A stretch of 64,000 bases of DNA, taken from Roseicyclus mahoneyensis (GTDB lineage: Bacteria; Pseudomonadota; Alphaproteobacteria; Rhodobacterales; Rhodobacteraceae). The stretch covers positions 310,001 to 374,000 of the forward strand of contig NZ_QGGW01000001.1 in assembly GCF_003148775.1 (NCBI RefSeq), in the 5' to 3' direction. Positions 1 through 64,000 of the stretch are shown here, one piece after another; position 1 is the first letter of the stretch, and every line of letters starts with the position of its first letter. Under the pieces are notes generated by a model. That model was not told the DNA's origin. It searched no databases and saw only the letters and a list, made by a program, of their open reading frames with translations. Position numbers and translations under genes: made by a program.

Positions 1-854
1 CGCTTCTCGGCGGGGCTTCGGCGGCGATCATCGCTGCCCTCGCCGCCGGGGTCGGCCTCGCCGACATCCGCACCGGTGACAGCCTCGTGATCAATGGCGA
101 GATCGAGATCATCACCGAGACCGCCCCGCCCGAACATCTGGCCGGCGTGTTCAACACGATCTATTCGGGCTGGGTCTTCCGCACCGACGAGACCCGGGCG
201 ATGCAGGCCGATGATTTCGACAACCCCGGCATGCTCTATGTCGAGCAGGGGATCGAGGCCTTCAACACCGCCATGGGCACCGAGGGCAACAGCTGCGCCT
301 CGTGCCATGAAAATCCCGAAAGCCTGGCAGATGTGCGTTCCACCTACCCGCAATGGGATGAGGCGCATGGCGAGGTGCAGACGGTCGAGATGCAGGTTCT
401 GGAATGCCAGACCGAGCGGATGGGCGTGGCCGAACCTTATGGCTACGACAGTCAGCAGATGCGCAACATGGTGGCATTGATCGCCTCTGTCGGTCGCGGG
501 CAGTTGGTCAATGTGGCGATGGATGGGCCTGCGTCGGAGGCGTGGGAACTGGGCCGGGAAATCTACTATACCCAGTATGGCCAGATGGAACTGTCCTGCG
601 CTCAGTGCCATGAGAACAACTATGGCAACCTGATCCGGGCCGACCACCTGAGCCAAGGCCAGATCAACGGCTTCCCGACCTACCGGTTGAAGAACGCCAA
701 CATCGTCTCTGTCCATGGCCGGTTCCGCGGCTGCATCCGCGACACGCGCGGCGAACCCTATGCCATCGGCAGCCCCGAGTTCGTGGCGCTGGAGCTTTAC
801 GTCGCCTCGCGCGGCAACGGCCTGACGGTCGAAGGCCCCGCCGTCCGCAACTGA
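1..854 (+). CDS. soxA: SoxA, diheme c-type cytochrome of the SoxAX complex (5' end outside window)
   Basis: SoxA with SoxX oxidatively joins thiosulfate to the carrier SoxYZ in the periplasm. The frame is open from base 3, and a hydrophobic signal-peptide tail (GGASAAIIAALAAGVGLAD) precedes the mature protein, so the start lies just upstream of the window; the GTG at 87 is internal. Two heme c motifs are visible, CASCH near base 296 and CAQCH near base 599. The FRGCIRDTRGEP segment (near 721-756) matches the region holding the unusual cysteine heme ligand of the SoxA family. It is followed by a hairpin and soxB. Only the first few residues are missing. Family assignment is firm; partner soxX and carrier soxYZ should lie upstream, outside the window. 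Confidence 0.95.
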   Translation, partial: LLGGASAAIIAALAAGVGLADIRTGDSLVINGEIEIITETAPPEHLAGVFNTIYSGWVFRTDETRAMQADDFDNPGMLYVEQGIEAFNTAMGTEGNSCASCHENPESLADVRSTYPQWDEAHGEVQTVEMQVLECQTERMGVAEPYGYDSQQMRNMVALIASVGRGQLVNVAMDGPASEAWELGREIYYTQYGQMELSCAQCHENNYGNLIRADHLSQGQINGFPTYRLKNANIVSVHGRFRGCIRDTRGEPYAIGSPEFVALELYVASRGNGLTVEGPAVRN

Positions 855-867
855 CATCGCATCGACA

Positions 868-894
868 CCCCGCCCGGAGCATTTCCGGGCGGGG
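868..894 (+). terminator. Perfect GC-rich hairpin between soxA and soxB
   Basis: CCCCGCCCGGA (868-878), loop GCATT, TCCGGGCGGGG (884-894): an 11-bp perfect stem with a 5-nt loop. No T-run follows and soxB starts about 50 bases on, so it is more likely an attenuator or mRNA-processing/stability element than a full terminator. Confidence 0.6.
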
Positions 895-943
895 GTCTGC
901 CACAAAATATTCAAATTCCTGAATACCATCTGAGGTTGATCCC

Positions 944-2638
944 ATGATCTCTCGTCGTCACTTCGTTCAGGCCGCGCTGGCCACCTCGGCGCTTTACGGC
1001 GCGTCGGGCTTTGGCAACTGGGCGCGTCTGGCGGCCCAGCAGACGCTGAGCCAGGACCAGCTTATCGGCGAGGGCGGGCCGGGCAACGTGACGCTGATCC
1101 ACATCACCGACATCCACGCCCAGACCCAGCCGATCTATTTCCGCGAGCCGGAATTCAACATCGGCGTGGGCATCCATGCGGGCCAGCCGCCGCATCTGGT
1201 GGGCGCAGAGTTCCGCGCGCGTTTCGGGATCGAGGCGGGCAGCGCGCTGGATTACGCGCTGACCTACAGCGATTTCGAGGCGATGGCGCGCAGCTATGGC
1301 CGCATGGGCGGGCTCGACCGTATTTCCACCGTGGTCAAGGCGATCCGCGCACAGGCCCCGCATGCGCTGATCCTCGATGGCGGCGACACGTGGCAGGGCT
1401 CGCTGCCGTCCTTGCGCACGCAAGGCATGGACATGGTCCAGCTTTTCAACGCGCTCGGCGTCGAGGCGATGACCTCTCATTGGGAATTCACGCTGGGGTC
1501 CGCTCGTGTGAACGAGTTGATCGAAAGCCATGTCAACCCGGCCTTCCTCGGCGCCAACATCTTCGATGCCGAATGGGACGAGCCGGTCTATGACGACTAC
1601 AAGATCTTCGAGCGCAACGGCACCTCGATCGGCGTGATCGGTCAGGCCTTTCCCTATATGCCCATCGCCAACCCCGGCTGGATGTTTCCGGAACTGAGCT
1701 TTGGCCTGCGCCGCGAGCGGATCGCCGAAGTGGTGCAGGAGGTGCGTGCGGCGGGCGCCGAGGTGGTCGTGCTTCTGTCGCACAACGGCTTTGACGTCGA
1801 CCGGCAATTCGCCCGCGACATTCCGGGCATCGACGTGATCCTGACCGGGCACACCCATGACGCGCTGCCCGAAGCGGTGCAGGTCAACAACACCTTCCTG
1901 ATCGCAAGCGGCAGCCATGGCAAATTCATCTCACGCGTCGATCTGGACGTTCAGGACGGCGCGATGCGCGGCATCACGCACCGGCTGATCCCGATCTTCT
2001 CGGACGTCATCGCGCCCGACCCGGAGATGACTGCATTGGTGGCCGAGACCCGCGCGCCTTTTGCCGCCGAGATGTCCGAGGTGATCGGCACCTCGGGGGC
2101 GTCGCTTTACCGGCGGGGCAATTTCAACGGCACATGGGATGATGTGATCTGCGACGCGCTGATCTCGCAGCGCGACGCGCAGATCGCGCTGAGCCCCGGT
2201 TTCCGCTGGGGTGCGGCGGTCCTGCCCGGTCAGGACATCACGCGCGAGGATATCTACAACGTCACCGCCATGACCTATCCCAATGCCTACCGGATCGAGA
2301 TGTCGGGCGAACAGCTCCACACCATCCTCGAGGATGTGGCAGCCAACATCTTCAACCCCGACGCCTATTACCAGCAAGGCGGCGACATGGTGCGGGTGGG
2401 GGGCCTTGGCTACCGGATCGACCCGGCGCAGCCGCAAGGCAGCCGCATCACCAACATGACGCTGCTGGCCACCGGCGAGCAACTGGACCCCGCGACCAAT
2501 TATGTCGTCGCGGGCTGGGCCAGCGTGAACGAAGGCACCGAAGGCCCCGCGATCTGGGATGTGGTTGAAGCCCACATCCGCGCGCAGGGCACCGTGACGC
2601 TGAACCCCAACAACACCGTGGACGTGGTCGGCGGCTGA
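944..2638 (+). CDS. soxB: SoxB thiosulfohydrolase (dimanganese)
   Basis: SoxB hydrolyses the sulfone group from SoxY-bound thiosulfate, releasing sulfate in the periplasm. The 564-residue length is normal for the family. The N-terminus has a twin-arginine signal (SRRHFVQ). The metallophosphatase domain follows, with HITDIHAQ near residue 53, DGGDTWQG near 146, a SHNGFD block and GHTHD near 303; the C-terminal half is the 5'-nucleotidase-type domain. The ATG at 944 is preceded by a GAGG ribosome site. It lies after the soxA hairpin and before soxC in the usual soxABCD order. Tat export agrees with cytoplasmic loading of the metal centre. Confidence 0.97.
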   Translation: MISRRHFVQAALATSALYGASGFGNWARLAAQQTLSQDQLIGEGGPGNVTLIHITDIHAQTQPIYFREPEFNIGVGIHAGQPPHLVGAEFRARFGIEAGSALDYALTYSDFEAMARSYGRMGGLDRISTVVKAIRAQAPHALILDGGDTWQGSLPSLRTQGMDMVQLFNALGVEAMTSHWEFTLGSARVNELIESHVNPAFLGANIFDAEWDEPVYDDYKIFERNGTSIGVIGQAFPYMPIANPGWMFPELSFGLRRERIAEVVQEVRAAGAEVVVLLSHNGFDVDRQFARDIPGIDVILTGHTHDALPEAVQVNNTFLIASGSHGKFISRVDLDVQDGAMRGITHRLIPIFSDVIAPDPEMTALVAETRAPFAAEMSEVIGTSGASLYRRGNFNGTWDDVICDALISQRDAQIALSPGFRWGAAVLPGQDITREDIYNVTAMTYPNAYRIEMSGEQLHTILEDVAANIFNPDAYYQQGGDMVRVGGLGYRIDPAQPQGSRITNMTLLATGEQLDPATNYVVAGWASVNEGTEGPAIWDVVEAHIRAQGTVTLNPNNTVDVVGG

Positions 2639-2677
2639 CGCGCCCTGACCAATGCGAGACAGGAGAGGTATCGACCC

Positions 2678-3952
2678 ATGACCGACACCCCGAAATTCAC
2701 CCAATCCCGACGGCAATTCCTTGCCGGTGCGGCTGTCGCCACGGGCGCGGCCGCGACCGGAAAGCTGGTGCATGCGCAGGCGGCCTCGCCCGATCCGGCG
2801 ATCACCGAGTTGCAGCCGTGGCAGCAATACCTTGGCCCCGGCGTCGACAACGCACCCTATGGCGTGCCGTCCCCGCATGAGGCGCATGTGATCCGGCGCA
2901 ATGTGGAATGGCTGACGGCCGATACGGTGTCGTCGATCAACTTCACGCCCCTGCACGAGCTTGAGGGGATCATCACCCCCAACGGGTTGTGTTTCGAACG
3001 GCACCATTCGGGCGTGGCCGACATTCCTTGGGCCGATCACCGGCTGATGATCAACGGTCTGGTCGACACGCCCATGGTCTTCACCATGGACGACCTTATG
3101 CGGTTCCCGCGCGAGAACCGGACCTATTTCCTCGAATGCGCGGCCAATACCGGCATGGAATGGCGCGGCGCGCAGCTCAACGGGGTGCAGTTCACCCATG
3201 GCATGATCCACAACGTCGTCTACACCGGCGTGCCTCTGCGGCTGCTGCTGGAAGAGGCGGGGGTGCAGACCAACGGCACATGGCTGCTGGCCGAAGGCGC
3301 GGATGCCAGCGGCATGACGCGGTCCATCCCGATGGAAAAGGCACTCGACGACTGTCTGGTCGCCACCCACATGAACGGCGAGCGTCTGCGCGCCGAACAG
3401 GGCTACCCGGTGCGTCTGGTGGTTCCCGGCTGGGAAGGCAACATGTGGGTCAAGTGGCTGCGCCGGATCGAGGTCGGCGACATGCCGTGGCATCACCGCG
3501 AAGAGACGTCGAAATACACCGACCTTCTGGCCGACGGACAGGCGCGCCGCTTTACCTGGGAGATGGACGCCAAATCCGTCATCACCAACCCCAGCCCGCA
3601 GGCGCCGATCACCCATGGCCCCGGTCCCACGGTGCTGACCGGCGTGGCATGGTCGGGTCGCGGCACCATCCCGCGGGTCGACGTTACACTGGACGGCGGC
3701 ATCAACTGGCACCGCGCGCGGATGTCTGGGCCGTCGCTCGACAAGTCGATGCACCGCTTCTACTTCGAATTCGAATGGGATGGCAGGCCGCTGCTCTTGC
3801 AAAGCCGGGCCCATGACAGCACCGGTTACGTCCAGCCCACCAAGGACCAGCTGCGCGCCGTGCGCGGCGTCAACTCGATCTATCACAACAATGGCATCCA
3901 GACCTGGGCCATCAACGAAGGGGGCCAGGCGGAAAATGTCGAAGTCGGTTAA
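2678..3952 (+). CDS. soxC: SoxC, molybdenum-cofactor subunit of sulfane dehydrogenase
   Basis: SoxC with cytochrome SoxD oxidises the SoxY-bound sulfane sulfur, giving the six-electron step that avoids sulfur globule build-up. The 424 residues start with a Tat signal (SRRQFLAGAA...VHAQA). The sulfite-oxidase-type molybdopterin domain follows, with FLECAANTG placing the likely Mo-ligating cysteine at residue 154, and then the C-terminal dimerisation domain from roughly residue 300. The ATG at 2678 has a good GGAGAGG site. The 3' end overlaps soxD by 17 bases if soxD starts at 3936. Presence of soxCD indicates a complete, Paracoccus-type Sox system rather than a globule-forming one. Confidence 0.96.
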   Translation: MTDTPKFTQSRRQFLAGAAVATGAAATGKLVHAQAASPDPAITELQPWQQYLGPGVDNAPYGVPSPHEAHVIRRNVEWLTADTVSSINFTPLHELEGIITPNGLCFERHHSGVADIPWADHRLMINGLVDTPMVFTMDDLMRFPRENRTYFLECAANTGMEWRGAQLNGVQFTHGMIHNVVYTGVPLRLLLEEAGVQTNGTWLLAEGADASGMTRSIPMEKALDDCLVATHMNGERLRAEQGYPVRLVVPGWEGNMWVKWLRRIEVGDMPWHHREETSKYTDLLADGQARRFTWEMDAKSVITNPSPQAPITHGPGPTVLTGVAWSGRGTIPRVDVTLDGGINWHRARMSGPSLDKSMHRFYFEFEWDGRPLLLQSRAHDSTGYVQPTKDQLRAVRGVNSIYHNNGIQTWAINEGGQAENVEVG

Positions 3953-5048
3953 CATGATGAAATCCCTCACCCTGTCCACCGCCATCCTCGCCCTGTCCGC
4001 AGGTCTTGCGTTGGCCGATGACCCCGCCCCGTCGCGCGACGGAGGCTTTGGCCTTGGCCGCGCGGCGCTCCCCGAAGAGATCGCGGCCTGGGATATCGAC
4101 ATCCGCCCTGATGGCCAGGGCCTGCCCGTCGGGTCGGGTGATGTCTACACCGGCGAAGAGCTTTACATCGACTATTGCTCGGCCTGTCACGGCGATTTCG
4201 GTGAGGCGGTCGGGCGCTGGCCGGTGCTGGCGGGCGGCTACGGCACGCTCGATGGCGACGACCCGCACAAGACGATCGGGTCGTATTGGCCCTATCTCTC
4301 GACCGTGTGGGACTATGTGCATCGCGCGATGCCCTATGGCGCGGCGCAATCGCTGAGCGATGACGAGGTCTATGCCATCACCGCCTATCTACTCTATCTC
4401 AACGACATGGTCGACGACGACTTCGAACTGTCCAACGAGAACTTCCTCGAGGTGCCGCTGCGCAACGAGGATGCGTTCTTCATGGATGACCGCGCCACCA
4501 CGGAACTGACAGTTTTCAGCGGCGAGCCCTGCATGGAAAACTGTGCCGAAAGCGTCTCGATCACGGCCAATGCCATGGTGCTGAACGTGACGCCCGAAAC
4601 CGCGGTTGAGGCGGTCGCACCGACCCCCGCCTCGGCCCCGGTCGAGGAGGAAGCCGCCGTCGAGGAGCCTGCCGCGACCGAGGCCGTGGCCGAGGCAGAG
4701 GCGCCCGCTGGTCCCGATCCGGCGCTTGTCGCGCAGGGCGAGGGGCTGTGGCGGCAATGCGCCTCGTGCCACCAGATCGGCGAAGGGGCGGTGAACCGCA
4801 CCGGCCCGATGCTCAACGCCACCTACGGGGCGCCGGTAGGGTCGCATGACGGGTTCCGCTACTCCCCCGCCTTCGCCGAAGCCAATGCCGCGGGCATGAT
4901 CTGGGACGACGAGACGCTAACCGCCTATCTGATGGATCCGCGCGGCTTCTTGCCGGGCAACCGGATGGCCTTCCGCGGGTTGCGCTCCGAGGAAGAGGCG
5001 GCCGCGATGATCGCCTATATGCGGGCCGAGGGGGGCGACGCAGAATGA
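3936..5048 (+). CDS. soxD: SoxD, diheme cytochrome c subunit of sulfane dehydrogenase
   Basis: SoxD is the electron-accepting partner of SoxC. From the ATG at 3936 the protein has 370 residues with a Sec signal (SLTLSTAILALSAGLALA). Two c-type heme sites are present: CSACH about residue 85 and CASCH about residue 272. Between them lies a Pro/Ala/Glu-rich linker (translated from about 4600-4720), so two separate cytochrome domains are joined by a flexible hinge. The open frame extends further upstream, but 3936 has an AGGCGG site; ATG 3954, just after the soxC stop, is the alternative. The 3' end overlaps soxE by 4 bases (ATGA). Confidence 0.93.
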   Translation: MSKSVNMMKSLTLSTAILALSAGLALADDPAPSRDGGFGLGRAALPEEIAAWDIDIRPDGQGLPVGSGDVYTGEELYIDYCSACHGDFGEAVGRWPVLAGGYGTLDGDDPHKTIGSYWPYLSTVWDYVHRAMPYGAAQSLSDDEVYAITAYLLYLNDMVDDDFELSNENFLEVPLRNEDAFFMDDRATTELTVFSGEPCMENCAESVSITANAMVLNVTPETAVEAVAPTPASAPVEEEAAVEEPAATEAVAEAEAPAGPDPALVAQGEGLWRQCASCHQIGEGAVNRTGPMLNATYGAPVGSHDGFRYSPAFAEANAAGMIWDDETLTAYLMDPRGFLPGNRMAFRGLRSEEEAAAMIAYMRAEGGDAE

Positions 5049-5740
5049 GCAGAGCCGGTGCCTGTCTTGCCGCGCTTTTCCTGACCGCAATGGCTGCGCC
5101 GTCCTCCCCGGCGCTGGCCCAAGGCGACCCGGCACTGGGCGAGACCCTGTATCGCCCGTGCCGGGCCTGCCACATGATCGGGGACGGCGCGGTGCACCGC
5201 GTCGGACCCCATCTCAACGGTCTGGTGGCCCGCCCCATCGGGGCCTCGCCGGGCTACGAATTTTCGGCCGATCTTGCCACCGCCGGTGCCGAAGGCGCCA
5301 CCTGGACGGTCGAGGCGCTCGACCGTTTTCTTGCGGGCCCGCGCGAGTATTTTCCGGGCACGCGCATGGTCTTTCGCGGCATCCGCTCTGAGGCGGACCG
5401 CGCGCATCTGATCGCCTATATGCAAGAGGCGGGCGGCCCCGCGGACGCGGCCATCGCCACCGAGGAGCTGGCCGTCGACCCCGAGGTCGCTGCCATCACA
5501 GCGCTTACGGCCGATGTGCCCTATGGTGAATACCTCGCCAATGAATGCACCGCCTGCCATCAGGCTTCGGGGGGCGCCGATATCCCCTCGATCCGGGGTC
5601 TGGCGCCGTCGGTCTTTGTCGCCGGAATGGTTGCGTATCGCAACGGAACGCGCGAACATCAGGTCATGAATACGGTTTCGCGGCGCTTGGGCGATGAAGA
5701 GATCGCAGCGCTCGCGGCCTATTTCGCTACTGTCGACTGA
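5045..5740 (+). CDS. soxE: SoxE-like diheme cytochrome c
   Basis: A 231-residue periplasmic cytochrome with signal peptide (cleavage near ALAQ) and two heme motifs, CRACH about residue 39 and CTACH about residue 168, each in its own class I cytochrome domain. The first domain resembles the C-terminal domain of SoxD just upstream (shared FPGTRMVFRGIR-type segment), suggesting a common origin. In Paracoccus-type clusters SoxE is the cytochrome partner of the flavoprotein SoxF, encoded next. Translation is coupled to soxD by an ATGA overlap. Confidence 0.9.
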   Translation: MSRAGACLAALFLTAMAAPSSPALAQGDPALGETLYRPCRACHMIGDGAVHRVGPHLNGLVARPIGASPGYEFSADLATAGAEGATWTVEALDRFLAGPREYFPGTRMVFRGIRSEADRAHLIAYMQEAGGPADAAIATEELAVDPEVAAITALTADVPYGEYLANECTACHQASGGADIPSIRGLAPSVFVAGMVAYRNGTREHQVMNTVSRRLGDEEIAALAAYFATVD

Positions 5741-5819
5741 CGCGCTCGGCAGACATGGAAAGGGCGCCACCGGGACCGGCGCCACAAGACAAGCCCAAAA
5801 GGGCAAAAGGGAGGAAGAC

Positions 5820-7085
5820 ATGACCATCAACAGACGTGTATTTCTGGGCACATCGGCGGCCCTTGCGGGCTCGCTGGCGGCCCCGATGATCGCCCGCGCG
5901 CAATCCGTGCCGCGCGTGGTCGTGGTCGGCGGCGGATCGGGCGGGGCGACGGCGGCCCGCTATCTTGCCCGCGACGGGGCAGGGGCGGTCGACGTGACCC
6001 TGATCGAGCCGCAGCGGATCTACCAGACCTGCTATTTCGGCAATCTCTATCTGGGCGGGTTTTTCGACTACGATGACCTTGCCCATGGCTATGGGGGCTT
6101 GGCCTCCACCTACGGGATCAACGTGGTGCATGACTGGGCCGTGGGCGTGGACCGCGACGCCAAGACCGTGCGGCTGGCCAGTGGCCCGTCGGTGCCCTAC
6201 GACCATCTGGTGCTGTCGCCGGGGATTGATTTCGTCGATGGCAGTGTGCCGGGCTGGTCGGTCTCGGCCCAAGGCCGGATGCCGCACGCCTACAAGGGCG
6301 GGACGCAGGTGCAACTCCTGCGCGCGCAGATCGAAGCCATGCCGCAAGGCGGCACCTTCGCGATGGTCGCCCCCCCCAATCCCTACCGCTGCCCGCCCGG
6401 TCCCTACGAGCGGATCTCCATGGTCGCCCACTACCTGCGCGAGAACAACCCGACCGCCAAGATCCTGGTTGTCGATCCCAAGGAAAGCTTCTCCAAGCAG
6501 GCGCTCTTTGAAGAGGGATGGGACCGCCACTATTCGGGCATGGTCACGCGGATCGGCCCCGACATGGGCGGATCGAGCTTCGAGGTCGATGCTGAGGCCA
6601 TGACCGTCACCATCGACGGCGTGGTGGAAAACGTGGATGTCTGCAACGTCATCCCCGGCCAGCGTGCGGGCCAGATTGCCTTTGCCGCCGATATCGTCGA
6701 TGGCAACTGGGCGCCCGTCTCGGCCTATGACATGACCAGCCGGATCGACCCGGCCATCACCGTTCTGGGCGATGCGGCGGCGCAGGGTGCGATGCCGAAA
6801 TCGGGCTTCTCGGCCAACAGTCAGGCCAAGGTGGCGGCCAATGCCATCCTTGCGTCGCTGACCGGATCGCGGGCCTTCCCGGCGCGCTATGCCAACACCT
6901 GCTGGTCGCTGATCGACACCGATGATGGCGTGAAGGTCGGGGCCACCTACGAGGCCAGCGACGAGGGCATCGTCAGCGTCGACAGCTTCGTCAGCCAGAC
7001 CGGTGAGGATGCCGAGACGCGCGCCGCGACCTACCGCGAAAGCCTTGATTGGTATCAGGCCATCACGACGGACATGTTCGTCTGA
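5820..7085 (+). CDS. soxF: SoxF, FAD-dependent sulfide dehydrogenase flavoprotein (FccB family)
   Basis: Flavocytochrome c sulfide dehydrogenase flavoprotein subunit, expected to oxidise sulfide and pass electrons to SoxE. I place the start at ATG 5820, directly after a GGGAGGAAG ribosome site; the 421-residue product then begins with a Tat signal (NRRVFLGTSAALAGS). The Rossmann FAD motif VVVVGGGSGGATAA follows near residue 30. Cysteines in QTCYFGN (about residue 66) and NTCWSL (about 360) fit the redox-active pair of the family. A strong hairpin follows the stop codon. Confidence 0.93.
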   Translation: MTINRRVFLGTSAALAGSLAAPMIARAQSVPRVVVVGGGSGGATAARYLARDGAGAVDVTLIEPQRIYQTCYFGNLYLGGFFDYDDLAHGYGGLASTYGINVVHDWAVGVDRDAKTVRLASGPSVPYDHLVLSPGIDFVDGSVPGWSVSAQGRMPHAYKGGTQVQLLRAQIEAMPQGGTFAMVAPPNPYRCPPGPYERISMVAHYLRENNPTAKILVVDPKESFSKQALFEEGWDRHYSGMVTRIGPDMGGSSFEVDAEAMTVTIDGVVENVDVCNVIPGQRAGQIAFAADIVDGNWAPVSAYDMTSRIDPAITVLGDAAAQGAMPKSGFSANSQAKVAANAILASLTGSRAFPARYANTCWSLIDTDDGVKVGATYEASDEGIVSVDSFVSQTGEDAETRAATYRESLDWYQAITTDMFV

Positions 7086-7090
7086 CCCCC

Positions 7091-7124
7091 GGCCCGCGGG
7101 CGGCACATCCGCCGCCCGCGGGCC
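7091..7124 (+). terminator. 13-bp perfect hairpin after soxF
   Basis: GGCCCGCGGGCGG (7091-7103), 8-nt loop, CCGCCCGCGGGCC (7112-7124). No T-tract follows. It sits between soxF and the DUF302 gene and could lower downstream expression or protect the upstream transcript. Confidence 0.6.
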
Positions 7125-7144
7125 CCAACCCCAAAGGACACTCC

Positions 7145-7585
7145 ATGACCATGATGCGTGCCCTGTTTCTCGGTCTTTCCGTCACCCTCGCGCCCCTGAC
7201 GGCCACGGCGCAGGATGCCGTGACCTTCGACTACCCCGGCACATTCGATGACGCGAGCTTCGCCATCGAGAATGCCATCATCAATCGTGGCCTCGTGATC
7301 GACTACACCAGCCATGTGGGAGAGATGCTCAACCGCACCGGCGCGGATGTCGGCGCGACCGAGGATCTGTTCGACAATGCGCAGATCTTTCTCTTCTGCT
7401 CGGCAGCCATCTCGCGCCGGGTGATGGAGGCGGACCTGATGAACCTCGTGCATTGCCCCTATGGCATCTTCATCGCCGAGCATGACGGCGCGGTGATGAT
7501 CGGCCACCGCGACTATCCCGACGGCCCGATGCAGGAGGTCGAGGCGCTGCTGGACGCCATCATCCTCGAGGCCATGGCCGACTGA
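7145..7585 (+). CDS. Periplasmic DUF302-family protein at the end of the sox operon
   Basis: A 146-residue protein with a Sec signal (SVTLAPLTATAQ) followed by a single DUF302-type domain. Function is not established. The mature part has two cysteines (FLFCSAAI, VHCPYG) that could bind metal or form a disulfide. ATG 7145 is preceded by AAAGGAC. The position, behind soxF and before a YeeE/YedE transporter, suggests a periplasmic role in sulfur handling, for example binding or relaying a sulfur species; that is inference from neighbourhood only. Confidence 0.8.
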   Translation: MTMMRALFLGLSVTLAPLTATAQDAVTFDYPGTFDDASFAIENAIINRGLVIDYTSHVGEMLNRTGADVGATEDLFDNAQIFLFCSAAISRRVMEADLMNLVHCPYGIFIAEHDGAVMIGHRDYPDGPMQEVEALLDAIILEAMAD

Positions 7586-7607
7586 AATAACCCGCGGCGA
7601 TACCTGC

Positions 7608-7621
7608 TTGATGCAGGTCAA
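7608..7621 (+). promoter_or_regulatory. FNR/FnrL-like box upstream of the YeeE transporter gene
   Basis: TTGAT-GCAG-GTCAA (7608-7621) matches the FNR consensus TTGAT-N4-ATCAA in nine of ten positions. It lies 54 bases before the ATG at 7675, a plausible activator or repressor position, and implies control by oxygen or nitric oxide through an FNR/CRP-family protein not present in the window. Confidence 0.6.
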
Positions 7622-7674
7622 CGCACCCCGCGCGCGGGACTGCTAGGGTTCTGCCCAGATCCAAGGATGGCGCG

Positions 7675-8742
7675 ATGCTTGAAGACCTGTTGTTGAGCTT
7701 GGGCGAACCCGTGGTGCTGGCATGTGCCGGCGTGCTGACAGGGCTGTTGTTCGGCTGGGCCGCGCAGCGCTCGCGCTTTTGTCTGCGCGCGGCCACGGTC
7801 GAAGTGGCCGAGGGTGCGTTCGGCCCCAAGCTCGCGATCTGGCTCATCGTGTTTTTCACCACGCTGATGCTGACGCAGGGCGGTATCGCGTCAGGCCTTT
7901 TCGACGTCTCCTCCACCCGGCAACTGGCGGCCGAGGGTTCGGTCTCGGGCGCGGTGATCGGCGGCTTGATGTTCGGCATCGGCATGATCCTTGCGCGCGG
8001 TTGCGCCTCGCGCCTGCTGGTGCTGTCGGCCACGGGCAACTTGCGCGCGCTGGTCACCGGGTTGATCGTGACGCTGGTGGCGCAAGCCTCCTTTACAGGT
8101 GTGCTGGCGCCCGCGCGCGAGGCGCTGACCGCGCTGTGGACTGTGCCGGGCGGCGCGGGGCGGAGCCTTCTGGACAGTCTGGGCCTGACCTCCGCCATCG
8201 CCACGGCGCTTGCTGCGCTGGCGCTGGCGGGCGCGTTGGTCTTGGGGCGGCGCCGGGGCCTGAGCCTGGGAGTCATCGTGGGCGCCTTTGGCGTCGGTTT
8301 GGCGGTCACGCTGGGCTGGGCCTTTACCGCGATGATCGCGGCCAGCAGTTTCGAGATCGTGCCGGTCTCCTCCGTCACGTTCACCGGGCCTGCCACCGAC
8401 ACGCTGATGGCGCTGGTCACGCAACGCTCTGTGGTCTTGTCCTTCGGCATCGGGCTGGTGCCCGGCGTCTTTGTCGGGGCAGGAGCTGCGGCACTCGCCT
8501 ACCGCGAATGGAAGCTGGAACGTTTCGGTGCCGACACGCCGATGGAGAAATACCTCGTCGGCGCGGTCTTGATGGGCTTTGGCGCGATGCTGGCGGGCGG
8601 CTGCGCGGTCGGCGCGGGTGTGTCGGGCGGGGCCGTGTTCTCGACCACCGCCCTGCTCGCCTTGTTCGCCATGTGGATCGGGGCCATGGCCACCGTCCGC
8701 GTCATGGCCATGATCGCGCGGGGCGGGCCTCAGACGGTGTAG
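7675..8742 (+). CDS. YeeE/YedE-family membrane transporter, probable thiosulfate importer
   Basis: A 355-residue polytopic membrane protein with about nine or ten hydrophobic segments. The three short cysteine motifs typical of the YeeE/YedE (TsuA-type) family are visible: RSRFCLRAA near residue 37, ARGCASR near 106 and AGGCAVGAGVSGG near 307. In characterised members these cysteines line the path of thiosulfate. Linkage to soxABCDEF supports uptake or movement of a sulfur compound across the inner membrane. The start has an AAGGA site and an FNR-like box upstream. The 3' end overlaps the convergent SDR gene by 13 bases. Confidence 0.85.
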   Translation: MLEDLLLSLGEPVVLACAGVLTGLLFGWAAQRSRFCLRAATVEVAEGAFGPKLAIWLIVFFTTLMLTQGGIASGLFDVSSTRQLAAEGSVSGAVIGGLMFGIGMILARGCASRLLVLSATGNLRALVTGLIVTLVAQASFTGVLAPAREALTALWTVPGGAGRSLLDSLGLTSAIATALAALALAGALVLGRRRGLSLGVIVGAFGVGLAVTLGWAFTAMIAASSFEIVPVSSVTFTGPATDTLMALVTQRSVVLSFGIGLVPGVFVGAGAAALAYREWKLERFGADTPMEKYLVGAVLMGFGAMLAGGCAVGAGVSGGAVFSTTALLALFAMWIGAMATVRVMAMIARGGPQTV

Positions 8743-9473
8743 TTCAGCCCCAACCGTCCGCCATCGACATATATCGTTTCGCCGGTGACATAGCTGGATT
8801 TGCTCGAGCACAAGAAGGCCACCACGTCGCCGATCTCGCGCGCCGTTCCGACCCGCCCGATGGGCGTGCGCGACATCACGCGCGCCAAGGCCTCGGGGCT
8901 GGCGTTCACGCCTGCCATCATCTCGGTGTCGATGGAGCCGGGCCCGACCGCGTTGACGCGGATGCCATGCGGCGCCAGCGCCAGTGCGGAGGCCTTGGTC
9001 AATTGCTGCACGCCGCCCTTTGACGCGCAATAAGCCGGGATCGCGGGGATCGCCACGACCGCGTTGATGGACGACATGTTGACGATTGCGCCCTTGATCC
9101 CCGCCTTGATCATGCCGTTGGCCGCGCGCTGGGTGGCGGCAAAGACGCTGCGCAGGTTCAACCCGATCACAGCGTCGAAATCCTCCAGGCTGTAGCTCAG
9201 GAAATCGCCGGGCCGGGCAATCCCTGCGTTGTTCACAAGGGCTGCAACCGGGCCTTCCTCGGCCTCGATGGTGTCGAAGACGGCCATCAGCGCGCCGGCA
9301 TCGGCCACGTCGCACACAAAGCCGCGCCCTCCGATGCCTTTGGCCGCCGCATGGACGCTGTCTTTCACATCGGCCAGCATGACCTTGTAGCCGTCTTCGG
9401 CAAGCGCCTCGGCACAGGCAAGCCCGATGCCCTGTGCGCCGCCGGTGACCAGTGCAATCGTTTGATCGGCCAT
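8730..9473 (-). CDS. SDR-family NAD(P)-dependent dehydrogenase
   Basis: Classical short-chain dehydrogenase of 247 residues: glycine-rich cofactor motif TGGAQGIG at about residues 11-18, NNAG near 85, catalytic YCASK near 150, and PG motif (VGPG) after it. I start it at ATG 9473, which has a GAGGGGAG site; the longer upstream frame has no signal. Acidic residues after the second strand (LADVKD) favour NAD over NADP. It lies 58 bases behind gntR on the same strand, so it is probably in its operon and oxidises a sugar or polyol of the neighbouring locus. Substrate unknown. Confidence 0.88.
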   Translation of the reverse strand: MADQTIALVTGGAQGIGLACAEALAEDGYKVMLADVKDSVHAAAKGIGGRGFVCDVADAGALMAVFDTIEAEEGPVAALVNNAGIARPGDFLSYSLEDFDAVIGLNLRSVFAATQRAANGMIKAGIKGAIVNMSSINAVVAIPAIPAYCASKGGVQQLTKASALALAPHGIRVNAVGPGSIDTEMMAGVNASPEALARVMSRTPIGRVGTAREIGDVVAFLCSSKSSYVTGETIYVDGGRLGLNYTV

Positions 9474-9531
9474 ATCGAAAACTCCCCTCGTGTCTGAACC
9501 CGCGCGACCCTGCGGCGGGCGGGCGGCGGTG

Positions 9532-10266
9532 TCAATTCGAAGGGGGGCCGCTGTCGAACAGATCGGCGTGCCGCGCCTTGAGATCGGCCAGTGTGCCAAG
9601 CACCATGCGCAAATGCGCCCGCATCGCGGCCGTTGCGCGATCCGCATCGCGCGACAGGATTGCAGACAGGATGGCGCGGTGCTGGTCCATCAGCCGCCCC
9701 ATATGCGCCCCATCGGCCAGCGGCAGGATGCGCAGCCGATCCAGCGCCGATTTCTCGCGCACCAAGAGCGTTTCGGCACGCTCAAACCCCGTGGCGCGCG
9801 CGATGCAGGCATGAAAGGCATCGTCGAGGCGTTGAAAGCCGTCGGTGTCGCCCTTGGCAATGGCACGGGCCTGATCGCCGAGGTTGGCCTCGAGCGTAGC
9901 GGCATCGTCAGGCGCAAGACCGACCTCGCAGAGGCGCGCGACACAGGCGGTTTCCAGCGCCTCGCGCAGGAATTGCGCCTGCACGATGGCCGCCTCAGAG
10001 ATCGCGGCGACATAGCTTCCGCGCGACGGCCAGGTCACGATCAACCCATCCTCGCGCAAGCGGGTAAAGGCGTCGCGCACCGGCGTGCGGCTCGCGCCAA
10101 AGCGCTGGCCCACCTCGGTTTCCGACAGCAGGCAGCCGGGCGGCAGGTCGGCGCGCAGGATGGCCGATTTCAGCCCGGCATGGATCTGGTCGGCCACGGG
10201 GCGCGCAAGGTCGAGCGGCGGTACGCGCAGGGCGGCGACAGGGTCGGGGCGGGCGGCAAGGGGCAT
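9532..10266 (-). CDS. GntR-family (FCD-type) transcriptional regulator
   Basis: Residues about 20-85 form a GntR winged helix (LLSETEVGQRFGASRTPVRDAF, written here in part as SETEVGQRFGASRTPVRDA), followed by an all-helical FCD ligand-binding domain to residue 244. Start chosen at ATG 10266 because the homology begins there and the divergent promoter region follows. FadR/FCD regulators commonly respond to organic acids or sugar acids, which fits the linked uxuA. It is divergent from the sugar oxidoreductase/ABC operon and a GTATAC-type palindrome lies 28 bases upstream, so it likely controls both directions. Confidence 0.88.
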   Translation of the reverse strand: MPLAARPDPVAALRVPPLDLARPVADQIHAGLKSAILRADLPPGCLLSETEVGQRFGASRTPVRDAFTRLREDGLIVTWPSRGSYVAAISEAAIVQAQFLREALETACVARLCEVGLAPDDAATLEANLGDQARAIAKGDTDGFQRLDDAFHACIARATGFERAETLLVREKSALDRLRILPLADGAHMGRLMDQHRAILSAILSRDADRATAAMRAHLRMVLGTLADLKARHADLFDSGPPSN

Positions 10267-10293
10267 GTCGGCTCCGGGCGGGTGTATCAATCC

Positions 10294-10307
10294 GTATACC
10301 GGTATAC
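10294..10307. promoter_or_regulatory. GntR-type operator palindrome GTATACCGGTATAC
   Basis: A perfect 14-bp palindrome between gntR and the first Gfo/Idh/MocA gene, with a related half site GTGTAT at 10283-10288 and a TTGACA hexamer at 10315-10320. GTATAC-like palindromes are typical FCD-type GntR targets, so this is the likely binding site of the adjacent regulator. Confidence 0.65.
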
Positions 10308-10371
10308 TGGCTCCTTGACAACGCATCACAGGGCTGCGCAACCTGCCCGCGCCAAAGGGGGAGCCATTGCC

Positions 10372-11406
10372 GTGTCCGCGCCTGATCACGTATTGAACGC
10401 CGTGCTGATCGGGGCGGGTATGGTCGCTGCCACGCACACAGCCGCGTTGCGCGACGGGTCCGGCGTTCGCTTGCACGGCGTCTGGTCGCGCAATCCAGAC
10501 AGGGCCAAAGCCTTGGCGGAGCCCGAGGGCGCGCGGGTCTATCCCGACATCAAGGCCATTGCCGCCGATCCGGACGTCGATTTCGCCATCGTGCTGACGC
10601 CGCCCAATGCGCGCGCCGACCTGATCGCGCCGCTTCTGGCTGCCAGAAAGCCCATCTTGATGGAGAAGCCCATCGCCCGCGACGGGGCTGAGGCGCGGGC
10701 GCTGGTGGATCAATGTGCCGCAGCGGGGGTGCCGCTCGGTATCGTGTTCCAGCACCGGATGCGCGCGGCCTCCCGCGCGGCCACCGCACTTGTCGCGGGC
10801 GGAAGTTTGGGCAGGCTGGGGCTGGCCGAGATCGCCGTGCCATGGTGGCGCGATCAAGCCTATTACAATGAGCCGGGGCGCGGCACCTATGCCCGCGACG
10901 GCGGCGGGGTGCTGATCTCACAGGCGATCCACACCATCGACCTTGCGCTGTCGCTGACCGGACCTGTGGCGACAGTTCAGGCGATGACCGCCACCACGCG
11001 CTTTCACAAGATGGAGGCCGAGGATGTGGCCGTCGCGGGCCTGCGCTTTGCCTCGGGCGCGGTCGGTCATCTCACCGCATCGACCGCCAGTTTCCCCGGC
11101 GCGGCGGAATCGATCCGCCTGCATTTCGATGCCGCCTCGCTCCATCTGGAGGCGGGCGTGCTGACCGTAAGCCACCGCGACGGCCGCGTGGAGACCCATG
11201 GCGCGGCGGCCGGCACGGGCGGCGGCGCGGACCCGATGGCCTTCACCCATGATTGGCACCGCGCCGTCATCGAGGATTTCGCCGAGGCGATCCGCACCGG
11301 CCGCGATCCTCTCGTGACGGGGCAGGCGGCCCTTGCCGCCCATGCGCTGATCGACGCCATCACCCAATCGGCCCGCACGGGCCATGTGACCGAGGTTGCT
11401 CCATGA
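10372..11406 (+). CDS. Gfo/Idh/MocA-family oxidoreductase (first of three)
   Basis: NAD(P)-dependent sugar oxidoreductase of 344 residues with Rossmann motif IGAGMVAATH near the N-terminus, the family EKP motif (LMEKPIARD near residue 92) and a C-terminal alpha/beta domain containing HTIDLALSL. Start is GTG 10372, eight bases after AGGGGGAG. Its stop overlaps the ATG of the next oxidoreductase (ATGA). Such enzymes oxidise or reduce a ring hydroxyl of sugars, inositols or glycosides; here the substrate is unknown but the downstream ABC importer and uxuA suggest a sugar acid or glycoside. Confidence 0.88.
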   Translation: MSAPDHVLNAVLIGAGMVAATHTAALRDGSGVRLHGVWSRNPDRAKALAEPEGARVYPDIKAIAADPDVDFAIVLTPPNARADLIAPLLAARKPILMEKPIARDGAEARALVDQCAAAGVPLGIVFQHRMRAASRAATALVAGGSLGRLGLAEIAVPWWRDQAYYNEPGRGTYARDGGGVLISQAIHTIDLALSLTGPVATVQAMTATTRFHKMEAEDVAVAGLRFASGAVGHLTASTASFPGAAESIRLHFDAASLHLEAGVLTVSHRDGRVETHGAAAGTGGGADPMAFTHDWHRAVIEDFAEAIRTGRDPLVTGQAALAAHALIDAITQSARTGHVTEVAP

Positions 11407-12404
11407 AATTCGCTGCCATCGGCATCGACCACCGCCATATCTTCGGCATGAGCGCCAACCTCATGGCCGAGGGGGCCGAGTTTGTCGGCTGGTGGACCGA
11501 TGGCGCGCCCGAACCGCTCGACGGCTTTATCAAGCGCTTCCCCGACGTGCCGCGCGTGGTGGATGCCCAAACCCTGCTCGACGACCCCGAGATCGACCTG
11601 ATCTGCATCTCCTGCATCCCGCGCGACCGCGCCCGTTGGGCCACCGCCGCGATGGAGGCGGGCAAGGACGTGATGACCGACAAGCCCGGCTGCACGACGC
11701 TGGCGCAACTGGCCGAAATCCGGGCGACCCAAGCCAGGACCGGGCGCATCTGGTCGATCGATTTCTCGGAACGCTTCGAGGTTCCCAGCGTCACGAAAGC
11801 CGCCGAACTGGTGGCGGCGGGCGCGATCGGGCGCGTGGTGCAGACCGTGGGCCTCGGGCCCCACCGGCTCAACCGCGCGACGCGGCCCAATTGGTTCTTT
11901 GACCGCGACGCCTATGGCGGCATCCTGACCGATATCGCGTCGCATCAGATCGACCAGTTCCTGTTCTTCACCGGCTCGACCGAGGCCGAGATCACGCTGG
12001 CCACTGCCGCGAACCTCGCCCATCCGGGTGATCCGGGTTTGCAGGATTTCGGCGAGATCGCGCTGCGCTCGGGCACCGGGCATGGCTACATCCGCGTCGA
12101 CTGGTTCACGCCCGATGCTCTGCCCACATGGGGCGACGGGCGGCTGACGATTCTGGGGACGGAAGGGTATATCGAGCTGCGGAAATACGTCGATGTGTGC
12201 GGGCGGGCAGGTACCGATCACCTGATCCTCGTCAACGGCACCCGCTGCGAGGTCATCGACGCATCCGGCGCGGGCATGCCCTATTTCGCGCGGCTGATCG
12301 CCGATATCCGCGACCGCACCGAAACCGCTATGCCGCAGGCGCATGCTTTCACCGTCATGGAACTGGCCCTCAGGGCTCAGGCCATGGCCGAGGGGGGCGC
12401 ATGA
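11403..12404 (+). CDS. Gfo/Idh/MocA-family oxidoreductase (second of three), atypical N-terminus
   Basis: A 333-residue Gfo/Idh/MocA homologue. The N-terminal strand runs FAAIGIDHRHIFGMS instead of the usual GxGxxG, so cofactor binding may be weakened or altered. The central lysine motif is present as TDKPGCT near residue 95, and ASHQIDQFLF marks the C-terminal domain. It is translationally coupled on both sides by ATGA overlaps (11403-11406 and 12401-12404), so it probably acts together with both neighbours, possibly as a hetero-oligomer or in sequential steps. Substrate unknown. Confidence 0.85.
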   Translation: MKFAAIGIDHRHIFGMSANLMAEGAEFVGWWTDGAPEPLDGFIKRFPDVPRVVDAQTLLDDPEIDLICISCIPRDRARWATAAMEAGKDVMTDKPGCTTLAQLAEIRATQARTGRIWSIDFSERFEVPSVTKAAELVAAGAIGRVVQTVGLGPHRLNRATRPNWFFDRDAYGGILTDIASHQIDQFLFFTGSTEAEITLATAANLAHPGDPGLQDFGEIALRSGTGHGYIRVDWFTPDALPTWGDGRLTILGTEGYIELRKYVDVCGRAGTDHLILVNGTRCEVIDASGAGMPYFARLIADIRDRTETAMPQAHAFTVMELALRAQAMAEGGA

Positions 12405-13465
12405 TCGCCGTTGCCATCATCGGGGCGGGGATCGGCCGCGAGCATCTGGCCGGCTACCGCGCGCTTCCCGACCGCTACAATGTGCGCTGGCTGATCGACC
12501 TCGACACCGCCCGCGCGACGGAGGTGGCGGGCGACAGCGGCATCCAGATCGGCACCGCCGTTGAGCAGGCGCTGGACGATCCCGCCGTGACCCTGATCGA
12601 CATCTGCCTGCCGCCGCACCTGCATGTCCCCATGGCCGTCCGTGCGCTTCAGGCGGGCAAGCACGTGGTGCTGGAAAAGCCCATCGCCCCCTCCCTCGCC
12701 GACTGTGACGTGCTGGCCGGGGCCGAGCACACATGCGGCAAGCGCATCTTCCCCGTCTTCCAGTATCGCTACGGCCCCGGCACGGCCGCGCTCGATGCGC
12801 TGAGCGCGGCGGGGCTGGTTGGCAGGCCCCAGGTGGCCGCGCTCGAAACCCATTGGAACCGCGGCGCGAACTACTACGCCGTGCCATGGCGCGGCACTTG
12901 GGCGGGCGAACGCGGCGGCGCGGTTCTGGGCCATGCGATCCACAACCACGACCTTCTGTGCCGCTATTTCGGCAACCCTGCAGGCGTCAGCGCGCAGGTC
13001 GCCACCCGCATCAATCCCATCGAGACCGAGGATTGCGCGGCCATCGCCATCCGCTTCGATAGCGGCGCGTTGGCAACCTCCTCCGTCACGCTGGGGGCTG
13101 CGGGCGACGCCACGCGCCTGCGCCTTGTGTTCGAACATCTGACCGCCACCTCCGGCGATCTGCCCTATGCGCCCGCCGACGGGCCGTGGACCTTCAGCGC
13201 CCGCGATCCGTCGAAACAGCCGCCCGTCGATGCCATCCTCGCCGGTCTGCCCGCACCGAAATCGGGTTTCGCGGGATATCTGGAGGCCATCGCGGATGCC
13301 CTCGACGGGCGCGCGGGGCGCGAGGTGACGCTGGCCTGCGGCCGCCGCTCCATCGAGCTTGTGACAGCCGTTTACGCCGCGGCACGCGCGGGCAAGGAGG
13401 TTGCCTTGCCCTTGCCCCATGACGCAGAGTTCTACCAAGGCTGGCTGCCCGACAAGACGCCTTGA
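12401..13465 (+). CDS. Gfo/Idh/MocA-family oxidoreductase (third of three)
   Basis: A 354-residue member with IGAGIGREH nucleotide motif, LEKPIAPS near residue 93 and a HNHDLLCRYF segment carrying the expected histidine of the active site. Overlaps the second oxidoreductase by 4 bases. Three different paralogues in one overlapping array suggest a multistep redox conversion of one substrate, such as oxidation of a glycoside to a 3-keto form and later reduction. No glycoside hydrolase is in the locus, so a redox-assisted route is plausible but unproven. Confidence 0.87.
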   Translation: MIAVAIIGAGIGREHLAGYRALPDRYNVRWLIDLDTARATEVAGDSGIQIGTAVEQALDDPAVTLIDICLPPHLHVPMAVRALQAGKHVVLEKPIAPSLADCDVLAGAEHTCGKRIFPVFQYRYGPGTAALDALSAAGLVGRPQVAALETHWNRGANYYAVPWRGTWAGERGGAVLGHAIHNHDLLCRYFGNPAGVSAQVATRINPIETEDCAAIAIRFDSGALATSSVTLGAAGDATRLRLVFEHLTATSGDLPYAPADGPWTFSARDPSKQPPVDAILAGLPAPKSGFAGYLEAIADALDGRAGREVTLACGRRSIELVTAVYAAARAGKEVALPLPHDAEFYQGWLPDKTP

Positions 13466-13534
13466 GGCGCGGGGGCGAGGGCCGGATGACAGACGACGAC
13501 CAAGACGATCCAATACCTTAGGGAGGAAACTGGA

Positions 13535-14800
13535 ATGACCCATCTTAAACTGCTTGGAACCACCGCGCTGGCCCTAGGCCTTGCCGCGCCCGCGATGGCG
13601 CAGGAAATCCGCTTCATGTGCTATTCGGACGGCAATGAATGCGAGGTCTACGACGACGTGCTGACCCGCTTCGAGGCCGCCAACCCCGGCGTCGACGTGA
13701 TCGTGGACGTGGTGCCCTATCAGGCGATCCTCGAGAACCTGCCGATCCAGCTGGCCGCTGGCAGCGGGCCGGATATCGCCAAGGTCACGGACCTTGGCGG
13801 GTTGTCGCAGTACTACCTCGATCTGGCACCTTACATCGACCGCGCCTATTGGGAGGCGTCTTTCGGCGACACGCTGGGCTGGTATCGGGGGGCCGCGGGC
13901 GGCGATGCCATCAACGGCATGCACAGCCAGCTGACCATCACCGGCGCCTTCGTCAACGCCACCCTCTTCGAGCAAGCGGGCGTCGAGATGCCGGGCGCGG
14001 ATGCCACCTGGGACGACTGGGCCGAGGCCGCGCGCAGCGTCGCCGCCGCGACCGAGACGCCCTTCCCCATGGCCATCGACCGCACCGGCCACCGCTTTGC
14101 CGGTCCCGCGATCAGCTATGGTGCGGCCATCGTGGCCGAGGACGGCACGCCGACCCTGTCGGACGAGGGCTTTGCCGCCTTCACCGCGCAATTCGTCGAA
14201 TGGAACAATGACGGCACCATGGCGCGCGATGTCTGGGCCGGGCAGGGAGGCGCGACCTATCAGGACGCGGCGCAGGAATTCATCAACGGCGAACTGGTGT
14301 TCTACTACTCCGGCAGCTGGCAGGTGGGCCGGATGGACAGCACGGTCGGCGACCTCTTCGACTGGCAGGTCGTGGGCAGCCCCTGCGGTCCGGCGGGCGT
14401 GTGTTCGGGCATGCCGGGCGGCGCGGGCATCGTCGGCTTCAGCGCGACCCAGCATCCCGAGGTGGTCGCGGCCGTGATCGACTTCCTTGCGCAGGAAGAC
14501 ATCTACGCAGAAGTGACGGCGCGCACCCGCAACCTGCCCGCGCATCTGGGCGTGGCACAAGCGGGCGTGGAGTTCGAGGGCGCATCGCCTGCCGCCGCGG
14601 CCGCCTTGTCGGCCTTTGCTGCCGATCTGGCAGATGTGGCCCCGTCGGCCTTCCGCTATCAGGGCTATGCCAACAACCGCGCTATGTTCGGCATCACCGC
14701 TGAACGTGTCAGCCAAGCCATCGTGGGCGAGCTGAGCGTCGAGGATGCGGTGGCCCGGATGGCCGCCGACCTCGAGGCGGCGCTGGCCGACGCGCAGTAA
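13535..14800 (+). CDS. Extracellular sugar-binding protein of a CUT1-type ABC importer
   Basis: Periplasmic family 1 solute-binding protein, 421 residues, Sec signal with cleavage near APAMAQ. Two cysteine pairs (FMCYSDGNEC near residues 28-35 and SPCGPAGVC near 284-290) probably form disulfides in the periplasm. The ATG at 13535 is preceded by GGGAGGAAAC. First gene of a complete importer (binding protein, two permeases, ATPase) followed by uxuA, so the cargo is likely a hexuronate-containing sugar or a related glycoside. Confidence 0.9.
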   Translation: MTHLKLLGTTALALGLAAPAMAQEIRFMCYSDGNECEVYDDVLTRFEAANPGVDVIVDVVPYQAILENLPIQLAAGSGPDIAKVTDLGGLSQYYLDLAPYIDRAYWEASFGDTLGWYRGAAGGDAINGMHSQLTITGAFVNATLFEQAGVEMPGADATWDDWAEAARSVAAATETPFPMAIDRTGHRFAGPAISYGAAIVAEDGTPTLSDEGFAAFTAQFVEWNNDGTMARDVWAGQGGATYQDAAQEFINGELVFYYSGSWQVGRMDSTVGDLFDWQVVGSPCGPAGVCSGMPGGAGIVGFSATQHPEVVAAVIDFLAQEDIYAEVTARTRNLPAHLGVAQAGVEFEGASPAAAAALSAFAADLADVAPSAFRYQGYANNRAMFGITAERVSQAIVGELSVEDAVARMAADLEAALADAQ

Positions 14801-14804
14801 GGGC

Positions 14805-15857
14805 GTGGCCGAGACCAAGGGGCAGGGCGCAACCGCGCCCGCCCCACCCCCTGAGATGACGGCGCTGCGAGGCGCAGGCGACGGGTTTGCCCTGCGCCTG
14901 ATTTCGCCAGTGATGCGGCTGGTCGAGATCCCGATGATCGCGCTGCAGCGGCTCTTGGGGATCAACCGGCTGGCCTGGGTGTTCCTTGCGCCGAACCTGC
15001 TGTTGTTCGGGCTTTTCGCCTTTCTGCCCGTCATCCTGAACGTGGCCTATGCCACGACGGGCGGGGCCAATGTCATGCTGGCCGACCGCCCGCAGATCGG
15101 CATGGGCAATTTCGAGCGGCTCCTGGATTGCGCCAACCACCTCGACCCCAACACCTGCCGCGAGGACAAGTTCTGGCGCGCGGTGTGGAACACGTTGTGG
15201 TTCGTGACGCTTCAGGTCGGCATCATGGTGGGGTTTTCGCTGCTCACCGCCATCGTGCTGAACGGCAAGATCCGCGCGCGGGGCTTTTTCCGGTCGGTGT
15301 TCTTCTTCCCCGTGCTGCTTTCGCCGGTCGTGGTGGCACTGATCTGGAAATGGATGTTGCAGAGGAACGGCGTTCTGAACGCTTTCCTCGATTGGGCGGG
15401 CATCGGCGGCTACAACTGGCTGGTCGATGCGCAATGGGCCTTTGCCTGGTCGGTGTTCCTGTCGGTCTGGGCGCATATGGGGTTCTACACCCTGATCCTG
15501 CTGGCGGGACTGCAAGCCATCCCCCGCGATGTCTACGAGGCCGCCACCATGGACCGCGCCAGCCCCTGGCGCGCGTTTCGCCGCATCACGCTGCCGCTGC
15601 TTGCGCCCACGATGCTGGTCGTTCTGGTGTTGGCCCTGATCAAGGGCGTGCAGACCTTCGACGAGGTCTATGCCTTCACCGGCGGCGGCCCGGGCACCGC
15701 CACCACCTTCATCATCCAGTATATCTACGAGGAAGGATTTGCGGGCTCCCCGCGCCTGTTCGGCCTGTCGGCGGCTGCGTCCCTTCTGGTTGCCTTCGTG
15801 CTGGTGGTGCTGACGCTGGTGCAGCTCTGGGTCAATAGAAAGAGCGTCGATGGGTAG
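14805..15857 (+). CDS. Sugar ABC transporter permease (MalF-like)
   Basis: A 350-residue inner-membrane permease with six main hydrophobic segments and the EAA loop near EAATMDRASPWRAFRRITLPLL. The start is uncertain: GTG 14805 lies 4 bases after the binding-protein stop and gives a 45-residue polar N-terminal extension, while ATG 14856 would shorten it by 17 residues. A short periplasmic insertion with two cysteines (LLDCANHLDPNTC) follows the first transmembrane segment. The end overlaps the next permease by 8 bases. Confidence 0.88.
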   Translation: MAETKGQGATAPAPPPEMTALRGAGDGFALRLISPVMRLVEIPMIALQRLLGINRLAWVFLAPNLLLFGLFAFLPVILNVAYATTGGANVMLADRPQIGMGNFERLLDCANHLDPNTCREDKFWRAVWNTLWFVTLQVGIMVGFSLLTAIVLNGKIRARGFFRSVFFFPVLLSPVVVALIWKWMLQRNGVLNAFLDWAGIGGYNWLVDAQWAFAWSVFLSVWAHMGFYTLILLAGLQAIPRDVYEAATMDRASPWRAFRRITLPLLAPTMLVVLVLALIKGVQTFDEVYAFTGGGPGTATTFIIQYIYEEGFAGSPRLFGLSAAASLLVAFVLVVLTLVQLWVNRKSVDG

Positions 15858-16902
15858 GACATGGGAGTTCCTGACCGCCACCCGTGGGGGCGCCCGCCTG
15901 CACTGGACTGATTGGGCCAGCTACGGCTACCTTTTCCTTGGCGTCTTCTTGATGTTCTTTCCCGTGGTCTGGCTGGTGCTGTCTTCCTTCAAGACCGAGG
16001 CCGACCTGCAGCGCTACCCGCCCACCTTTCTGCCCTACCAGCAGCAGACCATCACGCTCGACGGCCACGCTGACCCCTTGCCGCTGTTCCGCATAACCGG
16101 CGGCGAGCATGAAGGCATGATCCTTGCGCAACTGCGCCGTGTGGGGCTGCAGGCGCAGATGATCGACCCCGCGAACCCCGAGGAGCGGTTGCAGGTCTCG
16201 ATCCGTGATTACGAGCGGCTGGAGCGCTTCTCGCTTGCGACCGAGAACTATTCCGACCTCTTCGGGCGCTTCAACTTCCTGCTCTATTTCTGGAACTCGA
16301 CCTTCATCACGGTCATGGCCACGCTGATCATGCTCTTGACCAACTCCATGGCCGCTTTCGCGCTGTCAAAGTACCGCTTCCGGGGGCGGACGGTCGTTTT
16401 GCTTCTGGTCATCGGCACGCTGATGATCCCGCAGACGGTGGTTCTTGTGCCTTTGTTCCTGATCGTATCCGAACTGGGCATGTTCAACAGCTTGTGGGGC
16501 GTCATCATCCCGGGTGCGGCCACGCCCACGGGGGTGTTCTTGCTGCGCCAATACATGTTGACCATCCCCGACGAGATCCTGGATGCCGCGCGGATGGACA
16601 AGGCATCGGAGTGGAAGATCTACTGGCGCATCATCTTGCCGCTGTCCGCGCCTGCCATCGCGGTGCTTGCCATCCTTGCGATCATGTGGCGCTGGAATGA
16701 TTTCTTGTGGCCGCTGATCGTGCTGACCCAATCCGAAAACTTCACCCTGCAACTGGCGCTGAATTCGTTTCAGGGCGAGCTTCAGACGCAATGGTCCTCG
16801 CTGCTGGCGATGACCGTGCTGACGCTTCTGCCCATCGCCATGGTGTTCATGTTCTTGCAGAAATACATCGCCACCGGCATCGCTTCGACGGGTGGCAAAT
16901 GA
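15850..16902 (+). CDS. Sugar ABC transporter permease (MalG-like) with large periplasmic loop
   Basis: MalG-type permease. EAA loop around AARMDKASEWKIYWRIILPL. At 350 residues it is about 70 longer than usual: between the first and second membrane segments lies a polar stretch, roughly residues 45-135, including DPANPEERLQVSIRDYERLE. It probably forms an extra periplasmic domain that could contact the binding protein. It is translated from an overlapping start inside the previous permease gene. Confidence 0.88.
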   Translation: MGRTWEFLTATRGGARLHWTDWASYGYLFLGVFLMFFPVVWLVLSSFKTEADLQRYPPTFLPYQQQTITLDGHADPLPLFRITGGEHEGMILAQLRRVGLQAQMIDPANPEERLQVSIRDYERLERFSLATENYSDLFGRFNFLLYFWNSTFITVMATLIMLLTNSMAAFALSKYRFRGRTVVLLLVIGTLMIPQTVVLVPLFLIVSELGMFNSLWGVIIPGAATPTGVFLLRQYMLTIPDEILDAARMDKASEWKIYWRIILPLSAPAIAVLAILAIMWRWNDFLWPLIVLTQSENFTLQLALNSFQGELQTQWSSLLAMTVLTLLPIAMVFMFLQKYIATGIASTGGK

Positions 16903-16939
16903 CAACCGCGCATCAAAAAGCGACGGGGGGAAATAGATC

Positions 16940-18019
<1,080 letters not shown>

Positions 18020-18022
18020 AAG

Positions 18023-19222
18023 ATGCGGCAGACCTGGCGTTGGTTCGGCCCCGGCGACGAGATCAAGATCCCCGAGATCGTCCAGACGGGTGCGCAGGGT
18101 ATCGTCTCAGCGCTGCATCATGTGCCCACCGGCGAGGTCTGGACGCCCGAGGCGATCGCAAAGCGCAAGCTCGAGATCGAAGGGCCGCCGGGTGCACCGA
18201 CAGGCCTGACATGGGATGTGGTGGAAAGCCTGCCGGTCTCCGAGGCGATCAAGACCCAGACCGGGGATTGGCACGCGCATGTCGAAGCATGGCGCGAAAG
18301 CCTGCACAATCTGGCCGGGGCCGGGATCGAGGTGATCTGCTACAATTTCATGCCCGTGCTCGACTGGACCCGCACCGACCTGCACCACCCGGTGCCGGGG
18401 GGCGGCACGGCGATGCATTTCGACCTGCTCGATTTCGCCATCTTCGACCTGCATGTGCTGGAGCGTCCCGGAGCTATGGCCGATTACCCCGACGATCTGC
18501 GCGCCGAGGCCCGCGCGGGATTTGACCGGGGGGCCGACGATCTGGGGCCGCGTCTGGTGGAAAACATCCTCAAGGGGCTGCCGGGGGCGGCGGAACATTG
18601 GGGTCTGACCGAAGTGCGCGCGGCGCTCGCCCGCTATGACGGGATCGACGCCGACCGCCTGCGCGCGAACCTTGCCGATTTCCTCGAACAGGTGGTGCCG
18701 ACCGCCGAGGCGCTGGGGCTGAGGCTGTGCTGCCACCCCGACGATCCGCCTTTCCCGCTGCTGGGCCTGCCGCGCATCATGTCCACGCTCGATGATTACG
18801 CGGATCTCATGGCCCGCTTGCCCAGCCCGGCCAATGGCATCACCTTCTGCACAGGATCGCTGGGGGTTGCCCCCAGTTTCGACCCGGTGGCCTTCATCGA
18901 GCGGCTCGGCCCGCATATCCATTTCGTCCATTTGCGCAACACGCTGCGCGGCCCGATGCGCGGCGGGCGCTGCAGCTTTACCGAAAGCGCGCATCTGGCA
19001 GGCGACACCGACATGGTCGCCACCATCCGCGCGCTGTCCGCCGAGGAACGCCGCCGCAAGGCCGAGGGCAGGGCGGATGCCATCATCCCCATGCGCCCCG
19101 ACCATGGCCATGCGCTCTTGGCCGACCTCGACCGGCCGATGATGCCGGGCTACCCGCTGATCGGGCGGATGCGGGGACTGGCCGAGCTTAGGGGTGTCAT
19201 GGCGGCAGTTGCGGAAGTGTAG
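18023..19222 (+). CDS. uxuA: Mannonate dehydratase
   Basis: UxuA converts D-mannonate to 2-keto-3-deoxy-D-gluconate, a late step of glucuronate breakdown. The 399-residue TIM-barrel protein has the metal-binding blocks LCCHPDDPP near residue 236, FCTGSLG near 278, FVHLRN near 304 and RPDHGHAL near 355. The gene begins three bases after the ABC ATPase stop, so it belongs to the same operon and points to uronic-acid catabolism. Its last 77 bases include a 61-bp segment repeated exactly at 20090-20150. Confidence 0.93.
   Translation: MRQTWRWFGPGDEIKIPEIVQTGAQGIVSALHHVPTGEVWTPEAIAKRKLEIEGPPGAPTGLTWDVVESLPVSEAIKTQTGDWHAHVEAWRESLHNLAGAGIEVICYNFMPVLDWTRTDLHHPVPGGGTAMHFDLLDFAIFDLHVLERPGAMADYPDDLRAEARAGFDRGADDLGPRLVENILKGLPGAAEHWGLTEVRAALARYDGIDADRLRANLADFLEQVVPTAEALGLRLCCHPDDPPFPLLGLPRIMSTLDDYADLMARLPSPANGITFCTGSLGVAPSFDPVAFIERLGPHIHFVHLRNTLRGPMRGGRCSFTESAHLAGDTDMVATIRALSAEERRRKAEGRADAIIPMRPDHGHALLADLDRPMMPGYPLIGRMRGLAELRGVMAAVAEV
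19146..19206 (+). repeat. 61-bp perfect direct repeat, copy A (inside uxuA 3' end)
   Basis: Bases 19146-19206 are identical to 20090-20150, 944 bases apart. In this copy they encode the uxuA segment GYPLIGRMRGLAELRGVMAA. The repeat brackets a kinase gene and a decayed uxuA end, giving a unit that could loop out by homologous recombination. Confidence 0.93.
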
Positions 19223-19344
19223 CGTCCGTCGGCGCTCCGACAGGCGCATGAACCGCACGGGACGGGTGCGCTTGTAACGTCCTGCGCACCGTCTTTCTGG
19301 AATCGAGTATATGCGTTCTCGCGGCCTCAAGACTAGGAAACGAA

Positions 19345-19956
19345 TTGGCGGTGGATGTCGAAAAGGTTCGTACCTTGGCCGATCATGTGATCGGCCTGCC
19401 CTCTCGTGCCATCGTCGCGATCGACGGCGTCGATGGTGCCGGAAAGACCACCTTCGCGGATAGCCTGGCCGCGCTTTTGACCGAGTGTGGACGGCCCATA
19501 CTGCGGGCTGGCGTCGATGGGTTTCACAATCCCGCCGACGTCCGGTATGCCCGCGGGCGCCGCGACCCCACGGGCTACTTTCTCGACTCCTATGATTACC
19601 CGGCCTTGATCGAGCATCTGATCATTCCCTTCCGGCGGGGTGACTCCCACGTTCTTACCGCCATCTTCGACCACAGAAGGGATGCGGCCGACCGAAGCGG
19701 GCAGATCGTGCCACCGGGCGCCTTGCTGATTCTCGACGGCATTTTCCTGCACCGTGATGAGCTGTCGGATCTGTGGGATTTCAGCGTATTCTTGTCTGTC
19801 CCCTTTGATGTTTCTTTCGAAAGGATGGCCCGTCGGGATGGGTGTGATCCAGATCCGAAGGCCCCCGCAAACGCACGTTACCTTGAAGGTCAGTTGCTTT
19901 ATCACGCGCAGTGCATGCCCGAGACGAGGGCCGACCTCGTCATTGAGGACTGGTGA
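19345..19956 (+). CDS. Small P-loop kinase, uridine-kinase-like
   Basis: A 203-residue cytoplasmic protein with Walker A DGVDGAGKTT near residue 28, DGFHNP near 57 and an RDxxGYFLDSYDY block, as in uridine kinase/phosphoribulokinase-like proteins. Start is TTG 19345 behind TAGGAAA; GTG 19351 is an alternative. Base and codon use differ from neighbours (more T-ending codons such as TTT and GTT), and the gene sits inside a duplication unit bounded by the 61-bp repeats, both signs of recent acquisition. Its real substrate (nucleoside, or another small alcohol) cannot be told from sequence. Confidence 0.75.
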   Translation: MAVDVEKVRTLADHVIGLPSRAIVAIDGVDGAGKTTFADSLAALLTECGRPILRAGVDGFHNPADVRYARGRRDPTGYFLDSYDYPALIEHLIIPFRRGDSHVLTAIFDHRRDAADRSGQIVPPGALLILDGIFLHRDELSDLWDFSVFLSVPFDVSFERMARRDGCDPDPKAPANARYLEGQLLYHAQCMPETRADLVIEDW

Positions 19957-19977
19957 CGCGTCGTGCGACCACAGCAG

Positions 19978-20160
19978 GTCCGGGGCTGGCGGTTCAGCAT
20001 TTCCGAAAGCGTGCATCCGGAGGGCGATACCGCTTTGCTCGCCACGATTCAGGTACTCGTGCCAGATCTCGACCGTCGAGGGACGCTTTCGGGCTACCCG
20101 CTGATCGGGCGGATGCGGGGACTGGCCGAGCTTAGGGGTGTCATGGCGGCCTTTGCCTGA
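19978..20160 (+). pseudogene. Decayed 3' fragment of a second uxuA
   Basis: Translation in this frame gives GWRFSISESVHPEGDT..., matching roughly half the residues of UxuA around residues 313-337, then a deletion of about 30 residues, then LDRRGTLSGYPLIGRM followed by an exact copy of the uxuA tail. It has no full domain or start and is a remnant of a divergent paralogue whose last 61 bases are identical to the intact gene. The rest of 19957-20277 holds only this remnant and the promoter of the metal transporter. Confidence 0.75.
20090..20150 (+). repeat. 61-bp perfect direct repeat, copy B (uxuA remnant)
   Basis: Exact copy of 19146-19206. Flanking bases differ on both sides (T before, CTTTGCCTGA after), so the identity is limited to these 61 bases. 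Confidence 0.93.
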
Positions 20161-20196
20161 GTTTGATTGATAATAAGTCGCAACAGCATTGACTTT

Positions 20197-20213
20197 TTGC
20201 GAATGGATCGCAA
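20197..20213. promoter_or_regulatory. Inverted repeat operator of the metal transporter (Mur/Fur-like)
   Basis: TTGCGA-ATGGA-TCGCAA (20197-20213) is a perfect 6-5-6 inverted repeat just downstream of a TTGACT hexamer (20189-20194) and overlapping the expected spacer/-10 region. A further TCGCAA half site lies at 20178-20183. Placement 65 bases before the binding-protein ATG suggests a repressor such as Mur/Fur-family or MntR responding to manganese or zinc; the identity is inferred. Confidence 0.55.
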
Positions 20214-20277
20214 TATGCAGTCCTGACGGCACGGCCCGCGCGCCCGTCTGCGCGCCAAGTCAGGACATTCGCACATC

Positions 20278-21228
20278 ATGCTGACCCGACGCTTCTTGTT
20301 GTCTTTTGCCACTGCCGCGGCGTTGGCCCTTCCGGCTGCCGCGCAGGATCGTCTTTCCGTTGTGGCCACCACCGGCATGATCGCCGATGCCGCCCGTCAG
20401 GTCGGCGGCGAGCGTGTCGATGTGACCGCGCTCATGGGTCCGGGCGTCGATCCGCATGCCTACCGCCAGACCCGCAGCGACATCGTGACGACGGCGCAGG
20501 CCGATCTGGTCTTTTGGAACGGCCTCTACCTCGAGGCGCAGCTGGAACCCTTCTTGCTGGAACTGGCGGCCGAACGCGCGGTCGTGGCCGTTGCCGAGGC
20601 GATCCCGAGCAGCCAGTTGATCGGCTCCGAGGATTACGAGGGCCGCTTCGACCCCCATGTCTGGATGAACCCCAACCTGTGGTCGCGCGTCGTACTGGCC
20701 ACCCGCGACGCGATGATCGCGGCAGACCCCGACAATGCCGAGACCTATACCGCCAATGCCGCCACCCATCTGGAGGAGTTGGCAGCCCTTGCCGTCTATT
20801 CCCAGACCGTTCTGGCCTCGATTCCGGCCGAGGCGCGGGTTCTGGTCACCGCCCATGACGCCTTCACCTATTTCGGGGCGGCGTACGGGTTCGAGGTGAT
20901 GGGCATTCAGGGCATTTCCACCGAAAGCGAGGCGGGGCTGAACCGGATCTCGGAACTGGTCGATACCCTTGTCACCCGCAATATCGGCGCGGTCTTCGTC
21001 GAGACTTCGGTCTCCGACCGCAACATCCGCGCGCTGATCGAGGGCGCTGCGGCGCAGGGCCATACGGTCAGCATCGGAGGCGAGCTTTTTTCCGACGCCA
21101 TGGGCGCGCCCGGCACTTATGAGGGAACGTATCTGGGCATGATCGACCATAATGTGACGACCATCGCCCGCGCGCTTGGCGGGCAGGCCCCCGAACGGGG
21201 CCGCATCGACGAGTTGGCGCTGAATTGA
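20278..21228 (+). CDS. Manganese/zinc ABC transporter substrate-binding protein
   Basis: Cluster A-I periplasmic metal-binding protein (SitA/MntC/ZnuA type), 316 residues with signal ending near LPAAAQ. Metal ligands visible in order: His in DPHAY near residue 60, His in DPHVWMNP near 125, Glu in GISTESE near 190, and Asp in LFSDAMG near 271, matching the His-His-Glu-Asp set. The long His-rich loop found in ZnuA proteins is absent, which favours manganese over zinc. First gene of a four-gene importer. Confidence 0.9.
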   Translation: MLTRRFLLSFATAAALALPAAAQDRLSVVATTGMIADAARQVGGERVDVTALMGPGVDPHAYRQTRSDIVTTAQADLVFWNGLYLEAQLEPFLLELAAERAVVAVAEAIPSSQLIGSEDYEGRFDPHVWMNPNLWSRVVLATRDAMIAADPDNAETYTANAATHLEELAALAVYSQTVLASIPAEARVLVTAHDAFTYFGAAYGFEVMGIQGISTESEAGLNRISELVDTLVTRNIGAVFVETSVSDRNIRALIEGAAAQGHTVSIGGELFSDAMGAPGTYEGTYLGMIDHNVTTIARALGGQAPERGRIDELALN

Positions 21229-22049
21229 CCGACCTCATGCCATCCACGCTGACACTGGCCGCAAGTGGTGGCGCGCAGACAGGGGCGGGGCCTGACCCCG
21301 CCAGCCCGCTTTGCCTGCGCGGGCTGACGGTCAGTTATGGCGACAAGCCCGCGTTGTTCTCGGTCGATGCGACGTTCCCGGCGGGGGCGATGTCGGCCAT
21401 CATCGGGCCCAACGGGGCGGGAAAATCGACGCTTCTCAAGGCCGCGCTGGGGTTGATCCCGACGGTCTCGGGGCAGGTGACTGTCTATGGCCAGCCTGTT
21501 GCCGCTGCCCGCGACCGCATCGCCTATGTGCCCCAGCGCGCCAGTGTCGATTGGGATTTCCCGACCACGGTGATCGACGTGGTCTTGATGGGCCGCTACC
21601 GCAAGCTGGGCCTGTTTCGTCGGGTCAGCCGGGCGGAACGCGCCCTTGCCCTCGACGCGTTGGCCCGCGTCGGCATGGAGGGCTTTGCCGACCGCCAGAT
21701 CGGTCAACTCTCCGGCGGCCAGCAGCAGCGCGTCTTTCTCGCCCGCGCGCTGGCGCAAGACGCTGATCTCTACGTGCTTGACGAACCTTTCGCGGGCGTC
21801 GACGCCGCCACCGAGCGCGCCATAATCGACCTGCTCAAGGGTCTCAAGGCGCAAGGCAAATCCGTCATCGCCGTGCATCATGACCTTGCCACGGTCGCCG
21901 GATATTTCGACCATGTCTTTCTCGTCAACGTCCGCGCAATGGCCGAGGGGCCGGTCGAGACCACTTTCACACCCGCAGCACTGGCACAGACCTATGGCGG
22001 CCGTCTGGCGGCGACGCATCTGGACCAGCTTGCCCTGACGGTGCGCTAG
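21225..22049 (+). CDS. Metal ABC transporter ATPase (SitB/MntB-like)
   Basis: ATP-binding subunit of 274 residues: Walker A GPNGAGKST near residue 65, signature LSGGQQQR near 163, Walker B LYVLDEPFAGVD near 182 and a switch VHHD near 217. Reading can start at TTG 21225, which overlaps the preceding stop (TTGA), or at ATG 21237; neither has a strong ribosome site. The first 25 residues are a variable polar lead. It is coupled to the flanking binding-protein and permease genes. Confidence 0.9.
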   Translation: MTDLMPSTLTLAASGGAQTGAGPDPASPLCLRGLTVSYGDKPALFSVDATFPAGAMSAIIGPNGAGKSTLLKAALGLIPTVSGQVTVYGQPVAAARDRIAYVPQRASVDWDFPTTVIDVVLMGRYRKLGLFRRVSRAERALALDALARVGMEGFADRQIGQLSGGQQQRVFLARALAQDADLYVLDEPFAGVDAATERAIIDLLKGLKAQGKSVIAVHHDLATVAGYFDHVFLVNVRAMAEGPVETTFTPAALAQTYGGRLAATHLDQLALTVR

Positions 22050-22052
22050 GTC

Positions 22053-23264
22053 ATGCCGGATTTCCTTGCCGCGCTGCTGCTTCAGGCGGGCTACAATGCC
22101 ACGCTGGTGACCATCGGGGCGGGCCTTTTGGGCTTTGCGGCAGGGGCGGCGGGCACTTTTCTGTTCCTGCGCAAGCGGGCGCTGGTGTCGGACGCGGTCG
22201 CCCATGCCACGCTGCCCGGGGTCGCCATTGCCTTTCTGGTCATGGTGGCCTTGGGCGGCAACGGGCAAAGCCTTGTCGGTCTGCTTTTGGGCTCCGCGCT
22301 CAGTGCCTTTGCCGGGCTGTGGCTGGTGGAATGGATCGCGCGGACCACGCGGCTGGCCGAGGATGCGGCCATCGGCGCGGTGTTGTCGGTGTTCTTCGGC
22401 TTTGGCGTCGTGCTGTTGACGGTGATCCAGACGCTCGACCGGGGGCGGCAGGCGGGGCTGGAGGATTTCTTGCTCGGCTCCACCGCCGGCATGCTGCTGC
22501 AAGATGCGCAGACCATCGCCTTTGGCGGTGCGCTCACCGTGGCTTTGATCTGGGTACTGCGCCGCCCGATGACGCTGGTGGCCTTCGATGCGGGCCATGC
22601 GGCCGCGATGGGCATCGACACGCGACGCGTCGATCTGGCGATGATGGGGCTGGTGATGGCCGTGACGGTCATCGGGCTCAAGCTGGTGGGCCTGATCTTG
22701 ATCGTGGCGATGTTGATCATTCCCGCCGTCACCGCGCGTTTCTGGACCAACCGGGTCGAGCGCGTGCTGTGGACCGCGGGTGTGATCGGCGGCGTCTCGG
22801 GCTATGTCGGCGCGGCCTTGTCCGCCTCGGCCCCTGACCTGCCGACCGGGCCGATCATCGTGCTGATCGCCGCGGGTGTGTTTGCGCTGTCGCTGCTCTT
22901 TGCGCCCGCGCGCGGTGTGTTGGCCTCGGCGCTGGCGCACCGCCGGTTTCAGGCGCGTGTCCACCGCCGGCAGGGGCTGCTGGCGCTGGTGCGGGCGGAA
23001 CCCATCCACGACCCGCTGACGCTGCGGATCTTGCGGGCCGAGGGGCTGATCCGCCGCGACGGGGTCGCCACCGACAAGGGCAGGGCGCTTGCCGCAAAGA
23101 TCGCCCGCGATGAACGCCGCTGGGACGTGGCGCGCGCGGTGCATCAGGACACGGCGCTCACCGGGCGCTACGACGGGCTGACGCCCATCGAAGACGTCTT
23201 CACCGCCGACCAGATCGCCGATTTCGACGCGCGGCTGGGTGGCCCGCAGCCGGTGGGGGGCTAG
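22053..23264 (+). CDS. Metal ABC transporter permease with C-terminal helix-turn-helix-like tail
   Basis: Residues 1-285 are a typical SitC/ZnuB-family permease with about eight or nine membrane segments. Residues about 286-403 form an extra soluble part, rich in Arg and Asp, with IHDPLTLRILRAEGLIRRDG followed by TDKGRALAAKI, the layout of a winged helix of the DtxR/MntR kind. Permeases of this family normally end near residue 285. The tail probably faces the cytoplasm and could sense metal or gate transport. It starts 3 bases after the ATPase stop. Confidence 0.88.
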   Translation: MPDFLAALLLQAGYNATLVTIGAGLLGFAAGAAGTFLFLRKRALVSDAVAHATLPGVAIAFLVMVALGGNGQSLVGLLLGSALSAFAGLWLVEWIARTTRLAEDAAIGAVLSVFFGFGVVLLTVIQTLDRGRQAGLEDFLLGSTAGMLLQDAQTIAFGGALTVALIWVLRRPMTLVAFDAGHAAAMGIDTRRVDLAMMGLVMAVTVIGLKLVGLILIVAMLIIPAVTARFWTNRVERVLWTAGVIGGVSGYVGAALSASAPDLPTGPIIVLIAAGVFALSLLFAPARGVLASALAHRRFQARVHRRQGLLALVRAEPIHDPLTLRILRAEGLIRRDGVATDKGRALAAKIARDERRWDVARAVHQDTALTGRYDGLTPIEDVFTADQIADFDARLGGPQPVGG

Positions 23265-23267
23265 GCC

Positions 23268-24194
23268 ATGGGCGCGGATTTCGTGCAGTTCTCGCTCACC
23301 CCGATCCTGATCGGCATCCTTGCCGCCATCGCCTGCGCGCTGCCCGGCAATTTCTTGATCCTGCGTCGGCAGGCGCTGATCGGGGATGCGATTTCCCATG
23401 TCGTGCTGCCGGGCATCGTGGTGGCCTTTCTGGTCACGGGGACGGTCGCGGCCATCCCCATGCTGCTTGGGGCAGGCGCCGCGGCGCTGGTCGCGGTGGT
23501 GTTGATCGAGGCGATCCGTCGTCTGGGCGGGATCGAGCCGGGGGCGGCCATGGGTGTGGTCTTTACCGCGCTTTTCGCGGGCGGTGTGCTGCTCTTGGAG
23601 CAATCCGACACCTCCCGTGTGCATCTGGACGTTGAACACGCGCTGATGGGCAATCTGGAAACACTTATCTGGCTTCGCGCGGAGGGATGGGGAAGTCTGC
23701 TGGACCCCGTCGCTCTGGCCAGCCTGCCGCCCGAATTGCCGCGCATGGCGGTGGTGGCGGCGCTGATCGCGGTGCTGACGCTGATCTTCTGGCGGCCCCT
23801 CAAGCTTTCCACCTTCGACGAGGGGTTCGCCCGCGCCATCGGCCTGCCGGTGTCGCTGATCGGTCTGGCGCTGGTCATCACCGCCACTGTCGCCGCCGTG
23901 GCGGCCTTCGACGCGGTCGGGTCCATCATCGTGATCGCCATGTTCATCTGCCCGCCCGCGGCCGCCCGCCTGTTGACCAACAGCCTTGCCGCGCAGGTCT
24001 GGTGGTCGGTCGCTTTGGCCATGCTCTCGGCCATCCTTGGCTATGTGCTGGCGGGCTACGGGCCGCTCTGGCTGGGGTTTTCCAACTCGGTCAGCGCGGC
24101 GGGCATGATCGCGACGGTCTCGGGCGTGATCCTCGGGCTGGCCTGTGTGGTCGGGCCCTATCGCCGGCGGGTGGGCGTCGCGGTCGGGGCGTGA
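23268..24194 (+). CDS. Metal ABC transporter permease (SitD-like)
   Basis: A 308-residue ZnuB/SitD-type permease with eight or nine hydrophobic segments, starting 3 bases after the longer permease. It lacks the soluble tail of its neighbour, so the two probably form a heterodimeric channel. The conserved block GDAISHVVLPGIV near residue 38 is typical of the family. Confidence 0.9.
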   Translation: MGADFVQFSLTPILIGILAAIACALPGNFLILRRQALIGDAISHVVLPGIVVAFLVTGTVAAIPMLLGAGAAALVAVVLIEAIRRLGGIEPGAAMGVVFTALFAGGVLLLEQSDTSRVHLDVEHALMGNLETLIWLRAEGWGSLLDPVALASLPPELPRMAVVAALIAVLTLIFWRPLKLSTFDEGFARAIGLPVSLIGLALVITATVAAVAAFDAVGSIIVIAMFICPPAAARLLTNSLAAQVWWSVALAMLSAILGYVLAGYGPLWLGFSNSVSAAGMIATVSGVILGLACVVGPYRRRVGVAVGA

Positions 24195-24257
24195 CGGGTT
24201 GCGCGCCGCCAAGGCTCGGGGCAGGGTGCATCATCGCATCTGCAACGGACCCATCCC

Positions 24258-25088
24258 ATGACCGACGCCTATGATCCCGCCACCGAGGGCGCGCAGATGT
24301 CATTCGCGCGCGAGATGAGCTATGGCGACTACCTCGCGCTCGAAGGGCTTTTGGAGGGGCAAAAACCCCTGTCGAACGCCCATGACGAGATGCTGTTCAT
24401 CATCCAGCACCAGACGAGCGAATTGTGGATGCGGCTGGCGATCCATGAGCTGACGGCGGCGCGCAGCGGTCTGATGGGCGGAGAGGTGCGCCCGGTGTTC
24501 AAGATGCTGACGCGGGTGGCGCGCATCTTCGAGCAGCTCAACGGCGCATGGGACGTACTGCGCACCATGACGCCGTCGGAATACACCGCCTTCCGCGACG
24601 ATCTGGGAAAATCCTCGGGGTTTCAGTCGCATCAGTATCGCCGGATCGAATTCATGCTGGGCAACCGCAACCCCGCGATGCTCAAGGTGCATGAACACCG
24701 CCCGGCGCTGCATGGCGCGCTGACCGCAGAACTGTCGCACAAATCGCTCTACCATGTCGCGCTGGACCGTCTGGGCGCGCAGACCGGGCAGGATTTCAGC
24801 GCGACCTACAAGATGGATGCGCCCCATGCGGCGCAAGATGCGATCCGTGACGCATGGGCCACGGTCTACCAATCCCCGCAGGCGCATTGGGAGCTTTATG
24901 AACTGGCCGAAAAGCTGGTGGATCTGGAGGATTATTTCCGCCGCTGGCGCTTCAACCATGTCACGACCGTGGAGCGCATCATCGGGTTCAAGCGCGGCAC
25001 AGGGGGCACGTCGGGGGTGCAATATCTGCGCCGGATGCTCGAGGTGGAATTGTTCCCCGAGCTTTGGCAGGTCAGGGGGCAGCTATGA
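24258..25088 (+). CDS. kynA: Tryptophan 2,3-dioxygenase
   Basis: Heme enzyme opening the indole ring of L-tryptophan to N-formylkynurenine. The 276-residue all-helical protein shows the family pattern: MSYGDYLALEGLL near residue 20, the distal HDEMLFIIQHQTSELW block near 42-57, SGFQSHQYRRIEF near 113-125, and the C-terminal HVTTVERIIGFKRGTGGTSG block carrying the proximal heme histidine. It overlaps kynU by ATGA. No formamidase gene is in the window, so that step must be encoded elsewhere. Confidence 0.95.
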   Translation: MTDAYDPATEGAQMSFAREMSYGDYLALEGLLEGQKPLSNAHDEMLFIIQHQTSELWMRLAIHELTAARSGLMGGEVRPVFKMLTRVARIFEQLNGAWDVLRTMTPSEYTAFRDDLGKSSGFQSHQYRRIEFMLGNRNPAMLKVHEHRPALHGALTAELSHKSLYHVALDRLGAQTGQDFSATYKMDAPHAAQDAIRDAWATVYQSPQAHWELYELAEKLVDLEDYFRRWRFNHVTTVERIIGFKRGTGGTSGVQYLRRMLEVELFPELWQVRGQL

Positions 25089-26287
25089 AGGATCACGCGA
25101 TGACCGTCTTGCGCAAACACATGTTCGACCTGCCCGACGGGATGATCTACCTCGATGGCAATTCGCTGGGGCCCTTGCCGCGCGCCGTGCCCGACCGGGT
25201 CGCGCAGGCGATGACCGGGCAATGGGGCGCGCATCTGATCAAGGGCTGGAACCTTGACGGCTGGATGGCGCAACCGTCGCGCGTGGGCGATCTGGTGGGC
25301 CGTCTGATAGGCGCACAGGCCGGGTCGGTGGTGATGGGCGACACGCTGTCGATCAAGGTCTATCAGGCCCTGTCGGCGGCACTTCAGATGCGGCCCGAGC
25401 GGCGTGTGATCTTGTCGGACAACGGGAATTTCCCGACCGATCTCTACATGGCCGAGGGGCTGATCCGGCAGCTCGGTCACGGTCACGGCCTGCGCGTGGT
25501 CGACCCCGAGGCGGTGGCGGACGCCATTGCCGACGATGTGGCGGTCGTCATGCTGACGCAGGTCGATTACCGCACCGGGCGCATGCACGACATGAAGGCC
25601 ATCACCGAACGCGCGCACAAGGCAGGCGCGGTGATGATCTGGGATCTGGCCCATAGCGCAGGCGCGGTGCCGGTCGATCTGGCGGGATCGGGCGCGGAAT
25701 TCGCCGTGGGATGCACCTACAAATACCTCAACGGCGGCCCCGGCGCGCCGGCCTTCATCTATGTCCGCCCCGATCTGGCCGATCAGGTCGAGCCCGCGCT
25801 GGCTGGCTGGCTGGGGCACGAAGCGCCCTTCGCCTTCGACCTCGCCTATCGGCCCGCGCCGGGTGTCGAGCGGATGCGCGTCGGCACGCCGCCGGTGCTG
25901 CAACTGACCGCGCTTGAGGCTGCGCTCGAGGTCTGGGAGGGGGTCGACATGGCCGATCTGCGCGCCGCCTCGGTCGCCTTGTGCGAGACCTTCATCGCCG
26001 AGGTGGAAGCGCGTTGCCCATCGCTGACGCTGGCCAGCCCGCGCGATCCCGCGCAGCGTGGTTCGCAGGTCTCGTTCCGATCCGAGCATGGCTATGCCGC
26101 GATGCAGGCGCTGATCGCGCGTGACGTGATCGGCGATTTCCGCGCGCCCGACATCATGCGCTTCGGCTTCACCCCGCTTTACGTGTCGGAGGGCGATGTG
26201 CGCGCCGCCGCCAAGATCATCGAGGAGGTGATCGACGGCCGGCTCTGGGACCGCCCCGAATACATGGCCCGCCAGCGCGTGACCTAG
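25085..26287 (+). CDS. kynU: Kynureninase
   Basis: PLP enzyme cleaving kynurenine to anthranilate and alanine. From the ATGA overlap at 25085 it has 400 residues, normal for the family. Seen: YLDGNSLGPLP near residue 22, IWDLAHSAGAVPVDL near 190 (Asp and His near the cofactor), and the PLP lysine in GCTYKYLNGGPG near 219. It ends by sharing the CTAG tetranucleotide with the stop codon of the convergent CoA-transferase gene. Confidence 0.95.
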   Translation: MKDHAMTVLRKHMFDLPDGMIYLDGNSLGPLPRAVPDRVAQAMTGQWGAHLIKGWNLDGWMAQPSRVGDLVGRLIGAQAGSVVMGDTLSIKVYQALSAALQMRPERRVILSDNGNFPTDLYMAEGLIRQLGHGHGLRVVDPEAVADAIADDVAVVMLTQVDYRTGRMHDMKAITERAHKAGAVMIWDLAHSAGAVPVDLAGSGAEFAVGCTYKYLNGGPGAPAFIYVRPDLADQVEPALAGWLGHEAPFAFDLAYRPAPGVERMRVGTPPVLQLTALEAALEVWEGVDMADLRAASVALCETFIAEVEARCPSLTLASPRDPAQRGSQVSFRSEHGYAAMQALIARDVIGDFRAPDIMRFGFTPLYVSEGDVRAAAKIIEEVIDGRLWDRPEYMARQRVT

Positions 26288-27522
26288 GAGGCCGCGCGCA
26301 GCGCCGCCCGCGAGGGCTGCGCCACGATGCCGGCGTCGAAAAGCCGCGCGATGTCGCCCTCGGGCAGGCGGGCGACATCGGCCAGAACGGCTTCGGTATG
26401 CTGACCGAGGAGGGGGGCGGGGGTGGCCGGGTCGCGCGCCATGCCGGAAAAGCCGAAGGGCGTGCCGGGGCTGAGGTAAGTGCCGATTCCGGGCTGCGTG
26501 ACCTCGGAAAAGATCGGGTTGTCGGGCGACAGGTCGGGGTCGTCCTCGATCGCTTGGGAGAAGGTGCGGAATTCCGACCATGTGACGCCCGCGCGGTCGA
26601 GATCGGCGGCGAAATCCGCGACGCGGCGGGCTTTGAACCACGGCGCAAGCACGGCCGTGATCGCGTGCCGCGCGTGCCAGCGCGCGCCCTCGTCGCGGAA
26701 ATCCGCGCCAAGCGCATTGGCCAAGGCGTCCATCGGCTCGGACAGGCCGGTGACCTTGAGCAGGTTCTGCCACTGCCGTGCCGTCAGCCCGATGACCATG
26801 ACGCGCCTGCCATCGGCGCATGGGAAATCCTGACCATAGGCGCCATAAAGGCTGTTGCCCGCGCGGCCCCGCGTGGTGCCCGTCACCGCATGTTCCCCGA
26901 TGATCCCCAGATGGCCGAGCATGGCGGCGGCCACATCCTTGAGCGTCAGATCGACGGCTTGGCCGCTGCCATGGCGCAGCCGGTGGCGTTCGGCGGCGAG
27001 CAATCCCGAGACGACCAGCCCCCCCGCAATCGCGTCCCATGCGGGCAGCGCGTGGGCGACAGGCTCCTCGGACCCTTCGGGGCCGGTCGCCATGGGAAAG
27101 CCCACGGCGGGGTTCACGGTATAATCGACCGCAGGTCGTCCGTGGCGGTCGCCGCGCAGGCTGACCGACACCAGATCGGGGCGGCGTGCGGCCAGCGTCG
27201 CGTGATCTGTCCAGCCTTGCGTGGCGAGATTGGTGATGAACAGGCCCGCGTCATCGCCCGGCGCGCAGATGATTTCCTGCGCGATCTCGCGGCCGCGGGG
27301 CGTCTTGACGTCGAGCGCGACGGACCGTTTGCCCTTGTTCATGCCTGCCCAGAACAGGCTTTGCCCGTTCGGAGCGACAGGCCAGCGCCCCGCATCCATG
27401 CCGCCCGTGGGCAGGTCGAAGCGGATCACATCCGCCCCCATCTGCGCCAGCGTCATGCCCGCCAGCGGCACCGCCACGAAAGCGGAGCTTTCGACCACGC
27501 GCATGCCCGAAAGGATGCCCAT
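26284..27522 (-). CDS. mct: Class III CoA transferase, likely mesaconyl-CoA C1-C4 CoA transferase
   Basis: CaiB/BaiF-family CoA transferase of 412 residues. N-terminal Rossmann-like block with ESSAFVAVPLAGMTLAQMGA, and VDLTLKDVAAAMLG near residue 190 with the aspartate expected to carry CoA. Start chosen at ATG 27522, overlapping the hydratase stop as TGATG and preceded by GGAGTGGG. Next to a mesaconyl-C4-CoA hydratase, malyl-CoA lyase and malate-CoA ligase, the best guess is Mct, which moves CoA within mesaconyl-CoA from C1 to C4, as in the 3-hydroxypropionate bicycle. A CoA transferase for mesaconate or itaconate is the main alternative. Confidence 0.72.
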   Translation of the reverse strand: MGILSGMRVVESSAFVAVPLAGMTLAQMGADVIRFDLPTGGMDAGRWPVAPNGQSLFWAGMNKGKRSVALDVKTPRGREIAQEIICAPGDDAGLFITNLATQGWTDHATLAARRPDLVSVSLRGDRHGRPAVDYTVNPAVGFPMATGPEGSEEPVAHALPAWDAIAGGLVVSGLLAAERHRLRHGSGQAVDLTLKDVAAAMLGHLGIIGEHAVTGTTRGRAGNSLYGAYGQDFPCADGRRVMVIGLTARQWQNLLKVTGLSEPMDALANALGADFRDEGARWHARHAITAVLAPWFKARRVADFAADLDRAGVTWSEFRTFSQAIEDDPDLSPDNPIFSEVTQPGIGTYLSPGTPFGFSGMARDPATPAPLLGQHTEAVLADVARLPEGDIARLFDAGIVAQPSRAALRAAS

Positions 27523-28400
27523 CAATCCCACTCCGCCCGCGCGGTCATGCCCAGGTAGCCCTCAGGCGTCGCGGTGCCGAGGTCCATGGTCTTGCCATTG
27601 GCCGACAGCTTGCCCTGAAGGCGCAGGTCATGGGTGTGGAACATCGGATGCACGCCGCGGAAGCTGAAGCGCTTGGGCGGGACGCCGGTGTGCCGTTTGG
27701 CGGTTTCCATCAGCATGATCGCCTGCATCGGGCCGTGGGTGACGAGGGCGGGGTATTTCTCGACCTCGCGCGCGTAAGGAAGGTCGTAGTGGATGCGGTG
27801 GGCGTTGTAGGTGGCGGCGGAAAACCGGAACAGCCGCGCCTCGTTGATCGTGACCGTCTCGTCGAAATCGGGGCTTTCCAGTTCGGGCAGACGCTTGGGC
27901 GGCGTGAAGGTCTCGGGGATGTGGAGATAGACGATATCTTGCTCCTCCTCCACGAAACTGCCGGTCTCGCCCTCGATCTGGTGGCCGACGGTGACGAAAA
28001 CCATGTCGCCTGTCGCCCCGGTCTTGGCCTTGACCGAGCGGATCACCGATTTGCGCCTGAGCCTCTCGCCGATGCGCAAGCTGCCATGAAAGGTCAGCGA
28101 CCCCGCCGCCCACATCCGCCGCTTGAAGGCGAGCGGCGGCAGGAAATTGCCCAGTTCCGGGTGTCCGTCCTGCCCCAGTTGGGACAGCGGCACAAACTCG
28201 GGGAAGGCCGCCCAATGCCACAGGCGCGGCAAAAGCCCGCCGCGCCGCGTGTCGCGCGGCAGCGACAGCGGGTGCGAGACCGCCGCACTCATCATCCCCG
28301 CCAGTTCGGGCGCGAGACACCCCCAACGTTCCTCGGTCCGACCGACCCAATCCTCGGCCTCGCGCAATGCAACCATGGGAAATGTCTCCAGCTTCGTCAT
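27522..28400 (-). CDS. meh: MaoC-like hydratase, likely mesaconyl-C4-CoA / itaconyl-CoA hydratase
   Basis: A 292-residue double-hotdog hydratase: an N-terminal FAS1-dehydratase-like half and a C-terminal MaoC half with the active-site block FSAATYNAHRIHYDLPYA near residue 200 (catalytic His and Asp/Asn). Members of this subfamily hydrate mesaconyl-C4-CoA or itaconyl-CoA to citramalyl-CoA. Coupled by ATGA to mtkB upstream and TGATG to the CoA transferase. It would feed citramalyl-CoA to the lyase encoded in the same operon, giving acetyl-CoA and pyruvate. Confidence 0.78.
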   Translation of the reverse strand: MTKLETFPMVALREAEDWVGRTEERWGCLAPELAGMMSAAVSHPLSLPRDTRRGGLLPRLWHWAAFPEFVPLSQLGQDGHPELGNFLPPLAFKRRMWAAGSLTFHGSLRIGERLRRKSVIRSVKAKTGATGDMVFVTVGHQIEGETGSFVEEEQDIVYLHIPETFTPPKRLPELESPDFDETVTINEARLFRFSAATYNAHRIHYDLPYAREVEKYPALVTHGPMQAIMLMETAKRHTGVPPKRFSFRGVHPMFHTHDLRLQGKLSANGKTMDLGTATPEGYLGMTARAEWD

Positions 28401-29293
28401 GCTGCGACCTTCATACCCAGCATGCGCGCCACTGTCTCGCCCATCGACGACGGGTTGGGGGCGACCATGATGCCCGCATCTTGCAAGATCTCGACCTTTT
28501 CCTGCGCGCTTTCACCAAAAGCGCTGATGATCGCGCCCGCATGCCCCATCTTGCGGCCCTTGGGGGCTGACAGGCCCGCGACATAGGCCGCGACGGGTTT
28601 GCTCATGTGGTCGCGGACGAAGCCTGCTGCCTCGGCCTCCTGAGGGCCGCCGATCTCGCCGATCATGATGACAGCGTCGGTTTCCGGATCGTTTTCAAAG
28701 AGTTCAAGGATGTCCTTGAAGCTGGAGCCATTGATCGGATCGCCCCCGATCCCGATCGAGGACGACACCCCGATCCCGAGCGCGGACATCTGGCTGGCGG
28801 CCTCATAGCCCAAGGTGCCCGAGCGGCCCACGATGCCGACGCGGCCGGCTTTGTAGATATGGGGCGGCATGATGCCCATGAAGCCGATGCCGGGGCTGAT
28901 GATGCCCGCGCAATTCGGGCCGATCAGGCGCATCTTCTTCTCGCGCGGGTAGCGCTTGAGAAAGCGTTTCACCTTCATCATGTCTTGCGCGGGCAACCCG
29001 TCGGTCACGCAGACTGCGGTCTTTATCCCTGCGTCAGCGGCTTCCATCATCGCATCCGCTGCAAAGGCGGGCGGCACGAACAGCAGCGATGCGTCCGCCC
29101 CGGTCGCCTCCACCGCGTCGCGCACCGTGTTGAACAGCGGTCGGCCGAGCAGCGTTTCGCCACCCTTGCCCGGCGTGACGCCGCCCACGACATTGCTGCC
29201 GTAGTCGATCATTTCCTCGGCATGGAATTGGCCGATCCGGCCTGACATGCCCTGAACGATGATCTTCGTGTCCTTGGTGATCAAAATGGCCAT
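28397..29293 (-). CDS. mtkB: Malate-CoA ligase alpha subunit (SucD/MtkB family)
   Basis: A 298-residue CoA-binding subunit of the succinyl-CoA synthetase superfamily: Rossmann CoA site near the N-terminus (VQGMSGRIGQFHAEEM), GPNCAGIISP near residue 125, and the phosphohistidine in MGHAGAIIS near 248. Adjacent to a malyl-CoA lyase rather than to TCA-cycle genes, it fits malate-CoA ligase (malate + CoA + ATP to malyl-CoA) better than succinyl-CoA synthetase. Overlaps the hydratase by 4 bases. Confidence 0.85.
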   Translation of the reverse strand: MAILITKDTKIIVQGMSGRIGQFHAEEMIDYGSNVVGGVTPGKGGETLLGRPLFNTVRDAVEATGADASLLFVPPAFAADAMMEAADAGIKTAVCVTDGLPAQDMMKVKRFLKRYPREKKMRLIGPNCAGIISPGIGFMGIMPPHIYKAGRVGIVGRSGTLGYEAASQMSALGIGVSSSIGIGGDPINGSSFKDILELFENDPETDAVIMIGEIGGPQEAEAAGFVRDHMSKPVAAYVAGLSAPKGRKMGHAGAIISAFGESAQEKVEILQDAGIMVAPNPSSMGETVARMLGMKVAA

Positions 29294-29305
29294 GATGCGC
29301 GCTCC

Positions 29306-30484
29306 TTATTCGGCGGCGACGGGGGTGGGGCGGGCGCGCACGGCGGCGCGCGCCGCCTCGGCCAGCGTGTCGGCAGAGATCAGCGGCAGGCCCGAGGTGC
29401 GGATGATCTCGCGCCCTTCCTCCACATTCGTGCCCGACAGTCGGACGACGACGGGCAGGCTCAACCCGACCTCCTCGTAGGCTTGCACCACGCCCTTGGC
29501 GATCCAGTCGCAGCGGTTGATGCCCGCGAAGATGTTGACCAAGATCACGCTGACATTGGGATCGGTCAGGACCGTGCGGAAGGCGGTGACGACCCGCGCG
29601 GGGCTGGCGCCGCCGCCGATATCGAGGAAGTTGGCAGGCTCGCCGCCTGCCAGCTTGATCATGTCCATCGTGGCCATGGCGAGGCCTGCGCCGTTGATGA
29701 TGCAGCCGATGTCGCCCTCAAGCCCCACATAGGCGAGGCCATTGTCATGGGCGCTGCTCTCTCGCGGGTCTTCCTGCCCCGGATCGCGCAGCGCCTCGAC
29801 CTGCGGGCGGCGATAAAGCGCGTTGGTGTCGAAGGACATTTTCGCGTCCAGCGCCACCAGATCGCCCGCGCCGGTAATGGCAAGCGGGTTGATCTCGACC
29901 ATCATGGCATCCAGATCGCGGTAGGCGCGGTAGCAGGCGCGCAGGGTGGTCGCGAATTGCGCGACTTGGCTGCCCTTGAGGCCAAGGCGAAACGCCAGTT
30001 CGCGCGCCTGATAGTCGACAAGCCCTGCCGCGGGGTCGATCACCATGCGCACGAGGCTGTCGGGGTCGTTTTCGGCCAGATCCTCGATCTCCATCCCGCC
30101 ATGGCCGGAGGCCACGATCATGATGCGCTCGGATTTGCGGTCGAGCACAAAGCCCAGATAGATTTCCTGCGCGATGTCGGTCGCTTCTTCGACCCAGAGG
30201 CGCTCTACCAGCTTGCCGCCCGCGCCGGTCTGCTTGGTGACGAGGGTCTTGCCCAGAAGGGTGGCGGCGAAGCTGCGCACCTCGGCTTCTGTCTTGCACA
30301 GTTTCACACCGCCCGCCGCCCCCCGGCCGCCGGAATGGATCTGCGCCTTGACCACGCAATTGTTGCCGCCAAGCTGGCGGAAGGCATGCGCCGCCTGTTC
30401 GGGGCTGAAGGCGACAAAGCCCTTTGGCACCGGCACGCCGAATTCGGCGAGAATGGCCTTGGCCTGATGTTCATGGATGTCCAT
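29306..30484 (-). CDS. mtkA: Malate-CoA ligase beta subunit (SucC/MtkA family)
   Basis: ATP-grasp subunit of 392 residues: [12 protein letters not shown] start, [15 protein letters not shown] near residue 46, EINPL near 201, [15 protein letters not shown] near 215, and GGGASPARV with [17 protein letters not shown] near 300-335. Several of these segments (for example [14 protein letters not shown] and FAGINRCDW) resemble what I recall of MtkA of serine-cycle methylotrophs. It precedes mtkB by 12 bases and is separated from mcl by a REP-like repeat. Confidence 0.87.
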
Positions 30485-30506
30485 GCGTCAGTTCTCCCTT
30501 CCGTCG

Positions 30507-30557
30507 GGTGGGCGACCTGCCCACCATTGGCTATGCAGGTGGGCGCAATCGCCCACC
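30507..30557. repeat. REP-like double hairpin (GGTGGGC family) between mcl and mtkA
   Basis: GGTGGGC-GACCT-GCCCACC (30507-30525) and GGTGGGCG-CAAT-CGCCCACC (30538-30557), two perfect stems 12 bases apart. The unit resembles the dispersed GGGTGGGC repeats found between genes in many proteobacteria. It could act as an RNA processing or stability element splitting the operon. Confidence 0.7.
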
Positions 30558-30565
30558 CTACGGTC

Positions 30566-31519
30566 TCATTCGGCGGCAACAGTGCGGGCGGCGATGGCAT
30601 CGGCCATGTCGATCACGTTGCGGGCCATCTTTTCGGAAGCGGCGTCGATCATCTTGCCATCAAGGCTTGCGGCCCCTTTGCCCTGTGCCTCGGCGGCTTT
30701 CAGTTCCGCGATGATGCGGTGGGCGCGGGTCACTTCGGCCTCGGGCGGGCTGAAGACCTCGTTGGCCATGCCCACCTGACTGGGGTGGATCGCCCATTTG
30801 CCTTCGCAGCCAAGGGCGGCGGCGCGGCGCGCTCCGGCCTTGTAGCCCTCGGGGTCAGAGAAATCGCCGAACGGCCCGTCTATGGCGCGCAGCCCGTAGG
30901 CGCGGCAGGCGATGACCATCCGCGTGATCGAGGCGTGCCATTGATCTCCCGGATAATCCGGGTTCAGCCCGCCGATATTGGTGGTGCGCGCCCGCATGCT
31001 GGCGGCATAGTCGGCGACACCGAAATGCAGCGCCTCCAACCGGCCACCGAACTGCGCGATGGCCTCCACATTGGCCATGCCAAGCGCGGTCTCGATCAGC
31101 GCCTCAAGCCCCACGCGGGTCTGCACGCCGGTGCCTTGTTCGATCTGGTTCACCATCGCCTCGACCATGTAAAGATCGGCGGTGACGCCCACCTTGGGCA
31201 CCAGCAGCGTGTGCACCCGGTCGCCCGCCTGTTCCATCACGTCGACGACGTCGCGGTACATGTAGTGCGTGTCGAGCCCGTTGATCCTGACGCTCACGGT
31301 CTTGCCCTTGGCGGCCCAATCAATGTCGTTGAGCGCCTGAATGGCGTTCTTGCGGGCCTGCGCCTTTTCGGGGGGGGCGACCGCATCCTCGAGATCGAGA
31401 AAGACGTAATCGGCGGCAGACTCGGCCGCCTTGTCGATCATCGTCGGGTTGGAGGCAGGCACCGCCAGTTCCGAGCGTTGCAGGCGCTGGCGGCGCAGCG
31501 GGTGAAGCGTGTGGGACAT
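30566..31519 (-). CDS. mcl: Malyl-CoA / beta-methylmalyl-CoA / citramalyl-CoA lyase (CitE-like)
   Basis: HpcH/HpaI-CitE family TIM barrel of 317 residues. Seen: RSELAVPASNP near residue 15, VFLDLEDAVAPPEKAQAR near 38 (Mg-binding acidic residues), SVRINGLDTHYMYRDVVD near 76, and FGDFSDPEGY and WAIHPSQV in the C-terminal half. It splits malyl-CoA into glyoxylate and acetyl-CoA and, in homologues, also acts on beta-methylmalyl-CoA and citramalyl-CoA. Linkage to mtkAB fits the malyl-CoA role; linkage to the hydratase and CoA transferase fits the citramalyl-CoA role. Confidence 0.88.
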   Translation of the reverse strand: MSHTLHPLRRQRLQRSELAVPASNPTMIDKAAESAADYVFLDLEDAVAPPEKAQARKNAIQALNDIDWAAKGKTVSVRINGLDTHYMYRDVVDVMEQAGDRVHTLLVPKVGVTADLYMVEAMVNQIEQGTGVQTRVGLEALIETALGMANVEAIAQFGGRLEALHFGVADYAASMRARTTNIGGLNPDYPGDQWHASITRMVIACRAYGLRAIDGPFGDFSDPEGYKAGARRAAALGCEGKWAIHPSQVGMANEVFSPPEAEVTRAHRIIAELKAAEAQGKGAASLDGKMIDAASEKMARNVIDMADAIAARTVAAE

Positions 31520-31543
31520 GGTCGGGCTCTTTCGGAAACGGGA

Positions 31544-32014
31544 TTAGAAGGCGCCGAGACGGGCAAGGCCCGTGCGCGGATCGGTCAGCACGATATCGGC
31601 ATGTGCGCCCGCCAGATCGGCCGCGGGCGTGCCACTTGCATCCACGAACAAAAGTGCATCGTGGAATGACGCATCGAGGGCTGCGCGCACGTCACGGGGG
31701 GCCATGTCGCCCGCCACCACCAGCACCGCCTTGAGCATCCCGTAGCGGTCTTGGCCGATGCGGCGGGCTACGGCCTTGGGCGTAAGCTGCGCCAGTATCT
31801 CGACCCTGAGGCCCGCGCATTGGGCAAGATCGGCCCAGTGGCGTGCGGCCCCATCGCCGCCCAGAACCAGAACCCGGTCATGGGGCGCGAGGGCTGTGGA
31901 AAGGATCGCCTGCCAAGCCGTGAGCGTCGCGCCGGGCATCAGGTGGATTTCTGCGGGTCGGCCCTTTTGGTCGCCCGTCACACGCGGTGTCAGATGGGTC
32001 TGGCGGCTGTGCAT
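31544..32014 (-). CDS. Shortened class V aminotransferase-like protein (serine-glyoxylate aminotransferase remnant or new small protein)
   Basis: A 156-residue protein matching only the central part of class V aminotransferases such as serine-glyoxylate aminotransferase: LMPGATLTAWQAILSTAL near residue 25, RVLVLGGDGAARHWADLA near 45, and ALLFVDASGT near 120. It lacks the N-terminal and C-terminal thirds, and the region where the PLP lysine should be (TGSQKG in the family) reads TDPRTG, so it cannot be a normal aminotransferase. It has a strong GGGAGGA ribosome site and no internal stop, so it may be expressed. First gene of the mcl-mtkAB-meh-mct operon. Confidence 0.65.
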   Translation of the reverse strand: MHSRQTHLTPRVTGDQKGRPAEIHLMPGATLTAWQAILSTALAPHDRVLVLGGDGAARHWADLAQCAGLRVEILAQLTPKAVARRIGQDRYGMLKAVLVVAGDMAPRDVRAALDASFHDALLFVDASGTPAADLAGAHADIVLTDPRTGLARLGAF

Positions 32015-32090
32015 CCTGTTGTCCTCCCTCCAAGATGTGGAGGCACCATGCCTGTGGGGCGGCCGGTTTCAAAACCGTTCCGGGTCCTGC

Positions 32091-32110
32091 TGTAAATGCG
32101 AGAATTTACA
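32091..32110. promoter_or_regulatory. Palindrome TGTAAAT-N6-ATTTACA, likely ScfR operator
   Basis: A 7-6-7 inverted repeat (32091-32097 and 32104-32110) between the divergent malyl-CoA operon and the ScfR-family regulator, 45 bases before the regulator ATG. AT-rich palindromes are the usual targets of this regulator family, so both directions may be controlled from here. Confidence 0.6.
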
Positions 32111-32154
32111 TGCTATGATTTCCGTCAACTTGTGAACATTCGGGAACACACGCC

Positions 32155-33558
32155 ATGAAAACCTTCATCGGTCCCCGCCTGCGCCGGTTGCGCGTCGATC
32201 ATGGCCAGACGCAGGCCCAGATGGGCAAGGCGTTGGGCATCTCGACATCCTACGTCAACCTTCTGGAAAAGAACGAAAGATCGGTCTCGGTTCCGGTCTT
32301 GCTCAAGCTGTTCGAGACCTATGGCGTCGATTGGCGCGATCTGGCCGATGACGAGGACACCGCCCATCTGGCGGATCTGCGCGCCGCCTTGGCCGATCCG
32401 CTCTTCGAGGGCGACCGCCCCGATCTGGCGCAGATGCGCGCAGCGCTGAGCCATGCGCCCGATCTGGCCACCTGTTTTCTGCGCCTGCACAGGTCCTATC
32501 TGGCGACCACCGACCAGTTGATGAGCGTCGTCGAAGTGGGCGATGGCGCGCGCGGGTTCCTGCACAGCTCGCCCGAGGAAACCGTCCACACCTTCTTTCG
32601 CAAGAACCGCAACCATTTCCCCGCGCTCGAACAGGCGGCCGAGGCGTTCTGGGATGGCTTGGCCCCCGCCACCGACGATGTCTATGCCGCGCTCAAGCAA
32701 CGCCTGCTGGCGCGCTTGGGCCTGAGGGTGCAACTGGTGACGGTTGCCGACATGCCCCAGACGCTGCGCCAGTATGACGAGGCGCGGCGGCTCATTCTTC
32801 TATCAGAAGCTCTGGATCACCCCAACCGTGTGTTCCAGTTGGTGCATGTGGCAGGGCTGATCGAATTGCGCGCGATCTTCGACGAATTGTTGACCCAAGC
32901 GCAACTGTCCGACGCACAGGACCGGGCGCGCTGTCGGGTGGAACTGGCCAATTACTTCGCCGCCGCCGTGCTGATGCCCTATGGGCCCTATCTCGCTGAG
33001 GCGCTGGCCTCGCGCTATGATTTCGACCATCTGGCGACGCGCTTCGGCGTCAGTTTCGAACAGGCCGCCCATCGCGCGACCACCCTGCAACGGCGCGGCG
33101 CGCAAGGCGTGCCGTTCTTTTTCCTGCGCATCGACAAGGCGGGCAATGTCACCAAGCGGTTCAATTCGACCGATTTCCATCTGGCCGAACATGGCGGCGC
33201 CTGTCCGCGCCTCGAGGTGCACATGTCCTTCCGCACGCCCGGTCGCATCGTGCCGCAACTCGTGGAAATGCCGGACCAGAGCCGCTTCATGGTGTTTTCG
33301 CGCACCGTCGACCGGCCGAGCTTTGCACGTCACACCCAAGATGTGCGGCTGGCCGTCGCCATTGGTTGTTCGGTCGATCACGCGCAAGCCATCGGCTATG
33401 CCGACACTCTGGCCGCCGCCAATGCGCCCGTGACCGAGATCGGGATCAATTGCCGGATCTGCCCCCGTGCGGCTTGCGACCAACGTGCCCATCACGCCAT
33501 CGTCATGACCGAACCGTTGGATGAACGCCGCCGCGGGGCCACGCGCTATTCGGCCTGA
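32155..33558 (+). CDS. Short-chain fatty acyl-CoA regulator (ScfR/PccR/RamB family)
   Basis: A 467-residue transcription factor: XRE-type helix-turn-helix at residues about 8-62 (QTQAQMGKALGISTSYVNLL), a middle ImmA/IrrE-like region around residues 200-300 lacking an intact HExxH, and a C-terminal DUF2083 domain ending in the family cysteine motif CRICPRAACDQR near residue 437-448. Relatives sense propionyl-CoA or other acyl-CoA thioesters and control propionate, methylcitrate or glyoxylate genes. Divergence from mcl-mtkAB-meh-mct makes those genes the likely targets. Confidence 0.87.
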   Translation: MKTFIGPRLRRLRVDHGQTQAQMGKALGISTSYVNLLEKNERSVSVPVLLKLFETYGVDWRDLADDEDTAHLADLRAALADPLFEGDRPDLAQMRAALSHAPDLATCFLRLHRSYLATTDQLMSVVEVGDGARGFLHSSPEETVHTFFRKNRNHFPALEQAAEAFWDGLAPATDDVYAALKQRLLARLGLRVQLVTVADMPQTLRQYDEARRLILLSEALDHPNRVFQLVHVAGLIELRAIFDELLTQAQLSDAQDRARCRVELANYFAAAVLMPYGPYLAEALASRYDFDHLATRFGVSFEQAAHRATTLQRRGAQGVPFFFLRIDKAGNVTKRFNSTDFHLAEHGGACPRLEVHMSFRTPGRIVPQLVEMPDQSRFMVFSRTVDRPSFARHTQDVRLAVAIGCSVDHAQAIGYADTLAAANAPVTEIGINCRICPRAACDQRAHHAIVMTEPLDERRRGATRYSA

Positions 33559-33590
33559 TGGGTCATCGCATTTGCAACGATTATTGACAG

Positions 33591-33622
33591 CCCGCGCGTC
33601 CCTGTGAGACAAGGGGCGCGGG
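33591..33622 (+). terminator. GC-rich hairpin after the ScfR gene
   Basis: CCCGCGC (33591-33597), GT bulge, CCCT, 8-nt loop, AGGG, GCGCGGG (33616-33622): 11 paired bases with one 2-nt bulge. No T-run follows. It separates scfR from hppD; the rest of 33559-33709 shows a TTGACA hexamer at 33584-33589 but no clear -10. Confidence 0.5.
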
Positions 33623-33709
33623 CGTCGGGCCGACCGAAGCCCCCCGCGGGCCGGGATTGTTTCGCTGCGTGAAGGGCACGTACACGCAGTCCAGACAAGG
33701 GAGGACCCC

Positions 33710-34852
33710 ATGGGACCTTTTCCGCATGACGCCCCGAAAGCCACCATCGACGCGATCAACGTGGCAGGCACCGACGGGTTCGAATTCGTCGAATTTGCCC
33801 ATCCCGACCCGGCCGTGCTGGAGAGCCTGTTCACCGCGATGGGCTTCACAGAGGTCGCGCGCCACAAGACCCGCGACATCTCGCTCTACCGGCAAGGCGA
33901 CATCACCTATGTGCTGAACCGCGACCCCGACTGCCATGCCGCCCGCTTTGTCGAGGCCCACGGCCCCTGCGCCCCCGCGATGGCGTGGCGGGTGGTCGAT
34001 GCGCAGCACGCGCTGAAATGCGCGCTCGACTATGGCTCGACGGAATACACCGGGCCGGGCAAGTCGCTCGATGTGCCCGCTGTCATCGGCATTGGCGGAT
34101 CGCTGCTCTACTTCGTCGAGAGCTATGGTGAGGGCGCCAGCCCCTATGGTGCCGAATACGACTGGCTGGGCGCGGTGGACCCGAAGCCGCAGGGCGCGGG
34201 CTTCTCCTACCTCGACCACCTCACGCATAACGTGCAGCGCGGCAACATGAGCACCTGGTATGATTTCTACGCCAAGGCCTACAATTTCCGCGAGATCCGG
34301 TATTTCGACATCAAGGGCAAGCAGACCGGCCTGTTTTCCCGCGCGTTGACGTCGCCTTGCGGCAAGATACGCATCCCGATCAACGAGAGTGCCGACGCGA
34401 CCAGCCAGATCGAGGAATACTTGCGCGCATACAAGGGCGAAGGCATCCAGCATATCGCGGTGGCAAGCAACGACATCTATGCATCGGTGGACAAGATCGC
34501 CGCAAACGGCATCGAGTTCATGCCCACCCCTCCGAAATCCTATTACGCCATGAGCCACAAGCGCGTGCAGGGCCATGAGGAACCCATCGCACGGATGATG
34601 CAACATGGCATCTTGATCGACGGCGAAGGCGTGGTGGATGGCGGCATGACGCGCATCTTGCTGCAGATCTTTTCCAAGACGGTGATCGGGCCAATCTTCT
34701 TCGAGTTCATCCAGCGCAAGGGCGATGACGGCTTTGGCGAGGGGAATTTCAAGGCGCTCTTCGAGTCGATCGAGCAAGACCAGATTGATCGCGGTGTGTT
34801 GAAGGCCTCAAGCAGCGAAGCGGTAGGGCGTAAGCAGGCCGCGGGGGAATGA
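33710..34852 (+). CDS. hppD: 4-Hydroxyphenylpyruvate dioxygenase
   Basis: Converts 4-hydroxyphenylpyruvate to homogentisate in tyrosine breakdown. The 380-residue two-domain (vicinal oxygen chelate) protein shows the iron ligands His170 (YLDHLTHNV), His248 (IQHIA) and Glu332 (FFEFIQRKG), plus the conserved C-terminal GFGEGNFKALFESIE. Start ATG 33710 is preceded by AGGGAGG. It overlaps fahA by ATGA. Homogentisate dioxygenase, which should act next, is absent from the window. Confidence 0.96.
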   Translation: MGPFPHDAPKATIDAINVAGTDGFEFVEFAHPDPAVLESLFTAMGFTEVARHKTRDISLYRQGDITYVLNRDPDCHAARFVEAHGPCAPAMAWRVVDAQHALKCALDYGSTEYTGPGKSLDVPAVIGIGGSLLYFVESYGEGASPYGAEYDWLGAVDPKPQGAGFSYLDHLTHNVQRGNMSTWYDFYAKAYNFREIRYFDIKGKQTGLFSRALTSPCGKIRIPINESADATSQIEEYLRAYKGEGIQHIAVASNDIYASVDKIAANGIEFMPTPPKSYYAMSHKRVQGHEEPIARMMQHGILIDGEGVVDGGMTRILLQIFSKTVIGPIFFEFIQRKGDDGFGEGNFKALFESIEQDQIDRGVLKASSSEAVGRKQAAGE

Positions 34853-36111
34853 GCCTGAACGCCACGCATGATCCGGGCCGGCGCAGTTGGATCGACAGCG
34901 CCAATGCGCCCGGCTGCGATTATCCGATCCAGAACCTGCCTTGGGGCGTGTTTTCCGACAGCGACGGGACGCGCCGGGTTGGGGTGGCGATCGGCGATCT
35001 GATCCTGGACGTGACGGCGCTGGAGGCTGCGGGCATCGTGGAACCCGCGCCGGGGCGGCGGGTTTTTGGCGAGGGTTTCCTCAACCCGTTCATGGCGCTG
35101 GGGCCTGCCGTCTGGTCGGCCACGCGCGCTGCTTTGGCCGATCTCCTGGACGCTCGGACGGGGGATCGCGCTTTGCCGCTGGTGGCGCAGAAGGGCGCCA
35201 CAATGCACCTGCCCATCTTCGCGCGCAGCTACACCGATTTCTACGCCTCGCGCGAGCATGCGACCAATGTCGGCACCATGTTTCGCGGGGCGGACAATGC
35301 CCTGCCACCCAACTGGCTGCACATGCCCATCGGCTACAACGGGCGGGCGTCCACCGTGGTCGTCTCGGGCACGGGCATCCGTCGGCCATTGGGGCAGTTG
35401 AAGGCGGCTGATGACCCGGTGCCGCGCCTTGGCCCGTCGCAGAAACTGGATTTCGAGCTGGAACTTGGCGCGATCCTTGGCACCGGCAACGCCATGGGCG
35501 CGCCGGTGACGACCGTGCAGGCCTGGGAGATGATCTTTGGCTTCGTGCTCCTCAACGACTGGTCGGCGCGCGATGTGCAGGTCTGGGAATATCAGCCTCT
35601 GGGGCCGTTCCAGTCCAAGGCTTTCGGCACCACGATCAGCCCTTGGGTGGTGACCCGCGAGGCGCTGGCGCCCTTTGTGGTGGCCCCGCCCGAGCGTGCG
35701 CTTCCGCTCTTGCCATACCTGCACGAGACCGCGCCCCATAACCTTGACCTTGCCTTGGAGATCGACCTTGCGCCGCAGGGGCAGGGGCCCACGACGATCG
35801 CCCGCACCAATGCGCGTCATCTGTATTACTCCGCCGCCCAGCAGATCGCCCATCACGCGATTTCGGGCTGCGCCATGGAAACGGGCGATCTGATCGGGTC
35901 GGGCACGATTTCCGGCCCCACGCCCGACAGCCGTGGCGCACTGCTGGAACTGACGTGGAACGGGCGCGACCCGGTGACGGTTGCGGGCGGCACGCGGAGC
36001 TTTTTGCAAGACGGCGACAGCGTGACCTTGCGCGGCTGGTGCGAGGGGGCTTACCGGCTGGGCTTCGGCCCGTGCGAGGGCACTATCCTGCCCGCACCCG
36101 AGGCACCATGA
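34849..36111 (+). CDS. fahA: Fumarylacetoacetase
   Basis: Final enzyme of the homogentisate route, splitting fumarylacetoacetate to fumarate and acetoacetate. The 420 residues match the family: N-terminal SH3-like domain with NLPWGVFS, then the FAH barrel with YTDFYASREHATNVG near residue 125 (metal-binding Asp and catalytic His), DFELELGAILG near 200, LLNDWSARDVQ near 233 and GSGTISGP near 345. Coupled to hppD and to the Rieske gene by ATGA overlaps. Confidence 0.95.
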   Translation: MSLNATHDPGRRSWIDSANAPGCDYPIQNLPWGVFSDSDGTRRVGVAIGDLILDVTALEAAGIVEPAPGRRVFGEGFLNPFMALGPAVWSATRAALADLLDARTGDRALPLVAQKGATMHLPIFARSYTDFYASREHATNVGTMFRGADNALPPNWLHMPIGYNGRASTVVVSGTGIRRPLGQLKAADDPVPRLGPSQKLDFELELGAILGTGNAMGAPVTTVQAWEMIFGFVLLNDWSARDVQVWEYQPLGPFQSKAFGTTISPWVVTREALAPFVVAPPERALPLLPYLHETAPHNLDLALEIDLAPQGQGPTTIARTNARHLYYSAAQQIAHHAISGCAMETGDLIGSGTISGPTPDSRGALLELTWNGRDPVTVAGGTRSFLQDGDSVTLRGWCEGAYRLGFGPCEGTILPAPEAP

Positions 36112-36473
36112 ACCGGGACGCCTGGCGTGACTTCCCCGGTGCGCCGCCCGAGGGCACCTGCATCTGCGCCGCCGCAGATCTTCCCGTGGCGGGCGTGGCC
36201 AGCCATGACCTCGACGGCTTCCCGATCCTTCTGGTGGCAAGTGCCGACGGCCTTCGCGCCTATGTGAACGCTTGCCCGCACCAATACTTGCCGCTTGATT
36301 GGCGGTCGTCCAATATCCTGTCGGCCGACGGGGAAACTCTGCGCTGTTCCAACCATGACGCGGGGTTCGACGCCTGCACGGGGCGGGGTGTGGACGGGTT
36401 GGGGCAGGGATGCGCGCTTGATCCTGTGCCCCTGCGGGTCGCTGGCGACTGGCTGGTGATCGGATCAGCGTAA
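36108..36473 (+). CDS. Small stand-alone Rieske [2Fe-2S] protein
   Basis: A 121-residue soluble protein without signal peptide. The Rieske ligands are present as CPH (about residue 55) and CSNH (about residue 75), 17 residues apart, followed by DAGFDACTG. It could be a ferredoxin for a hydroxylase or dioxygenase. It is the third gene of the hppD-fahA operon (ATGA overlap), a place where maleylacetoacetate isomerase or homogentisate dioxygenase would be more usual. Its electron partner is unknown. Confidence 0.85.
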   Translation: MNRDAWRDFPGAPPEGTCICAAADLPVAGVASHDLDGFPILLVASADGLRAYVNACPHQYLPLDWRSSNILSADGETLRCSNHDAGFDACTGRGVDGLGQGCALDPVPLRVAGDWLVIGSA

Positions 36474-37958
36474 CAGGAACAGTGTGATCGAGGGGAAGGC
36501 GACCAGGATCACCACCCGGATGAGGTCCGAGGTGACGAACCACAGCACCGCCCTGTAGGTCGCGCTCATTGGCGTCGAACGGTCGATGGCGTTGATGATG
36601 AAGAGGTTCATGCCCACGGGCGGGGTGATCAGCCCGACCTCGACCACGATCAGCACAAGGATGCCGAACCAGATCGCCGTCAGTGTCGTGTTGAAATCGG
36701 CATGCATGGCTTCGGTCACGGGCCTGAGGCCCAGTTCGCGGAACTCATCGCGGGTCAGTGCCACGCCCTCGGCGAGCTTGGCCTGCGCCTGTGCCAGCAG
36801 GTCGGGGGCCATGGCGATGCCGGCGGCGATCCCTTCGGCCAGCCGCGCGGCCTGCATGTCGATCAGCGAGATCAGCCCGAAATCCATCTGCGCCATGACC
36901 GGCCAGAAGATCGGGATGGTCAGCAAGATCATCGAAAGGCTGTCCATCAGGCAGCCCATGATGAGGTAGAAGACAAGGATCAAGATCAGCACGGTCAGTG
37001 GCGCGTAGCCCTGATTGACCACGAATTGCGACAATTCCTGCGGCATCTGTGTCAGCGCGAGAAAGGAATTGTAGAGCTTGGCGCCCAGCACGATGAAAAA
37101 GATCATCGCCGAGGAAACGGCGGTGGTGAGGATCGCCTCCTTGAACAGCGCCCATGTCATCTTGCCCTTCACCAGCGCCAGCAGGCCCGTGCCCGCCGCC
37201 CCGACGGCGGCCCCTTCGGTCGGTGTGAACCAGCCCGCGTAGATGCCGCCCACGACAAGGCCGAACACCACGATCACCGGCCAGATCTCGGCCAGCGCGC
37301 GGAAGCGTTCGCCATAGGGCACCCGGTCGCGCAGGCCCGCGCTGTCGGGGTTCAGCCGCACATAGACCGCGATGACGATCATGTAGCCGATGGCCGCCAG
37401 AATGCCGGGCACGAAGGCCGCCAGAAACAGCGATGCGATGTTTTGCTCGGTCAAGATCGCGTAGATGACCAAGATGACCGAGGGCGGGATCAAGATGCCC
37501 AGCGTGCCACCAGCGGCCAGCGTCGCAGTGGAAAAACCGCCCGAATAGCCGTAGCGCTTCAACTCGGGCAGGGCGACGCGGCTCATGGTGGCGGCGGTGG
37601 CCAGCGACGATCCGCAAATCGCCCCAAACCCCGCGCAGGCCCCGACGGAGGCCATCGCCACGCCGCCCTTGCGGTGGCCCAGCCAGCCCGAGGCGGCCGT
37701 GAACAGAGCCGAGGACATGCCCGAGAGCGTGGCGAACTGGCCCATCAGCAAGAACATCGGGATGATCGACAGCGAATAGCTGGAAAAGGTGGAATAGCTT
37801 TCGGCCTTGAGCAGGTTCATCGCCATGTTCGGGCTGTCCGTCGCCAGCCACAGCCCGCCCACGCCCATGGTGAACATCGCCACCCCGATGGGCGCGCGCA
37901 GGAAGATCAGCACGAGCAGGATCGGGAAAGACCAGAACCCAAGCTCCAGCGCGCTCAA
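36465..37958 (-). CDS. dctM: TRAP transporter large permease (DctM)
   Basis: A 497-residue polytopic permease of the TRAP family: GFGAICGSSLATAATM near residue 125, GGTLGILIPPSVILVIYAI near 160 and PTEGAAVGAAG near 265. Start is TTG 37958, overlapping the dctQ stop as TTGA; no closer ATG exists. A longer-than-usual polar loop (about residues 375-430) follows the C-terminal helical bundle. It drives import of an organic acid with dctQ and dctP. Its 3' end overlaps the convergent Rieske gene by 9 bases. Confidence 0.92.
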   Translation of the reverse strand: MSALELGFWSFPILLVLIFLRAPIGVAMFTMGVGGLWLATDSPNMAMNLLKAESYSTFSSYSLSIIPMFLLMGQFATLSGMSSALFTAASGWLGHRKGGVAMASVGACAGFGAICGSSLATAATMSRVALPELKRYGYSGGFSTATLAAGGTLGILIPPSVILVIYAILTEQNIASLFLAAFVPGILAAIGYMIVIAVYVRLNPDSAGLRDRVPYGERFRALAEIWPVIVVFGLVVGGIYAGWFTPTEGAAVGAAGTGLLALVKGKMTWALFKEAILTTAVSSAMIFFIVLGAKLYNSFLALTQMPQELSQFVVNQGYAPLTVLILILVFYLIMGCLMDSLSMILLTIPIFWPVMAQMDFGLISLIDMQAARLAEGIAAGIAMAPDLLAQAQAKLAEGVALTRDEFRELGLRPVTEAMHADFNTTLTAIWFGILVLIVVEVGLITPPVGMNLFIINAIDRSTPMSATYRAVLWFVTSDLIRVVILVAFPSITLFLLR

Positions 37959-38533
37959 TGCTCTGCCCTTCCGTCGTCGGGCAGGTAGCTGCGCCCGGTC
38001 AGCCCTTCGACAACCCGCGCCAGCGCGCAATAGATCCCCACCAGCCCCGCCACCGCCGCCGCGACGAAGCTGGCACCGTAAGCCCACCAGACCGGGAATT
38101 GCAGCAAGAAGGTTGTCTGACCGTTGTCGATCTTCTCGATGAAGCCCATGAAAAGCCGCCAGCCGATCACCACGATCACCACGGCCAGCACCACTTCCCA
38201 AAAGGCAATCAGAAACCGGTTCACGCGATCCGACATCATGCCGGTGAACAGATCGACCGAGGCGTGGCCGGCGGAAAGCTGGCAGATCGGCAGGAAGGCG
38301 AAAACGGCAAAGGCTATGCCCGCCTCGACCAGTTCATAATCGCCGCGCACGGGGCCAAAGCCCGTCAGAAAGGCGGCAAGCCCCGGTGCAAACCCCATCA
38401 GCCCCTCGGCATGCCCCAGCCTGTCCAGCCCCCGGCCCAGCACGCTCAGACAGGTGAGCCCCACCAGCGCGGTCAGCACGAGGCCGCCCATCAGCGCCAT
38501 CATGCGGGCAAGGCGGGTCACGAGGTGCAGCAT
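37955..38533 (-). CDS. dctQ: TRAP transporter small permease (DctQ)
   Basis: A 192-residue membrane protein with four hydrophobic segments, the standard DctQ layout, including the conserved VDLFTGMM stretch near residue 100. It lies between dctP and dctM. It is separated from dctP by a strong hairpin, and overlaps dctM by 4 bases. Confidence 0.9.
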   Translation of the reverse strand: MLHLVTRLARMMALMGGLVLTALVGLTCLSVLGRGLDRLGHAEGLMGFAPGLAAFLTGFGPVRGDYELVEAGIAFAVFAFLPICQLSAGHASVDLFTGMMSDRVNRFLIAFWEVVLAVVIVVIGWRLFMGFIEKIDNGQTTFLLQFPVWWAYGASFVAAAVAGLVGIYCALARVVEGLTGRSYLPDDGRAEH

Positions 38534-38587
38534 GGGGCCTTGCCCTCCTTCGGTATCAGGACGCTGTGGTGCGCGGAAACATGGTGC

Positions 38588-38618
38588 GCGGCCCCCGCAG
38601 GTCCACCGCGGGGGCCGC
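38588..38618 (-). terminator. Perfect 11-bp hairpin between dctP and dctQ
   Basis: GCGGCCCCCGC (38588-38598), 9-nt loop, GCGGGGGCCGC (38608-38618). Lying just after the binding-protein stop in the transcript, it likely makes dctP mRNA more abundant than the permease message. Confidence 0.65.
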
Positions 38619-38633
38619 CCCTGATCTTCCGCG

Positions 38634-39695
38634 TCAGTTGGCGGGCTGGTTTTCCGCGATCAGCGCGCGCGCCCGCTCCAGCAGGGCCGCGCCGTCGATA
38701 CCCGCGGCCCCCATCTCGGTGACCCAGCCTGAGATGATGGGATCGGCGGCGGCGCGCCATTCGCCCATCTGATCCTCGGCCAGCGTGATGATCGTGTTGC
38801 CGCGATCTTCGGCCAGTTCGCGGGCGGGGGCGTCATAGTCCTGCATCACGCGGCCCGCGAAGGCCGAGAATTCAAGCCCGGAGTTCTCGTCGAGGATGGC
38901 CTGCAGGTCTGCGGGCAGGCTGTCGTAGCGATCTTGGTTCATCGCCAGGACGAAGGTGGCGACATAAAGCGCATCGCCCGGAAACTCGGTATGATTGTCC
39001 ACCAGTTCCGACACGCGCAACGCTGCAGTCACCTCCCACGGGATCACGGTTGCGTCGATCACGCCCTGGCTGAGCGCCTCGGGCACCGCCGGAACGGGCA
39101 TGCCGATGGGCGTGGCGCCCAGCCGTTCGAAAAGCTGGTTGGTCATGCGCGTGGGCGCGCGCAGGCTGACGCCCGCCAGATCACCCACGCTTTCGACCGG
39201 ATCGGAGGAATGGATCACGCCCGGCCCATGCACCCACAGGCCCAGCACATGGACAGCGGCGAAATCGGTGTCGAACATGGTTTCCTGCCCCAGTTGCCAA
39301 TAGGCGCGGCTCATTGCTTCGGCATTGCCGTTTGCCATCATGAAGGGCAGCTCGAACACCTCGGTGCGCGGAAAGCGGTTGGGGGTATAGCCCGGCAAGG
39401 TCCAGACGATATCGACGGTGCCATCGACCACCTGGTCTATCAGTTGCGGCGGGGCGCCGCCCAGCTGCATCGCGGGAAAGCGCTGGATCTCGATGCGCCC
39501 GTCCGACGCTTCCTCGATACGGTCGGCCCAGACATCGAGCACATGGGTCGGCACCACGGCCTGCGCGGGCAGGAACTGGTGCAGGCGCAGCGTCACCTCC
39601 TGCGCGGTGGCGGCGCTTGTGGCGAGGCTGGCGGCAAGGGCCGCGCCGCCGAGATGCAGGAACGCGCGGCGCGTCCGAGTGAATCGCGTGGTCAT
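38634..39695 (-). CDS. dctP: TRAP transporter substrate-binding protein (DctP)
   Basis: Periplasmic DctP-family protein of 353 residues with a Tat-like signal (RTRRAFLHLGGAALA, cleavage near ATAQ). Conserved features: RIEIQRFPAMQLGG near residue 67, FELPFMM near 114 and SLRAPTRM near 178, where the arginine normally binds the substrate carboxylate. Cargo is probably a carboxylate but cannot be named. The ATG has a GGGAGGA site and an AT-rich palindrome lies upstream. Confidence 0.9.
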   Translation of the reverse strand: MTTRFTRTRRAFLHLGGAALAASLATSAATAQEVTLRLHQFLPAQAVVPTHVLDVWADRIEEASDGRIEIQRFPAMQLGGAPPQLIDQVVDGTVDIVWTLPGYTPNRFPRTEVFELPFMMANGNAEAMSRAYWQLGQETMFDTDFAAVHVLGLWVHGPGVIHSSDPVESVGDLAGVSLRAPTRMTNQLFERLGATPIGMPVPAVPEALSQGVIDATVIPWEVTAALRVSELVDNHTEFPGDALYVATFVLAMNQDRYDSLPADLQAILDENSGLEFSAFAGRVMQDYDAPARELAEDRGNTIITLAEDQMGEWRAAADPIISGWVTEMGAAGIDGAALLERARALIAENQPAN

Positions 39696-39753
39696 GGATA
39701 TCCTCCCTTTCGATCAGACGGTCTGTTCTTTGCGCCGCCCGATTCCAACGAGA

Positions 39754-39768
39754 GGTATAATACATACC
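39754..39768. promoter_or_regulatory. AT-rich inverted repeat upstream of dctP
   Basis: GGTAT-AATAC-ATACC (39754-39768), a 5-5-5 inverted repeat in an otherwise GC-rich gap 59 bases before dctP. It contains a TATTAT-like -10 on the minus strand, so it may be the TRAP promoter and operator. Confidence 0.4.
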
Positions 39769-39863
39769 CTGACCCGCCAAGTCCGGGCTACCGCGACCGC
39801 GCGCTTGCCGGGTCGGGTGCGGTCTGGCAAGACGGTCCGACCTTGCCTTCCACCGGTGACCCA

Positions 39864-40058
39864 ATGCGCCTGATCGACCCCAGCCACCCGTTCTTCCGCC
39901 CTGCCTGGCGGCGCGCAATTCTGGTCTGCGCGCCCTTCGCCTGGGCGGGGGTGGAATGGAGCTTCGACAACCGGATCTGGGCTTACCTCTTCGCCGCGAT
40001 CGGTGGGTTCCTGGCTTGGCACCTGTTCGTCACCTGGCGGCCCGAGGGGCGGGATTAG
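39864..40058 (+). CDS. Small conserved-looking membrane protein
   Basis: A 64-residue protein (MRLIDPSHPFFRPAWRR...) with two hydrophobic segments at about residues 18-32 and 38-55. Short proteins with the same opening (xDPxHPFFRPxWRR) occur widely in Rhodobacteraceae as uncharacterised two-helix membrane proteins. ATG 39864 has no strong ribosome site. Convergent with iolG, one base apart. Function unknown. Confidence 0.6.
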   Translation: MRLIDPSHPFFRPAWRRAILVCAPFAWAGVEWSFDNRIWAYLFAAIGGFLAWHLFVTWRPEGRD

Positions 40059-40059
40059 G

Positions 40060-41055
40060 TCAGGCGGTTGGAATTTCGACCGGCTGTCCCGTCTCGCGCG
40101 ACCGGGTGGCGGCATCGGCCAGCATCTGGGCGCGCAATCCGTCCTCGATCCCCGGTTGTGGGTCGGTGCCTGCGATGACGGCGGCCACGAAGGCGCGCAT
40201 CTCGGCCAGATAGGCCGCCTCGTAGCGTTCAAGAAAGAAATGCTGCGCTGGCGCTCGGGCAAAGCCGTTTGCCGTGGCCAGTTCCACGGTTGTTTCCAGC
40301 TGGTTTTCCGCGCGCAGCATGCCAAGCGCGCCATGCACCTCGATCCGCTGGTCATAGCCATAGGCCGCGCGGCGCGAGTTCGAGATCTGGCAGATCCGCC
40401 CCGAGGCCGTGGTCAAGATCACGGCGGCCGTGTCCACATCGCCTGCCTCGCCGATGGCGGGGTCGACCAGCGCGCTGCCCATGGCGTGAAGCCGCACGAA
40501 TTCCTCGCCCATCAAGAAACGCGCCATGTCGAAATCATGGATCATCATGTCGCGGAACAACCCGCCCGAGCGCGCGATGTAGGACACCGGCGGCGGCGCG
40601 GGATCGCGCGAGGTGATGGTGACAAGCTCCACCGCGCCGATGGCGCCATCCCTGATGCGGGCGCGAAGCGAAGCGAAATTCGGGTCGAAACGGCGGTTGA
40701 AGCCGGTGAGGAAGGGCACCCCGGCCTTTTGGACAGCGTCGAGGCAGATGCGGATCCGGTCGACCGACATGTCGACGGGCTTTTCGCAGAAAATTGCCTT
40801 GCCGTTTGCGGCCGCGCCCATGATCTGGTCGAAATGGCTGTCGGTGGGTGTGCCGATGACGACCGCGTCGATGTCGGTGGCGGTCAGGATCGCATCGACG
40901 CTGCGCACCTCGGCCCCGGTTGTCGCGGCCAAGGCGTCCGCCGCCTCTGGCAGGGCATCGGCCACTGCCATGACGGTCGCGCCCTCGGTCGCCTTGATGG
41001 CACGGGCGTGCACTTGCCCGATGCGCCCACAGCCCAAAAGTCCGATCCTCAGCAT
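40060..41055 (-). CDS. iolG: myo-Inositol 2-dehydrogenase
   Basis: NAD-dependent oxidation of myo-inositol to scyllo-inosose. A 331-residue Gfo/Idh/MocA protein: GLLGCGRIGQVHA near residue 5, FCEKPVDM near 92, GFNRRFDPNF near 122, FRDMMIHDFDMARFL near 166 (catalytic Asp/His). The GRIGxxH form and FNRRFDP are characteristic of IolG. Last gene of iolD-C-B-J-G. Confidence 0.92.
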   Translation of the reverse strand: MLRIGLLGCGRIGQVHARAIKATEGATVMAVADALPEAADALAATTGAEVRSVDAILTATDIDAVVIGTPTDSHFDQIMGAAANGKAIFCEKPVDMSVDRIRICLDAVQKAGVPFLTGFNRRFDPNFASLRARIRDGAIGAVELVTITSRDPAPPPVSYIARSGGLFRDMMIHDFDMARFLMGEEFVRLHAMGSALVDPAIGEAGDVDTAAVILTTASGRICQISNSRRAAYGYDQRIEVHGALGMLRAENQLETTVELATANGFARAPAQHFFLERYEAAYLAEMRAFVAAVIAGTDPQPGIEDGLRAQMLADAATRSRETGQPVEIPTA

Positions 41056-41056
41056 G

Positions 41057-41896
41057 TCATGCCTTTCCGCTTGCGTTGAGACCCCGGATGACCGCGCGGG
41101 CGGCCTCCATCACGGGGTCATGTGTCTCTTTCAGGATCGTCACCCGGTCAAAGCGGGCAGGGTCCGCGGCCACGGCATCGCGCAGCGCCGCGCCAAAGGC
41201 CATGCGCAATTCGGTGCCGATGTTGAACTTGGCGATGCGCGAGGTTTGGGCCAGATGCAGGCGCTGGACCAAGGGCACGCCCGATCCGCCATGGATCACC
41301 AGCGGCACCTGCGTCACCGCCTCGATCGCGCGGATGCGCGGCTCATCAAGGCCGCCCTCGTGGTCTGTCTGCAGATGCACGTTGCCCACGCTGATCGCCA
41401 TGGCGTCGACGCCACTGTCACGGGCAAAGATCGCCGCCTCCTCGGGCTCGGTGCCTGCCGACCCTTCGCCGCCCGCGTAGCCGACGAACCCGATCTCGCC
41501 CTCGCAGGAAATCCCCGCCGCATGCGCCAGTTCCGCCACGCGGGCGGTCTCGGCGATGTTTTGCGCGAGCGGATGGCGCGAGCCGTCATACATGAGCGAG
41601 GTGAACCCGGCATCCAGCGCCTGCCGGCACTCGTCGAACGTATACCCGTGATCGAGATGGATCACGACCGGCACATCGACGGCTTGCGCCAGATTGCGCA
41701 ACATCGCGCCAAGGACGGGCAGGGGCGTATGCGCCCGGCAGCTTGGCCCGGCCTGCAAGATCACGGGCGCGCGTTCGGCCTCCGCGGCCAAGGCATAGGC
41801 GCGCATGTCCTCCCACCCCAGACAGACAAGGCCGGGGACGGCATAGCCGCCTGCCACGGCGGGGATCAGCACCTGCGACAGGGTTGCGATGGTCAT
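41057..41896 (-). CDS. iolJ: Class II aldolase, likely DKG-6-phosphate aldolase
   Basis: Fructose-bisphosphate-aldolase-type class II enzyme, 279 residues: VVIHLDHGYTFDE near residue 75 (zinc His), EGEIGFVGYAGGEG near 130, GNVHLQTD near 175, IHGGSGVP near 205 and KFNIGTELR near 225. In the inositol route IolJ splits 5-dehydro-2-deoxygluconate-6-phosphate into DHAP and malonate semialdehyde. Start ATG 41896 overlaps iolB by 4 bases. Confidence 0.88.
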   Translation of the reverse strand: MTIATLSQVLIPAVAGGYAVPGLVCLGWEDMRAYALAAEAERAPVILQAGPSCRAHTPLPVLGAMLRNLAQAVDVPVVIHLDHGYTFDECRQALDAGFTSLMYDGSRHPLAQNIAETARVAELAHAAGISCEGEIGFVGYAGGEGSAGTEPEEAAIFARDSGVDAMAISVGNVHLQTDHEGGLDEPRIRAIEAVTQVPLVIHGGSGVPLVQRLHLAQTSRIAKFNIGTELRMAFGAALRDAVAADPARFDRVTILKETHDPVMEAARAVIRGLNASGKA

Positions 41897-42732
41897 TTGA
41901 ACTTGGCCACCATGTCCATGATCCCGGGGATCGTGTGCAACTGCGCGGCATGGGTCGGCTGGAAATACTGCTTCAGGCTGCGTTGGCTGAGGCCCCCGAG
42001 GATGGTGAAATAATACATCTCGTAGCCCGGCAGCACGCAGCAGGGGTGATAACCCTTGTCGATCAGCACGGTGGAGCGGTTCATGATGTGATAGGCATCG
42101 CCCGGTGTGTTGTCCTCGCGTTGCAGCATCTGCAGCCCGGACCCGTAATCGGGCCGGAACCGGAAGTTGTAGCATTCGTCGTGCCGCGTCTCGTCCGGAA
42201 GGCGGTCGGTGTCATGCTTGTGGGATGGAAACCCCGACCAGCCCCCCGCACCGACGGTGAACAGTTCCGACACCAGCAGCCGACCGACGCGGTCGTGATG
42301 CGCCGCGCCGAGGATATGCTTGATCTTGCGATGCGTCTTGGTGTCATCGGAGCCGTATTGCACAAGGTCCAGATCGGCGGCGCGCACGGCGAAGGGTTTG
42401 AGCGTTTCGGCGTAGTGCGCGCCCGCGATGAAAACCTCGGTATCGGTTTGCGCCGTGATGCGGGCCGCGGTGTCGGTGGGCACATAGACCCCCTCGGGCT
42501 CGCCATCCCAGACATCCACGCCGCGGTTGCCGATTTCGGTGAAGCTCTCGCCGCCCGTCTCGACCGTCACGGTGCCCGTGGCAGGCACAACGCAGGTCTC
42601 GTAGCCCCGGACGCGGTAGTCGAAATGTTGGCCCGCCTTGAGCCGCAGGATGTTGAAATAGACCAGCGGCACGAGCGGATCGTTCACATCGACGATGGGC
42701 CGGTTGGCGTTGTCATGGGGGGCGATGTGCAT
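41893..42732 (-). CDS. iolB: 5-Deoxy-glucuronate isomerase family protein (divergent IolB)
   Basis: KduI/IolB-family bicupin of 279 residues with metal-binding SHKHDTD near residue 168 and KGYHPCCVLPGYEMYYFTIL near 230. It is clearly different from the canonical IolB at 54099-54893: it lacks the TYLEETYYHR block and carries DECYNFRFRP there instead. Its place in the iolDCBJG order argues for a role as the isomerase, but a changed substrate is possible since the canonical enzyme is also present. Confidence 0.78.
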   Translation of the reverse strand: MHIAPHDNANRPIVDVNDPLVPLVYFNILRLKAGQHFDYRVRGYETCVVPATGTVTVETGGESFTEIGNRGVDVWDGEPEGVYVPTDTAARITAQTDTEVFIAGAHYAETLKPFAVRAADLDLVQYGSDDTKTHRKIKHILGAAHHDRVGRLLVSELFTVGAGGWSGFPSHKHDTDRLPDETRHDECYNFRFRPDYGSGLQMLQREDNTPGDAYHIMNRSTVLIDKGYHPCCVLPGYEMYYFTILGGLSQRSLKQYFQPTHAAQLHTIPGIMDMVAKFK

Positions 42733-42743
42733 GCGCGGTCCTT

Positions 42744-43712
42744 TCAGGCGGGGGCGGGCGCGGACTGCGCACTGAGGAAGGCCTCAAGTTCGCCCCGCGT
42801 CGGCATGGCGGGCGCACAGCCCACGCGCGCCACGACCATGGCGGCGGCGGCCGAGCCTTGCAGAACGGCCTCGCGCACGGCTTGACCGGCGGCAAGGCCC
42901 GAGACGAAGCCGCCCATGAAACTGTCGCCCGCGCCCGTGGGCTTGAGCGCCTGCGTGGGATAGATGCCGGTGGTGATCTCGCCGTCTTGCGTGATCGTCA
43001 CGGCACCCTTTTCCCCCATCTTGTAGACGGCAAGCTTTGCCCCCTTGGCGACAAGATCGCGCGCCATGTCGAGACCGCCTTCGTAATCCCCCGCCATGAA
43101 GCCAAACTCCACGTCATTGCCCACGATCACGTCGCACATCGCGCCCGCGCGGGAATAGACCTCGGCCGCGACGGCGGCGGACGGCCATGAATAGGGGCGA
43201 TAGTCGATGTCGAAAATCAGCGGCAATCCGGCGGCCTTGGCCAGTTCGAAGCCGCGAAAGGCGGCGGAGCGCGACGGCTCGGCCGCGAACACCGTGCCGG
43301 TGGTGATCAGCGCGTCATAGGCGTTGTAATCCACCGCCTCCACATCGGCCGCTGTCATCTCGAAATCGGCGGCCCCGTTGCGGTAGATGACCGACTGGTG
43401 ATCCTCGATGCGGGTCTCCACCACGGCAAGCGAGGTGCGTGCCTCGCCGCCCACGCGGCGGACATGCTGACGCCCGATCCCGTAGCGATCCAATTCGTTC
43501 AGCGCGAAACGCCCGATGGCGTCATCGGACACGCAGGTGACCAGATCAGCCTTGCCCCCCAGCTTGACGATGGCAACGCCGATATTGGCCGAGGACCCGC
43601 CAAGGCAGGAGAAGAACCGCGTCGCCTCTTCGGTCTTGGTGCCGGGCGGGTCAGGGTAAAAATCCATGCCCGCGCGCCCGATGATGACGAAGCGATTGCC
43701 TTTCAGCCGCAT
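42744..43712 (-). CDS. iolC: 5-Dehydro-2-deoxygluconokinase
   Basis: PfkB-family sugar kinase of 322 residues phosphorylating 5-dehydro-2-deoxygluconate. Seen: GRAGMDFYPDP near residue 12, CLGGSSANIGVAIVKLG near 36, FDIDYRPYSW near 190, and the anion-hole/catalytic motif PTGAGDSFMGGF near 280. Start chosen at ATG 43712, two bases after the iolD stop codon ends. Confidence 0.93.
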   Translation of the reverse strand: MRLKGNRFVIIGRAGMDFYPDPPGTKTEEATRFFSCLGGSSANIGVAIVKLGGKADLVTCVSDDAIGRFALNELDRYGIGRQHVRRVGGEARTSLAVVETRIEDHQSVIYRNGAADFEMTAADVEAVDYNAYDALITTGTVFAAEPSRSAAFRGFELAKAAGLPLIFDIDYRPYSWPSAAVAAEVYSRAGAMCDVIVGNDVEFGFMAGDYEGGLDMARDLVAKGAKLAVYKMGEKGAVTITQDGEITTGIYPTQALKPTGAGDSFMGGFVSGLAAGQAVREAVLQGSAAAAMVVARVGCAPAMPTRGELEAFLSAQSAPAPA

Positions 43713-43713
43713 C

Positions 43714-45576
43714 TCACACCCCCTGCCGTTGCTTGGCGCGGCTTGCCTCGATCTCGGCATGCTTCTCGCGGACGCTCGCACTGTCCGAGACCTGCGCCGT
43801 GCCGACCTCCCACCATGTATGGCCTTGGGTGGTCCAGCCCTCGTAGGGGTCGACCTGCATGACGATCACGGTGGTCTTGTCCGACGCTTTTGCCGCCTGG
43901 AACGCTGCGCCCAGTTCCGCGGGGTTGGCGACCGTGAGCGCCTCTGCCCCCATCGACCTTGCATGCGCCTCGAAATCGACGGCGAAGGGCTCGGGCACGG
44001 TGGGACAATCTTTTATAAGATTGTTGAAACTCTCCTGCCCGGTGTTGTTCTGCAGCTTGTTGATGACCGCGAACCCGCCATTGTCGAGCACCAGCACGAT
44101 CAGTTTTTTCTGCGTAAGAACAGAGGAATAGATATCGGAGTTCATCAAGAGGTATGAGCCATCGCCGACAAAGACGATGGTATCGCGGTCGGGCTCCGCC
44201 TCCGATTGCGCGATCCGCGCGCCCCAGCCGCCCGCGATCTCGTAGCCCATGCACGAAAAGCCGAACTCGACGTCGACCGTTCCGACATCAAGTGTGCGCC
44301 AGTTGGCCGTCACCTCCGCCGGCAGACCACCCGCCGCGGTCACGATCCGGTCGCGCTTGTCGCACAGCGCGTTCACAACGCCGATGGCCTGCGCATAGGA
44401 ATTGGGGCGGTTGCCATGCGCCACGTTGCCCGCGACGTAGGCATCCCACGTCCGCCGCTCTGCTTGCGCGGCGGCTGTCCAGTCGGTGGGGGCCTTGTAG
44501 CCCTCCAGCGCCGCCCCCAAGGCCCCAAGCGCCAGTTTCGCGTCCCCGACCACCGGCAGCGACATATGCTTGATCGCGTCATGCCGGCCCACGTTGACGC
44601 TGATCAGGCGCGCATCCTTGGCGAATGCCGTCCATGACCCGGTGGTGAAATCCTGCAACCGCGTGCCGATGGCCACGATCACATCGGCCCGTTCCGCGAT
44701 GGCGTTCGCACTGTCCGATCCGGTCACGCCGATCGGCCCGATGTTGAGCGGATGGGTGGCGAGCATGTTGGCACGGCCCGCGATGGTCTCGACGACGGGG
44801 ATGCCATGCGACTCGGCGAAAGCGGTCAGCTCCGCCACCGCGCCGGAATATTGCACGCCGCCGCCCGCGATGATCATGGGCCGTTTCGCGCCCAGCAATG
44901 CCGCCGCCGCATCGGCAATCTCTGCCGCATCGGGCGCTTGCCGCCTTATCCGATGCACGCGGCGGACAAAGAATTCCACCGGGTAGTCATAGGCCCAGCC
45001 TTGCACATCTTGCGGCAGCGCGAGGAACGCCGGGCCGCAGTCGGCGGGGTCGAGCATCGTGGCAAGTGCCGCGGGCAGGGTCTGGATGACCTGCGCGGGG
45101 TGGGTGATGCGATCCCAGTAGCGGGTCACGGCTTTGAAGGCGTCGTTCAGTCCCAGCGCGGGGTTCCCGAAATGCTCAAGCTGTTGCAGCACCGGGTCGG
45201 GCAGGCGGGTCAGGAAGGTGTCGCCGCACAGCATCAGCATGGGCAGGCGATTGGCATGGGCCAGCGCTGCGGCCGTCAGCAGATTGGCGGTGCCCGGCCC
45301 GGCGGAGGCGGTGCAGAACATGAACCTGCGGCGCAGGTGGTATTTGGCATAGGCCGCGGCGGCAAAACCCATGCTCTGTTCGTTCTGCCCGCGATAGAGC
45401 GGCAGCGCGTCCTGCACGGGGTAAAGCGCCTCGCCCAGACAGGGTACGTTGCCATGGCCGAAAATGCCGAAACCGCCGCCGCAGATGCGCGTCTCGACCC
45501 CGTCCACCTCGATGAACTGGTTGAGCAGATAGCGCACGATGGCTTGCGCCACGGTCAGGCGGATGGTGGTTGTCAT
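43714..45576 (-). CDS. iolD: Trihydroxycyclohexane-1,2-dione hydrolase (ThDP-dependent)
   Basis: IolD opens the cyclohexane-dione ring made from inosose. The 620-residue protein belongs to the thiamine diphosphate family: N-terminal Pyr domain with the catalytic glutamate region, ENQSMGFAAAAYAK-like segment near residue 66 (NEQSMGF), central Rossmann domain, and the PP-domain GDGSYLLMNSDIYS motif near 470 with Mg-binding GDG-N. First gene of the minus-strand inositol operon; a LacI palindrome lies 61-76 bases upstream of its ATG. Confidence 0.94.
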   Translation of the reverse strand: MTTTIRLTVAQAIVRYLLNQFIEVDGVETRICGGGFGIFGHGNVPCLGEALYPVQDALPLYRGQNEQSMGFAAAAYAKYHLRRRFMFCTASAGPGTANLLTAAALAHANRLPMLMLCGDTFLTRLPDPVLQQLEHFGNPALGLNDAFKAVTRYWDRITHPAQVIQTLPAALATMLDPADCGPAFLALPQDVQGWAYDYPVEFFVRRVHRIRRQAPDAAEIADAAAALLGAKRPMIIAGGGVQYSGAVAELTAFAESHGIPVVETIAGRANMLATHPLNIGPIGVTGSDSANAIAERADVIVAIGTRLQDFTTGSWTAFAKDARLISVNVGRHDAIKHMSLPVVGDAKLALGALGAALEGYKAPTDWTAAAQAERRTWDAYVAGNVAHGNRPNSYAQAIGVVNALCDKRDRIVTAAGGLPAEVTANWRTLDVGTVDVEFGFSCMGYEIAGGWGARIAQSEAEPDRDTIVFVGDGSYLLMNSDIYSSVLTQKKLIVLVLDNGGFAVINKLQNNTGQESFNNLIKDCPTVPEPFAVDFEAHARSMGAEALTVANPAELGAAFQAAKASDKTTVIVMQVDPYEGWTTQGHTWWEVGTAQVSDSASVREKHAEIEASRAKQRQGV

Positions 45577-45636
45577 GCGCGTCCCCTCTCGCGGCGGCTA
45601 GGCCGTTGCAAGCCCCTGCGACTCAGGATACGAATT

Positions 45637-45652
45637 TTGCAACCGGTTGCAA
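45637..45652. promoter_or_regulatory. LacI-type operator TTGCAACCGGTTGCAA (iolD / dehydrogenase promoter)
   Basis: A perfect 16-bp palindrome in the 102-base divergent promoter between iolD and the plus-strand dehydrogenase-iolE set. The same 16 bases recur in the core of the palindrome at 49910-49929 beside the lacI gene. CCGG-centred palindromes are classic LacI-family sites. Confidence 0.8.
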
Positions 45653-45678
45653 CCGGGTCGTGAGGGAAGGGGCGCGTC

Positions 45679-46782
45679 ATGGCAGAGATCGGTATCGGCC
45701 TTATCGGCGGCGGCTACATGGGCAAGGCGCATGCCGTGGCCTATAGCGCTGTCGGCGCCGTCTTCGACACGCCCCTGCGCCCGCGCCTCGAGATGATCGC
45801 GGCGGGCAGCCCGGCCTCGGCCGAACGTTACCGCGCCGCCTACGGCTTTGCCCGCGCAGCGGACCATTGGCGCGACCTTGTGGCCGATCCGAAGGTCGAA
45901 GCCGTGGTGATCGCATCACCGCAGACCACGCATCGCGCGATTGCCGAGGCGGCTTTTGCTGCCGGAAAACCGGTCTTTTGCGAAAAGCCGCTGGGCGCCT
46001 CGCTTGCCGACGCGCAGGCGATGGTGGCGGCCGCCGAAGCGTCGGGTCAGCCCAACATGATCGGGTTCAACTACGTCCGCACGCCTGCCACCCAGTTCGT
46101 GCGCCAATTGCTGGCCGAGGGTGCCATCGGCGATGTGACGTGGTTCCGGGGCGAGCATACCGAGGATTTTCTGGCCGATCCCGACACGCCCGCCAACTGG
46201 CGCTGCTTTGGCCGGGCCGCGGGCTGCATGGGCGATCTCGCGCCCCACATGGTCAATTGTGCGCTGGCCTTGATGGGCCCAATCGCGGAGCTTTCGGCGC
46301 GTGTCGAGACGGTGCATGCCACGCGCGGCGGCGTTGCGGTCGACAATGACGACCACGGACAGATGATGCTGCGCTTCGCATCCGGCGTCATGGGGCATCT
46401 TTATTTCAGCCGCGTCGCCACGGGCCGAAAGATGGGCTATGCCTATGAAATCCATGGCACAAAGGGTGCGGTCCGCTTCGATCAGGAAGATCAGAACGCG
46501 GTGCACCTTTACCGTGCCGAGGGGCCAGAGGCGACGCGGGGGTTCACCAAGATCCTCACCGGCCCCGCACATCCAGACTATCTGCCGTTCTGTCAGGGTC
46601 CGGGGCATGGCACCGGCTACCAAGACCAGATCATCATCGAGGCGCGCGATTTCCTTCGCGCGATCCACACCGGTCAACCCGTCTGGCCCACCTTCCGCGA
46701 AGGTCTGGCCACGGCCCGCGTCATCGACACCGCTTTCGCCTCGGCCGCCGACGGCCGCTGGCATCCCGTTCCCCAAATCTAA
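45679..46782 (+). CDS. Gfo/Idh/MocA-family inositol-type dehydrogenase
   Basis: A 367-residue sugar/inositol dehydrogenase: GLIGGGYMGKAHA near residue 6, FCEKPLGA near 99, NYVRTP near 128 and GDLAPHMVNCALAL near 178. The GGYMGKAH form and FNYVRTP segment differ from IolG, so it likely acts on another inositol stereoisomer or on a keto-inositol. It is divergent from iolD across the LacI operator and precedes iolE by 15 bases. Confidence 0.85.
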   Translation: MAEIGIGLIGGGYMGKAHAVAYSAVGAVFDTPLRPRLEMIAAGSPASAERYRAAYGFARAADHWRDLVADPKVEAVVIASPQTTHRAIAEAAFAAGKPVFCEKPLGASLADAQAMVAAAEASGQPNMIGFNYVRTPATQFVRQLLAEGAIGDVTWFRGEHTEDFLADPDTPANWRCFGRAAGCMGDLAPHMVNCALALMGPIAELSARVETVHATRGGVAVDNDDHGQMMLRFASGVMGHLYFSRVATGRKMGYAYEIHGTKGAVRFDQEDQNAVHLYRAEGPEATRGFTKILTGPAHPDYLPFCQGPGHGTGYQDQIIIEARDFLRAIHTGQPVWPTFREGLATARVIDTAFASAADGRWHPVPQI

Positions 46783-46797
46783 AAGGGCAATCTTTCC

Positions 46798-47688
46798 ATG
46801 ACCATCCGTATCGGCAATGCGCCCTGTTCCTGGGGTGTGGAGTTTGCCAGCGACCCGCGCAATCCGCCGTGGCGGTCGGTGCTGAAAGATTGCGCCGACG
46901 CGGGCTATACCGGGATCGAGCTTGGCCCCGTGGGCTTCATGCCCGAGGACCCCGTGGTGCTGGCCGAGGCGCTGGATGAGCACAAGCTGGAGCTGATCGG
47001 CGGCGTGGTGTTTCGTGCCTTTCACGATCCGGATCAATGGGATGACGTGCTGGACGGGGCCGTGCGCACCTGCAAGGCGCTGGTGGCTCATGGCGCACGG
47101 CACCTTGTGCTGATCGACAGCATTTCGCCCCGACGCGCGCCGACCGCGGGCCGCGCGGATGCGGCCGAGCAGATGGACATTGCAGAATGGGCGGCCTTCC
47201 GCGACCGCATCGCCCATGTCGCCCGCATGGGGGCGGAGGAATACGGCCTGACCGTCGGCATCCATGCCCATGCGGCGGGCTTCATCGACTTCGAGCCGGA
47301 GCTGGAGCGGCTGCTGGACAAGGTGCCCGAGGATATCTTGAAAATCTGTTTCGACACCGGCCATCATTCCTATGCGGGGTTTGACCCCGTGGCCTTCATG
47401 CGCCGTCATATAGGCCGCATTTCCTACATGCATTTCAAGGATATCGATCCCGTCGTTAAAGCTGACGCAATAGCGAAGGGCACCGGGTTCTATGATGCCT
47501 GCGGGCAAGGGATCTTCTGCAATCTTGGCCGCGGCGATGTCGATTTCCCCGCAGTGCGGCAGATCTTGCTGGATGCAGGCTTCGAGGGCTGGTGCACGGT
47601 CGAACAGGATTGCGACCCGACGCTGGATGTCTCGCCCGTCGATGATGCCCGGGCCAACCGGGAATACCTGCAAAGAATTGGGTTCTGA
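46798..47688 (+). CDS. iolE: myo-Inosose-2 dehydratase
   Basis: IolE removes water from scyllo-inosose to give the diketone used by IolD. Xylose-isomerase-like TIM barrel of 296 residues: GNAPCSWGVEF near residue 6, GYTGIELGPVGFMP near 37, GIHAHAAGFI near 153, CFDTGHHSYAG near 183 and HFKDIDP near 205 carrying metal ligands. Preceded by AAAAGGG. It lies between two dehydrogenases. Confidence 0.94.
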   Translation: MTIRIGNAPCSWGVEFASDPRNPPWRSVLKDCADAGYTGIELGPVGFMPEDPVVLAEALDEHKLELIGGVVFRAFHDPDQWDDVLDGAVRTCKALVAHGARHLVLIDSISPRRAPTAGRADAAEQMDIAEWAAFRDRIAHVARMGAEEYGLTVGIHAHAAGFIDFEPELERLLDKVPEDILKICFDTGHHSYAGFDPVAFMRRHIGRISYMHFKDIDPVVKADAIAKGTGFYDACGQGIFCNLGRGDVDFPAVRQILLDAGFEGWCTVEQDCDPTLDVSPVDDARANREYLQRIGF

Positions 47689-47700
47689 AGGGGTTATGAG

Positions 47701-48831
47701 ATGAAGCTCAACTGGGGCATGATCGGCGGCGGCGAGGGGTCCCAGATCGGGCCGGCACATCGCCTCGGCGCTTTGGCGGATGGGAATTTCTCCCTTGTGG
47801 CCGGAGCGTTGGACGCCGACGCTAAGAAAGGTCGCGCCTATGCGCAGCGACTGGGTGTGGCGCCCGACCGTGCCTATGGCGATTGGCGAGAGATGTTGGC
47901 AGCGGAACGTGACCGCGAGGATCGGCTCGACCTCGTGACGGTGGCCACGCCCAACTCGACACATTTCGAGATCACCAAGGCCTTTCTCGAGGCCGGGTTC
48001 CACGTCCTGTGTGAAAAGCCCATGACCATGACGGTCGAAGAGGGTGAAGAGATCGTGCGCGTGTCCCGCGCCTCAAACCGTATCTGTGCGGTGAACTACT
48101 GCTATTCCGCCTATCCCATGGTGCGCGAGATGCGGCACATGGTGGCCACGGGGCAGGTCGGCAAGGTGCGCCTTGTCGTCACGAATTTCAGCCACGGCCA
48201 CCATGGCAACGCGGAAGATGCCGACAACCCGCGCGTGCGCTGGCGCTATGATCCGGCGATGGCGGGCGTGTCGGGCCAGTTCGCCGATTGTGGCATCCAT
48301 GCCTTGCACATGGCCAGTTTTGTCGTGGGCGATCAGGTGGATAGGGTCTCGGCCGATTTCGCCTCCACCATCCCCTCGCGCATGCTGGAAGATGACGCGA
48401 TGGTCAATTTCCGCATGACCGGCGGCACGGTCGGGCGGCTCTGGACATCGTCCGTCGCCATCGGGCGCCAGCACGGGTTCGACATCCAGATCTTTGGCGA
48501 AACCGGGGGGATGCGGTGGGCGTCAGAGCAGCCCAATCAGGTCTTCTACACCCCTGTCGGCGAGCGCACGCAGATCATGGAAAAGGGCGAAAGCGGCCTG
48601 AGCGACGAGGCCGCGCGCCTGTCGCGCGTCGCCATCGCGCACCCGGAGGGGTTTCCGCTGGCGGTCGCCAACATCTACGTCGATCTGGCCGCCGCGATCC
48701 GGGGCGAGCTGCGTGACGGTCTGCCCTTGGCCGAAGATGGGCTGCGGTCCATGGCCGCCGTCCATGCCGCCGTCGCCTCGGCCAAGGCCGATGGCGCCTG
48801 GGTCGATGCACGGCCACCGATGTTCCGCTGA
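47701..48831 (+). CDS. Gfo/Idh/MocA-family inositol-type dehydrogenase (larger form)
   Basis: A 376-residue oxidoreductase: MIGGGEGSQIGPAHR near residue 8, CEKPMTMTVEEGE near 105, NYCYSAYPMVREM near 132 and DCGIHALHMASFV near 200. The SQIGPAHR opening marks a distinct subfamily common in inositol and sugar-amine clusters. Likely interconverts inositol stereoisomers or their ketones together with the other two dehydrogenases. It converges on the lacI gene, five bases apart. Confidence 0.85.
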   Translation: MKLNWGMIGGGEGSQIGPAHRLGALADGNFSLVAGALDADAKKGRAYAQRLGVAPDRAYGDWREMLAAERDREDRLDLVTVATPNSTHFEITKAFLEAGFHVLCEKPMTMTVEEGEEIVRVSRASNRICAVNYCYSAYPMVREMRHMVATGQVGKVRLVVTNFSHGHHGNAEDADNPRVRWRYDPAMAGVSGQFADCGIHALHMASFVVGDQVDRVSADFASTIPSRMLEDDAMVNFRMTGGTVGRLWTSSVAIGRQHGFDIQIFGETGGMRWASEQPNQVFYTPVGERTQIMEKGESGLSDEAARLSRVAIAHPEGFPLAVANIYVDLAAAIRGELRDGLPLAEDGLRSMAAVHAAVASAKADGAWVDARPPMFR

Positions 48832-48836
48832 CGGCG

Positions 48837-49835
48837 TCAGGCGACGGGGCGCAACGTGCCCCGTTCGATCACCTTACAGGGAAAAAGCCGGGTTTCGGGG
48901 TGGCGGTCGGGGTCTTCGATCGTGGCCACCACAAGGTCGATCGAGGCGCCGATGATCTCGGCCACCGGCTGTCGAATCGTGGTCAGGTCGATGTTCTGCC
49001 ACGCTGCCATCTTCATGTCGTTCAGCCCGATGATCCCGATATCCTCGGGGCAGCGCTGGCCGGCCTCGGCGATCGCAGACAGCGCGCCGATCGACAGCAC
49101 GTCATCGCCGCAGAAATAGGCCTGCGCGGGGTCCGACATCAGGCATTTCGTCATCTCCACCCGGCCCGCGTCGAAGGAATAGGCGGTGGCATAGCTGACA
49201 CTGACCGCGACGCCGGAGTGTTCGGACAGGCGGCCCAGAAAGCCCCTGGCACGGTCCTGGGTCGAGGTCGCCCCCTCCGGTCCGCCGAGAAAGGCCACGC
49301 GCGTATAGCCCCGCGCGATCAACGCCTCGGCGGCCATGCGCCCGCAGGCGATGTTGTCGATGCCGACGACATGGACATGCGGGCTTGTGGTGTAGCGGCC
49401 GAAGGAATGAACGACCGGCAGGCCTGCGTCGCGGAACGCCTCGGCAAAGCTGGGCGGCAGGGTGGAGGAGGCGACGATCACCCCGTCGACCGAGTATTGC
49501 CGCAGCATGCGCAGCGAATTGGCGGGATCGGTCTCATGGCTCAGGTTCACCAGAAGCGGGCGCAGGCCCCGGTCTTGCAACCCGCGGGTGAACAGGTCGA
49601 AGACCTCTAGAAACAGCGGGTTGTGAAAGTTGTTCGAGATCAGCCCGATCAGTTTGGTCCGCCCCGTGGTCAGCGAGGATGCCAGCGCGTTGGGGCTATA
49701 GCCCAGATCGCGGGCGGCTTTTTCCACCTTGGCCCGCGTCTTGGCGGACACCGACGCGCCTTCGGTAAAGGCGCGCGAGACCGCCGAGCGCGAGACGCCC
49801 GCCCGTTCAGCCACATCCTTGAGGGTCACCGCCAT
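48837..49835 (-). CDS. LacI-family transcriptional regulator of the inositol genes
   Basis: A 332-residue repressor: helix-turn-helix VTLKDVAERAGVSRSAVSRAF at the N-terminus, hinge SPNALASSLTTGRT near residue 55, then a periplasmic-binding-protein-like sensor domain with FNNPLF-type segment (SNNFHNPLF) near 72 and FCGDDVLSIGAL near 245. Start ATG 49835 chosen at the HTH; a longer frame upstream has no support. Likely binds TTGCAACCGGTTGCAA sites at 45637 and 49910 and is released by an inositol compound. Confidence 0.9.
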   Translation of the reverse strand: MAVTLKDVAERAGVSRSAVSRAFTEGASVSAKTRAKVEKAARDLGYSPNALASSLTTGRTKLIGLISNNFHNPLFLEVFDLFTRGLQDRGLRPLLVNLSHETDPANSLRMLRQYSVDGVIVASSTLPPSFAEAFRDAGLPVVHSFGRYTTSPHVHVVGIDNIACGRMAAEALIARGYTRVAFLGGPEGATSTQDRARGFLGRLSEHSGVAVSVSYATAYSFDAGRVEMTKCLMSDPAQAYFCGDDVLSIGALSAIAEAGQRCPEDIGIIGLNDMKMAAWQNIDLTTIRQPVAEIIGASIDLVVATIEDPDRHPETRLFPCKVIERGTLRPVA

Positions 49836-49909
49836 CTGCACCGTCCGTCTGCCCCGCTTCCTGTTTATACACGCGCCGCCTGTGGGCAAGTCTTCCCGAT
49901 GGCAGCCAC

Positions 49910-49929
49910 TTTTGCAACCGGTTGCAAAA
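49910..49929. promoter_or_regulatory. LacI-type operator, 20-bp perfect palindrome (lacI / ABC importer promoter)
   Basis: TTTTGCAACCGGTTGCAAAA, perfectly symmetric, in the gap between lacI (-) and the binding-protein gene (+). Contains the full 16-bp core of the site at 45637-45652, so the regulator probably controls itself, the importer and both iol operons. Confidence 0.85.
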
Positions 49930-50011
49930 CGCCCGATTCGCGGCTAGGGTGACGCAAGGGCGAGGCGGGAGAGGACCCGGCAAGACCCCGAAAACCGTTT
50001 GGGAGGACACA

Positions 50012-50953
50012 ATGAACACATTCTTCAAGACGATGGCGGTCACCGCCGTCGCCGCCACGGCGCTTGTCGGTGCGGCGCAGGCCGAGGGCGAGCGTTACGT
50101 GCTGGTCAGCCATGCGCCCGACAGCGACAGCTGGTGGAACACGATCAAGAACGGCCTTGCGCTTGCGGGCGAGCAGATGGGCGTGACGGTGGAATACCGC
50201 AACCCGCCCACCGGCGATCTGGCCGATATGGCGCGCATCATCGAACAGGCGGCCGCCAGCAACCCAGACGGCATCATCACCACGCTGGCCGATCCCGATG
50301 TCCTGTCCGGCCCGATCCGGGCCGCGGTCGATGCGGGCATCGACGTCATCATCATCAACTCGGGCACGCCCGATCAGGCGCGCGAGGTCGGCGCGCTGAT
50401 GTATGTGGGCCAGCCGGAATATGACGCGGGCTTCGCCGCTGGTCTGCGCGCCGCCGGTGACGGCGTGGGCAGCTTCTTGTGCGTGAACCACTACATCTCC
50501 AGCCCGTCTTCGACCGAGCGGTGCCAGGGCTTTGCCGATGGTCTGGGCGTCGATCTGGGCAACCAGATGATCGACAGCGGACAGGACCCGGCGGAAATCC
50601 AGAACCGCGTGATGGCCTACCTGAACGCCAACCCCGACACCGATGCCGTGCTGACGCTGGGCCCGACCAGCGCCGACCCGACGATCCTGGCGCTGGATCA
50701 GATGGGTCTTTCGGGCGACATCTATTTCGGCACCTTCGATCTGGGCGAGAACATCGTGCAGGGCATCCGCGATGGCGTCATCGCATGGGGCATCGACCAG
50801 CAGCCCTACCTGCAGGCCTATCTGCCGGTCATCGTGCTGACCAACTATCACCGTTTCGGCGTGCTGCCGGGCAACAACATCAACTCCGGCCCCGGTTTCG
50901 TCACTGCCGACGGTCTGGAAATGGTGGAGCAGTTCGCGGGCGAATACCGCTGA
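50012..50953 (+). CDS. Sugar/inositol ABC transporter substrate-binding protein (RbsB-like)
   Basis: Type I periplasmic binding protein of 313 residues, signal cleaved near AAQAEG. Features of the family: SWWNTIKNGLALAGEQMGV near residue 40, ADPDVLSGPIRAAVDAGI near 92 and INSGTPD near 118. Two cysteines (SFLCVNHY and ERCQGF) probably form a disulfide. ATG 50012 follows GGGAGGA. Located in the inositol regulon, the likely cargo is myo-inositol or another cyclitol. A hairpin follows the stop. Confidence 0.9.
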   Translation: MNTFFKTMAVTAVAATALVGAAQAEGERYVLVSHAPDSDSWWNTIKNGLALAGEQMGVTVEYRNPPTGDLADMARIIEQAAASNPDGIITTLADPDVLSGPIRAAVDAGIDVIIINSGTPDQAREVGALMYVGQPEYDAGFAAGLRAAGDGVGSFLCVNHYISSPSSTERCQGFADGLGVDLGNQMIDSGQDPAEIQNRVMAYLNANPDTDAVLTLGPTSADPTILALDQMGLSGDIYFGTFDLGENIVQGIRDGVIAWGIDQQPYLQAYLPVIVLTNYHRFGVLPGNNINSGPGFVTADGLEMVEQFAGEYR

Positions 50954-50965
50954 ACATGTGATCTT

Positions 50966-50993
50966 GGGCGGGGGCCGCGCGCGGTGCCCGCCC
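50966..50993 (+). terminator. Hairpin between binding-protein and permease genes
   Basis: GGGCGGG (50966-50972) pairs with CCCGCCC (50987-50993), enclosing a second self-complementary CCGCGCGCGG (50975-50984); TTTG follows. Likely an attenuator keeping binding-protein mRNA in excess. Confidence 0.6.
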
Positions 50994-51022
50994 TTTGTGT
51001 CTCTGCCGGGGAGGGGTGAGCG

Positions 51023-52138
51023 ATGTCGGACGCGAACGCGGGTCTGGACGAACGGATCAAGGAAACATCGAGACTGAGAAAAGCGATGATCCGGCCCGAG
51101 TTGGGGGCCATCGTCGGCACGCTGGCGGTTTTCGCCTTCTTCATCGTCTTTGCGGGCGACAGCGGGATGTTCAACGCCCAAGGCATCCTGAACTGGTCGA
51201 CCGTTTCGGCGCAGTTCATGATCATCGCGGTCGGCGCCTGCATGCTGATGATCGCGGGCGAATTCGACCTGTCGGTCGGGTCGATGATCGGGTTTGCGGG
51301 CATGTCCATCGCCATCATGGCGGTGACGCTGGGTTGGCCGGTCTGGATCGCGATTTTGCTGACCTTTGCGTTGTGCATCGCGGTGGGTGCCGTCAACGGC
51401 TGGATCGTGGTGCGCACGGGCCTGCCCAGTTTCATCGTGACGCTGGCTTTCCTGTTCATCTTGCGCGGCTTCACCATCTTTTTCCCGCAACTGATCGAGC
51501 GCCAGACCATCATCGGCGGTATCGACCGCGCGGCCGAGGGCGATTGGTTGGCCCCGGTCTTTGGCGGCAAGATCCTGGGTTTCTTTTTCGAGTGGCTGGC
51601 CAGTATCGGCGCGATCGACGTGTTCACGCGCGGCACCCGGGCGGGCGAGCCCATCGTCAACGGCATCCCGATGCTGATCGTCTGGGCGTTGGCCCTTGTC
51701 GTGGTCGCCCATATCATCCTGACGCGCACGCAATTTGGCAACTGGGTCTTTGCCGCCGGCGGCGATGCGCAAGCCGCGCGCTATGTCGGCGTGCCGGTGA
51801 ACCGGGTGAAGATCTTGATGTTCATGTTCACGGCCTTTTGCGCCTGCGTCTTTGCGACCTGTCAGGTGATGGAATTCGGATCGGCGGGCGCGGATCGGGG
51901 TCTGCTCAAGGAATTCGAGGCGATCATCGCGGTGGTGATCGGGGGGGCGCTGCTGACGGGGGGCTATGGCTCGGTTATCGGGGCAGCACTTGGCGCGCTG
52001 ATCTTTGGCGTGGTGCAGCAAGGCTTGTTCTTTGCGGGGGTCGAATCGAGCCTCTTCCGGGTGTTTTTGGGTGTCATCTTGCTGCTGGCGGTGATCTTGA
52101 ACACCTACATCCGCCGCATCATCACGGGGGAACGCTGA
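51023..52138 (+). CDS. Sugar/inositol ABC transporter permease (RbsC-like)
   Basis: A 371-residue permease with about ten hydrophobic segments. The family signature [20 protein letters not shown] near residue 75 and [20 protein letters not shown] near 247 identify the BPD_transp_2 (RbsC/XylH) type. Preceded by GGGGAGGGG and followed by the ATPase with a 1-base overlap (TGATG). Confidence 0.92.
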
Positions 52139-52929
52139 TGTCATCCTTCGATCACAACCCCATCGTGGAAATGCGCGGCATCGAAAAGCATTTCGGCCCG
52201 GTCATCGCGCTGAACGGGGTCAGTTTCGATGTGCGGCCGGGCGAATGCCACTGCCTGTTGGGTGACAACGGGGCGGGCAAATCGACCTTCATCAAGACCA
52301 TGTCGGGCGTGCACAAACCCACCCGCGGCGAGATCTTGTTCGAAGGCAAGCCGATGTCCTTCGACAGCCCGCGCGATGCGATGGAGGCGGGGATCGCCAC
52401 GGTCTACCAAGACCTTGCGATGATCCCGCTGATGAGCGTGACGCGCAATTTCTGGATGGGGCGTGAGCCCGTGCGCCGGGTGGGCCCGTTCAAGTTCATG
52501 GATTTCAAGCGTGCCAACGAGACGACGATGGAGGAGATGCGCAAGATGGGCATCAATCTGCGTTCGCCCGATCAGGCGGTGGGCACGCTCTCGGGTGGGG
52601 AGCGGCAGACGGTGGCGATTGCGCGCGCGGTCCATTTCGGGGCCAAGGTGCTGATCCTCGACGAGCCGACCAGCGCGCTTGGCGTGCGGCAGACCGCCAA
52701 TGTGCTGTCCACCATCGACAAGGTGCGCAAAAGCGGGATTGGGATCGTCTTCATCACCCATAACGTGCGGCATGCGATGGCTGTGGGCGACCGGTTCACG
52801 GTGCTCAACCGCGGCAAGACGCTGGGCACCGCGCAGCGCGGGCAGATCACGCCCGAGGAGTTGCAGGACCTGATGGCGGGTGGTCAGGAAATGGTCGAGC
52901 TTGAGGGCTCCTTGGGCGGGACGGTCTGA
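52138..52929 (+). CDS. Sugar/inositol ABC transporter ATPase, single-domain
   Basis: ATP-binding subunit of 263 residues: Walker [10 protein letters not shown] near residue 42, signature LSGGERQT near 152, Walker [17 protein letters not shown] near 171 and switch THNVRHAM near 203. The start ATG 52138 overlaps the permease stop. Most ribose-type importers use a double-length ATPase; this one has a single nucleotide-binding domain, so the complex needs two copies. Confidence 0.92.
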
Positions 52930-52932
52930 ACG

Positions 52933-54099
52933 ATGCGGGATGCAGGGTATTTCCATCAAGATAGCGGCACGCTGGCGGAGCTTGAGGCGCTGACGGCGCG
53001 CCGGCTCGAGGGCGCGCAGGTGCCATTGGCGGCATCGCTCCAAAAAAACGTGCCGATCTATGACATGGGCGCGCTGCGGACCCATCTGGGCGACACGTCG
53101 GCGCGGCGCGACCTGATGGCGGAATGGGCATGGGTTCTGGGTCAGGGGCCGGGGGTTCTGGTGCTCAAATCAGCCTATGCCGACACCGCGCCCATTGATC
53201 GGGCGACGGCGGTTTACGAGGCGATCATCGCGCGGGAAAAGGCGGCGGGCGGCGGCGGGGCGGATCATTTCGCCGCCGCGGGGGCCAATGACCGGATCTG
53301 GAATTCCTTGCAAAAGCTGTGTCTGGACGACCCGGAGTGCTTCGCGCTCTATTTCGGCAATCCGGTGATCGATGCAGTCTGCGAGGCGTGGCTGGGCCCG
53401 TTCCACCAGATGACCGCGCAGGTCAATCTGGTCCGTCCGGGCGGCAAGGCGCAATCGGCGCACCGCGACTTTCACCTTGGCTTTCAGACGGCGGAGGTCG
53501 CGGCACGGTTCCCGGCCCATGTCCACGCGCTGTCGGCGATCATGACGCTGCAAGGCGCGATCGCGCATTGCGACATGCCGCTGGAAAGCGGGCCGACCCA
53601 GCTTCTGCCGTTCTCGCAGCTGGTGCCGGGCGGCTACATGGCCTATCGGCGGGCGGAGGTGGCGGCGTATTTCCGCGAACACGCGGTGCAACTGCCGCTC
53701 CAAAAGGGCGATGCGCTTTTCTTCAACCCCGCGCTCTACCATGCGGCGGGGGATAATGTATCAAGCGATATCAACCGGATGGCGAACCTTGTTCAAGTGA
53801 GTTCCGCCTTTGGCCGCGCGATGGAGGCGGTGGACCGCATGGCCATGTGCCGCGCGCTGTACCCTGCGCTTTTGCGGTTGAAGGCCGGGGGGCAACTGGA
53901 CGTCGCCGGGATCGATGCGGCCATCGGAGCTGCGGCCGAGGGCTACGCCTTTCCAACCAATCTCGACACCGATCCGCCCGTCGGCGGCCTTGCCCCCGAG
54001 ACGCAAGCGGCGGTGATGGCGCGCGCCTTGGACGCGGGCTGGACGCCTGAGGCATTCGAGGCAGCACTTCAGGCCCATGCGGCCAAGCGGGTCGCCTGA
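52933..54099 (+). CDS. Phytanoyl-CoA dioxygenase (PhyH)-like Fe(II)/2-oxoglutarate enzyme
   Basis: A 388-residue protein with the PhyH facial triad candidate HRDFH near residue 178 (His and Asp) and a distal His in ALYHAAGDN near 270, with an arginine (NRMANL) after it for 2-oxoglutarate. These enzymes hydroxylate an aliphatic carbon. It starts 3 bases after the ATPase and overlaps iolB by one base, so it belongs to the inositol regulon. A hydroxylase is not part of the known myo-inositol route; it might act on a methylated or deoxy-cyclitol. Confidence 0.8.
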   Translation: MRDAGYFHQDSGTLAELEALTARRLEGAQVPLAASLQKNVPIYDMGALRTHLGDTSARRDLMAEWAWVLGQGPGVLVLKSAYADTAPIDRATAVYEAIIAREKAAGGGGADHFAAAGANDRIWNSLQKLCLDDPECFALYFGNPVIDAVCEAWLGPFHQMTAQVNLVRPGGKAQSAHRDFHLGFQTAEVAARFPAHVHALSAIMTLQGAIAHCDMPLESGPTQLLPFSQLVPGGYMAYRRAEVAAYFREHAVQLPLQKGDALFFNPALYHAAGDNVSSDINRMANLVQVSSAFGRAMEAVDRMAMCRALYPALLRLKAGGQLDVAGIDAAIGAAAEGYAFPTNLDTDPPVGGLAPETQAAVMARALDAGWTPEAFEAALQAHAAKRVA

Positions 54100-54893
54100 T
54101 GGCGGGGCTGTTGCGAAAAGCCACGGGTCAGTCCGGAAAGGTCCATGCGATCACGCCAGAGATGGCGGAGTGGTCCTATGTCGGCTTCGATCTGTGGCGG
54201 CTTGCGCCCGGGGATGTGGCCCAAGGTCGGCTGGAGGGGCGCGAGGCGATCCTTGTTTTGGTCGAGGGCCGGGCCGAGGTGACGGCGGCGGGCGACAGCC
54301 ATGGCGAGATGGGGAACCGGATGAGCGTCTTTGACCGCACGCCGCCGCATGCGCTTTACGTGCCGCCCGGTATCGACTGGCGCGCCAGAGCCACGACCGA
54401 TTGCACGCTGGCCGTCTGCACCGCGCCCAGCCCCGGCGGGCGGCCCGTGCAGCGGCTGGGGCCTGAAGGCATCGCGCTGGAGGATCGGGGCGCGGGCACC
54501 AATCTGCGCCACATCCACAACATCGCCATGGAAGGCCGCGACGTGGCCGACAGCCTTCTGGTGACCGAGGTCTACACGCCGGGCGGGCACTGGTCCTCCT
54601 ACCCGCCGCACCGGCATGACGTGGATGATTTCCCGCGCGTCACCTATCTTGAGGAAACCTATTACCACCGCCTGAACCCCGCGCAGGGCTTTGGCATCCA
54701 GCGGGTCTTTACCGACGACCTCAGCCTCGATCAGACCATGGCCGTCGCCGATCACGACGTGGTTCTGGTGCCGCGCGGACACCACCCTTGCGCCGCGCCG
54801 CACGGGATAGAGATGTATTACCTCAACGTCATGGCAGGCCCCCGCCGCAACTGGCGGTTCGCGCTGCACCCCGATTTCGGGTTTCTCACCTGA
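54099..54893 (+). CDS. iolB: 5-Deoxy-glucuronate isomerase (canonical IolB)
   Basis: Canonical 264-residue IolB: LLRKATG opening, SYPPHRHDVDDFPRVTYLEE near residue 165 with metal ligands, YYHRLNPAQGFGIQRVFTDD, VLVPRGHHPCAAPHGIEMYY near 223 and the C-terminal AGPRRNWRF block. It converts 5-deoxyglucuronate to 2-deoxy-5-ketogluconate. Overlaps the PhyH gene as TGATG. A second, divergent family member is at 41893-42732. Confidence 0.92.
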   Translation: MAGLLRKATGQSGKVHAITPEMAEWSYVGFDLWRLAPGDVAQGRLEGREAILVLVEGRAEVTAAGDSHGEMGNRMSVFDRTPPHALYVPPGIDWRARATTDCTLAVCTAPSPGGRPVQRLGPEGIALEDRGAGTNLRHIHNIAMEGRDVADSLLVTEVYTPGGHWSSYPPHRHDVDDFPRVTYLEETYYHRLNPAQGFGIQRVFTDDLSLDQTMAVADHDVVLVPRGHHPCAAPHGIEMYYLNVMAGPRRNWRFALHPDFGFLT

Positions 54894-54907
54894 GGGGCGG
54901 CCGCCCC
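54894..54907. terminator. Self-complementary GC block after iolB
   Basis: GGGGCGGCCGCCCC, a 14-bp perfect palindrome right after the iolB stop and 43 bases before pxpB. It may fold as a short hairpin and mark the end of the inositol operon; no T-run. Confidence 0.35.
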
Positions 54908-54950
54908 CTGTTCCAGCCCGGGGTGCTGCGGTAGCCTGTGCCGCGAGGCC

Positions 54951-55706
54951 ATGACACATGTATCCGAACACTCTGCCGGGGGCTTTCCCCGCATCGACTG
55001 GCTGGGCCTCGATGGCCTTCTGGTGCGGTTCGGCGATGCCTTGAGCGAGCCTGCGAACCGCGCGGCCCTTGCGCTGCGACATGCCGTGACGCGCGAAGGT
55101 TGGCCCGAGGTGGAGGAGGTGACCAGCGCGCTGGTCTCGACCTACCTGCGCTTTGATCCGCTGTCCGCTGATGGCGCGGACGTGCGCGCGCGCCTGGCGA
55201 AACTGGTCGACAGCCGCGACTGGATGGCCGAGCCGCTGCCGGGCGGGCGGCGGTTGTGGCGTGTGCCTGCAGTCTTCGGCACCGACCTTGCCCCGCAACT
55301 GGCGGAAGCCGCGGAACTGGCGGGCGTGACGCCCGAGCAGGCGATAGCCCAGATCGCGGCGACGCGGCTGCGCGTGCAGACCATCGGTTTCGCGCCCGGT
55401 CAGCCTTACTTGGGCGAATTGCCGGAAAACTGGGCCATTCCGCGCCAGACCGCCCTGACGCCAAGGGTAGAGGTCGGCGCGCTGTGCGTGGCGATCCGGC
55501 AGATGACGCTGTTTTCCACCGCGACGCCCACGGGCTGGCGGCAGGTGGCGCAGACCGCCTTGCGCCTGTTCCGGCCCGAGAGTGAGACGCCCTTTGTGCT
55601 CAGCCCCGGCGACGAGGTGCTGTTTGAGCCCGTCGAACGCAGCGCCTATGAGCTGCTGTGCGCGGAAGGACCCGATGGCGGCGCGGTGGCGGAGGTGTTG
55701 GCGTGA
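54951..55706 (+). CDS. pxpB: 5-Oxoprolinase subunit PxpB (KipI-like)
   Basis: Part of the ATP-dependent PxpABC enzyme that opens 5-oxoproline to glutamate. The 251-residue carboxyltransferase-type (AHS1) protein has IGFAPGQPYLGELP near residue 145 and RVEVGALCVAIRQMTLFSTATPTGW near 172-195, given here only as key GALCVAIRQ and PTGW motifs of the family. The stop overlaps the GTG start of pxpC (GTGA). Confidence 0.9.
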   Translation: MTHVSEHSAGGFPRIDWLGLDGLLVRFGDALSEPANRAALALRHAVTREGWPEVEEVTSALVSTYLRFDPLSADGADVRARLAKLVDSRDWMAEPLPGGRRLWRVPAVFGTDLAPQLAEAAELAGVTPEQAIAQIAATRLRVQTIGFAPGQPYLGELPENWAIPRQTALTPRVEVGALCVAIRQMTLFSTATPTGWRQVAQTALRLFRPESETPFVLSPGDEVLFEPVERSAYELLCAEGPDGGAVAEVLA

Positions 55707-56719
55707 GCGGCGCGCTGATCGTGCACAAGGCGGGGCCAGCCATGAGCCTGCAAGACCTTGGCCGCCCCGGTCTCCTGTCACGGGGCTTGTCGCGGGGGGG
55801 CGCCGCCGACCGGCTGGCGCTGGCCGAGGGGGCGGCGCTGCTGGGGCAGGGGTCGGAGTGTGCGGCTCTCGAGATGGCCGGGATGGGCGGTGTTTTCGAA
55901 GCCACGCAGAGTTTGCGCATCGCCCTGACCGGCGCGCCGATGCGCGCAACCTTGGACGCTGCGCCGCTGGTCTGGGGCGCGTCGCATGGGCTGCGGGCGG
56001 GCATGCGGCTTGAAATCGGGCCGGTTCTGGCAGGCATCTATGGCTATCTGCAGGTCGGCGGCGGCTTTGCCGCGTCAGAGGTTCTGGGCGCGCGCGGCGC
56101 GCATCTGTCCGCGGGCATCGGGCGTGTTCTGGCCGCGGGCGACCGATTGGCGGTCGGCGCTGATGCGGGCGGCGAGACGGGTCTGGCCTTGCCGCAAGAC
56201 GACCGGTTTTCAGGCGGCACGCTGCGCGCCCTTCACGGTCCGCAAACGGCGATGTTCTCCTCAGACGAGGTCGCGCGCTTTCAGTCCACGCGCTTTGCCC
56301 GCGATGCCCGCGGCAACCGGATGGGCGTGCGCCTGATCCCTGATGGCGCGGGCTTCCACAGCCGCGCGGGCCTGTCGATCCTGTCCGACATCGTGGTGCC
56401 GGGCGACATCCAGATCACCGGAGACGGCGCGCCCATGGTGCTCTTGTCGGAATGCCAGACCACGGGCGGCTATCCCCGGATCGGAACGGTGCTGCCCTGC
56501 GACCTGCCGCGCGCGGCACAGGCGCCTGCGGGGGCGGCGTTGACCATTCGATTTGTCGACCGGGCCGAGGCGCTGGCGGCCGAGCGGGCAACGGCAAACG
56601 CGGTTCGGGCGCTTTCCGGCCGGTTGACCCGGCTGGTGCGCGACCCGCGCGACATGCGCGATCTGCTGGCCTATCAGTTGATCAGCGGCGTGACGGCAGG
56701 CAAGACGGAAGGGGGCTAG
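55703..56719 (+). CDS. pxpC: 5-Oxoprolinase subunit PxpC (biotin-dependent carboxyltransferase-like)
   Basis: A 338-residue AHS2-type protein starting with GTG 55703 in a GTGA overlap with pxpB. Seen: MSLQDLGRPGLLSRGLSRGGAAD near residues 14-36 (the QDxGR-G motif), GNRMGVRL near 208, and SECQTTGGYPRIG near 252, the usual landmarks of KipA/PxpC. It forms the 5-oxoprolinase complex with PxpA and PxpB. Confidence 0.9.
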   Translation: MSGALIVHKAGPAMSLQDLGRPGLLSRGLSRGGAADRLALAEGAALLGQGSECAALEMAGMGGVFEATQSLRIALTGAPMRATLDAAPLVWGASHGLRAGMRLEIGPVLAGIYGYLQVGGGFAASEVLGARGAHLSAGIGRVLAAGDRLAVGADAGGETGLALPQDDRFSGGTLRALHGPQTAMFSSDEVARFQSTRFARDARGNRMGVRLIPDGAGFHSRAGLSILSDIVVPGDIQITGDGAPMVLLSECQTTGGYPRIGTVLPCDLPRAAQAPAGAALTIRFVDRAEALAAERATANAVRALSGRLTRLVRDPRDMRDLLAYQLISGVTAGKTEGG

Positions 56720-56721
56720 CG

Positions 56722-57492
56722 ATGCAGGGTCAGGTGGATCTGAACGCGGACATGGGCGAAGGCTTCGGCCCGTGGCGCATGGGCGATGACGCGGCGCTGC
56801 TTGATATCGTGACCTCGGCCAATATCGCCTGCGGCTTTCACGCCAGCGACCCCGATGTGATGGCGCAGGTGATGGCGCAGGCCGTCGCGCGCGGTGTGGG
56901 CATCGGGGCGCATCCGGGCTTTGCCGATCTTCAGGGTTTTGGCCGCAGGCGGATCGACATGAGCCATCCCGCGCTCGGCCATCTGGTCGCCTACCAACTG
57001 GGGGCGGCGCAAGGCATGGCGCGCGCCGTGGGCGGGCAGGTGCGCCATCTCAAGCTGCATGGCGCGCTGGCCAACATGGCCGCCGCCGATGCCGGGATGG
57101 CGCGGGCTTGTTATGCCGCAGCTCTTGCCGTCGATCCCGAGATCATCGTGATGGTGCTGGCGGGCACCGCGCAGGAGGTGGCGGCGCGCGATCTGGGCGC
57201 GCGGGTCGCTTGCGAGATCTTTGCAGATCGCGCCTATGAGGATGACGGGCAGTTGGTTGACCGGCGCAAGCCCGGCGCGGTGATCCATGACGGCGGGCTT
57301 GCCGCGCAGCGCATCCTTGCCATGCTGGAGGCGGGCGCGATCATCACCGAGACGGGCAAGCATCTTCCCTCGCGCATCGACACGATCTGCCTGCATGGCG
57401 ACACCGCCGAGGCCGTCACCCTGGCGCGCGACCTGCGTGTCGCGCTGGAAGGGGCAGGGGTGCGGCTGGCCGTCTTCGAAGGCGGGCGCTAG
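56722..57492 (+). CDS. pxpA: 5-Oxoprolinase subunit PxpA (LamB/YcsF family)
   Basis: A 256-residue protein with the family start VDLNADMGEGFGPW, SANIACGFHASDP near residue 33, GAHPGFAD near 62, HLKLHGAL near 107 and DRAYEDDGQLVDR near 165. Start ATG 56722 follows GAAGGGGG and lies just after the pxpC stop. Completes pxpBCA. The stop codon shares CTAG with the convergent desaturase gene. Confidence 0.92.
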   Translation: MQGQVDLNADMGEGFGPWRMGDDAALLDIVTSANIACGFHASDPDVMAQVMAQAVARGVGIGAHPGFADLQGFGRRRIDMSHPALGHLVAYQLGAAQGMARAVGGQVRHLKLHGALANMAAADAGMARACYAAALAVDPEIIVMVLAGTAQEVAARDLGARVACEIFADRAYEDDGQLVDRRKPGAVIHDGGLAAQRILAMLEAGAIITETGKHLPSRIDTICLHGDTAEAVTLARDLRVALEGAGVRLAVFEGGR

Positions 57493-58538
57493 GCCCGCGC
57501 TTCGGCGAAGGAGACCAGCCGCCTCTGATCTTCGTCCCACAGGTGCAGGCGGGCGCAGTGCAGGCTGTCGCGCAGAGTTATCGTATGCACATCGGCCAGA
57601 ACCTTGTGGTCGCGGATCACTTCGTCCAGCCGGTAGAACGGGATGCGGCTGGCCATGTGATGCACGTGATGCACCCCGATGTTGGCGGTCAGCCAGCGCA
57701 GAACGGGCGGCAGGACGTAATGCGAGGATCCATGCATCGCAGCGTCCTGAACGGCCCAGTCATCCTCGTGATCCCAATGCGTTTCCTCGAACTGGTGCTG
57801 GACGTAGAACAGCCACATGCCGATCGAGGCGGCCAGAACGACCGTGGGCAACGCCACGAAAAGCAACACTTCGGGCCCGCCGAGCAGATAAAGCGCATAG
57901 CCGAGCGCCGCGATGGACAGATTGGTGCCCATTGCGCTTGCCCAGTAACGCCAGCCCGCGCGCATGAACCCCAGCGGCAGACGGTTCTGAAGCAAAAAGC
58001 TGTAGGCAGGCGCGATGCCGAAAAGCACCACAGGGTTGCGCACAAGACGGTAGAGCATGCGCCGGACCGGCGGTGCCGTGCTGTATTCGGCCACCGTCAT
58101 GGTGGGAATGTCGCCGATGCCGCGCCGGTCGAGATTGCCGGTCGAGGCATGGTGGATCGCATGGCTCTGGCGCCAGACGGCATAGGGCGTCAGCGTGAGG
58201 ACGCCGATCGTCCGACCGACCCATGTGTTGAGCGTCCGGCTTGCGAAAAACGAGCCATGACCGCAATCGTGCTGGATCATGAAAAGCCGCACCAGAAACG
58301 CGGCATTCGCCAGCGCCAGCAGCAAGGCCAGCACAGGATGAAGCGCCAAGGCGGCCCAAGACAGGCCGAACAAGGTGAGGAACGGCAAGGCCGTGACCGT
58401 CAGTTCAAAGGCGCTTTTCGAAGGGATGGGCGTGCGATAGCGCGCCAGAATCCGTGTCCAGTCCGCCGGGCGCAAAACGGGCTCGGACGGATCATTGGCC
58501 GCTAGGCCGGGTTGCGGGCCCTCTGCACGAGGGCCCAC
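57489..58538 (-). CDS. Membrane fatty acid desaturase
   Basis: Di-iron membrane desaturase with the three histidine boxes: QHDCGHGSF, SHAIHH about 37 residues later, and GVHHVHH near the C-terminus; four hydrophobic segments lie around them. It introduces a double bond in membrane lipid acyl chains. Start is uncertain: an ATG at 58589 would overlap cspA, so I use GTG 58538 (349 residues), with TTG 58475 (328 residues) as alternative. Following cspA on the same strand, a role in cold adaptation of membranes is attractive, though a hairpin separates the two. Confidence 0.85.
   Translation of the reverse strand: MGPRAEGPQPGLAANDPSEPVLRPADWTRILARYRTPIPSKSAFELTVTALPFLTLFGLSWAALALHPVLALLLALANAAFLVRLFMIQHDCGHGSFFASRTLNTWVGRTIGVLTLTPYAVWRQSHAIHHASTGNLDRRGIGDIPTMTVAEYSTAPPVRRMLYRLVRNPVVLFGIAPAYSFLLQNRLPLGFMRAGWRYWASAMGTNLSIAALGYALYLLGGPEVLLFVALPTVVLAASIGMWLFYVQHQFEETHWDHEDDWAVQDAAMHGSSHYVLPPVLRWLTANIGVHHVHHMASRIPFYRLDEVIRDHKVLADVHTITLRDSLHCARLHLWDEDQRRLVSFAEARA
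58516..58536 (-). terminator. Hairpin after cspA
   Basis: GGGCCCTC (58516-58523), 5-nt loop, GAGGGCCC (58529-58536); an 8-bp perfect stem just after the cspA stop. No T-run, so partial read-through into the desaturase gene is possible. Confidence 0.55.
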
Positions 58539-58548
58539 CCCGATGGGT

Positions 58549-58755
58549 TCAGGCGAGGGCGAGATTGATCGCGCTTTCGCGGCCGTCACGGCCCTGTTCC
58601 ATGTCGAACGTCACTTTCTGTGCATCGGCGAGGCCGGTGAGGCCTGCGCGCTCGACGGCAGAAATGTGAACGAACACGTCACGTCCGCCGTTGGCGGGCT
58701 CGATGAATCCGAAACCTTTGGTATTGTTGAACCATTTCACGGTGCCATTGGCCAT
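58549..58755 (-). CDS. cspA: Cold-shock protein (CspA family)
   Basis: A 68-residue single cold-shock domain: MANGTVKWFNNTKGFGFIEP with the RNP1 motif KGFGFI and RNP2 motif DVFVHIS, ending in SAINLALA. It binds single-stranded nucleic acid and melts RNA structure. ATG 58755 is preceded by AGGAGA; an in-frame ATG at 58818 lies in the leader and is unlikely to be used. The 58756-58953 gap holds this leader, which may be a structured 5' UTR, and nothing else clear. Confidence 0.93.
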   Translation of the reverse strand: MANGTVKWFNNTKGFGFIEPANGGRDVFVHISAVERAGLTGLADAQKVTFDMEQGRDGRESAINLALA

Positions 58756-58953
58756 ATCCGTGGTCTCCTGTTCTGTGGTGATGCCCGCGTGATGCGGCAT
58801 CTCGGCAATATCAGTCATTATCGATCAACTGAGAGCCGGATGAACGGGAAGCAGCGGTTCGAGCAGAATAACGTTAGCCCGCCCTACATGCACCGGATGG
58901 GCCGCTGACACAAGGGGTCAGCGGGTCACGGGGGCGGGATTTCGGATATTTCT

Positions 58954-59157
58954 TCAAGATGACGGGATCAGCTTTGCCGGGATCAGTCCGGCATTGGCCG
59001 GCACGACTGTCTTGGCGCGGGAGCGCCGGGGGGCGACATCGCGGCTCAGGGCGGCGGTGCGGATGCGGGCGTCGAAGGCTTTCTTCCAAGCTGCTGTCAA
59101 TGCGTCGGTCCGGCCCGCGCTTGCGGCCCAGAGCTTTGTCCGTTTCAGGGATGTCAT
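58954..59157 (-). CDS. Small basic protein of unknown function
   Basis: A 67-residue, Lys/Arg-rich protein (starts MTSLKRTKLWAAS, contains TAAWKKAFDARIRTAAL). No membrane segment or known motif seen. ATG 59157 follows AAAGGACA, a good ribosome site. Upstream on the plus strand the 9-mer GGACTGTCC is repeated at 59158 and 59173. No other frame here is better supported. It may be a nucleic-acid-binding protein; function not recognised. Confidence 0.5.
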   Translation of the reverse strand: MTSLKRTKLWAASAGRTDALTAAWKKAFDARIRTAALSRDVAPRRSRAKTVVPANAGLIPAKLIPSS

Positions 59158-59328
59158 GGACTGTCCTTTCAAGGACTGTCCGGGCGGATCGCCCGGCGCG
59201 ATCTGAAGACGACATTGCGCCTTCAGAAGCCCAAGATAGCACAAGCCGCGCGAAATACCACGGAATAAGGTGGATCGAGCCATGGGCCGCCGTCAGGGCT
59301 GCCATGCACGACGCCATCCTACCTGCTG

Positions 59329-60096
59329 TCAGGTGCCGAAATCGGTGATGCGCCGCGTCGTCTCTGGGTCGAGGAAACAGGCGACCGTCGCCTCGGTCTC
59401 CAAATCCAGCGCGCGCGCGAACGCGCCGCCGCTTGCTTGCGTCAGCACGCGCTTCATCGCACGCAGCGACAGGGGGGGCAGGGCGGCTAGGCGGGCCGCC
59501 GTGGCCTGCGCCTCGACGCGCAAGTCAGCATCGGCCACCACCTTCCACGCCACACCGCAGGCCTTGAGATCGGCGGCACCATAGGTCTCGCCCAGATAGA
59601 GCATCTCGCGCGCTTTCACGGGGCCGACGATGGCGGGCAGGATCGTGGTGACGGCCCCGGTGACGAAGACGTTGAGCGACACCTCGGGGAAAAACGCCTT
59701 GGCGCTTTCGGCCCAGATCGGGAAATCGCAGTTCAGCGCCCATTCGAAGCCGCCGCCCACGGCCCAACCGTTGATCGCGCCCACAACGGGTTTCTCGCCC
59801 AGCACGATGGCGCGCGTCACGGCCTGGATCGCGTCGACATGGGCACGCGCCTCGGCCTCCGTTTCCGGGTGGACATGCTCGCGCCGGTCATCGCCTGCGC
59901 AAAAGGCGCGGCCCTCGCCGGTGAAGACGATGGCGCGCGTTTGCGGGTCGGCATTGGCGTCGTCGAAGGCGGCTGCCGCCTCGTCGATCAGGCGGCGGTT
60001 CATCGCGTTGAGCGATCCGGGGCGATTGAGCGCGATGGTGCGCACGCCATCGCCGGTAAGGGTCGACAAAATGGTGTCATAAGTGAATTCGGTCAT
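59329..60096 (-). CDS. Enoyl-CoA hydratase/isomerase family protein
   Basis: Crotonase-fold enzyme of 255 residues: NAMNRRLIDE near residue 30, the oxyanion-hole GRAFCAGDDRRE near 62 and GWAVGGGFEWALNCD near 109. The GGGFE glutamate fits a catalytic position, while the second glutamate is placed at FFPEVSLN near 136. Coupled by ATGA to the CoA ligase gene, so it probably acts on the CoA ester made by that ligase. Confidence 0.85.
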   Translation of the reverse strand: MTEFTYDTILSTLTGDGVRTIALNRPGSLNAMNRRLIDEAAAAFDDANADPQTRAIVFTGEGRAFCAGDDRREHVHPETEAEARAHVDAIQAVTRAIVLGEKPVVGAINGWAVGGGFEWALNCDFPIWAESAKAFFPEVSLNVFVTGAVTTILPAIVGPVKAREMLYLGETYGAADLKACGVAWKVVADADLRVEAQATAARLAALPPLSLRAMKRVLTQASGGAFARALDLETEATVACFLDPETTRRITDFGT

Positions 60097-61394
60097 CTCT
60101 TGCCCCTGATGACGCGGGCGGTCTTGCCCTCGGTGACGGGAAAGCTGCCTGCGGGCAGGATGGTGACGGTGGCGCTGGCCCCCAGTTGCGCCTTGAGGGT
60201 GGCGGCGATGTGGGCAGCCAACGTGCCATCGTCGCGCGCGCCTTTGGCCAGTTCCGCTTGCACCGGCAGGCTGTCATGGGGCGGGGGTGTGTCCAGCACG
60301 ATGCGGTAATCCCCCGACAGTTCGGGGAACCCCGTCAGCACGGCCGCTACCATGGTCGGGAACATGTTGAGCCCGCGCACGACCACCATATCGTCGCTGC
60401 GACCGACCACGCGGAAGCGGAAGCCTGTGCAGCCGCAGACGCAGGGGTCGGTGCCGGTGATGCGCAGGATGTCGCCCGTGCGAAACCGCACCAGCGGCTG
60501 GCAGTCGCGCGCCAGATGGGTCAGCACCAGCTCGCCCGTGGCCCCTTCGGCCAGCGTGACGGACTGGGCGGTGTCGGGGTCGATCAATTCGGCATGCAGC
60601 ACGTCATGGGCGACGAAATGCAGGTCGGTGTCATGCGGACATTGCGCAGCGAAATTGCAAAACACGTCCGAGACGCCGTAATTCGCGTTCCTCGGTTCCA
60701 TCCCCCATGTCGCGGTCAGGCGGGCGCGCAGGGCAGGATCGTCGAGCCCGGCCTCGCCCCCGAAGAGGCCCAGCCTCAAGCCCAGATCGGCCGGGGCAAG
60801 GCCGGGAAACTCTTCGTCCAGCACCCGTTCAAGCACGGCCGGGTAGGACGGCGTGCAGGAAATCGCCGTGATGCCCAGATCGCGGATCGTGCGCACCAGA
60901 AGGGCGGTGGAGCCCACGCCGAAGGGCACCACCGTCGCCCCCGTGCGTTCCAGCGTCATGTGATCGGTCAGCCCGCCCATCCACATCTGGTAGTTCAGGC
61001 AATGCACCACGGTCATGCCGGGGCCAAGACCGGCAAGGGATTGGGCGCGTGCGCCCACCAGCTCGGTGATTTCGCAATCACGCGCCGACAGCGCCAGCGT
61101 CATGGCCTGCCCGGTGGTGCCGGATGTGCGGTGGACGCGGGCCACATGGGCGCGCGGCGTGGTCAGGTAATCGCCGAACGGCGGATGGGCGGCTTGCGAC
61201 AGGCGCAGCCCCGCCTTGTCGGACAGCGGCAGGTCGGCCAGATCCTCCAGCCGTTCGGGGGGCGGCCGGCCGTCCCAGAGCGCGCGGAAAAGGGGCGAGG
61301 CCATGACATGGGCACGCTGCGCCTCCCACGCCTTTTGGCGGTGGACTGTCAGGTCGGACAGGGGGATCTTGTGGGCGTCTTGGATCAGGCTCAT
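60093..61394 (-). CDS. PaaK-like (phenylacetate-CoA ligase family) AMP-forming CoA ligase
   Basis: Adenylate-forming ligase of 433 residues: RTSGTTGQAMTLALS near residue 90 (P-loop), NYGVSDVF near 240, VRFRTGDILRI near 305, CVCGCTGFRFRVVGRSDDM near 318-335 and a C-terminal lid domain. These match phenylacetate-CoA ligases and relatives, but no other paa gene is nearby, so the acid is unknown. Coupled by ATGA both to the hydratase and to the tetR gene. Confidence 0.87.
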   Translation of the reverse strand: MSLIQDAHKIPLSDLTVHRQKAWEAQRAHVMASPLFRALWDGRPPPERLEDLADLPLSDKAGLRLSQAAHPPFGDYLTTPRAHVARVHRTSGTTGQAMTLALSARDCEITELVGARAQSLAGLGPGMTVVHCLNYQMWMGGLTDHMTLERTGATVVPFGVGSTALLVRTIRDLGITAISCTPSYPAVLERVLDEEFPGLAPADLGLRLGLFGGEAGLDDPALRARLTATWGMEPRNANYGVSDVFCNFAAQCPHDTDLHFVAHDVLHAELIDPDTAQSVTLAEGATGELVLTHLARDCQPLVRFRTGDILRITGTDPCVCGCTGFRFRVVGRSDDMVVVRGLNMFPTMVAAVLTGFPELSGDYRIVLDTPPPHDSLPVQAELAKGARDDGTLAAHIAATLKAQLGASATVTILPAGSFPVTEGKTARVIRGKR

Positions 61395-62047
61395 GGGGCC
61401 ATGCCTTTGGTCCAGAGGTCGGTAAACAGATCAAGCACCGCGTCGCGGTCTTGCGACAGGGCAATGATCTGCGGGTCTTGCGTGACGTGAAGAGCGGTCA
61501 GGTACTGGTCGACCATGCCGCCAAGCGCATGGGCGCGGCGCGTCAGGTCGGCCTCGGGCCGGGCGTTCGCCCCGTCGCGGCGGCGGGCGGCGGTGACGAC
61601 GGTCGCGATCCAGTCGTGGTTCAGCCGCTGAAAGGCCAGCCGTGCGGCGGGCAGGGCGTCAAGCCCCACGACAAGACAGCGCATCAGGCCGGCGTTTTCG
61701 GCAAACAGGCGCATGTAGGCAGCGGTGGTGGCGCGGACCGGATCGGGGGCACCCCGCGCGGCGGCCCGCATCTCGATCTGCAGGTGATCGACAAAGGCCT
61801 CCAGCACCGCGCCGGCCAGCAGGTTGCGGTTGGGAAAGTAGATGTAGAAGGTGCCATGCGCGACACCCGCCCGGGCGCAGACGGCGGCCACCGTCAGATC
61901 CTCAAGAGGCTGGCGCGCCAGCAGATGCGCGCCCGCGATCATCAGGTCGCGGCGCGTGCGTTCCCCCTTGGGCAGGCCCGCGCGCCCCTCGGCCAACCAG
62001 TCGGCAAAGCGGTCCTTGGATGGCGTGCTGATGTCAGGCTTGGGCAT
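61391..62047 (-). CDS. TetR-family transcriptional regulator
   Basis: A 218-residue regulator with a TetR helix-turn-helix at about residues 28-75 (ERTRRDLMIAGAHLLARQ, then VCARAGVAHGTFYIYFPNR) and a helical ligand domain. It is the first gene of tetR-ligase-hydratase (ATGA coupled), and an inverted repeat lies 22-43 bases upstream. The likely inducer is the CoA ester made by the ligase. Confidence 0.9.
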   Translation of the reverse strand: MPKPDISTPSKDRFADWLAEGRAGLPKGERTRRDLMIAGAHLLARQPLEDLTVAAVCARAGVAHGTFYIYFPNRNLLAGAVLEAFVDHLQIEMRAAARGAPDPVRATTAAYMRLFAENAGLMRCLVVGLDALPAARLAFQRLNHDWIATVVTAARRRDGANARPEADLTRRAHALGGMVDQYLTALHVTQDPQIIALSQDRDAVLDLFTDLWTKGMAP

Positions 62048-62068
62048 CTGCGGTCCGGGCTGGATATG

Positions 62069-62090
62069 AAAATGACATCAGTATCATTTT
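62069..62090. promoter_or_regulatory. TetR operator, AAAATGA-N8-TCATTTT
   Basis: A 7-8-7 perfect inverted repeat (62069-62075, 62084-62090), AT-rich in a GC-rich gap, 22 bases upstream of the tetR ATG. Expected autoregulatory site. Confidence 0.75.
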
Positions 62091-62111
62091 AAGCCCGTGT
62101 CAAGCGCGCCT

Positions 62112-63170
62112 TTACCTCAGGCAACGATCCAGACAGGCCAGCCAGTTGTCCATCGCCAGTTTGCCCACAAGCTCCGCACCATACCCATGCGCCGCCATCG
62201 CCCCCAACAGGCGCGGGACGCCGGTCACATCGCCGATCAGGTCCGGCACGGTGCACCCGTCGAAATCCGAGCCAAGCCCGACGTGATCCTCGCCCAGATG
62301 GGTGATGAGGTGATCGAGATGGCGCAGCATTACGTCCCAGCCCAGATCGGTGCCGCCCGTGCCGTCGGGGTGCAAAAAGAAGGTGGCGAAGTTCAGACCC
62401 ACCATCCCGCCGCGTTCGCGGATCATGTGCAACTGCCGGTCGGTCAGGTTGCGGGTCGAGGGGCAGATCGCGTGGGCGTTGGAATGGGTGGCGACCAGCG
62501 GCGCGGTCGACAGGCGGGCCACATCGTCAAAGCCTTGTTCGTTCAGGTGCGACAGGTCGATGAGGATGCCCAGTTCGTTGCAGAGCCGCACAAGATCCTT
62601 GCCTGCCTCTGTCAGGCCCGGCCCGGTGTCGGGACTGCCCGGAAAGGCCATCGGCACGCCATGGCCGAAGATCGTCGGCCGGCTCCAGACAGGTCCCAGC
62701 GAGCGCAGGCCCATGTCGTGGAACAGGTGGAGCGCGTCGAGGTCGGGGCCGATCGCCTCGGCGCCTTCCAGATGCATCACGGCGGCGATGCGGCCGGTAT
62801 CCATCGCCGCACGGATCTCGACTGAGCTGCGGCAGAGCGCAAAATCCTGCGCTGCCGATCGTTCCATCCAGTGCAGCAATCCGGCCATGGCCAGCGCCAC
62901 AGGCTGGGCCGTGGCATGGTCCATCAAGGGGGGCAGCGGCTTGGCATAGGGCGGGTCGGGCATGCCGGTTTCAAAAGCCGCGACGTTGCCCGAGGGGATC
63001 GGCGGCACGAAAATGGCGAAAAGCCCACCGGCAAAGCCCGCCTGTTTCATGCGCGAAAGGTCAAGATGCCCTTGCCCCGTGTTGCCCAGCCACAGGTCGC
63101 GCCGCGCCTCGGGTTTGCGCGACAGGCGCAGAAGGAAATCGTTGTGACCGTCGAAGAAGGGGATCGTCAT
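62112..63170 (-). CDS. Membrane dipeptidase (peptidase M19) family protein
   Basis: Renal-dipeptidase-type zinc hydrolase of 352 residues: DGHNDF near residue 8, [10 protein letters not shown] near 132 (bridging Glu), [10 protein letters not shown] near 206, [14 protein letters not shown] near 228 and GLGSDFDGC near 300. No signal peptide or lipid anchor, so it is probably cytoplasmic and may cleave D-amino-acid or other dipeptides. It follows an ABC ATPase gene with an ATGA overlap, suggesting the imported compound is its substrate. Confidence 0.9.
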
Positions 63171-64000
63171 GCGCCCCCCGCGCGCAGCGACAGGCCGCTG
63201 TCTGCATCGAACAGATGCGCGGCTTCGCCTGACAGCGACAGGCCGATCTTGTCGCCCGCCCGGGGTGGCGTGCGGCCCGGTGCGGTGGCCGTCACCTCGA
63301 CGCCCCCCACATCGACATAGATCAGGGTTTCAGCCCCCAGCGGCTCGGCCACAGTGACGGTGCCCGACAAAAGCCCCTCCGCCCCCGATGTCAGATCCTC
63401 GGGCCTGATGCCGAAACGCAGCTTGCGCCCCGGCGCCAGCGTGATCCCCGGCACGGCGATCTCGGCCCCGTTCCAGAGCCGCACGCCCGTGCCTGTCCCT
63501 GTTGCATCGAGCAGATTCATCTGAGGGGCGCCAATGAATTGGGCGACAAAGGTGTTGGCGGGCTCATGATAGACTTGGGCGGGCGTGCCGATCTGCTGGA
63601 TATGGCCGTCCTTCATGATCACGATCCGGTCGGCCAGTGTCATCGCCTCGACCTGATCATGGGTGACGAAGATCATCATCTTGCCCACGCGGGTGTGGAG
63701 TTTCTTGATCTCGAGCCGCATCTGAGTTCGCAACTGCGCATCGAGGTTCGACAGCGGCTCGTCGAACAGGAACACGGCCGGGTCGCGCACCATGGCCCGC
63801 CCGATGGCCACCCGCTGGCGCTGGCCGCCCGACAGTTGCGCGGGCTTGCGTTCCAGATACTCGGTCATGCCGAGGATGCCCGCGACCTCGTCGATGCGGG
63901 CGTCCTTTTCAGGTTTCGACAGTTTCGAGGTCTTGAGGCCGAAGCCGATGTTGCGGCGCACCGTCATGTGCGGGTAGATCGCGTAATTCTGGAACACCAT
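63167..64000 (-). CDS. ABC transporter ATPase, UgpC/MalK type (N-terminus outside window)
   Basis: The visible 277 residues begin at the Q-loop ([10 protein letters not shown]) and include signature LSGGQRQR, Walker [13 protein letters not shown], switch THDQVEAM and the C-terminal OB/MOP domain. The Walker A part lies beyond 64000. A MalK-type ATPase translationally joined to a dipeptidase-family gene is unusual, since these ATPases normally serve sugar or glycerol-phosphate importers. Confidence 0.92.

Follow-up and report, generated by a model that had tools for sequence, protein, structure and literature searches.

A five-gene operon in a 64,000-nucleotide stretch of the Roseicyclus mahoneyensis genome (hereafter the window) codes for a malyl-CoA lyase homologue (Mcl), the two subunits of a malate-CoA ligase (MtkA and MtkB), a Meh/Ich-like hydratase, and an Mct-like class III CoA transferase (Table 1). 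We propose, as the account to which we give somewhat better than even credence, that it acts as a regulated unit for removing propionyl-CoA and forming pyruvate. Our best reading of the route is that the second half of the 3-hydroxypropionate bi-cycle has been grafted onto ATP-dependent malate cleavage, the operon being assembled from parts already known. MtkAB would convert malate to malyl-CoA at the expense of ATP, and Mcl would split the latter into acetyl-CoA and glyoxylate, which, together with propionyl-CoA, would enter the Mcl-Mch-Mct-Meh-Mcl sequence. In that sequence Mct would shift the CoA to C4 (mesaconyl-C1-CoA to mesaconyl-C4-CoA), Meh would hydrate the product, and the resulting (S)-citramalyl-CoA would be cleaved into acetyl-CoA and pyruvate by a lyase that is probably Mcl. 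The predicted net reaction is malate + propionyl-CoA + CoA + ATP -> 2 acetyl-CoA + pyruvate, and the operon would be under the control of a local ScfR-family regulator.

All five genes, which an earlier note on this DNA had joined into one operon, are confirmed on the minus strand between 26284 and 31519 in the order mcl, mtkA, mtkB, hydratase gene, and mct-like gene, with adjacent genes either overlapping by 10 and 4 bases or separated by gaps of 12 and 81 bases. The order mcl-mtkA-mtkB-(meh)-mct is seen again in 14 of the 56 Mct loci of relatives (one of these, L070, is without meh), and the entire operon is present in Mameliella alba (L101). The arrangement is therefore not due to chance, and a chance neighborhood of five genes is ruled out by this recurrence. 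The earlier note was silent on two further features of the locus, namely an aminotransferase remnant and a divergent ScfR regulator. The remnant lies 24 bases from mcl, has lost its C-terminal half as judged by alignment with a full-length relative (L098), lacks the lysine that, from that alignment, we take to be the PLP lysine, and shows an omega of 0.31-0.62. A full-length aminotransferase is still matched in 38 of the 44 loci of the operon type defined below as type R; there it would divert glyoxylate to glycine, which counts against our best reading.

Table 1. Features of the operon and its divergent promoter, in window positions
Feature	Position	Strand	Basis
Mct-like class III CoA transferase	26284..27531	-	TIGR04253 510 bits; 7xkg/8apq
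Meh-like hydratase	27522..28400	-	8khg E 2e-49; conserved positions
MtkB, malate-CoA ligase alpha subunit	28397..29293	-	succinate-CoA ligase alpha family models
MtkA, malate-CoA ligase beta subunit	29306..30484	-	NF010647 660 bits
Mcl, malyl-CoA lyase homologue	30566..31519	-	5ugr E 3.8e-116, 4l9y E 6.3e-92
Remnant of glyoxylate aminotransferase gene	31544..32014	-	NF045640 38.7 bits; alignment with L098
Operator-like motif, divergent promoter	32081..32138	-	TTyACA..TGTrAA..TCGCrTTyACAGCAGGACCCG
Divergent ScfR-family regulator (RamB-like)	32155..33558	+	PF09856 E 1.2e-56; NF038139 348 bits

The description of Mch as missing, likewise made in the earlier note, is true of the locus but false for the genome: contig C8 encodes an Mch, unlinked to the operon, and its absence from the organism is thus ruled out. 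The search of the genome for mch and ethylmalonyl-CoA pathway genes recovered, besides this gene, a crotonyl-CoA carboxylase/reductase (613 bits, cut-off 379). Two mutase-family (PF01642) genes are found on contig C3, the match being at the family level and not specific to ethylmalonyl-CoA mutase, and there are two more Mcl homologues, one of them on contig C5 with 48% identity to the operon Mcl. Homologues of Mcl, Mch, Mct, and Meh, the enzymes of the second, glyoxylate half of the Chloroflexus 3-hydroxypropionate bi-cycle, hence coexist in one genome. Isocitrate lyase was not found in it with TIGR01346 at E 1e-60 (a single model, which may miss other types), and the same search recovered it in 4 of the 394 genomes of the family and in 0 of the 67 with an Mct homologue, so that another source of glyoxylate is needed.

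The phyletic distribution across the family sample (394 genomes, 393 genera) ties Mct to one kind of malate-cleavage operon. We separated regulator-linked (type R) from serine-cycle (type S) Mtk by a cut of our own at 68% identity; MtkA identity to the window MtkA is mostly 60-66% in the serine-cycle type and 68-91% in type R. Close to this cut, L187 and L223 fall on the R side without a regulator or operator, and L228 falls just on the S side. An Mct homologue is present in 67 of the 394 genomes, including 31 of the 45 with type R Mtk versus 6 of the 47 with serine-cycle or intermediate Mtk. With genera treated as independent and no correction for the tree, the odds ratio for type R is 19.3 (p=4.5e-17), and on the same assumption of independence it is 10.2 (p=4.5e-8) after removal of the 16 linked genomes and 0.69 for serine-cycle or intermediate Mtk. 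Dividing Mtk by type strengthens the signal, the odds ratio for all Mtk pooled being 6.2 (3.6 without the linked cases). In these counts 3 of the 95 Mtk genomes (G064, G201, and G383) are unclassified and scored as not R, and G180 is scored as being without Mct, though Mct and Meh adjoin a type R Mtk on its 7.3 kb contig (L227); it is one of the 14 type R genomes without Mct at the threshold, and holds a piece. Conversely, 36 of the 67 Mct genomes are not scored as type R (including G383, unclassified but linked), and both counts speak against our best reading. The earlier suggestion that glyoxylate drawn from malate serves to salvage propionyl-CoA is possible with the genes present and gains from the tracking of the Mtk-Mcl operon by Mct even when unlinked.

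In four loci (L088, L094, L095, and L096) the Mct lineage is nested among mostly stand-alone meh-mct pairs while occupying the same operon slot, and their Mtk and Mcl cluster with those of Mameliella and its kin; the differing groupings indicate that two lineages of the meh-mct pair fill the slot. An Mct tree built by a quick method has 6 changes of Mtk linkage, 4 of them forced by starred branches; as L137 and L143 are scored unlinked in it merely because their contigs end, reliance is placed solely on a separate 60-row clade.

The same enzymes could instead form a shunt of the ethylmalonyl-CoA pathway that turns acetyl-CoA and CO2 into pyruvate, with Mtk meeting a separate need for glyoxylate. 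We consider this rather unlikely, though it accommodates several observations: crotonyl-CoA carboxylase/reductase is encoded in the R. mahoneyensis genome and in 65 of the 67 genomes with Mct (all 56 of the good ones), meh-mct loci without an adjoining Mtk are common in the family, Rhodovulum strictum having the pair alone, and 29 of the 67 Mct genomes are without Mtk at the threshold used, from which it follows that Mct also works without malate cleavage, a point against our best reading. However, nearly every genome of the family (363 of 394) has crotonyl-CoA carboxylase/reductase, which makes its presence weak evidence and a weak discriminator, and the shunt leaves the association between Mct and type R Mtk unaccounted for. 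In a broader form, which we advance only tentatively, Rhodobacteraceae would run an oxygen-tolerant fixation of CO2 by crotonyl-CoA carboxylase/reductase, from acetyl-CoA and CO2 to pyruvate, with the ethylmalonyl-CoA pathway branched at mesaconyl-C1-CoA (Mct-Meh-Mcl) and an acyl-CoA-sensing regulator together with malate cleavage setting the draw of glyoxylate and propionyl-CoA in or out.

As for the malate-cleavage enzymes, MtkA exceeds the cut-off of the NCBIfam malate-CoA ligase beta model (604 bits), and MtkB is named after this partner, the models that it matches being those of succinate-CoA ligase alpha. The best solved relatives of Mcl are malyl-CoA lyases, it lies below every NCBIfam lyase cut-off (180 vs 375, 178 vs 443, and 136 vs 500 bits), and its gene is strongly constrained (omega 0.07-0.13). 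Mcl may also cleave citramalyl-CoA. Four genomes hold, directly 3' of mct, a lyase homologue with 30-33% identity to Mcl (five loci: L071/L117, L114, L125, and L127), which fits citramalyl-CoA as a product; the version in L117 matches no NCBIfam model at E 1e-50. The steps are reversible in principle, and operation in reverse would resemble a citramalate cycle, converting acetyl-CoA and pyruvate to glyoxylate and propionyl-CoA with Mtk running backwards and ATP recovered from malyl-CoA. Such a cycle was reported in Rhodospirillum rubrum and later doubted (PMC8307300). Citramalyl-CoA formation is described as unfavorable, reaching 1 to 2.5 even with a 200-fold excess of pyruvate (PMC3832036), and the role would already be filled by the ethylmalonyl-CoA pathway; we therefore hold this direction of flow to be improbable.

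Among solved structures the only good matches of the hydratase are 8khg, an itaconyl-CoA hydratase, and 8huc. It is 39% identical to 8khg over the aligned part and agrees with it at 39 of the 43 near-invariant positions defined on 120 family sequences, and no NCBIfam model is matched. Its expected activity is the hydration of mesaconyl-C4-CoA to (S)-citramalyl-CoA. The best NCBIfam model for the transferase is 2-methylfumaryl-CoA isomerase (TIGR04253), whose cut-off of 725 bits is passed neither by it nor in any of the 394 family genomes; we accordingly make no claim of equivalog membership and suggest that the protein works like Mct. Its best solved relatives are 7xkg (E 3.5e-145; 55% identity over the aligned part) and 8apq (E 2.3e-143), and in the search of solved structures its similarity to intramolecular Mct far exceeds that to intermolecular transferases. 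Equivalents of the catalytic residues Asp165, Arg47, Asn100, Asp135, and Tyr136 are retained in it and in all 133 aligned rows of relatives (115 distinct). The expected activity of the transferase is the conversion of mesaconyl-C1-CoA to mesaconyl-C4-CoA. Five residues are given a part in sealing the active site, whether they coordinate the adenosyl group or make the entrance narrower (PMC9813914); all are substituted in the window protein (Leu43->Met, Ile74->Val, Arg75->Lys, Phe101->Leu, and Arg104->Gln), which counts against our best reading. In the 133 rows Leu43 is kept in 126, Arg75 in 25, and Phe101 in none; position 104 is Arg or Lys in 122, and the position of Arg314 is Gly in 122.

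These two proteins bear on a breakdown of free C5-dicarboxylates (itaconate, mesaconate, or methylsuccinate), of which the earlier note had offered the first two. The itaconyl-CoA hydratase of Pseudomonas, the kind nearest to our hydratase, also has mesaconyl-C4-CoA hydratase activity (PMC12290011), and the transferase does not have the residues to which the exclusion of free acids from the site is ascribed. Nevertheless, this use is less supported: the nearest match of the transferase is the intramolecular enzyme, which barely accepts free acids (PMC9813914), with the intermolecular ones far below; moreover, the RipC model is under its cut-off (180 bits vs 375) and the malate ligase would be left without a role. 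We give it only a slight chance.

The divergent regulator carries the ScfR C-terminal domain and lies under the RamB equivalog cut-off (700 bits). The operator-like motif recurs in 26 of 30 loci outside the motif-building set, is absent from the examined stretches of stand-alone meh-mct loci, which tells against our best reading, and was found in 0 of the 39 serine-cycle or intermediate loci tested; its core has one mismatch-free site and one further site with 3 mismatches in the R. mahoneyensis genome. The regulator is a candidate for binding this motif. RamB of Paracoccus, an ScfR relative, seems to favor beta-methylmalyl-CoA (PMC10370305), and the local protein probably senses a short-chain acyl-CoA of this kind. 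Since Mcl, Mtk, and the aminotransferase are serine-cycle enzymes of methylotrophs (PMC2948502), the locus might have been a serine-cycle leftover with two passenger genes, but we reject this least credible reading on the constraint on mcl, the motif distribution, the lack of association of serine-cycle-type Mtk with Mct, and locus content: hprA-like and ppc-like genes occur in 37 and 15 of 48 serine-cycle-type loci versus 1 and 0 of 44 type R loci, and neither was found in the window at E 1e-10.

The proposed propionyl-CoA module combines elements of several known systems. From the serine-cycle cluster (sga, mtkA, mtkB, hprA, ppc, and mcl), with which it has malate activation and cleavage and an aminotransferase in common, it differs in its own regulator, promoter motif, and meh-mct pair. 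With the RamB/PccR operons of Paracoccus and Rhodobacter, as described in PMC10370305, it shares the regulator family and repeated promoter boxes; the target genes differ and the regulator scores below the RamB cut-off. In the partial bi-cycle of Kentron and other symbionts malate is activated by Smt, and free-living Rhodobacteraceae are not among the groups listed with such a partial bi-cycle in that account (PMC6593406). In Chloroflexus, glyoxylate arises via succinyl-CoA:malate CoA transferase, whereas here it would come via an ATP-dependent malate ligase; further, Mch is unlinked, the host has crotonyl-CoA carboxylase/reductase, the regulator is local, and the active-site seal is not conserved, although the transferase is 55% identical to the Roseiflexus Mct over the aligned part.

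To our knowledge, this type of mesaconyl-C4-CoA chemistry has been described chiefly in Chloroflexi and in a small number of symbionts; in the present sample an Mct homologue is spread through one family and tied to its own malate-cleavage operon type with a conserved promoter motif. The proposal is directly testable in a named carrier of the operon such as Mameliella alba. If true, it would add a third route for propionyl-CoA beside the methylmalonyl-CoA and methylcitrate routes and allow pyruvate formation without malic enzyme: half of a carbon-fixation cycle, best known in green non-sulfur bacteria, seems to have been re-used for feeding.

The gene calls bear out the earlier claim of a five-gene operon: mcl (malyl-CoA lyase homologue), mtkA and mtkB (malate-CoA ligase beta and alpha), a meh-like gene (mesaconyl-C4-CoA hydratase homologue) and an mct-like gene (mesaconyl-CoA C1-C4 transferase homologue) all lie on one strand, separated by overlaps or gaps of at most 81 bases, in a genome of 4.03 Mb (32 contigs, completeness 99.99%). 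The closest named Mct loci are those of Roseicyclus and Roseibacterium persicicum (identity 85-88%). The flanking amino acid breakdown genes recur in the related loci L081, L099 and, as far as its contig extends, L097; they are only partially present in R. persicicum (L098) and absent from the remaining operon loci compared.

Features of the operon region, with window coordinates
Feature	Position	Orientation	Basis
mcl, mtkA, mtkB, meh-like, mct-like	31519-26284	minus	gene calls
Aminotransferase remnant, 156 residues	31544-32014	minus, ahead of mcl	profile searches
ScfR-family regulator gene	start 32155	divergent from operon	profile searches
Flanks: tryptophan breakdown (dioxygenase, kynureninase) and tyrosine breakdown (HPPD, fumarylacetoacetase)	24258-26287 and 33710-36111		
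Metal-type ABC uptake system (binding protein, ATPase, two permeases)	20278-24194		by eye
TRAP-type transporter genes, including DctP-family binding protein	36465-39695		by eye; binding protein by profile match

The window MtkA exceeds the cut-off of the NCBIfam malate-CoA ligase model, and a second ligase pair on contig C8 (L077), separate from the operon, is 49-51% identical to the window pair. The solved structure closest to the window Mcl is 5ugr, followed by 4l9y. The transferase can be aligned end to end with 7xkg (55% identity over the aligned part) and 8apq, and its catalytic Asp165 and partners Arg47, Asn100, Asp135 and Tyr136 are conserved in all 133 aligned rows (115 distinct). At the entrance-narrowing or adenosyl-holding positions of Mct named in the available text of PMC9813914, the window protein shows Leu43 to Met, Ile74 to Val, Arg75 to Lys, Phe101 to Leu and Arg104 to Gln; Leu43 is retained in 126 of the 133 rows, Arg or Lys stands at position 104 in 122, Phe101 is found in none, and Arg314 (a residue from PMC9196870) is Gly in 122. 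Since the catalytic residues are kept and the entrance and adenosyl residues differ, the sequence indicates a catalytic centre that is Mct-like and an active-site seal that is not, and the enzyme need not be strictly intramolecular. Over the aligned part, the hydratase shows 39% identity to itaconyl-CoA hydratase 8khg, with which it has in common 39 of 43 near-invariant positions derived from 120 family sequences; itaconyl-CoA hydratase doubles as a mesaconyl-C4-CoA hydratase, according to the available text of PMC12290011.

The earlier note's statement that Mch (beta-methylmalyl-CoA dehydratase) is missing holds for the locus but not for the genome: a MaoC protein of 351 residues, encoded on contig C8, has 8hgn and 4e3e as its best solved relatives and matches the former, a beta-methylmalyl-CoA dehydratase, at E 1.3e-130. 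The genome check proposed there for mch and ethylmalonyl-CoA pathway genes also yielded a crotonyl-CoA carboxylase/reductase gene on contig C12; two mutase-family genes lie on C3, a third Mcl homologue near the C8 MaoC gene, and a second, 48% identical to the window Mcl, on C5. Isocitrate lyase (TIGR01346) was not found in this genome. The gene at C7:174366-175535 exceeds the cut-off (732 bits vs 650) for BhcA, the aminotransferase of the beta-hydroxyaspartate cycle; the organism may also run this cycle, which would make it a competing glyoxylate sink.

Mct occurs in 67 of 394 family genomes (threshold E 1e-80), in the full operon or as a meh-mct pair by itself; meh adjoins mct in 53 of 56 loci of one set and 75 of 80 of a second, overlapping set, where a missing meh may reflect a contig end. 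Crotonyl-CoA carboxylase/reductase is present in 65 of the 67 Mct genomes (56 of 56 among the good ones) and in 363 of all 394, and isocitrate lyase (TIGR01346) in four family genomes, none of them with Mct. By eye, many stand-alone pairs (e.g., loci L139 and L162) lie near tuf- and ribosomal-protein-like genes. Outside the family, Rhodovibrio sodomensis (L110, 9138-14690) has meh-mct beside an inverted mtkAB pair whose MtkA exceeds the malate-CoA ligase cut-off, which makes this a separate case of the two modules being linked.

From fetched stretches, 92 of 95 Mtk-bearing genomes, the present one counted, fall into two types. Type R, the window's kind, has mcl, mtkA and mtkB in the same direction, with a regulator and an aminotransferase in most loci (a full-length aminotransferase query matches 38 of 44) and MtkA 68-91% identical to that of the window; type S is the serine-cycle cluster, with MtkA mostly at 60-66%, and a small number of intermediate loci whose mcl lies on the same strand were also assigned to it. 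An hprA-like gene is found in 37 of 48 type S loci vs 1 of 44 type R, and a ppc-like gene in 15 vs none. Mct is present in 31 of 45 type R genomes vs 6 of 47 type S. With kinship ignored throughout, the odds ratio for Mct across the 394 genomes is 19.3 for type R (p 4.5e-17; 10.2, p 4.5e-8, without 16 linked genomes) and 0.69 for type S; for R vs S among Mtk genomes, linked ones omitted, it is 7.8 (p 2e-4).

A motif in the divergent promoter, its pattern drawn up by eye, could be aligned in all 30 distinct regulator-linked loci, among them four with meh-mct and no adjacent mtk (L083, L109, L131, L168). A 58-column matrix was built from 26 of these sites. Of 30 type R loci outside the building set, none of them nearly identical to a member of it, 26 score above 30 with this matrix; no type S or intermediate locus does so among the 39 tested out of 48 fetched. 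Stand-alone meh-mct loci contain no site within the fetched stretches. Across this genome the core has one exact site and one with three mismatches. For RamB, an ScfR relative, the available text of PMC10370305 proposes that beta-methylmalyl-CoA is the preferred ligand; we infer that the window regulator may sense this compound and bind the motif.

In the Mct tree, the operon-linked L088, L094, L095 and L096 fall with 54 stand-alone rows in a 60-row clade (SH-aLRT 100), and their Mtk and Mcl cluster with Mameliella and kin (SH-aLRT 98); because the trees place them differently, the same operon slot has been taken by two meh-mct lineages. In five loci of four genomes (L071/L117, L114, L125, L127), mct is directly followed by the gene of a lyase homologue that shares 30-33% identity with the window Mcl and is a candidate citramalyl-CoA lyase; that of L117, the one examined, matches no NCBIfam model at E 1e-50. 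Among the relatives compared, the aminotransferase is full length (400-418 residues) in L054, L072, L095 and L098, and shortened to 156-181 residues in the window, L081, L097 and L099, having lost what we take, from family knowledge and alignment with L098, to be the PLP lysine. The remnant's omega is 0.31-0.62 vs 0.07-0.13 for mcl, and its frame has stayed open in the window as well as in three related species. L098 is nested among remnant carriers on the Mtk-Mcl tree, with regain or parallel loss as possible histories.

Known holders of these genes, in the available text of PMC6593406, are Chloroflexi, several Gammaproteobacteria, Accumulibacter and one symbiotic alphaproteobacterium; that of PMC9802188 mentions 2-methylfumaryl-CoA isomerase and similar enzymes in Alpha- and Gammaproteobacteria and suggests a role in organic-substrate assimilation for Actinobacteriota. 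Among the matches listed, titles and abstract openings from a largely open-access literature describe neither operon nor regulator; the parts are already known, and their combination appears new.

The best reading of these genes is a route that would convert malate + propionyl-CoA + CoA + ATP to 2 acetyl-CoA + pyruvate, which we favor because Mct is tied to type R Mtk. Alternatively, the ethylmalonyl-CoA pathway may feed the Mct-Meh-Mcl branch, taking acetyl-CoA + CO2 to pyruvate, as would suit the 29 of 67 Mct genomes without Mtk. Both may be operating.
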